A DNA stretch of 64,000 nt from Agelas oroides (lineage: Eukaryota > Porifera > Demospongiae > Agelasida > Agelasidae): assembly GCA_949130485.1 (NCBI GenBank), contig OX422198.1, forward strand, positions 4,527,262-4,591,261. The letters run 5' to 3'. Every line of letters begins with the position of its first letter. The stretch's first letter is position 1. The notes below the pieces were generated by a model. That model saw only the letters and a list, made by a program, of their open reading frames with translations, had not been told where the DNA came from and did no database searches. Positions 1 to 64,000 of this stretch are shown here, one piece after another. The translations under genes and the position numbers were made by a program.

Positions 1-238
1 CATAGTCCTACTTGCCTCTGCATGATCATACTACATTCTACCATGGCTCTACTTGACTCTACTTGACTCTACTACATTCTACCATGGCTCCACGTGACTC
101 TACTTGACTCTACTGCATTCTACCAATGCTCTACCTGGCTCTACTACATTCTACCATGGCTCTACTTGGCTCTACATGACTCTACTACATGCTACCATGG
201 CTCTACTTGGCTCTACTTGAGTCTACTACACTCTACCA

Positions 239-651
239 TTGCTGTACTTGGCTCTACTTGACTCTACTACACTCTACCATGGCTCTACTCCATTGTATAC
301 CATGGCTCTTCTTCACACTACATGGCTCTACTACATTCTACCATGGTTCCAATTGAATCTACTACACTCTACCATAGCTCTACTCCATTGTACCATGGCT
401 CTACTTGACACTACATGCATATGACTCTACTACATTCTACCATAGCTCTACTTCACTCTACTACATTCTACGATGGCTCTACTTGGCTCTACTTGACTCT
501 ACTACACTATACCATTGCTAGACCTCGCTCTACTTGTCTCTCCTACACTCCACCTTTGCTCTACTACATCCTACCATGGTTCCACGTGACTTTTCTTTAC
601 TCTACTACACTCTACCATGGCTGTACCTGGCTCTACTACATTCTACCATGA
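239..651 (+). repeat. Block A copy 1, CATATG type
   Basis: Full block A. Its marks, in order, are TTGCTGTACTTGG, CCATTGTATACC, TTCCAATTGAATC, TGCATATGAC, CTAGACCTCG and CACGTGACTTTTCTTTAC. These marks define the module wherever it recurs. Confidence 0.9.
250..280 (+). repeat. Reference 31-bp monomer showing the decamer substructure
   Basis: This is a clean copy of the commonest monomer. The CTCTAC cores start at bases 3, 13 and 23 of the unit, so they are spaced 10, 10 and, across the junction to the next unit, 11 bp. The final CCAT joins the GG of the next unit to form CCATGG. Nearly all other monomers are substitutions of this one or gain or lose one decamer. Confidence 0.95.
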
Positions 652-1275
652 CTCTACGTGACTCTACATGACTCTACTACATTCTACCATGGCTCTACTT
701 GACTCTCCTTCAGTCCACTACACTCTACTTTGGCTCTACTTGGCTCTACTTGCCTCTACTACACACTACCATGGCTCTACTTGGCTCTACTTCACTCTAC
801 CATGGCTCTACTTGGCTCTACTTGACTCTACTACACTATACCATGGCTCTACTCCATTGTACCATGGCTCTACTTGACACTACATGACTCTACTACATTC
901 TACCATTGCTAGACCTGGCTCTACTTGTCTCTACTACACTCTACCTTGGCTCTACTACATCCTACCATGGATCCTCGTGACTCTACTTGACTCTACCACA
1001 CTCTACCATGGCTCTACCTGGCTCTACTACATTCTACCATGGTTCTACTTGACTCTGCATGATCCTACTACATTCTACCATGGCTCTACTTGACTCTAAT
1101 TGACTCTACTACATTCTACCATGGCTCCATGCGACTCTACTTGACTCTACTGCATTCTACCAATGCTCTACCTGGCTCTACTACATTCTACCATGGCTCT
1201 ACTTTGCTCTACATGACTCTACTACATGCTACCATGGCTCTACTTGGCTCTACTTGAGTCTACTACACTCTACCA

Positions 1276-1665
1276 TTGCTGTACTTGGCTCTACTTGACT
1301 CTACTACACTCTACCATGGCTCTTCTTCACACTACATGGCTCTACTACATTCTACCATGGTTCCAATTGAATCTACTACACTCTACCATAGCTCTACTCC
1401 ATTGTACCATGGCTCTACTTGACACTACATGCATATGACTCTACTACATTCTACCATAGCTCTACTTCACTCTACTACATTCTACGATGGCTCTACTCGG
1501 CTCTACTTGACTCTACTACACTATACCATTGCTAGACCTCGCTCTACTTGTCTCTACTACACTCTACCTTGGCTCTACTACATCCTACCATGGTTCCACG
1601 TGACTTTTCTTTACTCTACTACACTCTACCATGGCTCTACCTGGCTCTACTACATTCTACCATGA
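1276..1665 (+). repeat. Block A copy 2, CATATG type, 23 bp shorter
   Basis: As copy 1 but without about 23 bp containing CCATTGTATACC. It lies only 1037 bp after copy 1; the same spacing separates the block A copies at 10757 and 11794. Confidence 0.88.
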
Positions 1666-3432
1666 CTCTACGTGATTCTACATTACTCTACTACATTCTA
1701 CCATGGCTCTACTTGACTCTCCTTCAGTCCACTACACTCTACTTTGGCTCTACTTGGCTCTACTTGCCTCTACTACACACTACCATGGCTCTACTTGGCT
1801 CTACTGCACTCTACCATGGCTCTACTTGGCTCTACTTGACTCTACTACACTATACCATGGCTCTACTCCATTGTACCATGGCTCTACTTGATACTACATG
1901 ACTCTACTACATTCTACCATGGCTCTACTTGACTCTACTACATTTTATGATGGCTCTACTTGGCTCTACTTGGCTCTACTTGACTCTACTACACTATACC
2001 ATTGCTAGACCTGGCTCTACTTGTCTCTACTTCACTCTACCTTGGCTCTACTACATCCTACCATGAATCCACGTGATTTTACTTGACTCTACTGCACTCT
2101 ACCATGCCTCTACCTGGCTCTACTACATTCTACCATGGCTCTACTTGACTCTACATGAATCTACTACATTCTACCATGGCTCTACTTGACTCTCCTTGAG
2201 TCCAGTACACTCTAACTTGGCTCTACTTCGCTCTACTTGACTCTACTACACTCTACCATGGCTCTACTTGGCTCTACTTGACTCTACTACACTATACCAT
2301 GGCTCTACTCCATTGTACCATGGCTCTACTTGACACTAGATCACTCTACTACATTCTACCATGGTTCTACTTGACTCTACTACATTCTACGATGGCTCTA
2401 CTTGGCTGTACTTGACTCTACTACACTATACCATTGCTAGACCTGGCTCTTCTTGTCTGTACTTCACTCTACCTTAGCTGTACTACATGCTACCATGGAT
2501 CCACGTGACTCTACTTGTCTCTACTACACTCTACCATGGCTCTACCTGGCTCTACTACATTCTACCATGGATCTACTTGACTCTACATGATTCTACTACA
2601 TTCTACCATGGCTCTACTTGACTCTGCTTGAGTCCACTACACTCTACCTTGACTCTACTTGGCTCTATTTGACTGTACTACACACTACCATGGCTCTACT
2701 TGGCTCTACTACACTCTACCATGGCTCTACTTGGCTCTACTTGACTCTACTTGACTCTACTACATTCTGCCGTGGTTCTACTTGACTCTACGTGACTGTA
2801 CTACACTCTACCTTGGCTTTACTACTTTCTCCCATGGTTCCACGTGACTCTACTTGACTCTCTACCTGGCTCTACTACATTCTACCATGGCTCTACTTGG
2901 CTCTAAATGACTCTACTACATGCTACCATGGCTCTACTTGTCTCTACATGACTCTACTGCATGCTACCGTGGCTCTACCCCATTGTACCATGGCTCTACT
3001 TGACACTACATGATTCTACTAAGTTCTACCGTGGCTCTTCTTGACTCTACTTGACTCTCCTACACCCTACCATTACTCTACTTGTCTCTACTACACTCTA
3101 CCATGGCTCTACTTTGCTTTACTTGACTCTACTACACCCTACCATGGCTCTACTTGTCTCTACTTGACTCTACTACACTCTACCATGGCTCTACTACATT
3201 CTACCATTGCTCCATGTTACTCTACTTGACTCTACTACATTCTACAATAGCTCTACTTGACTCTACTACACTATACCATGGCTCTACTTGGCTCTACATG
3301 ACTCTACTACATGCTACCGTGGCTCTACTTGGCTCTACCTCACTCTACTACACTCTACCATGGCTCTACTTGGCTCTACTACACTCTACGATGGTTCTAT
3401 TTGGCTCTACTTGACTCTACTACACTCTACCA

Positions 3433-3710
3433 TTGCTGTACTTGGCTCTACTTGACTCTACTACACTCTACCATGGCTCTACTCCATTGTATACCATGGC
3501 TATTCTTCACACTACATGGCTCTACTACATTCTACCATGGTTCCAATTGAATCTACTACACTCTACCATAGCTCTACTCCATTATACCATGGCTCTACTT
3601 CACACTACATGCATATGACTCTACTACATTCTACCATAGCTCTACTTCACTCTACTACATTCTACGATGGCTCTACTTGGCTCTACTTGACTCTACTACA
3701 CTATACCATT
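3433..3710 (+). repeat. Block A copy 3, chimeric end
   Basis: Has CCATTATACC and CTTCACACTACATGCATATG, then leaves the block A order after about 3710 (CCTAGACCTGG in place of CTAGACCTCG) and continues as a different module. Confidence 0.85.
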
Positions 3711-4334
3711 CCTAGACCTGGCTGTACTTGTCTCTACTTCAGTCTACCTTGGCTCTACTACATCCTACCATGCATCCACGTGATTTTAATTGACTCTACT
3801 ACACTCTATCATCGCTCTACCACGTTGTACTACATTCTACCATGGCTCTACTTGACTCTCCTTGAGTCCACTACACTCTAAGTTAGTTCTACTTTGCTCT
3901 ACTTGACTCTACTACACACTACCATGGCTCTACTTGGCTCACCTACACTCTACCATGGCTCTACTTGGCTCTACTTGATCTACTACACTATACCATGGCT
4001 CTACTCCATTGTACAATGGCTCTCCTTGACACTACATGACTCTACTACATCCTACCATGGCTCTACTTGACTCTACTACATTCTACGATGGCTCTACTTG
4101 GCTCTACTTGACTCTACTACACTATACCATTGCTAGACCTGGCTCTACTTGTCTCTACTTCGCTCTACCTTTGCTCTACTACATCCTACCATGGATCCAC
4201 GTGACTCTACTTGACTCTTCTACACTCTACCATGGGTCTACCTGGCTCAACTACATTCTACCATGGCTCTACTTGACTCTACATGACTCTACTACATTCT
4301 ACCATGGCTCAACTTGGCTCTACTTGACTCTACT

Positions 4335-5620
4335 ACCTTCTACAATGGCTCTACTCAATTGTACCATGGCTCTACTTGACACTACATGACTCTACTACAT
4401 TCTAACTTGGCTCTACTTGACTCTACTACACACTACCATGGCTCTACTTGGCTCTACTTGACTCTAGTACACTATACCATTGCTAAACCTGGGTCTCCTT
4501 GTCTCTACTACACTCTACCTTGGCTCTACTACATCCTACCATGGATCCACGTGACTCTACTTGACTCTACTACACTCTACCCTGGCTCTACCTGGCTCTA
4601 CTACATTCTACCATGGCTCTACTTGACTCTACATGACACTACTACATTCTACCATGGCTCTACTTGACTCTACTTGACTCTACTACACTCTACCATGGCT
4701 CTACTTGGCTCTACTTGACTCTACTACACTCTACCATGTCTCTACTACATTCTACCATGGCTCCACGTGACTCTACGTGAGTCCACTACACTCTACTTTG
4801 GCTCTACTTGGCTCTACTGGCCTCTACTACACACTACCATGCCTCTACATGGCTCCACTACACTCTACCATGGCTCTACTTGGCTCTATTTGACTCTACT
4901 ACACTATACCATGGCTCTACTCCATTGTACCACGCCTCTACTTGACACTACATGACTCTACTACATTCTACCATGGCTCTACTTCACTCTACTACACACT
5001 ACGATGGCTCTACTTGGCTCTACTTGACTCTACTACACTATACCATGTCTCTACTACATTCTTCCATGGCTCCACGTGACTCTACGTGAGTCCACTACAC
5101 TCTACTTTGGCTCTAGTTGGCTCTACTGGCCTCTACTACACACTACCATGCCTCTACATGGCTCCACTACACTCCACCATGGCTCTACGTGGCTCTACTT
5201 GACTCTACTACACTATACCATGGCTCTACTCCATTGCATCACGCCTCTACTTGACACTACATGACTCTACTACATTCTACCATTGGTCTACTTGACTCTA
5301 CTACATTCTACGATGGCTCTACTTGGCTCTACTTGACTCTACTACACTATACCATTGCTAGGCCTGGCTTTACTTGTCTCTACTTCACTCTACCTTGTCT
5401 CTACTGCATCCTACCATGGATCCACGTGACTCTACTTGACTGTACTACACTCTACCATGGATCTACCTGGATTTACTACATTCTACCATGGCTCTACTTG
5501 ACTCTACATGACTCTACTACATTCTACCATGGCTCTACTTGACTCAACTTGAGTCTACTACACACTACCTTGGCTCTACTTGGCTCTACTTGGCTCTACT
5601 TGACTCTACTTGACTCTACT
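4335..5620 (+). repeat. Local tandem amplification, unit 1 (1286 bp)
   Basis: The marker ACCTTCTACAATGG starts at 4335 and recurs at 5621 and 5930, giving spacings of 1286 and 309 bp. Inside are two GAGTCCACTACAC-type segments (4767 and 5076) whose translations are almost identical. The corresponding marker in copy 2 of the super-HOR lies at about 15285, slightly mutated, and occurs there only once. Confidence 0.85.
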
Positions 5621-5929
5621 ACCTTCTACAATGGCTCTACTCAATTGTACCATGGCTCTACTTGACACTACATGACTCTACTACATTCTAACTTGGCTCT
5701 ACTTGACTCTACTACACACTACCATGGCTCTACTTGGCTCTACTTGACTCTAGTACACTATACCATTGCTAAACCTGGGTCTCCTTGTCTCTACTACACT
5801 CTACCTTGGCTCTACTACATCCTACCATGGATCCACGTGACTCTACTTGACTCTACTACACTCTACCCTGGCTCTACCTGGCTCTACTACATTCTACCAT
5901 GGCTCTACTTGACTCTACATGACTCTACT
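5621..5929 (+). repeat. Local tandem amplification, partial unit (309 bp)
   Basis: A short partial repeat of the start of the 4335 unit, running from one ACCTTCTACAATGG marker to the next. It ends within a monomer, so the junction at 5929/5930 is an unequal-exchange scar that joins two matching decamers without loss of register. Confidence 0.8.
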
Positions 5930-7133
5930 ACCTTCTACAATGGCTCTACTCAATTGTACCATGGCTCTACTTGACACTACATGACTCTACTACATTCTAA
6001 CTTGGCTCTACTTGACTCTACTACACACTACCATGGCTCTACTTGGCTCTACTTGACTCTAGTACACTATACCATTGCTAAACCTGGGTCTCCTTGTCTC
6101 TACTACACTCTACCTTGGCTCTACTACATTCTACCATGGCTCTACTTGACTCTACATGACACTACTACATTCTACCATGGCTCTACTTGACTCTACTTGA
6201 CTCTACTACACTCTACCATGGCTCTACTTGGCTCTACTTGACTCTACTACACTCTACCATGTCTCTACTACATTCTACCATGGCTCCACGTGACTCTACG
6301 TGAGTCCACTACACTCTACTTTGGCTCTACTTGGCTCTACTGGCCTCTACTACACACTACCATGCCTCTACATGGCTCCACTACACTCTACCATGGCTCT
6401 ACTTGGCTCTATTTGACTCTACTACACTATACCATGGCTCTACTCCATTGTACCACGCCTCTACTTGACACTACATGACTCTACTACATTCTACCATGGC
6501 TCTACTTCACTCTACTACACACTACGATGGCTCTACTTGGCTCTACTTGACTCTACTACACTATACCATGTCTCTACTACATTCTTCCATGGCTCCACGT
6601 GACTCTACGTGAGTCCACTACACTCTACTTTGGCTCTAGTTGGCTCTACTGGCCTCTACTACACACTACCATGCCTCTACATGGCTCCACTACACTCCAC
6701 CATGGCTCTACGTGGCTCTACTTGACTCTACTACACTATACCATGGCTCTACTCCATTGCATCACGCCTCTACTTGACACTACATGACTCTACTACATTC
6801 TACCATTGGTCTACTTGACTCTACTACATTCTACGATGGCTCTACTTGGCTCTACTTGACTCTACTACACTATACCATTGCTAGGCCTGGCTTTACTTGT
6901 CTCTACTTCACTCTACCTTGTCTCTACTGCATCCTACCATGGATCCACGTGACTCTACTTGACTGTACTACACTCTACCATGGATCTACCTGGATTTACT
7001 ACATTCTACCATGGCTCTACTTGACTCTACATGACTCTACTACATTCTACCATGGCTCTACTTGACTCAACTTGAGTCTACTACACACTACCTTGGCTCT
7101 ACTTGGCTCTACTTGGCTCTACTTGACTCTACT
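5930..7133 (+). repeat. Local tandem amplification, unit 2 (about 1.2 kb)
   Basis: From about 6120 to 7133 this matches 4597-5610 at a constant offset of 1523 bp with few or no differences in the parts compared (4767/6290, 5076/6599 and 5261/6784 give identical translations). It lacks about 72 bp near 6120 relative to unit 1. Beyond 7133 the sequence returns to the super-HOR order. Confidence 0.85.
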
Positions 7134-9009
7134 ACACTCTACCATGTCTCTACTACATTCTACCATGGCTCTACTTCACTCTACTACATTCTACGTTGGC
7201 TCTACTTGACTCTACTTGACTCTAGTACACTATACCATTGCTAGGCCTGGCTTTCCTTGTCTCTACTTCACTCTACCTTGTCTCTACTGCATCCTACCAT
7301 GGATCCACGTGACTCTACTTGACTCTACTACACTCTACCATCGCTCTACCTGGCTTTACTACATTCTACCATGCCTCTACTTAACTCTATACATGACTCT
7401 ACTACATTCTACCATGGCTCTACTTGGCTCTCCTTGAGTCCACTACACTCTACCTTGGCTCTACTTTGCTCTACTTGACTCTACTACACACTACCATGGC
7501 TCTACTTGGCTCTACTACACACTACCATGGCTCTACTTGGCTCTACTACACTCTACCATGGCTCTACTTGGCTCTACTACACTCTACCATGGCTCTACTT
7601 GGCTGTACTTGACTCTACTACACTTTACCATGACTCTACTACATTGTACCATGGCTCTACTTGACACTACATGACTCTACTACATTCTATCATGGGTCTA
7701 CTTTTCTCTACTGCATTCTACAATGGCTGTACTTGGCTCTACTTGACTCTACTACACAATACCATTGTTAGACCTGGCTCTACTTGTCTCTACTTCACTC
7801 TACCTTGGCTCTACTACATCCTACCATGGATCAACGTGACTCTACTTGACTCTACTACCCTCTACCATGGCCCTACCTGGATTTATTACATTCTACCATG
7901 GCTCTACTTGACTCTACATGACTCTACTACATTCTACCATGGCTCTACTTGACTCTACTTGAGTCCACTACACACTACCTTGGCTCTACTTGGCTCTACT
8001 TGGCTCTACTTGACTCTACTACACTCTACCATGTCTCTACTACGTTCTACCATGGCTCTACTTGACTCTACTTCACTCTACTACACTCTACCATGGCTCT
8101 ACTTGGCTCTACTTGACTCTACTACACACAACCAGGGCTCTACTTGGCTCTACTACACTCTACCATGGCTCTACTTGGCTGTACCTGAATCTACTACACT
8201 ATACCATGGCTCTACTCCATTGTACCATGGCTCTACGTGACACTACATGACTCTACTACACTCTACCATGTCTCTACTACATTCTACCATGGCTCCACGT
8301 GACTCTACGTGACTCTACAACATTCTACCATAGCTCTACTTGACTCTGTATGCCTCTACTACATTCTACCATGCCTCTACTTCACTCTACTACATTCTAC
8401 GTTGGCTCTACTTGACTCTACTTGACTCTACTACACTATACCATTGCTATACCTGACTCTACTTGTCTCTACTATACCCTACCTTGGCTCTACTACATCC
8501 TACCATGGATCCACGTGACTCTACTTGACTCTACTACACCCTACCATGGGTCTACCTGGTTCTACAACATTCTACCATGGCTCTACTTGACTATACATGA
8601 CTCTACTACATTCTACCATGGCTCAACTTGGCTCTACTTGACTCTACTACACTCTACCATGGCTCTACTCCATTGTATCATGGCTCTACTTGACACTACA
8701 TGATTCTACTAAGTCCTACCGTGGCTCTTCTTGACTCTACTTGACTCTCCTACACCCTACCATTGCTCTACGTGTCTCTACTACACTCTACCATGGCTCT
8801 ACTTTGCTCTACTTGACTCTACTACACTCTACCATGGCTCTACTTGTCTCTACTTGACTCTACTACACTCTACCATGCGTGTACTACATTCTACCATTGC
8901 TCCACGTTACTCTACTTGGCTCTACTACATTCTACAATAGCTCTACTTGACTGTACTACATTCTACCATGGCTCTACTTGGCTCTACTTGAGTCTACTAC
9001 ACTCTACCA
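7134..9009 (+). repeat. Super-HOR segment paired with about 16.2-18.07 kb
   Basis: Pairs with the second super-HOR copy at offset 9067, then 9036. Both copies share a private 2-base TA insertion in CTCTATACATGAC (about 7388 and 16454) and a variant with GGTCTACTTTTCTCTAC (about 7695 and 16731), which supports common descent rather than convergence. Confidence 0.8.
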
Positions 9010-9422
9010 TTGCTGTACTTGGCTCTACTTGACTCTACTACACTCTACCATGGCTCTACTCCATTGTATACCATGGCTCTTCTTCACACTACATGGCTCT
9101 ACTACATTCTACCATGGTTCCAATTGAATCTACTACACTCTACCATAGCTCTACTCCATTGTACCATGGCTCTACTTGACACTACATGCATATGACTCTC
9201 CTACAGTCTACCATAGCTCTACTTCACTTTACTACATTCTACGATGGCTCTACTTGGCTCTACTTGACTCTACTACACTATACCATTGCTAGACCTCGCT
9301 CTACTTGTCTCTACTACACTCTACCTTGGCTCTACTACATCCTACCATGGTTCCACGTGACTTTTCTTTACTCTACTACACTCTACCATGGCTCTACCTG
9401 GCTCTACTACATTCTACCTTGA
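9010..9422 (+). repeat. Block A copy 4, CATATG type
   Basis: Full length, with a private TCTCCTACAGTC change near 9198. Confidence 0.88.
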
Positions 9423-10379
9423 CTCTACGAGACTCTACATGACTCTACTACATTCTACCATGGCTCTACTTGACTCTCATTGAGTCCAGTACTCTCTAAC
9501 TTGGCTCTACTTGGCTCTACTTGACTCTACTACACTCTACCATGGCTCTACTTGGCTCAACTACACTCTACCATGGCTCTACTTGGCTCTACTTGACTCT
9601 ACTACACTATACCATGGCTCTACTCCATTGTACCATGGCTCTACTTGAAACTAGATCACTCTACTACATTCTACTATGGCTCTACTTGACTCTACTACAT
9701 TCTACGATGGCTCTACTTGGCTGTACTTGACTCTACTACACTATACCATTGCTACACCTGGCTCTACTTGTCTCTACTTCACTCTACCTTAGCTGTACTA
9801 CATCCTTCCATGGATCCACGTGAATCTACTTGACTCTACTACACTCTACCATGGCTCTACCTGGCTCTTCTACATTCTACCAAGGCTCTACTTGACTCTA
9901 CATGACTCTACTACATTCTACTGTGGCTCTACTTGACTCTGCTTGAGTCCACTACACTCTACCTTGACTCTACTTGGCTCTACTTGACTCTACTACACAC
10001 TACCATGGCTCTACTTGGCTCTACTACACTCTACCATGGCTCTACTTTGCTCTACTTGACTCTACTACACCCTACCATGGCTCTACTTGTCTCTACTTGA
10101 CTCTACTACACACTACCATGGCTCTACTACATTCTACCATTGCTCCACGTTACTCTACTTGACTCTACTACATTCTACAATAGCTCTACTTGACTCTACT
10201 GCACTATACCATGGCTCTACTTGGCTCTACATGACTCTACTACATGCTACCGTGGCTCTACTTGGCTCTACCTTACTCTATGATGGCTCTACCTCACTCT
10301 ACTACACTCTACCATGGCTCTACTTGGCTCTACTACACTCTACGATGGCTCTATTTGGCTCTACTTGACTCTACTACAC

Positions 10380-10560
10380 TATATCATTGCTAGACCTGGC
10401 TGTACTTGTCTCTACTACACTCTACCTTGGCTCTACTACATCCTACCATGGATCCTCGTGACTCTACTTGACTCTACCACACTCTACCATAGCTCTACCT
10501 GGCTCTACTACATTCTACCATGGTTCTACTTGACTCTGCATGATCATACTACATTCTACC
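10380..10560 (+). repeat. Block C, representative copy with ATGATCAT palindrome
   Basis: Block C follows ATATCATTGCTAGACC and contains GGATCCTCGTGAC, CTACCACACTC and CTGCATGATCATAC. The exact 8-bp palindrome ATGATCAT is at 10540-10547. Intact copies of the 8-mer start at 22, 10540, 11577, 21786, 24992, 28506, 32942, 36370, 38362, 40356, 42811, 45585, 48048, 50085, 54511, 58268, 61024 and 63189. Degenerate copies lie near 1059 and 14124. Block C usually comes 200-280 bp before block A. Confidence 0.88.
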
Positions 10561-10756
10561 ATGGCTCTACTTGACTCTACTTGACTCTACTACATTCTAC
10601 CATGGCTCCACGTGACTCTACTTGACTCTACTGCATTCTACCAATGCTCTACCTGGCTCTACTACATTCTACCATGGCTCTACTTGGCTCTACATGACTC
10701 TACTACATGCTACCATGGCTCTACTTGGCTCTACTTGAGTCTACTACACTCTACCA

Positions 10757-11169
10757 TTGCTGTACTTGGCTCTACTTGACTCTACTACACTCTACCATGG
10801 CTCTACTCCATTGTATACCATGGCTCTTCTTCACACTACATGGCTCTACTACATTCTACCATGGTTCCAATTGAATCTACTACACTCTACCATAGCTCTA
10901 CTCCATTGTACCATGGCTCTACTTGACAGTACATGCATATGACTCTACTACATTCTACCATAGCTCTACTTCACTCTACTACATTCTACGATGGCTCTAC
11001 TTGGCTCTACTTGACTCTACTACACTATACCATTGCTAGACCTCGCTCTACTTGTCTCTACTACACTCCACCTTTGCTCTACTACATCCTACCATGGTTC
11101 AACGTGACTTTTCTTTACTCTACTACACTCTACCATGGCTCTACCTGGCTCTACTACATTCTACCATGC
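10757..11169 (+). repeat. Block A copy 5, CATATG type
   Basis: Partner of copy 1 in the second super-HOR (offset 10518). It shares CACTCCACCTTTGC with copy 1 and has TTCAACGTGAC instead of the E-box. Confidence 0.9.
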
Positions 11170-11793
11170 CTCTACGTGACTCTACATGACTCTACTACAT
11201 TCTACCATGGCTCTACTTGACTCTCCTTCAGTCCACTACACTCTACTTTGGCTCTACTTGGCTCTACTTGCCTCTACTACACACTACCATGGCTCTACTT
11301 GGCTCTACTTCACTCTACCATGGCTCTACTTGGCTCTACTTGACTCTACTACACTATACCATGGCTCTACTCCATTGTACCATGGCTCTACTTGACACTA
11401 CATGACTCTACTACATTCTACCATTGCTAGACCTGGCTCTACTTGTCTCTACTTCACTCTACCTTGGCTCTACTACATCCTACCATGGATCCTCGTGACT
11501 CTACTTGAGTCTACCACACTCTACCATGGCTCTACCTGGCTCTGCTACATTCTACCATGGTTCTACTTGACTCTGCATGATCATACTACATTCTACCATG
11601 GCTCTACTTGACTCTACTTGACTCTACTACATTCTACCATGGCTCCACGTGACTCTACTTGACTCTACTGCCTTCTACCAATGCTCTACCTGGCTCCACT
11701 ACATTCTACCATGGCTCTACTTGGCTCTACATGACTCTACTACATGCTACCATGGCTCTACTTGGCTCTACTTGAGTCTACTACACTGTACCA

Positions 11794-12185
11794 TTGCTGT
11801 ACTTGGCTCTACTTGACTCTACTACACTCTACCATGGCTCTACTCCATTGTATACCTTGGCTCTTCTTCACACTACATGGCTCTACTACATTCTACCATG
11901 GTTCCAATTGAATCTACTACACTCTACCATAGCTCTACTCCATTGTACCATGGCTCTACTTTACACTACATGCATATGACTCTACTACATTCTACCATAG
12001 CTCTACTTCACTATACTTGGCTCTACTTGACTCTACTACACTATACCATTGCTAGACCTCGCTCTACTTGTCTCTACTACACTCTACCTTGGCTCTACTA
12101 CATCCTACCATGGTTCCACGTGACTTTTCTTTACTCTACTACACTCTACCATGGCTCTACCTGGCTCTACTACATTCTACCATGA
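11794..12185 (+). repeat. Block A copy 6, CATATG type, about 21 bp shorter
   Basis: Partner of copy 2. It keeps the 23 bp missing there but lacks about 21 bp after CTCTACTTCACTATAC near 12014. Confidence 0.88.
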
Positions 12186-14341
12186 CTCTACGTGATTCTA
12201 CATTACTCTACTACATTCTACCATGGCTCTACTTGACTCTCCTTCAGTCCACTACACTCTACTTTGGCTCTACTTGGCTCTACTTGCCTCTACTACACAC
12301 TACCATGGCTCTACTGCACTCTACCATGGCTCTACTTGGCTCTACTTGACTCTACTACACTATACCATCGCTCTACTCCATTGTACCATGGCTCTACTTG
12401 ACACTACATGACTCTACTACATTCTACCATGGCTCTACTTGACTCTACTACATTTTACGATGGCTCTACTTGGATCTACTTGGCTCTACTTGACTCTACT
12501 ACACTATACCATTGCTAGACCTGGCTCTACTTGTCTCTACTTCACTCTACCTTGGCTCTACTACATCCTACCATGGATCCACGTGATTTTACTTGACTCT
12601 ACTGCACTCTACCATGCCTCTACCTGGCTCTACTACATTCTACCCTGGCTCTACTTGACTCTACATGAATCTACTACATTCTACCATGGCTCTACTTGAC
12701 TCTCCTTGAGTCCAGTACACTCTAACTTGGCTCTACTTCGCTCTACTTGACTCTACTACACTCTACCATGGCTCTACTTGGCTCAACTACACTCTACCAT
12801 GGCTCTACTTGGCTCTACTTGACTCTACTACACTATACCATGGCTCTACTCCATTGTACCATGGCTCTACTTGACACTAGATCACTCTACTACATTCTAC
12901 CATGGTTCTACTTGACTCTACTACATTCTACGATGGCTCTACTTGGCTGTACTTGATTCTACTACACTATACCTTTGCTAGACCTGGCTCTTCTTGTCTG
13001 TACTTCACTCTACTTTAGCTGTACTACATGCTACCATGGATCCACGTGACTCTACTTGTCTCTACTACACTCTACCATGGCTCTACCTGGCTCTACTACA
13101 TTCTACCATGGCTCTACTTGACTACATGACTCTACTACATTCTACCATGGCTCTAATTGACTCTGCTTGAGTCCACTACACTCTACCTTGACTCTACTTG
13201 GCTCTATTTGACTGTACTACACACTACCATGGCTCTACTTGGCTCTACTACACTCTACCATGGCTCTACTTGGCTCTACTTGACTCTACTTGACTCTACT
13301 ACATTCTGCCGTGGTTCTACTTGACTCTACGTGACTGTACTACACTCTACCTTGGCTTTACTACTTTCTGCCATGATTCCACGTGACTCTACTTGACTCT
13401 CTACCTGGCTCTACTACATTCTACCATGGCTCTACTTGGCTCTAAATGACTCTACTACATGCTACCATGGCTCTACTTGTCTCTACATGACTCTACTGCA
13501 TGCTACCGTGGCTCTACCCCATTGTACCATGGCTCTACTTGACACTACATGATTCTACTAAGTTCTACCGTGTCTCTTCTTGACTCTATTTGACTCTCCT
13601 ACACCCTACCATTACTCTACGTGTCTCTACTATACTCTACCATGGCTCTACTTTGCTCTACTTGACTCTACTACACCCTACCATGGCTCTACTTGTCTCT
13701 ACTTGACTCTACTACACTCTACCATGGCTCTACTACATTCTACCATTGCTCCATGTTACTCTACTAGACTCTACTACATTCTACAATAGCTCTACTTGAC
13801 TCTACTACACTATACCATGGCTCTACTTGGCTCTACATGACTCTACTACATGCTACCGTGGCTCTACTTGGCTCTACCTCACTCTACTACACTCTACCAT
13901 GGCTCTACTTGGCTCTACTACACTCTACGATGGTTCTATTTGGCTCTATTTGACTCTACTACACTATATCATTGCTAGACCTGGCTGTACTTATCTCTAC
14001 TACACTCTACCTTGGCTCTACTACATCCTACCATGGATCATCGTGACTCTACTTGACTCTACCACACTCTACCATGGCTCTACCTGGCTCTACTACATTC
14101 TACCATGGTTCTACTTGACTCTGCATAATCATACTACATTCTACCATGGCTCTACTTGACTCTACTTGACTCTACTACATTCTAACATGGCTCAACGTGA
14201 CTCTACTTGACTCTACTGCATTCTACCAATGATCTACCTGGCTCTACTACATTCTACCATGGCTCTACTTGGCTCTACATGACTCTACTACATGCTACCA
14301 TGGCTCTACTTGGCTCTACTTGAGTCTACTACACTCTACCA

Positions 14342-14619
14342 TTGCTGTACTTGGCTCTACTTGACTCTACTACACTCTACCATGGCTCTACTCCATTGTA
14401 TACCATGGCTATTCTTCACACTACATGGCTCTACTACATTCTACCATGGTTCCAATTGAATCTACTACACTCTACCATAGCTCTACTCCATTATACCATG
14501 GCTCTACTTCACACTACATGCATATGACTCTACTACATTCTACCATAGCTCTACTTCACTCTACTACATTCTACGATGGCTCTACTTGGCTCTACTTGAC
14601 TCTACTACACTATACCATT
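14342..14619 (+). repeat. Block A copy 7, chimeric end
   Basis: Partner of copy 3 (offset 10909), with the same CCATTATACC and CTTCACACTAC marks and the same early exit from the block A order. Confidence 0.85.
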
Positions 14620-17600
14620 GCTAGACCTGGCTCTACTTGTCTCTACTTCAGTCTACCTTGGCTCTACTACATCCTACCATGCATCCACGTGATTTTACTT
14701 GACTCTACTACACTCTATCATCGCTCTACCACGTTGTACTACATTCTACCATGGCTCTACTTGACTCTACATGACTCTACTACATTCTACCATGGCTCTA
14801 CTTGACTCTCCTTGAGTCCACTACACTCTAACTTAGTTCTACTTTGCTCTACTTGACTCTACTACACACTACCATGGCTCTACTTGGCTCACCTACACTC
14901 TACAATGGCTCTACTTGGCTCTACTTGATCTACTACACTATACCATGGCTCTACTCCATTGTACAATGGCTCTCCTTGACACTACATGACTCTACTACAT
15001 CCTACCATGGCTCTACTTGACTCTACTACATTCTACGATGGCTCTACTTGGCTCTACTTGACTCTACTACACTATACCATTGCTAGACCTGGCTCTACTT
15101 GTCTCTACTTCGCTCTACCTTTGCTCTACTACATCCTACCATGGATCCACGTGACTCTACTTGACTCTTCTACACTCCACCATGGGTCTACCTGGCTCAA
15201 CTACATTCTACCATGGCTCTACTTGACTCTACATGACTCTACTACATTCTACCATGGCTCAACTTGGCTCTACTTGACTCTACTATCCTCTACAATGGCT
15301 CTACTCAATTGTACCATGGCTCTACTTGACACTACATGACTCTACTACATTCTAACTTAGCTCTACTTGACTCTACTACACACTACGATGGCTCTACTTG
15401 GCTCTACTTGACTCTAGTATACTATACCATTGCTAAACCTGGCTCTCCTTGTCTCTACTACACTCTACCTTGGCTCTACTACATCCTACCATGGATCCAC
15501 GTGACTCTACTTGACTCTACTACACTCTACCCTGGCTCTACCTGGCTCTACTACATTCTACCATGGCTCTACTTGACTCTACATGACACTACTACATTCT
15601 ACCATGACTCTACTTGACTGTACTTGACTCTACTACACTCTACCATGGCTCTACTTGGCTCTACTTGACTCTACTACACTCTACCATGTCTCTACTACAT
15701 TCTACCATGGCTCCACGTGACTCTACGTGAGTCCACTACACTCTACTTTGGCTCTACTTGGCTCTACTGGCCTCTACTACACACTACCATGCCTCTACAT
15801 GGCTCCACTACACTCTACCATGGCTCTACTTGGCTCTACTTGACTCTACTACACTATACCATGGCTCTACTCCATTGTACCACGCCTCTACTTGACAATA
15901 CATGACTCTACTACATTCTACCATGGCTCTACTTCACTCTACTACACACTACGATGGCTCTACTTGGCTCTACTTGACTCTACTACACTATACCATGTCT
16001 CTACTACATTCTACCATGGCTCCACGTGACTCTACGTGAGTCCACTACACTCTACTTTGGCTCTACTTGGCTCTACTGGCCTCTACTACACACTACCATG
16101 CCTCTACATGGCTCCACTACACTCTACCATGGCTCTACGTGGCTCTACTTGACTCTACTACACTATACCATGGCTCTACTCCATTGTACCACGCCTCTAC
16201 TTGACACTACATGACTCTACTACATTCTACCATGGGTCTACTTGACTCTACTACATTCTACGATGGCTCTACTTGGCTCTACTTGACTCTACTACACTAT
16301 ACCATTGCTAGGCCTGGCTTTACTTGTCTCTACTTCACTCTACCTTGTCTCTAGTGCATCCTACCATGGATCCACGTGACTCTACTTGACTCTACTACAC
16401 TCTACCATCGCTCTACCTGGCTCTTCTACATTCTACCATGGCTCTACTTGACTCTATACATGACTCTATTACATTCTACCATGGCTCTACTTGGCTCTCC
16501 TTGAGTCCACTACACTCTATCTTGGCTCTACTTTGCTCTACTTGACTCTACTACACACTACCATGGCTCTACTTGACTCTACTACACTCTACCATGGCTA
16601 TACTTGGCTCTACTAAACTCTACCATGGCTCTACTTGGCTGTACTTAACTCTACTACAGTATACCATGGCTCTAATACATTGTACCATGGCTCTACTTGA
16701 CACTACATGACTCTACTACATTCTATCATGGGTCTACTTTTCTCTACTACATTCTATGATGGCTGTACTTGGCTCTACTTGACTCTACTACACTATACCA
16801 TTGTTAGACCTGGCTCTACTTGTCTCTACTTCACTCTACCTTGGCTCTACTACATCCTACCATGGATGAACGTGACTCTACTTGACTCTACTACACTCTA
16901 CCATGGCTCTACCTGGATTTACTACATTCTACCATGGCTCTACTTGACTCTACATGACTCTACTACATTCTACCATGGCTCTACTTGACTCTACTTGAGT
17001 CCACTACACTCTACCTTGGCTCTACTTGGCTCTACTTGGCTCTACTTGACTCTACTACACTCTACCATGTCTCTACTACATTCTAGCATGGCTCTACTTG
17101 ACTTTACTTGACTCTACTGCACTCTACCATGGCTCTACTTAGCTCTAGTTGACTCTACTACACACTACCAGGACTCTACTTGGCTCTACTACACTCTACC
17201 ATGGCTCTACTTGGCTGTACCTGAATCTACTACACTATACCATGGCTCTACTCCATTGTACAATGGCTCTACGTGACACTACATGACTCTACTACACTCT
17301 ACCATGTCTCTACTACATTCTACCATTGCTCCATGTGACTCTACGTGACTCTACGATATTCTACCATAGCTCTACTTGACTCTGTATGCCTCTACTACAT
17401 TCTACCATGGCTCTACTTCACTCTACTACATTCTACGTTGGCTCTACTTGACTCTACTTGACTCTACTACACTATACCATTGCTATACCTGGCTCTACTT
17501 GTCTCTACTACACTCTACCTTGGCTCTACTACATCCTACCATGGATCCACGTGACTCTACTTGACTGTACTACACCCTACCATGGGTCTACCTGGCTCTA

Positions 17601-18086
17601 CTGCATTCTACCATGGCTCTACTTGACTCTACATGACTCCACTACATTCTACCATGGCTCAACTTGGCTCTACTTGACTCTACTACACTCTACCATGGCT
17701 CTACTCCATTGTATCATGGCTCTACTTGACACTACATGATTCTACTAAGTCCTACCGTGGCTCTTGTTGACTCTACTTGACTCTCCTACACCCTACCATT
17801 CCTCTACGTGTCTATACTACACTCTACCATGGCTCTACTTTGCTGTACTTGACTCTACTACACTCTACCATGGCTCTACTTGTCTCTACTTGACTCTACT
17901 ACACTCTACCATGGGTCTACTACATTCTACCATTGCTCCACGTTACTCTACTTGGCTCTACTACATTCTACAATAGCTCTACTTGACTCTACTACATTCT
18001 ACCATGGCTCTACTTGTCTCTACATGACTCTACTACATGCTACCATGGCTCTACTTGGCTCTACTTGAGTCTACTACACTCTACCA

Positions 18087-18499
18087 TTGCTGTACTTGGC
18101 TCTACTTGACTCTACTACACTCTACCATGGCTCTACTCCATTGTATACCATGGCTATTCTTCACACTACATGGCTCTACTACATTCTACCATGGTTCCAA
18201 TTGAATCTACTACACTCTACCATAGCTCTACTCCATTATACCATGGCTCTACTTGACACTACATGCACATGACTCTACTACATTCTACCATAGCTCTACT
18301 TCACTCTACTACATTCTACGTTGGCTCTACTTGGCTCTACTTGACTCTACTACACTATACCATTGCTAGACCTCGCTCTACTTGTCTCTACTACACTCTA
18401 CCTTGGCTCTACTACATCCTACCATGGTTCCACGTCACTTTTCTTTACTCTACTACACTCTACCATGGCTCTACCTGGCTCTACTGCATTCTACCTTGA
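18087..18499 (+). repeat. Block A copy 8, CACATG type
   Basis: Carries TGCACATGAC in place of TGCATATGAC, TACGTTGG, and CACGTCACTTTT, which destroys the CACGTG palindrome. This set of changes defines the type found in the 2-kb HORs. Confidence 0.9.
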
Positions 18500-19795
18500 C
18501 TCTACGTGACTCTACATGACTCTACTACATTCTTCCATGGCTCTACTTGACTCTCCTTGAGTCCAGTACACTCTAACTTGGCTCTACTTGGCTCTACTTG
18601 ACTCTACTACACTCTACCATGGCTCTACTTGGCTCAACTACACTCTACCATGGCTCTACTTGGCTCTACTTGACTCTACTACACTATACCATGGCTCTAC
18701 TCCATTGTACCATGCCTCTACTTGACACTAGATCACTCTACTACATTCTACTATGGCTCTACTTGACTCTACTACATTCTACGATGGCTCTACTTGGCTG
18801 TACTTGACTCTACTACACTATACCATTGCTAGACCTGGCTGTACTTGTCTCTACTTCACTCTACCTTAGCTGTACTACATCCTTCCATGGATCCACGTGA
18901 CTCTACTTGACTCTACTACACACTACCATGGCTCTACTTGGCTCTACTACACTCTACCATGACTCTACTTGGCTCTACTTGACTCTACTTGACTCCACTA
19001 CATTCTGCCATGGCTCTACTTGACTCTACGTGACTGTACTACACTCTACCTTGGCTCTACTACTTTCTGCCATGGTTCCACATGACTCTACTTGACTCTA
19101 CTGCATTCTACCATGGCTCTACCTGGCTCTACTACATTCTACCATGGGTCTACTTGGCTCTAAATGACTCTACTACATGCTACCATGGCTCTACTTGTCT
19201 CTACATGACTCTACTGCATGCTACCGTGGCTCTACTTGACACTACATGATTCTTCTAACTTCTACCGTGGCTTTTCTTGACTCTACTTGACTCTCCTACA
19301 CCCTACCATTACTCTACGTGTCTCTACTACACTCTACCATGGCTCTACTTTGCTCTACTTGACTCTACTACACCCTACCATGGCTCTACTTGAATCTACT
19401 ACATTCTACAATAGCTCTACTTGACTAAACTACACTATACCATGGCTTTACTTGGCTCTACATGACTCTACTACATGCTACCGTGGCTCTACTTGGCTCT
19501 ACCTCACTCTACTACACTCTACCATGACTCTACTTGGCTCTACTACACTCTATGATGGTTCTACCTCACTCCACTACACTCTACCATGGCTCTACTTGGC
19601 TCTACTACACTCTACGATGGCTCTATTTGGCTCTACTTGACTCTACTACACTATATCATTGCTAGACCTGGCTGTACTTGTCTCTACTACACTCTACCTT
19701 GGGTCTACTACATCCTACCATGGATCCTCGTGACTCTACTTGAGACTACCACACTCTACCATGGCTCTACCTGGCTCTACTACATTCTACCATGA
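18087..19795 (+). repeat. About-2-kb HOR, shortened copy
   Basis: Begins with block A and follows the same module order as 23236-24975 (initial offset 5149). Relative to that copy it lacks 21 and then 72 bp between about 19.2 and 19.4 kb and keeps 62 bp near 19.5 kb that the later copy lacks. At about 19795 it switches into the segment that elsewhere follows block A (as at 25621), so the HOR was cut and rejoined there. Confidence 0.8.
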
Positions 19796-20190
19796 CTCTA
19801 CGTGACTCTACATGACTCTACTACATTCTACCATGGCTCTACTTGACTCTCATTCAGTCCACTACACTCTACTTTAGCTCTACTTGGCTGTACTTGCCTC
19901 TACTACACACTACCATGGCTCTACTTGGCTCTACTGCACTCTACCATGGCTCTACTTGGCTCTACTTGACTCTACTACACTATACCATGGCTCTACTCCA
20001 TTGTACCATGGCTCTACTTGACACTACATGACTATACTACATTCTACCATGGCTCTACTTGACTCTACTATATTTTACGATGGCTCTACTTGGCTCTACT
20101 TGGCTCTACTTGACTCTACTACACTATACCATTGATAGACCTGGCTCTACTTGTCTCTACTTCACTCTACCTTGGCTCTACTACATCCTA

Positions 20191-20205
20191 CCATGGATCC
20201 ACGTG
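20191..20205 (+). repeat. Composite palindrome variant CCATGGATCCACGTG (representative)
   Basis: Three palindromes overlap or abut within 15 bp: CCATGG, TGGATCCA and CACGTG. This variant monomer end recurs at fixed places in the HORs throughout the window, for example near 4190, 6940, 15140, 22732, 30890, 41330, 46915 and 57105. CACGTG is the core of the canonical E-box; any protein binding here is conjecture. Confidence 0.8.
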
Positions 20206-22002
20206 ATTTTACTTGACTCTACTGCACTCTACCATGGCTCTACCTGGCTCTACTACATTCTACCATGGCTCTACTTGACTCCACAGACTCTACTACATTC
20301 TACTATGGCTCTACTTGACTCTCCTTGAGTCCAGTACACTCTAACTTGGCTCTACTTCGCTCTACTTGACTCTACTACACTCTACCATGGCTCTACTTGG
20401 CTCAACTACACTCTACCATGGCTCTACTTGGCTGTACTTGACTCTACTACACTACACCATGGCTCTACTCCATTGTACCATGGCTCTACTTGACACTAGA
20501 TCACTCTACTACATTCTACCATGGCTCTACTTGACTCTACTACATTCTACGATGGCTCTACTTGGCTGTACTTGACTCTACTACCCTATACCATTGCTAG
20601 ACCTGGCTCTACTTGTCTGTACTTCACTCTACCTTAGCTGTACTACATCCTACCATGGATCCACGTGACTCTACTTGACTCTACTACACCCTACCATGGC
20701 TCTACCTGGCTCTACTACATTCTACCATGGCTCTACTTGACTCTGCTTGAGTCGACTACACTCTACCTTGACTCTACTTGGCTCTACTTGACTGTACTAC
20801 ACACTACCAAGGCTCTACTTGGCTCTACTACACTCTACCATGGCTCTACTTGGCTCTACTTGACTCTACTCGACTCTACTACATTCTGCCGTGGCTCTAC
20901 TTGACTCTACGTGACTGTACTACACTCTACCTTGGCTCTACTACTTTCTGCCATGGTTCTACGTGACTCTACTTGACTCTACTGCATTCTACCATGGCTC
21001 TACCTGGCTCTACTACATTCTACCATGGATCTACTTAGCTCTAAATGACTTTACTACATGCTACCATGGCTCTACTTGTCTCTACATGACTCTACTGCAT
21101 GCTATCGTGGCTCTACCCCATTGTACCATGGCTCTACTTGACACTACATAATTCTACTAAGTTCTACCGTGGCTCTTCTTGACTCTACTTGACTGTCCTA
21201 CACCCTACCATTACTCTACGTGTCTCTACTACACTCTACCATGGCTCTACTTTGCTCTACTTGACTCTACTACACCGTACCAACGCTCTACTTGTCTCTA
21301 CTTGACTCTACTACACTCTACCATGGCTCTACTACATTCTACCATTGCTCCACGTTACTCTACTTGACTCTACTACATTCTACAATAGCTCTACTTGACT
21401 CTACTACATTATACCATGGCTCTACTTGGCTCTACATGACTCTACTACATACTACCGTGGCTCTACTTGGCTCTACCTCACTCTACTACACTCTACCATG
21501 GCTCTACTTGGTTCTACTACACTCTATGATGGCTCTACCTCACTCTACTACACTCTACCATGGCTCTACTTGGCTCTACTACACTCTACGATGGCTCTAT
21601 TTGGCTCTACTTGACTCTACTACACTATGTCATTGCTAGACCTGGCTGTACTTGTCTCTACTACACTCTACCTTGGCTCTACTACATCCTACCATGGATC
21701 CTCGTGACTCTACTTGACTCTACCACACTCTACCATGGCTCTACCTGGCTCTACTACATTCTACCATGGTTCTACTTGACTCTGCATGATCATACTACAT
21801 TCTACCATGGCTCTCCTTGACTCTATTTGACTCTACTACATTCTAACACGGCTAAACGTGACTCTACTTGACTCTACTGCATTCTACCAATGATCTACCT
21901 GGCTCTACTACATTCTACCATGGCTCTACTTGGCTCTACATGACTCTACTACATGCTACCATGGCTCTACTTGGCTCTACTTGAGTCGACTACACTCTAC
22001 CA

Positions 22003-22411
22003 TTGCTGTACTTGGCTCTACTTGACTCTACTACACTCTACCATGGCTCTACTCCATTGTATACCATGGCTATTCTTCACACTACATGGCTCTACTACAT
22101 TCTACCATGGTTCCAATTGAATCTACTACACTCTACCATAGCTCTACTCCATTGTACCATGGCTCTACTTGACACTACATGCATATGACTCTACAACATT
22201 CTACCATAGCTCTACTTCACTCTACTACATTCTACGATGGCTCTACTTGGCTCTACTTGACTCTACTACACTATACCATTGCTAGACCTCGCTCTACTTG
22301 TCTCTACTACACTCTACCTTGGATCTACTACATCATACCATGGTTCCACGTGACTCTTCTTGACTCTACTACACTCTACCATGGCTCTACCTGGCTCTAC
22401 TGCATTCTACC
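22003..22411 (+). repeat. Block A copy 9, CATCATACC type
   Basis: Has CTCTACAACATTC, ACATCATACC and CACGTGACTCTTCTTGAC; preceded by GAGTCGACTACAC. The same set recurs at 43028 and 48265. Confidence 0.9.
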
Positions 22412-23235
22412 ATGGCTCTACTTGACTCTACATGACTCCACTACATTCTACCATGGCTCAACTTGGCTCTACTTGACTCTACTACACTCAACCATGGCTC
22501 TACTACATTCTACCATGGCTCCATGTGACTCTACGTGACTCTACGATATTCTACCATAGCTCTACTTGACTCTGTATGCCTCTACTACATTCTACCATGG
22601 CTCTACTTCACTCTACTACATTGTACGTTGGCTCTACTTGACTCTACTTGACTCTACTACACTATACCATTGCTATACCTGGATCTACTTGTCTCTACTA
22701 CACTCTACCTTGGCTCTACTACATCCTACCATGGATCCACGTGACTCTACTTGACTCTACTACACCCTACCATGGGTCTACCTGGCTCTACTGCATTCTA
22801 CCATGGCTCTACTTGACTCTACATGACTCCACTACATTCTACCATGGCTCAACTTGGCTCTACTTGACTCTACTACACTCTACCATGGCTCTACTCCATT
22901 GTATCATGGCTCTACTTGACACTACATGATTCTACTAAGTCCTACCGTGGCTCTTGTTGACTCTACTTGACTCTCCTACACCCTACCATTCCTCTACGTG
23001 TCTATACTACACTCTACCATGGCTCTACTTGTCTCTACTTGACTGTACTACACTCTACCATGGGTCTACTACATTCTACCATTGCTCCACGTTACTCTAC
23101 TTGGCTCTACTACATTCTACAATAGCTCTACTTGACTCTACTACATTCTACCATGGCTCTACTTGTCTCTACATGACTCTACTACATGCTACCATGGCTC
23201 TACTTGGCTCTACTTGAGTCTACTACACTCTACCA

Positions 23236-23648
23236 TTGCTGTACTTGGCTCTACTTGACTCTACTACACTCTACCATGGCTCTACTCCATTGTATACCAT
23301 GGCTATTCTTCACACTACATGGCTCTACTACATTCTACCATGGTTCCAATTGAATCTACTACACTCTACCATAGCTCTACTCCATTATACCATGGCTCTA
23401 CTTGACACTACATGCACATGACTCTACTACATTCTACCATAGCTCTACTTCACTCTACTACATTCTACGTTGGCTCTACTTGGCTCTACTTGACTCTACT
23501 ACACTATACCATTGCTAGACCTCGCACTACTTGTCTCTACTACACTCTACCTTGGCTCTACTACATCCTACCATGGTTCCACGTCACTTTTCTTTACTCT
23601 ACTACACTCTACCATGGCTCTACCTGGCTCTACTGCATTCTACCTTGA
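23236..23648 (+). repeat. Block A copy 10, CACATG type
   Basis: As copy 8, with the private change CTCGCACTAC that is otherwise seen only at 34552-34964. Confidence 0.9.
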
Positions 23649-25208
23649 CTCTACGTGACTCTACATGACTCTACTACATTCTTCCATGGCTCTACTTGAC
23701 TCTCCTTGAGTCTAGTACACTCTAACTTGGCTCTACTTGGCTCTACTTGACTCTACTACACTCTACCATGGCTCTACTTGGCTCAACTACACTCTACCAT
23801 GGCTCTACTTGGCTCTACTTGACTCTACTACACTATACAATGGCTCTACTCCATTGTACCATGCCTCTACTTGACACTAGATCACTCTACTACATTCTAC
23901 TATGGCTCTACTTGACTCTACTACATTCTACGATGGCTCTACTTGGCTGTACTTGACTCTACTACACTATACCATTGCTAGACCTGGCTGTACTTGTCTC
24001 TACTTCACTCTACCTTAGCTGTACTACATCCTTCCATGGATCCACGTGACTCTACTTGACTCTACTACACACTACCATGGCTCTACTTGGCTCTACTACA
24101 CTCTACCATGACTCTACTTGGCTCTACTTGACTCTACTTGACTCCACTACATTCTGCCATGGCTCTACTTGACTCTACGTGACTGTACTACACTCTACCT
24201 TGGCTCTACTACTTTCTGCCATGGTTCCACATGACTCTACTTGACTCTACTGCATTCTACCATGGCTCTACCTGGCTCTACTACATTCTACCATGGGTCT
24301 ACTTGGCTCTAAATGACTCTACTACATGCTACCATGGCTCTACTTGTCTCTACATGACTCTACTGCATGCTACCGTGGCTCTACCCCATTGTACCATGGC
24401 TCTACTTGACACTACATGATTCTTCTAACTTCTACCGTGGCTTTTCTTGACTCTACTTGACTCTCCTACACCCTACCATTACTCTACGTGTCTCTACTAC
24501 ACTCTACCATGGCTCTACTTTGCTCTACTTGACTCTACTACACCCTACCATGGCTCTACTTGTCTCTACTTGACTCTACTACACTCTACCATGGCTCTAC
24601 TGCATTCTACCATTGCTCCACGTTACTCTACTTGAATCTACTACATTCTACAATAGCTCTACTTGACTAAACTACACTATACCATGGCTCTACTTGGCTC
24701 TACATGACTCTACTACATGCTGCCGTGGCTCTACTTGGCTCTACCTCACTCCACTACACTCTACCATGGCTCTACTTGGCTCTACTACACTCTACGATGG
24801 CTCTATTTGGCTCTACTTGACTCTACTACACTATATCATTGCTAGACCTGGCTGTACTTGTCTCTACTACACTCTACCTTGGGTCTACTACATCCTACCA
24901 TGGATCCTCGTGACTCTACTTGAGACTACCACACTCTACCATGGCTCTACCTGGCTCTACTACATTCTACCATGGTTCTACTTGACTCTGCATGATCATA
25001 CTACATTCTACCATGGCTCTACTTGACTCTACTTGACTCTACTACATTCTACCATGGCTCCACGTGATTCTACTTGACTCTACTGCATTCTACCAGTGCT
25101 CTACCTGGCTCTACTACATTCTACCATGGCTCTACTTGGCTCTACATGACTCTACTACATGCTACCATGGCTCTACTTGGCTCTACTTGAGTCTACTACA
25201 CTCTACCA
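23236..25208 (+). repeat. About-2-kb HOR, single copy (1973 bp)
   Basis: Runs from one block A to the next. It matches 34552 onwards at a constant offset of 11316 up to about 24.7 kb, including the private CTCGCACTAC change inside block A, so this copy is especially close to the first member of the 34.5-40.5 kb tandem series. It lacks 62 bp near 24.75 kb. Confidence 0.85.
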
Positions 25209-25621
25209 TTGCTGTACTTGGCTCTACTTGACTCTACTACACTCTACCATGGCTCTACTCCATTGTATACCATGGCTCTTCTTCACACTACATGGCTCTA
25301 CTACATTCTACCATGGTTCCAATTGAATCTACTACACTCTACCATAGCTCTACTCCATTGTATCACGGCTCTACTTAACACTACATGCATATGACTCTAC
25401 TACATTCTACCATAGCTCTACTTCCCTCTACTACATTCTACGATGGCTCTACTTGGCTCTACTTGACTGTAATACACTATACCATTGCTAGACCTCGCTC
25501 TACTTGTCTCTACTACACCCTACCTTGGCTCTACTACATCCTACCATGGTTCAACGTGACTTTTCTTTACTCTACTACACTCTACCATGGCTCTACCTGG
25601 CTCTACTACATCCTACCATGA
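25209..25621 (+). repeat. Block A copy 11, TATCACGG type
   Basis: Has CCATTGTATCACGG, CTTCCCTCTAC and CTGTAATACAC. It keeps the CTTTTCTTTAC end that the other members of this type have lost. Confidence 0.9.
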
Positions 25622-26583
25622 CTCTACGTGACTCTACATGACTGTACTACATTCTACCATGGCTCTACTTGACTCTCATTCAGTCCACTACACTCTACTT
25701 TGGCTCTACTTGGCTCTACTTGCCTCTACTACACACTACCATGGCTCTACTTGGCTCTACTGCACTCTACCATGGCTCTACTTGGCTCTAGTTGACTCTA
25801 CTACACTCTACCATGGCTCTACTCCATTGTACCATGGCTCTACTTGACACTACATGACTCTGCTACATTCTACCATGGCTCTACTTGACTCTACTACATT
25901 TTACGATGGCTCTACTTGGCTCTACTTGGCTCTACTTGACTCTACTACACTATACCATTGCTAGACCTGGCTCTACTTGTCTCTACTTCACTCTATCTTG
26001 GTTCTACTACATCCTACCATGGGTCCACGTGATTTTACTTGACTCTACTGCACTGTACCATGGCTCTACCTTGCTCTACTACATTCTACCATGACTCTAC
26101 TTGACTCTACATGACTCTACTACATACTACCATGGCTCTACTTGGCTCAACTACACTCTACCATGGCTCTACTTGGCTCTACTTGACTCTACTACACTAT
26201 ACCATGGCTCTACTCCATTGTACCATGGCTCTACTTGACACTAGATCACTCTACTACATTCTACCATGGCTCTACTTGACTCTACTACATTCTACGATGG
26301 CTCTACTTGGCTGTACTTGACTCTACTACACTACACCATTGCTAGACCTGGCTCTACTTGTCTGTACTTCACTCTACCTTAGCTGTACTACATCCTACCA
26401 TGGATCAACGTGACTCTACTTGACTCTACTACACTCTACCATGGCTCTACCTGGCTCTACTACATTCTACCATGGCTCTACTTGACTCTACATGACTCTA
26501 CTACATTCTACCATAGCTCTACTTGACTCTGCTTGAGTCCACTACACTCTACCTTGACTCTACTTGGCTCTACTTGACTGTAC
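25575..26583 (+). repeat. 1008-bp tandem duplication, first unit
   Basis: Landmarks at 25669 and 25885 recur at 26677 and 26893, 1008 bp later. The unit starts in the last monomers of a block A and contains the CATTTTACGATGG module. The junction at about 26583 joins two matching half-monomers and leaves the register intact. Confidence 0.8.
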
Positions 26584-27517
26584 TACACTCTACCATGGCT
26601 CTACCTGGCTCTACTACATTCTACCATGACTCTACGTGACTCTACATGACTCTACTACATTCTACCATGGCTCTACTTGACTCTCCTTCAGTCCACTACA
26701 CTCTACTTTGGCTCTACTTGTCTCTACTTGCCTCTACTACACACTACCATGGCTCTACTTGGCTCTACTGCACTCTACCATGGCTCTACTTGGCTCTAGT
26801 TGACTCTACTACACTCTACCATGGCTCTACTCCATTGTACCATGGCTCTACTTGACACTACATTACTCTACTACATTCTACCATGGCTCTACTTGACTCT
26901 ACTACATTTTACGATGGCTCTACTTGGCTCTACTTGGCTCTACTTGACTCTACTACACTATACCATTGCTAGACCTGGCTCTACTTGTCTCTACTGGATC
27001 CACGTGATTTTACTTGACTCTACTGCACTGTACCATGGCTCTACCTTGCTCTACTACATTCTACCATGATTCTACTTGACTCTACATGACTCTACTACAT
27101 ACTACCATGGCTCTACTTGGCTCAACTACACTATACCATGTCTCTACTCCATTGTACCATGGCTCTACTTGACACTAGATCACTCTACTACATTCTACCA
27201 TGGCTCTACTTGACTCTACTACATTCTACGATGGCTCTACTTGGCTGTACTTGACTCTACTACACTATACCATTGCTAGACCTGGCTCTACTTGTCTGTA
27301 CTTCACTCTACCTTAGCTGTACTACATCCTACCATGGATCCACGTGACTCTACTTGACTCTACTACACTCTACCATGGCTCTACCTGGCTCTACTACATT
27401 CTACCATGGCTCTACTTGACTCTACATGACTCTACTACATTCTACCATGGCTCTACTTGACTCTGCTTGAGTCCACTACACTCTACCTTGACTCTACTTG
27501 GTTCTACTTGACTCTAC
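26584..27517 (+). repeat. 1008-bp tandem duplication, second, shortened unit
   Basis: Copy of 25575-26583 that has since lost about 33 bp near 27000 and about 41 bp near 27120. The related third-version segment at 56.3-57.3 kb has no such duplication: its offset to this region changes from 30698 to 29762, a step of 936 bp, which is the length of this extra unit. Confidence 0.8.
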
Positions 27518-30500
27518 TACACACTACCATGGCTCTACTTGGCTCTACTACACTCTGCCATGGCTCTACTTGGCTCCACTTGACTCTACTTGACTCTACT
27601 ACATTCTGCCGTGGCTCTACCTGACTCTACGTGACTGTACTACACTCTACCTTGGCTATACTACTTTCTGCCATGGTTCCACGTGACTCTACTTGACTCT
27701 ACTGCATTCTACCATGGCTCTACCTGGCTCTACTACATTCTACCATGGCTCTACTTGGCTCTAATTGACTCTACTACATGCTACCATGGCTCTACTTGTC
27801 TCTACATGACTCTACTGCATGCTACCGTGGCTCTACCCCATTGTACCATTGCTCTACTTGACACTACATGATTCTACTAAGTTCTACCGTGGCTCTTCTT
27901 GACTCTACTTGACTCACATACACTCTACCATTCCTCTACGTGTCTCTACTACACTCTACCATGGCTCTACTTTGCTCTACTTGACTCTACTACACCCTAC
28001 CATGGCTCTACTTGTCTCTACTTGACTCTACTACACTCTACCATGGCTCTACTACATTCTACCATTGCTCCACGTTACTCTACTTGACTCTACTACATTC
28101 TACAATAGCTCTACTTGACTCTACTACACTATACCATGGCTCTACTTGGCTCTACATGACTCTACTACATGCTACCGTGGCTCTACTTGGCTCTACCTCA
28201 CTCTACTACACTTTACCATGGCTCTACTTGGCTCTACTACACTCTATGATGGCTCTACCTCACTCTACTACACTCTACCATGGCTCTACTTGGCTCTACT
28301 ACACTCTACGATGGTTCTATTTGGCTCTACTTGACTCTACTACACTATATCATTGCTAGACCTGGCTGTACTTATCTCTACTACACTCTACATTGGCTCT
28401 ACTACATACTACCATGGATCCTCGTGACTCTACTTGACTCTACCACACTCTACCATGGCTCTACCCGGTTCTACTACATTCTACCATGGTTCTACTTGAC
28501 TCTGCATGATCATACTACATTCTACCATGGCTCTACTTGACTCTACTTGACTCTACTACATTCTAACATGGCTCAACGTGACTCTACTTGACTCTACTTG
28601 ACTCTACTGCATTCTACCAATGATCTACCTGGCTCTACTACATTCTACCATGGCTCTACTTGGCTCTACATGACTCTACTACATGCTACCATGGCACTAC
28701 TTGGCTCTCCTTGAGTCTACTACACTCTACCATTGCTGTACTTGGCTCTACTTGACTCTACTACACTCTACCCTGGCTCTACTCCATTGTATACCATGGC
28801 TCTTCTTCACACTATATGGCTCTACTACATTCTACCATGGTTCCAATTGAATCTACTACACTCTACCATAGCTCTACTCCATTGTACCATGGCTCTACTT
28901 GACACTACATGCATATGACTCTACTACATTCTACCATAGCTCTACTTCACTCTACTACATTCTACGATGGCTCTACTTGGCTCTACTTGACTCTACTACA
29001 CTATACTATTGCTAGACCACGCTCTACTTGTCTCTACTACACTCTACCTTGGCTCTACTACATCATACCATGGTTCCACGTGACTCTTCTTGACTCTACT
29101 ACACTCTACCATGGCTCTACCTGGCTCTACTACATTCTACCATGGCTCTACTTGACTCTACATGACTCTAATACATTCTACCATGGCTCTACTTGACTCT
29201 CCTTCAGTCCACCACACTCTACTTTTGCTCTACTTGGCTCTACTTGCCTCTACTACACACTACCATGGCTCTACTTGGTTCTACTACACTCTACCATGGC
29301 TCTACTTGGCTCTACTTGACTCTACTACACTATACCATGGCTCTCCTCCATTGTACCATGGCTCTACTTGACACTACATGACTCTACTACATGCTACCAT
29401 GGCTCTACTTGACTCTACTACATTTTACGATGGCTCTACTTGGCTCTACTTGGCTCTACTTGACTCTAGTACACTATACCATTGCTAGACCTGGCTCTAC
29501 TTGTCTCTACTTCACTCTACCTTGGCTGTACTACATCCTACCATTGATCCACGTGATTTTACTTGACTCTACTGCACTCTACCATGGCTCTACCTGGCTC
29601 TACTACATTCTACCATGGCTCTACTTGACTCTACATGACTCTACTACATTCTACCATGGCTCTACTTGACTCTCCTTGAGTCCAGTACACTCTAACTTGG
29701 CTCTACTTGGCTCTACTTGACTCTACTACACTCTACCATGGCTCTACTCGGCTTAACTACACTCTACCATGGCTCTACTTGGCTCTACTTGACTCTACTA
29801 CACTATACCATGGCTCTACTCCATTGTACCATGGCTCTACTTGACACTAGATCACTCTACTACATTCTACTATGGCTCTACTTGACTCTACTACATTCTA
29901 CGATGGCTCTACTTGGCTGTACTTGAACCTACTACACTATACCATTGCTAGACCTGGCTCTACTTGTCTGTACTTCACTCTACCTTAGCTGTACTACATC
30001 CTTCCATGGATCCACGTGACTCTACTTGACTCTACTACACTCTATCATGGCTCTACCTGGCTCTACTACATTCTACCATGGCTCTACTTGGCTCTACATG
30101 ACTCTACTACATTCTACCATGTTTCTAGTTGACTCTACTTGACTCTACTACACTCTACCATGGCTCTACTTGACTCTACTTGACTCTACTACACTCTACC
30201 ATGTCTCTACTACATTCTACCATGGCTTCACGTGACTCTACGTGACTCTACTACATTCTTCCATAGCTGTACTTCACTCTGTATGCCTCTACTACATTCT
30301 ACCATGGCTCTACTTCACTCTACTACATTCTACGTTGGCTCTACTTGGCTCTACTTGACTCTACTACACTATACCATTGCTATGCCTGGCTCTACTTGTC
30401 TCTACTACACTCTACCTTGGCTCTACTACATCCTCCCATGGATCCATGTGACTCTAATTGACTCTACTACACTCTTCGATGGTTCTACCTGGCTCTACTA

Positions 30501-33500
30501 CATTATACCGTGCCTCTACTTGACTCTACATGACTATGTTACATTCTACCATGGCTCTACTTGACTCTACGTGAGTCGACTACACTCTACTTTGGCTCTA
30601 GTTGGCTCTACGTGCCTCTACTACACACTACAATGCCTCTAATTGGCTCCACTACACTCTACCATGGCTCTACTTGACCCTACTACACTATACCATGCCT
30701 CTACTCCATTGTACCATGGCTCTACTTGACACTACATGACTCTACTACATTCTACCATGGCTCTACTTGACTCTACTACATTCTACGATGCCTCTACTTT
30801 GCTCTACTTGACTCTACTACACTATACTATTGCTAGACCTGGCTCTACTTGTCTCTACTTCACTCTACCTTGTCTCTACTGCATCCTACCATGGATCCAC
30901 GTGACTCTACTTGACTCTACTACACTCTACCATCGCTCTACCTGGCTCTACTACATTCTACCATGGCACTACTTGACTCTACACGACTCTATTACATTCT
31001 ACCATGGCTCTACTTGGCTCTCCTTGAGTCCACTACACTCTACCTTGGCTCTACTTGGCTCTACTTGACTCTACTACACATTACCATGGCTCTACTTGGC
31101 TCTACTACACTCTACCATGGCTCTACTTAGCTGTACTTGACTCTACTACACTATTCCATGGCTCTACTACATTGTACCATGGCTCTACTTGACACTACAT
31201 GACTCTACTACATTCTACCATGGCTCTACTTTTGTGTACTACATTCTACGATGGCTGTACTTGGCTCTACTTGACTCTACTACACTATACCATTGTTAGA
31301 CCTGGCTCTACTTGTCTCTACTTCACTGTACCTTGGCTCTACTACATCCTACCATGGATCAACGTGACTCTACTTGACTCTACTACACTCTACCAATGCT
31401 CTACCTGGATCTACTACATTATACCATGCCTCTACTTGACTCTACATGACTGTACTACATTCTACCATGGCTCTACTTGACTCTACTTGAGTCCACTACA
31501 CTCTACCTTGGCTCTACTTGGCTCTACTTGACTCTACTACACACTACCATGCCTCTACTTGGCTCTACTACAATCTATCATGGCTCTACTTGGCTCTACT
31601 AGACTCTACTAAACTCTACCATGTCTCTACTACATTCTATCATGGCTCCACGTGACTCTACGTTATTCTACTACATTCAACCATTGCTCTACTTGACTCT
31701 GTATGCCTGTACTACATTCTACCATGGCTCTACTTCACTCTACTTCATTCTACGATGGCTCTACTTGGCTCTACTTGACTCTACTACACTATACCATTGC
31801 TAGATCTGGCTGTACTTGTCCCTACTACACTCTACCTTTGCTCTACTACATCCTATCATGGATCCACGTGACTCTACTTGACTCTACTACACTCTTACAT
31901 GGCTCAACCTGGCTCTACTACACTCTACCATGGCTCTACTTTGCTCTACTTGACTCTACTACACTCTACTACACTATACCATGGCTCTACTCCATTGTAC
32001 AATGGCTCTACTTAACACTACATGACTCAACTACATTCTACCATGGCTCTGCTTGACTCTACTACATTCTACAATGGCTCTATACTTGCCTCTACTTGAC
32101 TCTACTACACTATACCATTGCTAGACCTGGCTCTACTTGTCTCTACTTCGCTCTACCTTTGCTCTACTACATCCTACCATGGATCCATGTGACTCTACTT
32201 GGCTCTTCTACACTCTTCCATGGGTCTACCTGGTTCTACTACATTCTACCATGGCTCTACTTGACTCTACATGACTGTACTACATTCAACCATGGCTCAA
32301 CTTGGCTCTACTTGACTCTACTACACTCTACCATGGCTCTACTCCATTGTACCATGGCTCTACTTGACGGTACATGATTCTCTCCCGTGGCTCTTCTTGA
32401 CTCTACTTGACTCTCCTACACCCTACCATTGCTCTACGTGGCTCTACTACACTCTACCATGGCTCTACTATGCTCTACTTGACTCTACTACAGTCTACCA
32501 TGGCTCTACTTGTCTCTACTTGACTCTACTACTCTCTACCATGTCTCTACTACATTCTACCATTGCTGCACGTGACTCTACTTGACTCTACTACATTCTA
32601 CAATAGCTCTACTTCACTCTACTACACTATACCATGGCTCTACTTGGCTCTACATGACTCTACTTCATGCCACCATGGCTCTACTTCGCTCTACCTCACT
32701 CTACTACACTCTACCATGACTCTACTTGGCTCTACTACACTCTACCATGGCTCTATTTGGCTCTACTTGACTCTACTACACTATATCATTGCTAGACCTG
32801 GCTGTACTTGTCTCTACTACACTCTACCTTGGCTCTACTACATCCTACCATGGATCCTCGTGACTCTACTTGACTCTACCACACTCTACCATGGCTCTAC
32901 CTGGCTCTACTACATTATACCATGGCTCTACTTGACTCTGCATGATCATACTACATTCTACCATGGCTCTACTTGACTCTGTATGCCTCTACTACATTCT
33001 ACCATGGCTCTACTTCACTCTACTTCATTCTACGATGGCTCTACTTGGCTCTACTTGACTCTACTACACTATATACCATTGCTAGACCTGGCTCTACTTG
33101 TCCCTACTACACTCTACCTTTGCTCTACTACATCCTACCATGGATCCACGTGACTCTACTTGACTCTACTACACTCTACCATGGCTCTACCTGGCTCTAC
33201 TACATTCTACCATGGCTCAACTTGACTCTACATGACTCTACTACATTTTACCACGTCTCTACTTCACTCTACTTGAGTCCACTACACTCTACTTTGGCTC
33301 TACTTGGGTCTACTTGCCTATGCTAAATACTACCATGGGTCTACTTGGATCTACTACACTCTACCATGGCTCTACTTGGCTCTACTTGACTCTACTACAC
33401 TATACCATGGCTCTACTCCATTGTACAATGGCTCTACTTGACACTACATGACTCTACTACATTCTACCAAGGCTCTACTTGACTTTACTACACTATACCA

Positions 33501-34450
33501 TTGCTAGACCTGGCTCTACTTGTCTCTACTTCATTCTACATTAGCTCTACTACATCCTACCATGGATCCACGTGACTCTAGTTGACTGTACTACACTCTA
33601 CCATCGCTCTACCTGGCTCTACTACATTCTACCATGGCTCTACTTGACTCTACATGACTCTACTACATTCTACCATGGCTCTACTTGACTCTCCTTGAGT
33701 CCACTACACTCTACCTTAGTTCTACTTGGCTCTACTTGACTCTACTACACACTACCATGGCTCTACTTGGCTCTACTACACTCTACCATGGCTCTACTTG
33801 GCTCTACTTGACTCTATTAAACTATACCATGGCTCTACTCCATTGTACAATGGCTCTACTAGACACTACATGACTCTACTACATTCTACCATGGCTCTAC
33901 TTGACTCTACTACATTCTACGATGGCTCTACTTGGCTCTACTTGACTCTACTACACTATACCATTGCTAGACCTGGCTCTACTTGTCTGTACATCGCTCT
34001 ACCTTTGCTCTACTACATCCTACCATGGATCCACGTGACTCTACTTGACTCTTCTACACTCTACCATGGGTCTACCTTGGTCTACTACATTCTACCATGT
34101 CTCTACTTGATTCTACATGACTCTACTACATTCTACCATGGCTCAACTTGCCTCTACGTGACTCTACTACACTCTACCATGGCTCTCCTTGACACTACAT
34201 GATTCTCTTCCGTGGCTCTTCTTGACTCTCCTTGACTCTCCTACACCCTACCATTGGTCTACGTGGCTCTACTACAGTCTACCATGGCTCTCCTTTGCTC
34301 TACTTGACTCTACTACACTCTACCAGGGCTCTACTTGTCTCTAATTGACTCTACTTGACTCTACTACACTCTACCATGTCTCTACTACATTCTACCATTG
34401 CTCTACGTGACTCTACCTGATTCTACTACATTCTACAATAGCTCTACTTG
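27518..34450 (+). repeat. About-7-kb segment, copy 1 of 2 full copies
   Basis: Matches about 49200-56000. The offset is 21579 at 27899-28540 and 21569 from 28733 to 34202; the step is one extra decamer at about 28580 in this copy. Translations of paired stretches (for example 28909-29196 with 50478-50765) are identical. Both copies share a 2-base AT insertion in CACTATATACCATTG (about 33067 and 54636) and the shortened junction TTCTCTCCCGTGG (about 32378 and 53947). Confidence 0.9.
28733..29141 (+). repeat. Block A copy 12, ACCCTGG type
   Basis: Has TCTACCCTGGCTC, CTAGACCACGC and ACATCATACC. Its partner at 50302 differs by very few bases. Confidence 0.9.
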
Positions 34451-34551
34451 ACTCTACTACATTCTACCATGGCTCTACTTGTCTCTACATGACTCTACTA
34501 CATGCTACCATGGCTCTACTTGGCTCTACTTGAGTCTACTACACTCTACCA

Positions 34552-34964
34552 TTGCTGTACTTGGCTCTACTTGACTCTACTACACTCTACCATGGCTCTA
34601 CTCCATTGTATACCATGGCTATTCTTCACACTACATGGCTCTACTACATTCTACCATGGTTCCAATTGAATCTACTACACTCTACCATAGCTCTACTCCA
34701 TTATACCATGGCTCTACTTGACACTACATGCACATGACTCTACTACATTCTACCATAGCTCTACTTCACTCTACTACATTCTACGTTGGCTCTACTTGGC
34801 TCTACTTGACTCTACTACACTATACCATTGCTAGACCTCGCACTACTTGTCTCTACTACACTCTACCTTGGCTCTACTACATCCTACCATGGTTCCACGT
34901 CACTTTTCTTTACTCTACTACACTCTACCATGGCTCTACCTGGCTCTACTGCATTCTACCTTGA
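34552..34964 (+). repeat. Block A copy 13, CACATG type
   Basis: Opens the tandem 2-kb HOR series and shares CTCGCACTAC with copy 10. Confidence 0.9.
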
Positions 34965-36545
34965 CTCTACGTGACTCTACATGACTCTACTACATTCTTC
35001 CATGGCTCTACTTGACTCTCCTTGAGTCCAGTACACTCTAACTTGGCTCTACTTGGCTCTACTTGACTCTACTACACTCTACCATGGCTCTACTTGGCTC
35101 AACTACACTCTACCATGGCTCTACTTGGCTCTACTTGACTCTACTACACTATACCATGGCTCTACTCCATTGTACCATGCCTCTACTTGACACTAGATCA
35201 CTCTACTACATTCTACTATGGCTCTACTTGACTCTACTACATTCTACGATGGCTCTACTTGGCTGTACTTGACTCTACTACACTATACCATTGCTAGACC
35301 TGGCTGTACTTGTCTCTACTTCACTCTATCTTAGCTGTACTACATCCTTCCATGGATCCACGTGACTCTACTTGACTCTACTACACACTACCATGGCTCT
35401 ACTTGGCTCTACTACACTCTACCATGACTCTACTTGGCTCTACTTGACTCTACTTGACTCCACTACATTCTGCCATGGCTCTACTTGACTCTACGTGACT
35501 GTACTACACTCTACCTTGGCTCTACTACTTTCTGCCATGGTTCCACATGACTCTACTTGACTCTACTGCATTCTACCATGGCTCTACCTGGCTCTACTAC
35601 ATTCTACCATGGGTCTACTTGGCTCTAAATGACTCTACTACATGCTACCATGGCTCTACTTGTCTCTACATGACTCTACTGCATGCTACCGTGGCTCTAC
35701 CCCATTGTACCATGGCTCTACTTGACACTACATGATTCTTCTAACTTCTACCGTGGCTTTTCTTGACTCTACTTGACTCTCCTACACCCTACCATTACTC
35801 TACGTGTCTCTACTACACTCTACCATGGCTCTACTTTGCTCTACTTGACTCTACTACACCCTACCATGGCTCTACTTGTCTCTACTTGACTCTACTACAC
35901 TCTACCATGGCTCTACTGCATTCTACCATTACTCCACGTTACTCTACTTGAATCTACTACATTCTACAATAGCTCTACTTGACTAAACTACACTATACCA
36001 TGGCTCTACTTGGCTCTACATGACTCTACTACATGCTACCGTGGCTCTACTTGGCTCTACCTCACTCTACTACACTCTACCATGACTCTACTTGGCTCTA
36101 CTACACTCTATGATGGCTCTACCTCACTCCACTACACTCTACCATGGCTCTACTTGGCTCTACTACACTCTACGATGGCTCTATTTGCCTCTACTTGACT
36201 CTACTACACTATATCATTGCTAGACCTGGCTGTACTTGTCTCTACTACACTCCACCTTGGGTCTACTACATCCTACCATGGATCCTCGTGACTCTACTTG
36301 AGACTACCACACTCTACCATGGCTCTACCTGGCTCTACTACATTCTACCATGGTTCTACTTGACTCTGCATGATCATACTACATTCTACCATGGCTCTAC
36401 TTGACTCTACTTGACTCTACTACATTCTACCATGGCTCCACGTGATTCTACTTGACTCTACTGCATTCTACCAATGCTCTACCTGGCTCTACTACATTCT
36501 ACCATGGCTCTACTTGGCTCTACTTGAGTCTACTACACTCTACCA
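34552..36545 (+). repeat. About-2-kb HOR, tandem copy 1 (1994 bp)
   Basis: First of three consecutive copies with the module order block A, the AGATCACTC module, the GCATGCTACCGTGG module, the CTCCTACACCCTACC module, the CTACCGTGGCTC module, block C, then the CATTCTACCAATG module and the next block A. Landmarks at 34728, 35063, 35547, 35763 and 36144 recur 1992 bp later. Confidence 0.92.
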
Positions 36546-36956
36546 TTGCTGTACTTGGCTCTACTTGACTACTACACTCTACCATGGCTCTACTCCATTG
36601 TATACCATGGCTATTCTTCACACTACATGGCTCTACTACATTCTACCATGGTTCCAATTGAATCTACTACACTCTACCATAGCTCTACTCCATTATACCA
36701 TGGCTCTACTTGACACTACATGCACATGACTCTACTACATTCTACCATAGCTCTACTTCACTCTACTACATTCTACGTTGGCTCTACTTGGCTCTACTTG
36801 ACTCTACTACACTATACCATTGCTAGACCTCGCTCTACTTGTCTCTACTACACTCTACCTTGGCTCTACTACATCCTACCATGGTTCCACGTCACTTTTC
36901 TTTACTCTACAACACTCTACCATGGCTCTACCTGGCTCTACTGCATTCTACCTTGA
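36546..36956 (+). repeat. Block A copy 14, CACATG type, 2-base deletion
   Basis: Two bases (CT) are missing in TTGACTACTACAC near its start. It has CTCTACAACACTC near 36906. Confidence 0.9.
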
Positions 36957-38537
36957 CTCTACGTGACTCTAAATGACTCTACTACATTCTTCCATGGCTC
37001 TACTTGACTCTCCTTGAGTCCAGTACACTCTAACTTGGCTCTACTTGGCTCTACTTGACTCTACTACACTCTACCATGGCTCTACTTGGCTCAACTACAC
37101 TCTACCATGGCTCTACTTGGCTCTACTTGACTCTACTACACTATACCATGGCTCTACTCCATTGTACCATGCCTCTACTTGACACTAGATCACTCTACTA
37201 CATTCTACTATGGCTCTACTTGACTCTACTACATTCTACGATGGCTCTACTTGGCTGTACTTGACTCTACTACACTATACCATTGCTAGACCTGGCTGTA
37301 CTTGTCTCTACTTCACTCTACCTTAGCTGTACTACATCCTTCCATGGATCCACGTGACTCTACTTGACTCTACTACACACCACCATGGCTCTACTTGGCT
37401 CTACTACACTCTACCATGACTCTACTTGGCTCTACTTGACTCTACTTGACTCCACTACATTCTGCCATGGCTCAACTTGACTCTACGTGACTGTACTACA
37501 CACTACCTTGGCTCTACTACTTTCTGCCATGGTTCCACATGACTCTACTTGACTCTACTGCATTCTACCATGGCTCTACCTGGCTCTACTACATTCTACC
37601 ATGGGTCTACTTGGCTCTAAATGACTCTACTACATGCTACCATGGCTCTACTTGTCTCTACATGACTCTACTGCATGCTACCGTGGCTCTACCCCATTGT
37701 ACCATGGCTCTACTTGACACTACATGATTCTTCTAACTTCTACCGTGGCTTTTCTTGACTCTACTTGACTCTCCTACACCCTACCATTACTCTACGTGTC
37801 TCTACTATACTCTACCATGGCTCTACTTTGCTCTACTTGACTCTACTACACCCTACCATGGCTCTACTTGTCTCTACTTGACTCTACTACACTCTACCAT
37901 GGCTCTACTGCATTCTACCATTGCTCCACGTTACTCTACCTGAATCTACTACATTCTACAATAGCTCTACTTGACTAAATTACACTATACCATGGCTCTA
38001 CTTGGCTCTACATGACTCTACTACATGCTACCGTGGCTCTACTTGGCTCTACCTCACTCTACTACACTCTACCATGACTCTACTTGGCTCTACTACACTC
38101 TATGATGGCTCTACCTCACTCCACTACACTCTACCATGGCTCTACTTGGCTCTACTACACTCTACGATGGCTCTATTTGGCTCTACTTGACTCTACTTCA
38201 CTATATCATTGCTAGACCTGGCTGTACTTGTCTCTACTACACTCTACCTTGGGTCTACTACATCCTACCATGGATCCTCGTGACTCTACTTGAGACTACC
38301 ACACTCTACCATGGCTCTACCTGGCTCTACTACATTCTACCATGGTTCTACTTGACTCTGCATGATCATACTACATTCTACCATGGCTCTACTTGACTCT
38401 ACTTGACTCTACTACATTCTACCATGGCTCCACGTGATTCTACTTGACTCTACTGCATTCTACCAATGCTCTACCTGGCTCTACTACATTCTACCATGGC
38501 TCTACTTGGCTCTACTTGAGTCTACTACACTCTACCA
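36546..38537 (+). repeat. About-2-kb HOR, tandem copy 2 (1992 bp)
   Basis: Same order as the copy before it. It has a 2-base CT deletion in TTGACTACTACAC at about 36568, which explains why the forward spacing is 1992 and the next is 1994 bp. Private substitutions include CACCACCATGG near 37377. Confidence 0.92.
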
Positions 38538-38950
38538 TTGCTGTACTTGGCTCTACTTGACTCTACTACACTCTACCATGGCTCTACTCCATTGTATACC
38601 ATGGCTATTCTTCACACTACATGGCTCTACTACATTCTACCATGGTTCCAATTGAATCTACTACACTCTACCATAGCTCTACTCCATTATACCATGGCTC
38701 TACTTGACACTACATGCACATGACTCTACTACATTCTACCATAGCTCTACTTCACTCTACTACATTCTACGTTGGCTCTACTTGGCTCTACTTGACTCTA
38801 CTACACTATACCATTGCTAGACCTCGCTCTACTTGTCTCTACTACACTCTACCTTGGCTCTACTACATCCTACCATGGTTCCACGTCACTTTTCTTTACT
38901 CTACTACACTCTACCATGGCTCTACCTGGCTCTACTGCATTCTACCTTGA
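38538..38950 (+). repeat. Block A copy 15, CACATG type
   Basis: Full length, without the 2-base deletion of copy 14. Confidence 0.9.
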
Positions 38951-40572
38951 CTCTACGTGACTCTACATGACTCTACTACATTCTTCCATGGCTCTACTTG
39001 ACTCTCCTTGAGTCCAGTACACTCTAACTTGGCTCTACTTGGCTCTACTTGACTCTACTACACTCTACCATGTCTCTACTTGGCTCAACTACACTCTACC
39101 ATGGCTCTACTTGGCTCTACTTGACTCTACTACACTATACCATGGCTCTACTCCATTGTACCATGCCTCTACTTGACACTAGATCACTCTACTACATTCT
39201 ACTATGGCTCTACTTGACTCTACTACATTCTACGATGGCTCTACTTGGCTGTACTTGACTCTACTACACTATACCATTGCTAGACCTGGCTGTACTTGTC
39301 TCTACTTCACTCTACCTTAGCTGTACTACATCCTTCCATGGATCCACGTGACTCTACTTGACTCTACTACACACTACCATGGCTCTACTTGGCTCTACTA
39401 CACTCTACCATGACTCTACTTGGCTCTACTTGACTCTACTTGACTCCACTACATTCTGCCATGGCTCTACTTGACTCTACGTGACTGTACTACACTCTAC
39501 CTTGGCTCTACTACTTTCTGCCATGGTTCCACATGACTCTACTTGACTCTACTGCATTCTACCATGGCTCTACCTGGCTCTACTACATTCTACCATGGGT
39601 CTACTTGGCTATAAATGACTCTACTACATGCTACCATGGCTCTACTTGTCTCTACATGACTCTACTGCATGCTACCGTGGCTCTACCCCATTGTACCATG
39701 GCTCTACTTGACACTACATGATTCTTCTAACTTCTACCGTGGCTTTTCTTGACTCTACTTGACTCTCCTACACCCTACCATTACTCTACGTGTCTCTACT
39801 ACACTCTACCATGGCTCTACTTTGCTCTACTTGACTCTACTACACCCTACCATGGCTCTACATGTCTCTACTTGACTCTACTACACTCTACCATGGCTCT
39901 ACTGCATTCTACCATTGCTCCACGTTACTCTACTTGAATCTACTACATTCTACAATAGCTCTACTTGACTAAACTACACTATACCATGGCTCTACTTGGC
40001 TCTACATGACTCTACTACATGCTGCCGTGGCTCTACTTGGCTCTACCTCACTCTACTACACTCTACCATGACTCTACTTGGCTCTACTACACTCTATGAT
40101 GGCTCTACCTCACTCCACTACACTCTACCATGGCTCTACTTGGCTCTACTACACTCTACGATGGCTCTATTTGGCTCTACTTGACTCTACTACACTATAT
40201 CATTGCTAGACCTGGCTGTACTTGTCTCTACTACACTCTACCTTGGGTCTACTACATCCTACCATGGATCCTCGTGACTCTACTTGAGACTACCACACTC
40301 TACCATGGCTCTACCTGGCTCTACTACATTCTACCATGGTTCTACTTGACTCTGCATGATCATACTACATTCTACCATGGCTCTACTTGACTCTACTTGA
40401 CTCTACTACATTCTACCATGGCTCCACGTGATTCTACTTGACTCTACTGCATTCTACCAATGCTCTACCTGGCTCTACTACATTCTACCATGGCTCTACT
40501 TGGCTCTACATGACTCTACTACATGCTACCATGGCTCTACTTGGCTCTACTTGAGTCTACTACACTCTACCA
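38538..40572 (+). repeat. About-2-kb HOR, tandem copy 3 (2035 bp)
   Basis: Landmarks lie 1994 bp after those of copy 2. It is 41 bp longer because a 41-bp monomer (with CATGACTCTACTACATGC, near 40510) is retained just before the next block A. It is also the start of a larger unit repeated from 44302 (offset 5764, then 5229). Confidence 0.92.
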
Positions 40573-40921
40573 TTGCTGTACTTGGCTCTACTTGACTCTA
40601 CTACACTCTACCATGGCTCTACTCCATTGTATACCATGGCTCTTCTTCACACTACATGGCTCTACTACATTCTACCATGGTTCCAATTGAATCTACTACA
40701 CTCTACCATAGCTCTACTCCATTGTATCACGGCTCTACTTGACACTACATGCATATGACTCTACTACATTCTACCATAGCTCTACTTCCCACTACTACAT
40801 TCTACGATGGCTCTACTTGGCTCTACTTGACTGTAATACACTATACCATTGCTAGACCTCGCTCTACTTGTCTCTACTACACTCTACCATGGCTCTACCT
40901 GGCTCTACTACATTCTACCAT
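40573..40921 (+). repeat. Block A copy 16, TATCACGG type, shortened
   Basis: As copy 11, but about 62 bp near the 3' side, including the CTTTTCTTTAC stretch, are missing. It has CTTCCCACTAC. Confidence 0.88.
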
Positions 40922-43027
40922 GACTCTACGTGACTCTACATGACTCTACTACATTCTACCATGGCTCTACTTGACTCTCCTTCAGTCCACTACACTCTAT
41001 TTTAGCTCTACTTGGCTGTACTTGCCTCTACTACACACTACCATGGCTCTACTTGGCTCTACTGCACTCTACCATGGCTCTACTTGGCTCTACTTGACTC
41101 TACTACACTATACCATGGCTCTACTCCATTGTACCATGGCTCTACTTGACACTACATGACTATACTACATTCTACCATGGCTCTACTTGACTCTACTATA
41201 TTTTACGATGGCTCTACTTGGCTCTACTTGGCTCTACTTGACTCTACTACACTATACCATTGATAGACCTGGCTCTACTTGTCTCTACTTCACTCTACCT
41301 TGGCTCTACTACATCCTACCATGGATCCACGTGATTTTACTTGACTCTACTGCACTCTACCATGGCTCTACCTGGCTCTACTACATTCTACCATGGCTCT
41401 ACTTGACTCCACAGACTCTACTACATTCTACTATGGCTCTACTTGACTCTCCTTGAGTCCAGTACACTCTAACTTGGCTCTACTTCGCTCTACTTGACTC
41501 TACTACACTCTACCATGGCTCTACTTGGCTCAACTACACTCTACCATGGCTCTACTTGGCTGTACTTGACTCTACTACACTATACCATGGCTCTACTCCA
41601 TTGTACCATGGCTCTACTTGACACTAGATCACTCTACTACATTCTACCATGGCTCTACTTGACTCTACTACATTCTACGATGGCTCTACTTGGCTGTACT
41701 TGACTCTACTACCCTATACCATTGCTAGACCTGGCTCTACTTGTCTGTACTTCACTCTACCTTAGCTGTACTACATCCTACCATGGATCCACGTGACTCT
41801 ACTTGACTCTACTACACCCTACCATGGCTCTACCTGGCTCTACTACATTCTACCATGGCTCTACTTGACTCTGCTTGAGTCGACTACACTCTACCTTGAC
41901 TCTACTTGGCTCTACTTGACTGTACTACACACTACCAAGGCTCTACTTGGCTCTACTACACTCTACCATGGCTCTACTTGGCTCTACTTGACTCTACTTG
42001 ACTCTACTGCATTCTACCATGGCTCTACCTGGCTCTACTACATTCTACCATGGATCTACTTAGCTCTAAATGACTTTACTACATGCTACCATGGCTCTAC
42101 TTGTCTCTACATGACTCTACTGCATGCTATCGTGGCTCTACCCCATTGTACCATGGCTCTACTTGACACTACATGATTCTACTAAGTTCTACCGTGGCTC
42201 TTCTTGACTCTACTTGACTGTCCTACACCCTACCATTACTCTACGTGTCTCTACTACACTCTACCATGGCTCTACTTTGCTCTACTTGACTCTACTACAC
42301 CGTACCAACGCTCTACTTGTCTCTACTTGACTCTACTACACTCTACCATGGCTCTACTACATTCTACCATTGCTCCACGTTACTCTACTTGACTCTACTA
42401 CATTCTACAATAGCTCTACTTGACTCTACTACATTATACCATGGCTCTACTTGGCTCTAAATGACTCTACTACATACTACCGTGGCTCTACTTGGCTCTA
42501 CCTCACTCTACTACACTCTACCATGGCTCTACTTGGTTCTACTACACTCTATGATGGCTCTACCTCACTCTACTACACTCTACCATGGCTCTACTTGGCT
42601 CTACTACACTCTACGATGGCTCTATTTGGCTCTACTTGACTCTACTACACTATGTCATTGCTAGACCTGGCTGTACTTGTCTCTACTACACTCTACCTTG
42701 GCTCTACTACATCCTACCATGGATCCTCGTGACTCTACTTGACTCTACCACACTCTACCATGGCTCTACCTGGCTCTACTACATTCTACCATGGTTCTAC
42801 TTGACTCTGCATGATCATACTACATTCTACCATGGCTCTACTTGACTCTATTTGACTCTACTACATTCTAACATGGCTAAACGTGACTCTACTTGACTCT
42901 ACTGCATTCTACCAATGATCTACCTGGCTCTACTACATTCTACCATGGCTCTACTTGGCTCTACATGACTCTACTACATGCTACCATGGCTCTACTTGGC
43001 TCTACTTGAGTCGACTACACTCTACCA

Positions 43028-43436
43028 TTGCTGTACTTGGCTCTACTTGACTCTACTACACTCTACCATGGCTCTACTCCATTGTATACCATGGCTATTC
43101 TTCACACTACATGGCTCTACTACATTCTACCATGGTTCCAATTGAATCTACTACACTCTACCATAGCTCTACTCCATTGTACCATGGCTCTACTTGACAC
43201 TACATGCATATGACTCTACAACATTCTACCATAGCTCTACTTCACTCTACTACATTCTACGATGGCTCTACTTGGCTCTACTTGACTCTACTACACTATA
43301 CCATTGCTAGACCTCGCTCTACTTGTCTCTACTACACTCTACCTTGGCTCTACTACATCATACCATGGTTCCACGTGACTCTTCTTGACTCTACTACACT
43401 CTACCATGGCTCTACCTGGCTCTACTGCATTCTACC
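43028..43436 (+). repeat. Block A copy 17, CATCATACC type
   Basis: Partner of copy 9 at offset 21025. Confidence 0.9.
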
Positions 43437-44301
43437 ATGGCTCTACTTGACTCTACATGACTCCACTACATTCTACCATGGCTCAACTTGGCTCTACTTG
43501 ACTCTACTACACTCTACCATGGCTCTACTACATTCTACCATGGCTCCATGTGACTCTACGTGACTCTACGATATTCTACCATAGCTCTACTTGACTCTGT
43601 ATGCCTCTACTACATTCTACCATGGCTCTACTTCACTCTACTACATTCTACGTTGGCTCTACTTGACTCTACTTGACTCTACTACACTATACCATTGCTA
43701 TACCTGGCTCTACTTGTCTCTACTACACTCTACCTTGGCTCTACTACATCCTACCATGGATCCACGTGACTCTACTTGACTCTACTACACCCTACCATGG
43801 GTCTACCTGGCTCTACTGCATTCTACCATGGCTCTACTTGACTCTACATGACTCCACTACATTCTACCATGGCTCAACTTGGCTCTACTTGACTCTACTA
43901 CACTCTACCATGGCTCTACTCCATTGTATCATGGCTCTACTTGACACTACATGATTCTACTAAGTCCTACCGTGGCTCTTGTTGACTCTACTTGACTCTC
44001 CTACACCCTACCATTCCTCTACGTGTCTATACTACACTCTACCATGGCTCTACTTTGCTGTACTTGACTCTACTACACTCTACCATGGCTCTACTTGTCT
44101 CTACTTGACTCTACTACACTCTACCATGGGTCTACTACATTCTACCATTGCTCCACGTTACTCTACTTGGCTCTACTACATTCTACAATAGCTCTACTTG
44201 ACTCTACTACATTCTACCATGGCTCTACTTGTCTCTACATGACTCTACTACATGCTACCATGGCTCTACTTGGCTCTACTTGAGTCTACTACACTCTACC
44301 A

Positions 44302-44714
44302 TTGCTGTACTTGGCTCTACTTGACTCTACTACACTCTACCATGGCTCTACTCCATTGTATACCATGGCTATTCTTCACACTACATGGCTCTACTACATT
44401 CTACCATGGTTCCAATTGAATCTACTACACTCTACCATAGCTCTACTCCATTATACCATGGCTCTACTTGACACTACATGCACATGACTCTACTACATTC
44501 TACCATAGCTCTACTTCACTCTACTACATTCTACGTTGGCTCTACTTGGCTCTACTTGACTCTACTACACTATACCATTGCTAGACCTCGCTCTACTTGT
44601 CTCTACTACACTCTACCTTGGCTCTACTACATCCTACCATGGTTCCACGTCACTTTTCTTTACTCTACTACACTTTACCATGGCTCTACCTGGCTCTACT
44701 GCATTCTACCTTGA
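44302..44714 (+). repeat. Block A copy 18, CACATG type
   Basis: Partner of copy 15 at offset 5764, with CACTTTACC near 44674 as a private change. Confidence 0.9.
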
Positions 44715-45801
44715 CTCTACGTGACTCTACATGACTCTACTACATTCTTCCATGGCTCTACTTGACTCTCCTTGAGTCCAGTACACTCTAACTTGGCTCT
44801 ACTTGGCTCTACTTGACTCTACTACACTCTACCATGGCTCTACTTGGCTCAACTACACTCTACCATGGCTCTACTTGGCTGTACTTGACTCTACTACACT
44901 ATACCATGGCTCTACCCCATTGTACCATGGCTCTACTTGACACTACATGATTCTTCTAACTTCTACCGTGGCTTTTCTTGACTCTACTTGACTCTCCTAC
45001 ACCCTACCATTACTCTACGTGTCTCTACTACACTCTACCATGGCTCTACTTTGCTCTACTTGACTCTACTACACCCTACCATGGCTCTACTTGTCTCTAC
45101 TTGACTCTACTACACTCTACCATGGCTCTACTGCATTCTACCATTGCTCCACGTTACTCTACTTGAATCTACTACATTCTACAATAGCTCTACTTGACTA
45201 AACTACACTATACCATGGCTCTACTTGGCTCTACATGACTCTACTACATGCTACCGTGGCTCTACTTGGCTCTACCTCACTCTACTACACTCTACCATGA
45301 CTCTACTTGGCTCTACTACACTCTATGATGGCTCTACCTCACTCCACTACACTCTACCATGGCTCTACTTGACTCTACTACACTCTACGATGGCTCTATT
45401 TGGCTCTACTTGACTCTACTACACTATATCATTGCTAGACCTGGCTGTACTTGTCTCTACTACACTCTACCTTGGGTCTACTACATCTTACCATGGATCC
45501 TCGTGACTCTACTTGAGACTACCACACTCTACCATGGCTCTACCTGGCTCTACTACATTCTACCATGGTTCTACTTGACTCTGCATGATCATACTACATT
45601 CTACCATGGCTCTACTTGACTCTACTTGACTCTACTACATTCTACCATGGCTCCACGTGATTCTACTTGACTCTACTGCATTCTACCAATGCTCTACCTG
45701 GCTCTACTACATTCTACCATGGCTCTACTTGGCTCTACATGACTCTACTACATGCTACCATGGCTCTACTTGGCTCTACTTGAGTCTACTACACTCTACC
45801 A
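44302..45801 (+). repeat. About-2-kb HOR, copy with 535-bp internal deletion
   Basis: Aligns with 38538 onwards at offset 5764 until about 44900, then at 5229. About 535 bp are therefore missing at roughly 44.90-44.93 kb, removing most of the AGATCACTC and GCATGCTACC modules. The two sides are joined in register inside a CCATGG-bounded monomer. Confidence 0.85.
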
Positions 45802-46055
45802 TTGCTGTACTTGGCTCTACTTGACTCTACTACACTCTACCATAGCTCTACTCCATTGTATCACGGCTCTACTTGACACTACATGCATATGACTCTACTA
45901 CATTCTACCATAGCTTTACTTCCCTCTACTACATTCTACGATGGCTCTACTTGGCTCTACTTGACTGTAATACACTATACCATTGTTAGACCTCGCTCTA
46001 CTTGTCTCTACTACACTCTACCATGGCTCTATCTGGCTCTACTACATTCTACCAT
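45802..46055 (+). repeat. Block A copy 19, TATCACGG type, most reduced
   Basis: Lacks 95 bp that include CCATTGTATACC and TTCCAATTGAATC, and also the 62 bp missing from copy 16. It keeps TGCATATGAC and CCTCGC. Confidence 0.85.
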
Positions 46056-48264
46056 GACTCTACGTGACTCTACATGACTCTACTACATTCTACCATGGCT
46101 CTACTTGACTCTCCTTCAGTCCACTACACTCTACTTTAGCTCTACTTGGCTGTACTTGCCTCTACTACACACTACCATGGTTCTACTTGGCTCTACTGCA
46201 CTCTACCATGGCTCTACTTGGCTCTACTTGACTCTACTACACTATACCATGGCTCTACTCCATTGTACCATGGCTCTACTTGACACTACATGACTATACT
46301 ACATTCTACCATGGCTCTACTTGACTCTACTATATTTTACGATGGCTCTACTTGGCTCTACTTGGCTCTACTTGACTCTACTACACTATACCATTGATAG
46401 ACCTGGCTCTACTTGTCTCTACTTCACTCTACCTTGGCTCTACTACATCCTACCATGGATCCACGTGATTTTACTTGACTCTACTGCACTCTACCATGGC
46501 TCTACCTGGCTCTACTACATTCTACCATGGCTCTACTTGACTCCACAGACTCTACTACATTCTACTATCGCTCTACTTGACTCTCCTTGAGTCCAGTACA
46601 CTCTAACTTGGCTCTACTTCGCTCTACTTGACTCTACTACACTCTACCATGGCTCTACTTGGCTCAACTACACTCTACCATGGCTCTACTTGGCTGTACT
46701 TGACTCTACTACACTATACCATGGCTCTACTCCATTGTACCATGGCTCTACTTGACACTAGATCACTCTACTACATTCTACCATGGCTCTACTTGACTCT
46801 ACTACATTCTACGATGGCTCTACTTGGCTGTACTTGACTCTACTACCCTATACCATTGCTAGACCTGGCTCTACTTGTCTGTACTTCACTCTACCTTAGC
46901 TGTACTACATCCTACCATGGATCCACGTGACTCTACTTGACTCTACTACACCCTACCATGGCTCTACCTGGCTCTACTACATTCTACCATGGCTCTACTT
47001 GACTCTGCTTGAGTCGACTACACTCTACCTTGACTCTACTTGGCTCTACTTGACTGTACTACACACTACCAAGGCTCTACTTGGCTCTACTACACTCTAC
47101 CATGGCTCTACTTGGCTCTACTTGACTCTACTCGACTCTACTACATTCTGCCGTGGCTCTACTTGACTCTACGTGACTGTACTACACTCTACCTTGGCTC
47201 TACTACTTTCTGCCATGGTTCTACGTGACTCTACTTGACTCTACTGCATTCTACCATGGCTCTACCTGGCTCTACTACATTCTACCATGGATCTACTTAG
47301 CTCTAAATGACTTTACTACATGCTACCATGGCTCTACTTGTCTCTACATGACTCTACTGCATGCTATCGTCGCTCTACCCCATTGTACCATGGCTCTACT
47401 TGACACTACATGATTCTACTAAGTTCTACCGTGGCTCTTCTTGACTCTACTTGACTGTCCTACACCCTACCATTACTCTACGTGTCTCTACTACACTCTA
47501 CCATGGCTCTACTTTGCTCTACTTGACTCTACTACACCGTACCAACGCTCTACTTGTTTCTACTTGACTCTACTACACTCTACCATGGCTCTACTACATT
47601 CTACCATTGCTCCACGTTACTCTACTTGACTCTACTACATTCTACAATAGCTCTACTTGACTCTACTACATTATACCATGGCTCTACTTGGCTCTAAATG
47701 ACTCTACTACATACTACCGTGGCTCTACTTGGCTCTACCTCACTCTACTACACTCTACCATGGCTCTACTTGGTTCTACTACACTCTATGATGGCTCTAC
47801 CTCACTCTACTACACTCTACCATGGCTCTACTTGGCTCTACTACACTCTACGATGGCTCTATTTCGCTCTACTTGACTCTACTACACTATGTCATTGCTA
47901 GACCTGGCTGTACTTGTCTCTACTACACTCTACCTTGGCTCTACTACATCCTACCATGGATCCTCGTGACTCTACTTGACTCTACCACACTCTACCATGG
48001 CTCTACCTGGCTCTACTACATTCTACCATGGTTCTACTTGACTCTGCATGATCATACTACATTCTACCATGGCTCCACTTGACTCTATTTGACTCTACTA
48101 CATTCTAACATGGCTAAACGTGACTCTACTTGACTCTACTGCATTCTACCAATGATCTACCTGGCTCTACTACATTCTACCATGGCTCTACTTGGCTCTA
48201 CATGACTCTACTACATGCTACCATGGCTCTACTTGGCTCTACTTGAGTCGACTACACTCTACCA

Positions 48265-48673
48265 TTGCTGTACTTGGCTCTACTTGACTCTACTACACTC
48301 TACCATGGCTCTACTCCATTGTATACCATGGCTATTCTTCACACTACATGGCTCTACTACATTCTACCATGGTTCCAATTGAATCTACTACACTCTACCA
48401 TAGCTCTACTCCATTGTACCATGGCTCTACTTGACACTACATGCATATGACTCTACAACATTCTACCATAGCTCTACTTCACTCTACTACATTCTACGAT
48501 AGCTCTACTTGGCTCTACTTGACTCTACTACACTATACCATTGCTAGACCTCGCTCTACTTGTCTCTACTACACTCTACCTTGGCTCTACTACATCATAC
48601 CATGGTTCCACGTGACTCTTCTTCACTCTACTACACTCTACCATGGCTCTACCTGGCTCTACTACATTCTACC
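48265..48673 (+). repeat. Block A copy 20, CATCATACC type
   Basis: Partner of copy 17 at offset 5237, with CTTCTTCACTC and TACGATAGCTC as private changes. Confidence 0.9.
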
Positions 48674-48690
48674 ATGGCTCTACTTGACTC

Positions 48691-49199
48691 TACATGACTC
48701 TAATACATACTACCATGGCTCTACTTGACTCTTCTTCAGTCCACTACACCCTACTTTTGCTCTACTTGCCTCTACTTGCCTCTACTACACTATACCATGG
48801 CTCTACTCCATTGTACCATGGCTCTACTTGACACTACATGACTCTACTACATTCTACCATGGCTCTACTTGACTCTACTACACTATACCATTGCTAGACC
48901 TGGCTCTACTTGTCTCTACTTCACTCTACCTTGGCTCTACTACATCCTACCATGGATCCACGTGATTTTACTTGACTCTACCGCACTCTACCATGGCTCT
49001 ACCTGGCTCTACTACATTCTACCATGGCTCTACTTGACTCTACATGACTCTACTACATTCTACCATGGCTCTACTTTACTCTGCTTGAGTCCACTACACT
49101 CTACCTTCACTCTACTTGGCTCTACTTGACTCTACTACACACTTCCATGGCTCTACTTGACTCTACTACACTCTACCATGGCTCTACTTGGCTCTACTT
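48691..49199 (+). repeat. Compressed transition segment
   Basis: Monomers corresponding to parts of 29.19-29.65 kb, with several units missing; near 48770 the variant TTGCCTCTAC occurs twice in a row, marking a join. Downstream, near 49300, about 62 bp are missing relative to 27.69 kb. No sequence other than the satellite is present. Confidence 0.65.
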
Positions 49200-52100
49200 G
49201 ACTCTACTTGACTCTACTCCATTCTGCCGTGGCTCTACTTGACTCTACGTGACTGTACTACACTCTACCTTGGCTCTACTACTTTCTGCCATGGTTCTAC
49301 GTGACTCTACTACATTCTACCATGGCTCTACTTGGCTCTAAATGACTCTACTACATGCTACCATGGCTCTACTTGTCTCTACATGACTCTACTGCATGCT
49401 ACCGTGGCTCTACCCCATTGTACCATTGCTCTACTTGACACTATACATGATTCTACTAAGTTCTACCGTGGCTCTTCTTGACTCTACTTGACTCTCCTAC
49501 ACTCTACCATTCCTCTACATGTCTCTACTACACTCTACCATGGCTCTACTTTGCTCTACTTGACTCTACTACACCCTACCATGGCTCTACTTGTCTCTAC
49601 TTGACTCTACTACACTCTACCATGGCTCTACTACATTCTACCATTGCTCCACGTTACTCTACTTGACTCTACTACATTCTACAATAGCTCTACTTGACTC
49701 TACTACACTATACCATGGCTCTACTTGGCTCTACATGACTCTACTACATGCTACCGTGGCTCTACTTGGCTCTACCTCACTCTACTACACTCTACCATGG
49801 CTCTACTTGGCTCTACTACACTCTATGATGGCTCTACCTCACTCTACTACACTCTACCATGGCTCTACTTGGCTCTACTACACTCTACGATGGCTCTATT
49901 TGGCTCTACTTGACTCCACTACACTATATCATTGCTAGACCTGGCTGTACTTATCTCTACTACACTCTACCTTGGCTCTACTACATACTACCATGGATCC
50001 TCGTGACTCTACTTGACTCTACCACACTCTACCATGGCTCTACCTGGTTCTACTACATTCTACCATGGTTCTACTTGACTCTGCATGATCATACTACATT
50101 CTACCATGGCTCTACTTGACTCTACTTGACTCTACTACATTCTAACATGGCTCAACGTGACTCTACTTGACTCTACTGCATTCTACCAATGATCTACCTG
50201 GCTCTACTACATTCTACCATGGCTCTACTTGGCTCTACATGACTCTACTACATGCTACCATGGCTCTACTTGGCTCTCCTTGAGTCTACTACACTCTACC
50301 ATTGCTGTACTTGGCTCTACTTGACTCTACTACACTCTACCCTGGCTCTACTCCATTGTATACCATGGCTCTTCTTCACACTACATGGCTCTACTACATT
50401 CTACCATGGTTCCAATTGAATCTACTACACTCTACCATAGCTCTACTCCATTGTACCATGGCTCTACTTGACACTACATGCATATGACTCTACTACATTC
50501 TACCATAGCTCTACTTCACTCTACTACATTCTACGATGGCTCTACTTGGCTCTACTTGACTCTACTACACTATACCATTGCTAGACCACGCTCTACTTGT
50601 CTCTACTACACTCTACCTTGGCTCTACTACATCATACCATGGTTTCACGTGACTCTTCTTGACTCTACTACACTCTACCATGGCTCTACCTGGCTCTACT
50701 ACATTCTACCATGGCTCTACTTGACTCTACATGACTCTAATACATTCTACCATGGCTCTACTTGACTCTCCTTCAGTCCACCACACTCTACTTTTGCTCT
50801 ACTTGGCTCTACTTGCCTCTACTACACACTACCATGGCTCTACTTGGCTCTACTACACTCTACCATGGCTCTACTTGGCTCTACTTGACTCTACTACACT
50901 ATACCATGGCTCTCCTCCATTGTACCATGGCTCTACTTGACACTACATGACTCTACTACATGCTACCATGGCTCTACTTGACTCTACTACATTTTACGAT
51001 GGCTCTACTTGGCTCTACTTGGCTCTACTTGACTCTAGTACACTATACCATTGCTAGACCTGGCTCTACTTGTCTCTACTTCACTCTACCTTGGCTGTAC
51101 TACATCCTACCATGGATCCACGTGATTTTACTTGACTCTACTGCACTCTACCATGGCTCTACCTGGCTCTACTACATTCTACCATGGCTCTACTTGACTC
51201 TACATGACTCTACTACATTCTACCATGGCTCTACTTGACTCTCCTTGAGTACAGTACACTCTAACTTGGCTCTACTTGGCTCTACTTGACTCTACTACAC
51301 TCTACCATGGCTCTACTTGGCTCAACTACACTCTACCATGGCTCTACTTGGCTCTACTTGACTCTACTACACTATACCATGGCTCTACTCCATTGTACCA
51401 TGGCTCTACTTGACACTAGATCACTCTACTACATTCTACTATGGCTCTACTTGACTCTACTACATTCTACGATGGCTCTACTTGGCTGTACTTGACCCTA
51501 CTACACTATACCATTGCTAGACCTGGCTCTACTTGTCTCTACTTCACTCTACCTTAGCTGTACTACATCCTTCCATGGATCCACGTGACTCTACTTGACT
51601 CTACTACACTCTATCATGGCTCTACCTGGCTCTACTACATTCTACCATGGCTCTACTTGGCTCTACATGACTCTACTACATTCTACCATGGCTCTAGTTG
51701 ACTCTACTTGACTCTACTACACTCTACCATGGCTCTACTTGACTCTACTTGACTCTACTACACTCTACCATGTCTCTACTACATTCTACCATGGCTTCAC
51801 GTGACTCTACGTGACTCTACTACATTCTTCCATAGCTGTACTTCACTCTGTATGCCTCTACTACATTCTACCATGGCTCTACTTCACTCTACTACATTCT
51901 ACGTTGGCTCTACTTGGCTCTACTTGACTCTACTACACTATACCATTGCTATGCCTGGCTCTACTTGTCTCTACTACACTCTACCTTGGCTCTACTACAT
52001 CCTCCCATGGATACATGTGACTCTAATTGACTCTACTACACTCTTCGATGGTTCTACCTGGCTCTACTACATTATACCGTGCCTCTACTTGACTCAACAT

Positions 52101-55100
52101 GACTGTGCTACATTCTACCATGGCTCTACTTGACTCTACGTGAGTCGACTACACTCTACTTTGGCTCTAGTTGGCTCTACTTGCCTCTACTACACACTAC
52201 AATGCCTCTAATTGGCTCCACTACACTCTACCATGGCTCTACTTGACCCTACTACACTATACCATGCCTTTACTCCATTGTACCATGGCTCTACTTGACA
52301 TTACATGACTCTACTACATTCTACCATGGCTCTACTTGACTCTACTACATTCTACGATGCCTCTACTTTGCTCTACTTGACTCTACTACACTATACTATT
52401 GCTAGACCTGGCTCTACTTGTCTCTACTTCACTCTACCTTGTCTCTACTGCATCCTACCATGGATCCACGTGACTCTACTTGACTCTACTACACTCTACC
52501 ATCGCTCTACCTGGCTCTACTATATTCTACCATGGCACTACTTGACTCTACACGACTCAATTACATTCTACCATGGCTCTACTTGGCTCTCCTTGAGTCC
52601 ACTACACTCTACCTTTGCTCTACTTGGCTCTACTTGACTCTACTACACACTACCATGGCTCTACTTGGCTCTAGTACACTCTACCATGGCTCTACTTAGC
52701 TGTACTTGACTCTACTACACTATTCCATGGCTCTACTACATTGTACCATGGCTCTACTTGACACTACATGACTCTACTACATTCTACCATGGCTCTACTT
52801 TTGTGTACTACATTCTACGATGGCTGTACTTGGCTCTACTTGACTCTACTACACTATACCATTGTTAGACCTGGCTCTACTTGTCTCTACTTCACTGTAC
52901 CTTGGCTCTACTACATCCTACCATGGATCAACGTGACTCTACTTGACTCTACTACACTCTACCAATGCTCTACCTGGATCTACTACATTATACCATGCCT
53001 CTACTTGACTCTACATGACTGTACTACATTCTATCATGGCTCTACTTGACTCTACTTGAGTCCACCACACTCTACCTTGGCTCTACTTGGCTCTACTTGA
53101 CTCTACTACACACTACCATGCCTCTACTTGGCTCTACTACAATCTATCATGGCTCTACTTGGCTCTACTATACTCTACTAAACTCTACCATGTCTCTACT
53201 ACATTCTATCATGGCTCCACGTGACTCTACGTTATTCTACTACATTCTACCATTGCTCTACTTGACTCTGTATGCCTGTACTACATTCTACCATGGCTCT
53301 ACTTCACTCTACTTCATTCTACGATGGCTCTACTTGGCTCTACTTGACTCTACTACACTATACCATTGCTAGACCTGGCTCTACTTGTCCCTACTACACT
53401 CTACCTTTGCTCTACTACATCCTATCATGGATCCACGTGACTCTACTTGACTCTACTACACTCTTACATGGCTCAACCTGGCTCTACTACACTCTACCAT
53501 GGCTCTACTTTGCTCTACTTCACTCTACTACACTCTACTACACTATACCATGGCTCTACTCCATTGTACAATGGCTCTACTTAACACTACATGACTCAAC
53601 TACATTCTACCATGGCTCTTGTTGACTCTACTACATTCTACAATGGCTCTATACTTGCCTCTACTTGACTCTACTACACTATACCATTGGTAGACCTGGC
53701 TCTACTTGTCTCTACTTCGCTCTACCTTTGCTCTACTACATCCTACCATGGATCCATGTGACTCTACTTGGCTCTTCTACACTCTTCCATGGGTCTACCT
53801 GGTTCTACTACATTCTACCATAGCTCTACTTGACTCTACATGACTGTAATACATTCAACCATGGCTCAACTTGGCTCTACTTGACTCTACTACACTCTAC
53901 CATGGCTCTACTCCATTGTACCATGGCTCTACTTGACGGTACATGATTCTCTCCCGTGGCTCTTCTTGACTCTACTTGACTCTCCTACACCCTACCATTG
54001 CTCTACGTGGCTCTACTACACTCTACCATGGCTCTACTATGCTCTACTTGACTCTACTACAGTCTACCATGGCTCTACTTGTCTCTACTTGACTCTACTA
54101 CTCTCTACCATGTCTCTACTACATTCTACCATTGCTGGACATGACTCTACTTGACTCTACTACATTCTACAATAGCTCTACTTCACTCTACTACACTATA
54201 CCATGGCTCTACTTGGCTCTACATGACTCTACTTCATGCCACCATGGCTCTACTTCGCTCTACCTCACTCTACTACACTCTACCATGACTCTACTTGGCT
54301 CTACTACACTCTACCATGGCTCTATTTGGCTCTACTTGACTCTACTACACTATATCATTGCTAGACCTGGCTGTACTTGTCTCTACTACACTCTACCTTG
54401 GCTCTACTACATCCTACCATGGATCCTCGTGACTCTACTTGACTCTACCACACTCTACCATGGCTCTACCTGGCTCTACTACATTATACCATGGCTCTAC
54501 TTGACTCTGCATGATCATACTACATTCTACCATGGCTCTACTTGACTCTGTATGCCTCTACTACATTCTACCATGGCTCTACTTCACTCTACTTCATTCT
54601 ACGATGGCTCTACTTGGCTCTACTTGACTCTACTACACTATATACCATTGCTAGACCTGGCTCTACTTGTCCCTACTACACTCTACCTTTGCTCTACTAC
54701 ATCCTACCATGGATCCACGTGACTCTACTTGACTCTACTACACTCTACCATGGCTCTACCTGGCTCTACTACATTCTACCATGGCTCAACTTGACTCTAC
54801 ATGACTCTACTACATTTTACCACGTCTCTACTTCACTCTACTTGAGTCCACTACACTCTACTTTGGCTCTACTTGGGTCTACTTGCCTCTGCTAAATACT
54901 ACCATGGGTCTACTTGGATCTACTACACTCTACCATGGCTCTACTTGGCTCTACTTGACTCTACTACACTATACCATGGCTCTACTCCATTGTACAATGG
55001 CTCTACTTGACACTACATGACTCTACTACATTCTACCATGGCTCTACTTGACTTTACTACACTATACCATTGCTAGACCTGGCTCTACTTGTCTCTACTT

Positions 55101-56000
55101 CATTCTACATTAGCTCTACTACATCCTACCATGGATCCACGTGACTCTAGTTGGCTGTACTACACTCTACCATCGCTCTACCTGGCTCTACTACATTCTA
55201 CCATGGCTCTACTTGACTCTACATGACTCTACTACATTCTACCATGGCTCTACTTGACTCTCCTTGAGTCCACTACACTCTACCTTAGTTCTACTTGGCT
55301 CTACTTGACTCTACTACACACTACCATGGCTCTACTTGGCTCTACTACACTCTACCATGGCTCTACTTGGCTCTACTTGACTCTACTAAACTATACCATG
55401 GCTCTACTCCATTGTACAATGGCTCTACTTGACACTACATGACTCTACTACATTCTACCATGGCTCTACTTGACTCTACTACATTCTACGATGGCTCTAC
55501 TTGGCTCTACTTGACTCTACTACACTATACCATTGCTAGACCTGGCTCTACTTGTCTGTACATCGCTCTACCTTTGCTCTACTACATCCTACCATGGATC
55601 CACGTGACTCTACTTGACTCTTCTACACTCTACCATGGGTCTACCTTGGTCTACTACATTCTACCATGTCTCTACTTGATTCTACATGACTCTACTACAT
55701 TCTACCATGGCTCAACTTGCCTCTACTTGACTCTACTACACTCTACCATGGCTCTCCTTGACACTACATGATTCTCTACCGTGGCTCTTCTTGACTTTCC
55801 TACACCCTACCATTGGTCTACGTGGCTCTAGTACACTCTACCATGGCTCTCCTTTGCTCTACTTGACTCTACTACACTCTACCAGGGCTCTACTTGTCTC
55901 TAATTGACTCTACTTGACTCTACTACACTCTACCATGTCTCTACTACATTCTACCATTGCTCTACGTGACTCTACCTGATTCTACTACATTCTACAATAG
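49200..56000 (+). repeat. About-7-kb segment, copy 2 of 2 full copies
   Basis: Partner of 27518-34450. From 50302 to 55771 the spacing stays at 21569 bp with no net indel, over almost 5.5 kb. Near 55794 it has lost one decamer relative to the partner. Correspondence ends around 56.0 kb, where this copy goes on to a block C module while the partner goes on to the 2-kb HOR series. Confidence 0.9.
50302..50710 (+). repeat. Block A copy 21, ACCCTGG type
   Basis: Partner of copy 12 at offset 21569, with TTTCACGTGAC near 50643. Confidence 0.9.
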
Positions 56001-56299
56001 CTCTACTTGACTCTACTACACTATACCATGGCTCTACTTGGCTCTACATGACTCTACTACATGCTACCATGGCTCTACTTGGCTCTACCTCACTCTACTA
56101 CACTCTACCATGACTCTACTTGGCTCTACTACACTCTACCATGGCTCTATTTGGCTCTACTTGACTCTACTACACTATATCATTGCTAGACCTGGTTGTA
56201 CTTGTCTCTACTACACTCTACCTTGGCTCTCCTACATCCTACCATGGATCCTCGTGACTCTACTTGACTCTAACATACTCTACCATGGCTCTACCTGGC

Positions 56300-59200
56300 T
56301 CTACTACATTCTGCCATGACTCTACGTGACTCTACATGACTCTACTACATTCTACCATGGCTCTACTTGACTCTCCTTCAGTCCACTACACTCTACTTTG
56401 GCTCTACTTGGCTCCACTTGCCTCTACTACACACTACCATGGCTCTACTTGGCTCTACTGCACTCTACCATAGCTCTACTTGGTTCTAGTTGACTCTACT
56501 ACACTCTACCATGGCTCTACTCCATTGTACCATGGCTTTACTTGACACTACATGACTCTACTACATTCCACCATGGCTCTACTTGACTCTACTACATTTT
56601 ACGATGGCTCTACTTGGCTCTACTTGGCTCTACTTGACTCTACTACACTATACCATTGCTAGACCTGGCTCTACTTGTCTCTACTTCACTCTACCTTGGC
56701 TCTACTACATCCTACCATGGATCCACGTGATTTTACTTGACTCTACTGCACTGTACCATGGCTCTACCATGCTCTACTACATTCTACCATGACTCTACTT
56801 GACTCTACATGACTCTACTACATACTACCATGGCTCTACTTGGCTCAACTACACTCTACCATGGCTCTACTTGGCTCTACTTGACTCTACTACACTATAC
56901 CATGGCTCTACTCCATTGTACCATGGCTCTACTTGACACTAGATCACTCTACTACATTCTACCATGGCTCTACTTGACTCTACTACATTCTACGATGGCT
57001 CTACTTGGCTGTACTTGACCCTACTACACTATACCATTCCTAGACCTGGCTCTACTTGTCTGTACTTCACTCTACCTTAGCTGTACTACATCCTACCATG
57101 GATCCACGTGACTCTACTTGACTCTACTACACTCTACCATGGCTCTACCTGGCTCTACTACATTCTACCATGGCTCTACTTGACTCTACATGACTCTACT
57201 ACATTCTACCATGGCTCTACTTGACTGCTTGAGTCCACTACACTCTACCTTGACTCTACTTGGCTCTACTTGACTGTACTACACACTACCATGGCTCTAC
57301 TTGGCTCTACTACACTCTGCCATGGCTCTACTTGGCTCCACTTGACTCTACTTGACTCTACTACATTCTGCCGTGGCTCTACTTGACTCTACGTGACTGT
57401 ACTACACTCTACCTTGGCTCTACTACTTTCTGCCATGGTTCCACGTGACTCTACTTGATTCTACTGCATTCTACCATGGCTCTACCTGGCTCTACTACAT
57501 TCTACCATGGCTCTACTTGGCTCTAAATGACTCTACTACATGCTACCATGGCTCTACTTGTCTCTACATGACTCTACTGCATGCTACCTTGGCTCTACCC
57601 CATTGTACCATTGCTCTACTTGACACTACATGATTCTACTAAGTTCTACCGTGGCTCTTCTTGACTCTACTTGACTCTCCTACACTCTACCATTACTCTA
57701 CGTGTCTCTACTACACTCTACCATGGCTCTACTTTGCTCTACTTGAGTCTACTACACCCTACCATGGCTCTACTTGTCTCTACTTGACTCTACTACACTC
57801 TACCATGGCTCTACTACATTCTACCATTGCTCCACGTTACTCTACTTGACTCTACTACATTCTACAATAGCTCTACTTGACTCTACTACACTATACCACA
57901 GCTCTACTTGGCTCTACATGACTCTACTACATGTTACCGTGGCTCTACTTGGCTCTACCTCACTCTACTACACTCTACCATGGCTCTACTTGGCTCTACT
58001 ACACTCTATGATGGCTCTACCTCACTCTACTACACTCTACCATGGCTCTACTTGGCTCTACTACACTCTACGATGGCTCTATTTGGCTCTACTTGACTCT
58101 ACTACACTATATCATTGCTAGACCTGGCTGTACTTAACTCTACTACACTCTACCTTGGCTCTACTACATCCTACCATGTATCCTCGTGACTCTACTTGAC
58201 TCTACCACACTCTACCATGGCTCTACCTGGTTCTACTACATTCTACCATGGTTCTACTTGACTCTGCATGATCATACTACATTCTACCATGGCTCTACTT
58301 GACTCTACTTGACTCTACTACATTCTAACATGGCTCAACGTGACTCTACTTGACTCTACTGCATTCTACCAATGATCTACCTGGCTCTACTACATTCTAC
58401 CATGGCTCTACTTGGCTCTACATGACTCTACTACATGCTACCATGGCTCTACTTGGCTCTACTTGAGTCTACTACACTCTACCATGGCTGTACTTGGCTC
58501 TACTTGACTCTACTACACTCTACCCTGGCTCTACTCCATTGTATACCATGGCTCTTCTTCACACTACATGGCTCTACTACATTCTACCATGGTTCCAATT
58601 GAATCTACTACACTCTACAATAGCTCTACTCCATTGTACCATGGCTCTACTTGACACTACATGCATATGACTCTACTACATTCTACCATAGCTCTACTTC
58701 ACTCTACTACATTCTACGATTGCTCTACTTGGCTCTACTTGACTCTACTACACTATACCATTGCTAGACCTCGCTCTACTTGTCTCTACTACACTCTACC
58801 TTGGCTCTACTACATCATACCATGGTTCCACGTGACTCTTCTTCACTCTACTACACTCTACCATGGCTCTACCTGGCTCTACTACATTCTACCATGGCTC
58901 TACTTGACTCTACATGACTCTAATACATTCTACCATGGCTCTACTTGACTCTACTTCAGTCCACCACACTCTACTTTTGCTCTACTTGGCTCTACTTGCC
59001 TCTACTACACACTACCATGGCTCTACTTGGCTCTACTACACTCTACCATGGCTCTACTTGGCTCTACTTGACTCTACTACACTATACCATGGCTCTCCTC
59101 CATTGTACCATGGCTCTACTTGACACTACATGACTCTACTACATGCTACCATGGCTCTACTTGACTCTACTACATTTTACGATGGCTCTACTTGGCTCTA

Positions 59201-62200
59201 CTTGGCTCTACTTGACTCTACTACACTATACCATTGCTAGACCTGGCTCTACTTGTCTCTACTTCACTCTACCTTGGCTGTACTACATCCTACCATGGAT
59301 CCACGTGACTCTACTTGACTCTACTACACTCTACCATCGCTCTACCTGGCTCTACTACATTCTACCATGGCACTACTTGACTCTACACGACTCTATTACA
59401 TTCTACCATGGCTCTACTTGGCTCTCCTTGAGTCCACTACACTCTACCTTGGCTCTACTTGGCTCTACTTTACTCTACTACACACTACCATGGCTCTACT
59501 TGGCTCTACTACACTCTACCATGGCTCTACTTAGCTGTACTTGACTCTACTACACTATTCCATGGCTCTACTACATTGTACCATGGCTCTACTTGACACT
59601 ACATGACTCTACTACATTCTACCATGGCTCTACTTTTGTGTACTACATTCTACGATGGCTGTACTTGGCTCTACTTGACTCTACTACACTATACCATTGT
59701 TAGACCTGGCTCTACTTGTCTCTACTTCACTCTACCTTGGCTCTACTACATCCTACCATGGATCAACGTGACTCTACTTGACACTACTACACTCTACCAA
59801 TGCTCAACCTGGATCTACTACATTATACCATGGCTCTACTTGACTCTACATGACTGTACTACATTCTACCATGGCTCTACTTGACTCTACTTGAGTCCAC
59901 TACACTCTACCTTGGCTCTACTTGGCTCTACTTGACTCTACTACACACTACCATGCCTCTACTTGGCTCTACTACAATCTATCATGGCTCTACTTGGCTC
60001 TACTAGACTCTACTAAACTCTACCATGTCTCTACTACATTCTATCATGGCTCCACGTGACTCTACGTTATTCTACTACATTCTACCATTGCTCTACTTGA
60101 CTCTGTATGCCTGTACTACATTCTACCATGGCTCTACTTCACTCTACTTCATTCTACGATGGCTCTACTTGGCTCTACTTGACTCTACTACACTATACCA
60201 TTGCTAGACCTGGCTCTACTTGTCTCTACATCGCTCTACCTTTGCTCTACTACATCCTACCATGGATCCACGTGACTCTACTTGACTCTTCTACACTCTA
60301 CCATGGGTCTACCTTGGTCTACAACATTCTACCATGTCTCTACTTGATTCCACATGACTCTACTACATTCTACCATGGCTCAACTTGGCTCTACTTGACT
60401 CTACTACACTCAACCATGGCTCTCCTTGACACTACATGATTCTCTACCGTGGCTCTTCTTGACTCTCCTTGACTCTCCTTGACTCTCCTACACCCTACCA
60501 TTGCTCTACGTGGCTCTACTACACTCTACCATGGCTCTCCTTTGCTCTACTTGACTCTACTACACTCTACCAGGGCTCTACTTGTCTCTAATTGACTCTA
60601 CTTGACTCTACTACACTCTACCATGTCTCTACTACATTCTACCATTGCTCTACGTGACTCTACCTGATTCTACTACATTCTACAATAGCTCTACTTGACT
60701 CTACTACACTATACCATGGCTCTACTTGGCTCTACATGACTCTACTACATGCTACCGTGGCTCTACTTGGCTCTACCTCACTCTACTACACTCTACCATG
60801 ACTCTACTTGGCTCTACTACACTCTACCATGGCTCTATTTGGCTCTACTTGACTCTACTACACTATATCATTGCTAGACCTGGCTGTACTTGTCTCTACT
60901 ACACTCTACCTTGGCTCTCCTACATCCTACCATGGATCCTCGTGACTCTACTTGACTCTACCATACTCTACCATGGCTCTACCTGGGACTACTACATTAT
61001 ACCATGGCTCTACTTGACTCTGCATGATCATACTACATTCTACCATGGCTCTACTTGATTCTGTATGCCTCTACTACATTCTACCATGGCACTACTTCAC
61101 TCTACTTCATTCTACGATGGCTCTACTTGGCTCTACTTGACTCTACTACACTATACCATTGCTAGAACTGGCTCTACTTGTCCCTACTACACTCTACCTT
61201 TGCTCTACTACATCCTACCATGGATCCACGTGACTCTACTTGACTCTACTACACTCTACCATCGCTCTACCTGGCTCTACTACATTCTACCATGGCTCTA
61301 CTTGACTCTACCCGACTCTATTACATTCTATCATGGCTCTACTTGGCTCTCCTTGAGTCCACTATACTCTACCTTGGCTCTACTTTGCTCTACTTGACTC
61401 CACTACACACTACCATGGCTCTACTTGGCTCTACTACACTCTACCATGGCTCTACTTGGCTGTACTTGACTCTACTACACTATACCATGGCTCTACTACG
61501 TTGTACCATGGCTCTAGTTGACACTACATGACTCTACTACATTCTACCATGGCTCTACTTTTCTCTACTACATTCTACGATGGCTGTACTTGGCTCTACT
61601 TGACTCTACTACACTATACCATTGTTAGACCTGGCTCTACTTGTCTCTACTTCCCTCTACCTAGGCTCTACTAGATCCTACCATGGATCAACGTGACTCC
61701 ACTTGAGTCTACTACACTCTACCATGGCTCTACCTGGATCTACTACATTATACCATGGCTCTACTTGACTCTACATGACTCTACTACATTCTACCATGGC
61801 TCTACTTGACTCTACTTGAGTCCACTACACTCTACCTTGGCTCTACTTGGCTCTACTTGACTCTACTACACACTACCATGCCTCTACTTGGCTCTACTAC
61901 AATCTATCATGGCTCTACTTGGCTCTAGTAGACTCTACTACACTCTACCATGTCTCTACTACATTCTATCATGGCTCCACGTGACTCTACGTTATTCTAC
62001 TACATTGTACCATTGCTCTTCTTGACTCTGTATGCCTCTACGACATTCTACCATGGCTCTACTTTACTCTACTTCATTCTACGATGGCTCTACTTGGCTC
62101 TACTTGACTCTACTACACTATACCATTGCTAGACCTGGCTCTACTTGTCCCTACTACACTCTACCTTTGCTCTACTACATCCTATCATGGATCCACATGA

Positions 62201-63640
62201 CTCTACTTGACTCTACTACACTCTAACATGGCTCAACCTGGCTCTACTACACTATACCATGGCTCTACTATGCTCTACTTGACTCTACTACACTCTACTA
62301 CACTATACCATGGCTCTACTCCATTGTACAATGGTTCTACTTAACACTACATGACTCTACTACATTCTACCATGGCTCTGCTTGACTCTACTACATTCTA
62401 CGATGGCTCTATACTTGGCTCTACTTGACTCTACTACACTATACCATTGCTAGCCCTGGCTCTACTTGTCTCTACTTCGCTCTACCTTTGCTCTACTTCA
62501 TCCTACCATTGATCCATGTGACTCTACTTGGCTCTTCTACACTCTTCCATGGGTCTACCTGGTTCTACTACATTCTACCATGGCTCTACTTGACTCTACA
62601 TGACTGTACTACATTCAACCATGGCTCAACTTGGCTCTACTTGACTCTACTACACTCTACCATGGCTCTACTCCATTGTACCATGGCTCTACTTGACGCT
62701 ACATGATTCTCTCCCGTGGCTCTTCTTGACTCTACTTGACTCTCCTACACCCTACCATTGCTGTACGTGGCTCTACTACACTCTACCATGGCTCTACTAT
62801 GCTCTACTTGACTCTACTACACTCTACCATGTCTCTACTACATTCTACCATTGCTGCACGTGACTCTACTTGACTCTACTACATTCTACAATAGCTCTAC
62901 TTGACTCTACTACACTATACCATGGCTCTACTTGGCTCTACATGACTCTACTTCATGCTACCATGACTCTAATTGGCTCTACTACACTCTACCATGGCTC
63001 TATTTGGCTCTACTTGACTCTACTACACTATATCATTGCTAGACCTGGCTGTACATGTCTCTACTACACTCTACCTTAGCTCTACTACATCCTACCATGG
63101 ATCCTCGTGACTCTACTTTACTCTACCACACTCTACCATGGCTCTACCTGGCTCTACTACATTATACAATGGTTCTACTTGACTCTGCATGATCATACTA
63201 CATTCTACCATGGCTCTACTTGACTCTGTATGCCTCTACTACATTCTACCATGGCTCTACTTCACTCTACTTCATTCTACGATGGCTTTACTTGGCTCTA
63301 CTTGACTCTACTACACTATACCATTGCTAGACCTGGCTCTACTTGTCCCTACTACCCTCTACCTTTGCTCTACTACATCCTACCATGGATCGACGTGACT
63401 CTACTTGACTCTACTACACTCTACCATGGCTCTACCTGGCTCGACTACATTCTACCATGGCTCTACTTGACTCTACCTGACTCTACTACATTCTACCACG
63501 TCTCTACTTCACTCTACTTGAGTCCACTACACTCTACTTTGGCTCTACTTGGGTCTACTTGCCTCTGCTACAGACTACCTTGGGTCTACTTGGCTCTACT
63601 ACACTGTACCATGTCTCTACTTGGCTCTACTTCACTCCAC
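56300..63640 (+). repeat. Rearranged third version of the 25.6-34.4 kb region
   Basis: A mosaic. About 56.3-57.2 kb matches 25.6-26.5 kb (offset 30698); 57.2-59.28 kb matches 27.45-29.53 kb (29762, then 29752); 59.3-60.2 kb matches 30.9-31.8 kb (28404); 60.2-60.7 kb matches about 33.98-34.44 kb; 60.7-60.97 kb matches 56.04-56.3 kb (offset 4688); 61.26-62.8 kb matches 30.93-32.5 kb (30329); 62.8-63.6 kb matches about 32.5-33.4 kb (near 30257). Breakpoints are accurate to about 50 bp. Confidence 0.75.
58485..58893 (+). repeat. Block A copy 22, ACCCTGG type
   Basis: Third member of this type (offset 29752 from copy 12). It starts CCATGGCTGTAC instead of CCATTGCTGTAC and, like copy 20, has CTTCTTCACTC. 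Confidence 0.9.
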
Positions 63641-64000
63641 TACACTATACCATGGCTCTCCTCCATTGTACCATGGCTCTACTTGACACTACATGACTCT
63701 ACTACATGCTACCATGGCTCTACTTGACTCTACTACATTTTACGATGGCTCTACTTGGCTCTACTTGGCTCTACTTGACTCTACTGCACTATACCATTGC
63801 TAGACCTGGCTCTACTTGTCTCTACTTCACTCTACCTTGGCTCTACTACACACCACCATGGCTCTACTTGACTCTACATGACTCTACTACATTCTACCAT
63901 GGCTCTACTTGACTCTCCTTGAGTCCAGTACACTCTAACTTGGCTCTACTTGGCTCTACTTGGCTCTACTTGACTCTACTACACTCTACCATGGCTCTAC
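63641..64000 (+). repeat. Start of the next repeat period (cut by window end)
   Basis: From about 63650 the sequence returns to the order seen at 59090-59290 (offset 4563) and 29340-29530, with CTCTCCTCCATTGTACC followed by the CATTTTACGATGG module. This suggests a further period of about 4.56 kb that continues outside the window. Confidence 0.7.

Follow-up and report, generated by a model that had tools for sequence, protein, structure and literature searches.

A decamer-based satellite of the sponge Agelas oroides whose TA steps recur close to the DNA helical pitch

Periodic satellites can arise in the absence of selection under Smith's neutral model of unequal exchange, as reviewed in the excerpted text of PMC8122249. 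Other work, represented here by excerpts of PMC5844345 and PMC8997354, holds that a WW periodicity of about 10 bp favours rotational phasing of satellites and may drive their spread. For Prodsat of Drosophila melanogaster the authors propose that a 10-bp dinucleotide periodicity favours such phasing (PMC5844345, in part), and nucleosomes on CentC track an AA/TT periodicity of about 10 bp and not the monomer register (PMC3053214, likewise in part). The idea of rotational phasing is already published for other satellites.

The satellite described here resembles Prodsat, and the related 5-mers of D. melanogaster centromeres, in being built of tandem units of about 10 bp, here of 10 and 11 bp. Unlike what is described for Prodsat in the available text, the two lengths are mixed in units of 21, 31 and 41 bp. 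Moreover, the Prodsat signal is an AA periodicity accompanied by cenH3 ChIP, whereas here AA is nearly absent and the satellite is known from sequence alone; the 10-bp AA periodicity of Prodsat was not found in the window analysed. With maize CentC (about 156 bp) and rice CentO, as far as the excerpts describe them, it shares a dinucleotide periodicity of about 10 bp, but the CentC monomer covers about one nucleosome and carries an AA/TT signal, where we find decamers and TA. Human satellites II and III are not known to be related to it in sequence. They and other short-unit pericentromeric satellites, which lie in pericentric blocks (PMC8122249, partial text), are similar in having short units. 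A search of the literature by the core string and by '31-bp' found no publication naming this satellite. Judged by its sequence, it appears to add one more example to a known kind, one that has TA, TC and TG in place of AA and TT. By analogy with CentC, its nucleosomes would be expected to track the periodicity rather than the monomer register.

Anatomy of the satellite block

The window, the whole stretch of 64 kb analysed here, covers positions 4527262-4591261 of contig C16 in assembly G000 (259.3 Mb, 141 contigs), and all of it lies within a satellite block of about 0.5 Mb. Samples of C16 at 4.35, 4.40, 4.45, 4.52, 4.59, 4.65, 4.69, 4.70 and 4.80 Mb were satellite and those at 4.20, 4.30, 4.86 and 4.90 Mb were not; the first match of one 52-base pattern in the block is at 4.311 Mb, and the satellite switches strand near 4.69-4.70 Mb (sample L048). 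Within the window, composition is uniform (GC 0.44, with a GC skew of -0.44 to -0.49 in every 2-kb slice) and orientation is single, CTCTAC occurring 3555 times and its reverse complement 0 times. Dynamic-programming tiling resolved the window into 6203 monomers of three types, which have a CTCTAC core in common and differ in their tails.

1..64000, forward strand: satellite array (dynamic-programming tiling, TRF rows spanning the window, CTCTAC strand count, GC and GC skew)
Monomer a, forward strand: TCTACTTGRC, 10 bp, 2521 in the window (dynamic-programming tiling)
Monomer b, forward strand: TCTACTACAY, 10 bp, 1934 in the window (dynamic-programming tiling)
Monomer c, forward strand: TCTACCATGGC, 11 bp, 1748 in the window (dynamic-programming tiling)
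250..280, forward strand: the abc unit of the preliminary description, with cores at 252, 262 and 272 and the next at 283 (sequence read directly)
28001..34441, forward strand: duplicated segment, with its copy at about 49580-56000, an offset of about 21569 (blastn, 1-kb blocks 98.1-99.7% identical)
1..1000, forward strand: repeated segment, with its copy at 10519-11518 (blastn, 99.0% identical)

The preliminary description had reported TA-bearing CTCTAC cores spaced 10, 10 and 11 bp at 250-280, and the four core starts listed above bear this out. Over the window, about 72% of monomers are of 10 bp and about 28% of 11 bp; the mean tiled monomer is 10.32 bp and few are off length. Among the units that close with c, aabc leads (41 bp, 801 in the window), followed by abc (31 bp, 354) and bc (21 bp, 329). 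Unit lengths take the form 10k+1 because one 11-bp monomer, c, closes each unit and the others are of 10 bp. Selection on helical phase, which had been put forward to explain this rule, is not demonstrated by it, since the rule follows from the monomer lengths.

The self-match of the sequence was 0.642 at a lag of 41 bp, 0.606 at 72 bp, 0.584 at 175 bp, 0.570 at 216 bp and 0.509 at 185 bp, and 0.203 at 145 bp, which is off register. A 186-bp register of six 31-bp units had also been proposed. It fails here, the match at lag 186 being only 0.226 against 0.584 at 175 and the commonest unit being of 41 bp, and a run of 31-bp units was rejected on the same grounds as the architecture of the window. 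Many 1-kb blocks have a second copy within the window at 98-99.9% identity (blastn against the window), and the duplication of 28001..34441 has the appearance of a recent segmental amplification. From the anatomy and the copies, which are observed, we infer an order of growth in which an ancestral unit of about 10 bp would have given 10- and 11-bp monomers, these the units of 21, 31 and 41 bp, and these in turn the kilobase segmental copies. Unequal exchange and segmental copying acting on a decamer founder could explain this anatomy.

A coding role was considered and rejected (the 64 kb contain 8 open reading frames that reach 120 aa or more, the longest of 165 aa), as was a structured RNA (no Rfam match at the gathering score). 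No inverted repeats of 12 bp or more were reported in the first 3 kb of the window, a CENP-B-box-like pattern occurred 0 times in the window, and the exact insect telomere repeat was not found. The block most likely consists of packed DNA of a (peri)centromere-like or heterochromatic kind.

The TA period and its physical reading

The strongest TA line over the window lies at 10.28 bp, with 154 times the median power. TA coherence per 147 bp was 11.39, compared with 3.00 (SD 0.12) in 20 dinucleotide-preserving shuffles made from the window's first 20 kb; at periods of 10.0 and 11 bp the window's value was down to 8.66 and 2.38 respectively. A period of about 10.33 bp sustained over the array had been claimed beforehand; the line is indeed sharp over the window, but sits at 10.28 bp. 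The Fourier analysis of TA positions that had been suggested as a check thus gave its peak near 10.3 bp, and the refuting outcome named in advance, the absence of such a peak, did not occur. The peak is shared with TC (x144), CTCTAC (x117), TG (x106) and CT (x99), all at the same 10.28-bp period. AA, with 364 occurrences in 64,000 bp, has no line above x2. Intact TCTAC holds 4268 of the 7557 TA steps in the window; another 1266 come second in TACTAC, where they fall 3 bp off phase.

Elsewhere, 19 samples from blocks that are large or switch strand had their best period at 10.27-10.34 bp. In the four samples that contain small or broken arrays (L040-L043) it was 10.22-10.47 bp, with a weaker line. 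TA coherence per 147 bp was nearly alike in the two, at 9.4-10.9 in small-array pieces and 10.4-11.8 in large-block samples. We give virtually no weight to chance, or to an artefact of searching for short motifs, as the source of the phasing: it is already refuted by the coherence against shuffles and by the same line in other blocks. The 10.28-bp line belongs to the monomer and not to TA. It is not specific to TA because the array is tiled by 10- and 11-bp monomers, and its period follows from the mixture of about 72% and 28% of the two. On balance we think it probable that the helical phasing of this large decamer-based satellite is set by monomer length, as a by-product and not as a selected trait.

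The physical side of the preliminary description, a period near the helical pitch, was a fair reading, if a mixed one. The dinucleotide period stays near the helical pitch over a nucleosome length, as in satellites of the CentO/CentC type. Downstream of TA, the phase of GG is 5.2 bp, of GC 6.1 bp and of all SS steps 5.1 bp, as the WW/SS rule wants; TT and AT, at 3.6 and 4.0 bp from TA, are nearly on the wrong side, and AA hardly occurs at all (0.8 per 147 bp). The summed WW-SS amplitude at 10.2 bp averaged 13.3 in 1278 satellite windows (5-95% range 6.1-21.9) and 8.6 in 836 flank windows from 12 loci, whose range of 2.3-16.7 overlaps that of the satellite. It was 9.9 in letter shuffles and 15.8 in the synthetic 601, a comparison with one sequence.

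Octamers on the satellite would be predicted to have one preferred rotational setting, with TA facing inward and GG and GC outward. The self-match at 175 bp is near a nucleosome repeat, but those at 41, 72 and 216 bp are similar. With no single translational position marked, nucleosomes could sit at successive steps of about 10 bp. Judged by these features rotational positioning is plausible, and nucleosomes on the satellite would probably have a rotational setting in common but no fixed translational position.

If the TA steps were under selection, they might be expected to change less than other letters. For the window together with 13 further array samples we pooled comparisons of best-matching copies, omitting columns with differing monomer assignment, dropping pairs under the identity cut-off and treating sites as independent. 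Compared in this way, TA positions differed in 313 of 20743 columns and other A/T positions in 539 of 34048 (OR 0.95, p=0.52), while G/C positions differed in 1388 of 51829 and A/T positions in 852 of 54791, so that rates mostly follow base identity. An initial test of TA against all positions had pointed to constraint (OR 0.75, p=0.025), because G/C positions change more; this signal vanished against other A/T positions in the pooled data and was discarded. The TA letters show no sign of constraint, in a test with little power against slight selection, since each nucleosome has roughly 14 phased TA steps and any one of them matters little.

The order of units was also considered as a form of phase correction at the nucleosome scale, and rejected. 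At 14 monomers the phase SD was 1.594 bp in the real sequence, 1.520 (SD 0.036) with units shuffled and 2.009 with monomers shuffled. Shuffling units gave an equal or smaller phase SD at 3-56 monomers, and the real order was tighter than unit shuffles only at 100 and 200 monomers, with margins of about 1 and 2 SD respectively.

Other blocks and neighbouring repeats

The mean monomer was 10.28-10.33 bp in all 11 further large-block samples, two of them from the window's own block, with shares of 0.43-0.46 for a, 0.26-0.29 for b and 0.26-0.28 for c. Only 1-2% of the 40-mers in samples from C2, C8 and C11 are present in the window. The large blocks therefore have a common grammar and separate amplification. 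The SD of mean length among the 11 samples, calculated by hand, is about 0.018 bp, compared with 0.022 for window stretches of about 200 monomers (SD 4.4 bp per 200). Since the spread between blocks is much like that within the window, no stabilising force need be invoked.

Exact patterns lie on at least 14 of 23 or more large contigs among the matches listed, namely C1, C2, C3, C6-C9, C11, C13, C14, C16, C18, C20 and C21. Matches on C1 are listed at three places, and samples from two of these hold small or broken arrays. A 26-mer has 5666 exact matches in the genome and 108 in the window, from which crude scaling puts the family at roughly 3.4 Mb in total. Several contigs have two satellite sites: C3 at 8.1-8.8 and 11.6-12.3 Mb, C14 at 2.8-3.2 and 5.9-6.0 Mb, C16 at 1.7-1.86 and 4.31-4.81 Mb, and C13 at 2.53 and 5.37 Mb, the second C13 site resting on one exact match. 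On these four contigs 2.4-2.9 Mb lie between the sites, which are mostly in opposite orientation on C14 and C16. The two sites of a pair might lie on either side of a centromere, or be the trace of a fusion or inversion. Orientation also switches inside single 10-kb samples, in L048 (C16 4.69-4.70 Mb), L040 and L043.

Other repeats were seen along the way. A 181-bp tandem repeat of 18 copies adjoins the satellite on C13 (L041:5689-8948) and has 410 matches; since these form small clusters on many contigs, it resembles a repeat internal to a mobile element rather than a centromere satellite. A dispersed element of about 230-250 bp (L044:5156-5385 and 20 copies, L051-L070) has ends that match each other in reverse orientation, and at least 108 matches, from 40 scored of 2607 first-look candidates; by eye it is MITE-like. 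At the start of C17 (L050:664-3000), self-matches in 55-bp steps, 100% identical, mark a 55-bp tandem repeat at the contig end, perhaps subtelomeric. C107 of the same assembly (16,816 bp) has a COX1-like frame, read without TGA, and looks bacterial, as from a symbiont or contaminant. The mitochondrial COX1 (TGA=Trp) is on C141 (positions 13976-16550 of a 22.4-kb contig), in two pieces 1.2 kb apart, the gap probably being an intron.

Short indels and the register of large blocks

The large blocks differ from small or broken arrays in their short indels. Relative to substitutions, indels of 1-9 bp numbered 174/6037 in large blocks and 128/1431 in small or broken arrays, three times rarer in the former (p=1.9e-19, treating sites as independent and dropping pairs under the stated identity). 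Four identity bands were compared, and in every one the large blocks had the lower ratio (p 0.005 to 5e-9). In contrast, indels longer than 9 bp were equally common (166/6037 and 43/1431), and in an earlier run with unequal identity cut-offs these were mostly whole units. The contrast itself was first obtained in that run; we rely on the run at matched settings, which comprised 18 samples of large blocks, including six slices of the window, and 8 small or broken pieces. L034 was trimmed to 9 kb, the short samples L014, L015, L022-L024 and L044 were left out, and L033 contributes only 14 substitutions.

The 'small or broken' class was set by us, as those pieces of L040-L043 whose array stops, is interrupted or changes strand within its 10-kb sample; the arrays in L040, L041 and L043 may extend beyond what was sampled, and the indels of L042 had been noticed by eye before the test was designed. 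L042:5263-6643 (C1, 10.56 Mb) is a 1.4-kb copy of the satellite in ordinary-looking DNA, and 33 of its 132 monomers are off length. When the two small pieces richest in indels were dropped, 74/1198 remained and the contrast persisted (p=4e-7); with loci as units it gave p=0.024 (10 against 4 loci). The classes overlap, two of the eight small pieces (L040- and L043+a) resembling large blocks and the large samples L033 and L034 resembling small ones. Pieces assigned to neither set, namely L045, L048 and the end of L034, took an intermediate value of 68/1323. As outside comparisons, the 21 copies of the dispersed repeat of the same genome showed 15 distinct short indels against 123 distinct substitutions (p=1e-5 against large blocks), an imperfect control since it has runs of four or five A or T, which favour indels; the 181-bp tandem repeat had 2 to 39 in 18 copies (p=0.30).

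A deficit of short indels with longer ones equal is not predicted by a purely neutral account, and the scarcity is compatible with selection on register. One form of such selection would act on rotational phasing: nucleosomes, perhaps centromeric ones, would need the register, so that indels which shift the phase are eliminated, whereas substitutions and the gain or loss of whole units are allowed. The contrast in all four identity bands, its survival when the indel-rich pieces are dropped, the distance from the dispersed repeat, and a 10.28-bp TA line with SS steps about 5 bp away speak for this reading. Contrary to phase selection, however, indels of 4-6 bp, about half a turn, are not more depleted than those of 1-2 bp (1-2 bp against 4-6 bp was 116/33 in large blocks and 78/26 in small arrays, p=0.65). 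The value with loci as units, the overlapping and intermediate pieces, and a 181-bp tandem repeat no different from large blocks also speak against it, as do off-length monomers that lean toward insertions in 11 of 11 large-block samples, TA bases that are not favoured, TT and AT out of phase and AA nearly absent. We regard this form of selection as unlikely. The earlier suggestion of selection on helical phase finds an echo in the scarce short indels, but not in the specific avoidance of half-turn lengths, in extra constraint on TA or in a phase correction by unit order.

A second possibility is that the register serves a protein other than histones, with CTCTAC presented about once per turn on one face of the helix for cooperative binding. 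The core is common to all monomer types whose tails differ, orientation is single throughout the window, and the same short-indel data would fit; Prod on the 10-bp Prodsat offers a precedent for a satellite with its own protein (PMC5844345, in part). No core-specific constraint stands out in recent changes, though, whose rates mostly follow base identity, and we hold phased protein sites to be unlikely. The broader statement that large blocks are held in register, with indels of a few bases purged while substitutions, TA steps included, and whole-unit indels are free, seems to us decidedly unlikely, and is made less likely because half-turn indels are not specially avoided. The contrast concerns spacing and not TA, and could also stem from differences in exchange and age between large and relic arrays.

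Centromere biology has yet to settle whether good wrapping of nucleosomes is what makes satellites spread, and the TA pattern alone does not argue that it did so here. If the register reading were true, selection would act on spacing and not on sequence, and rotational phasing could be read from indel spectra. Should the contrast instead be due to exchange or age, it would caution against reading function from a 10-bp line. In either case, the indel contrast suggests a sequence-only test, spacing kept and letters free, for any decamer satellite.
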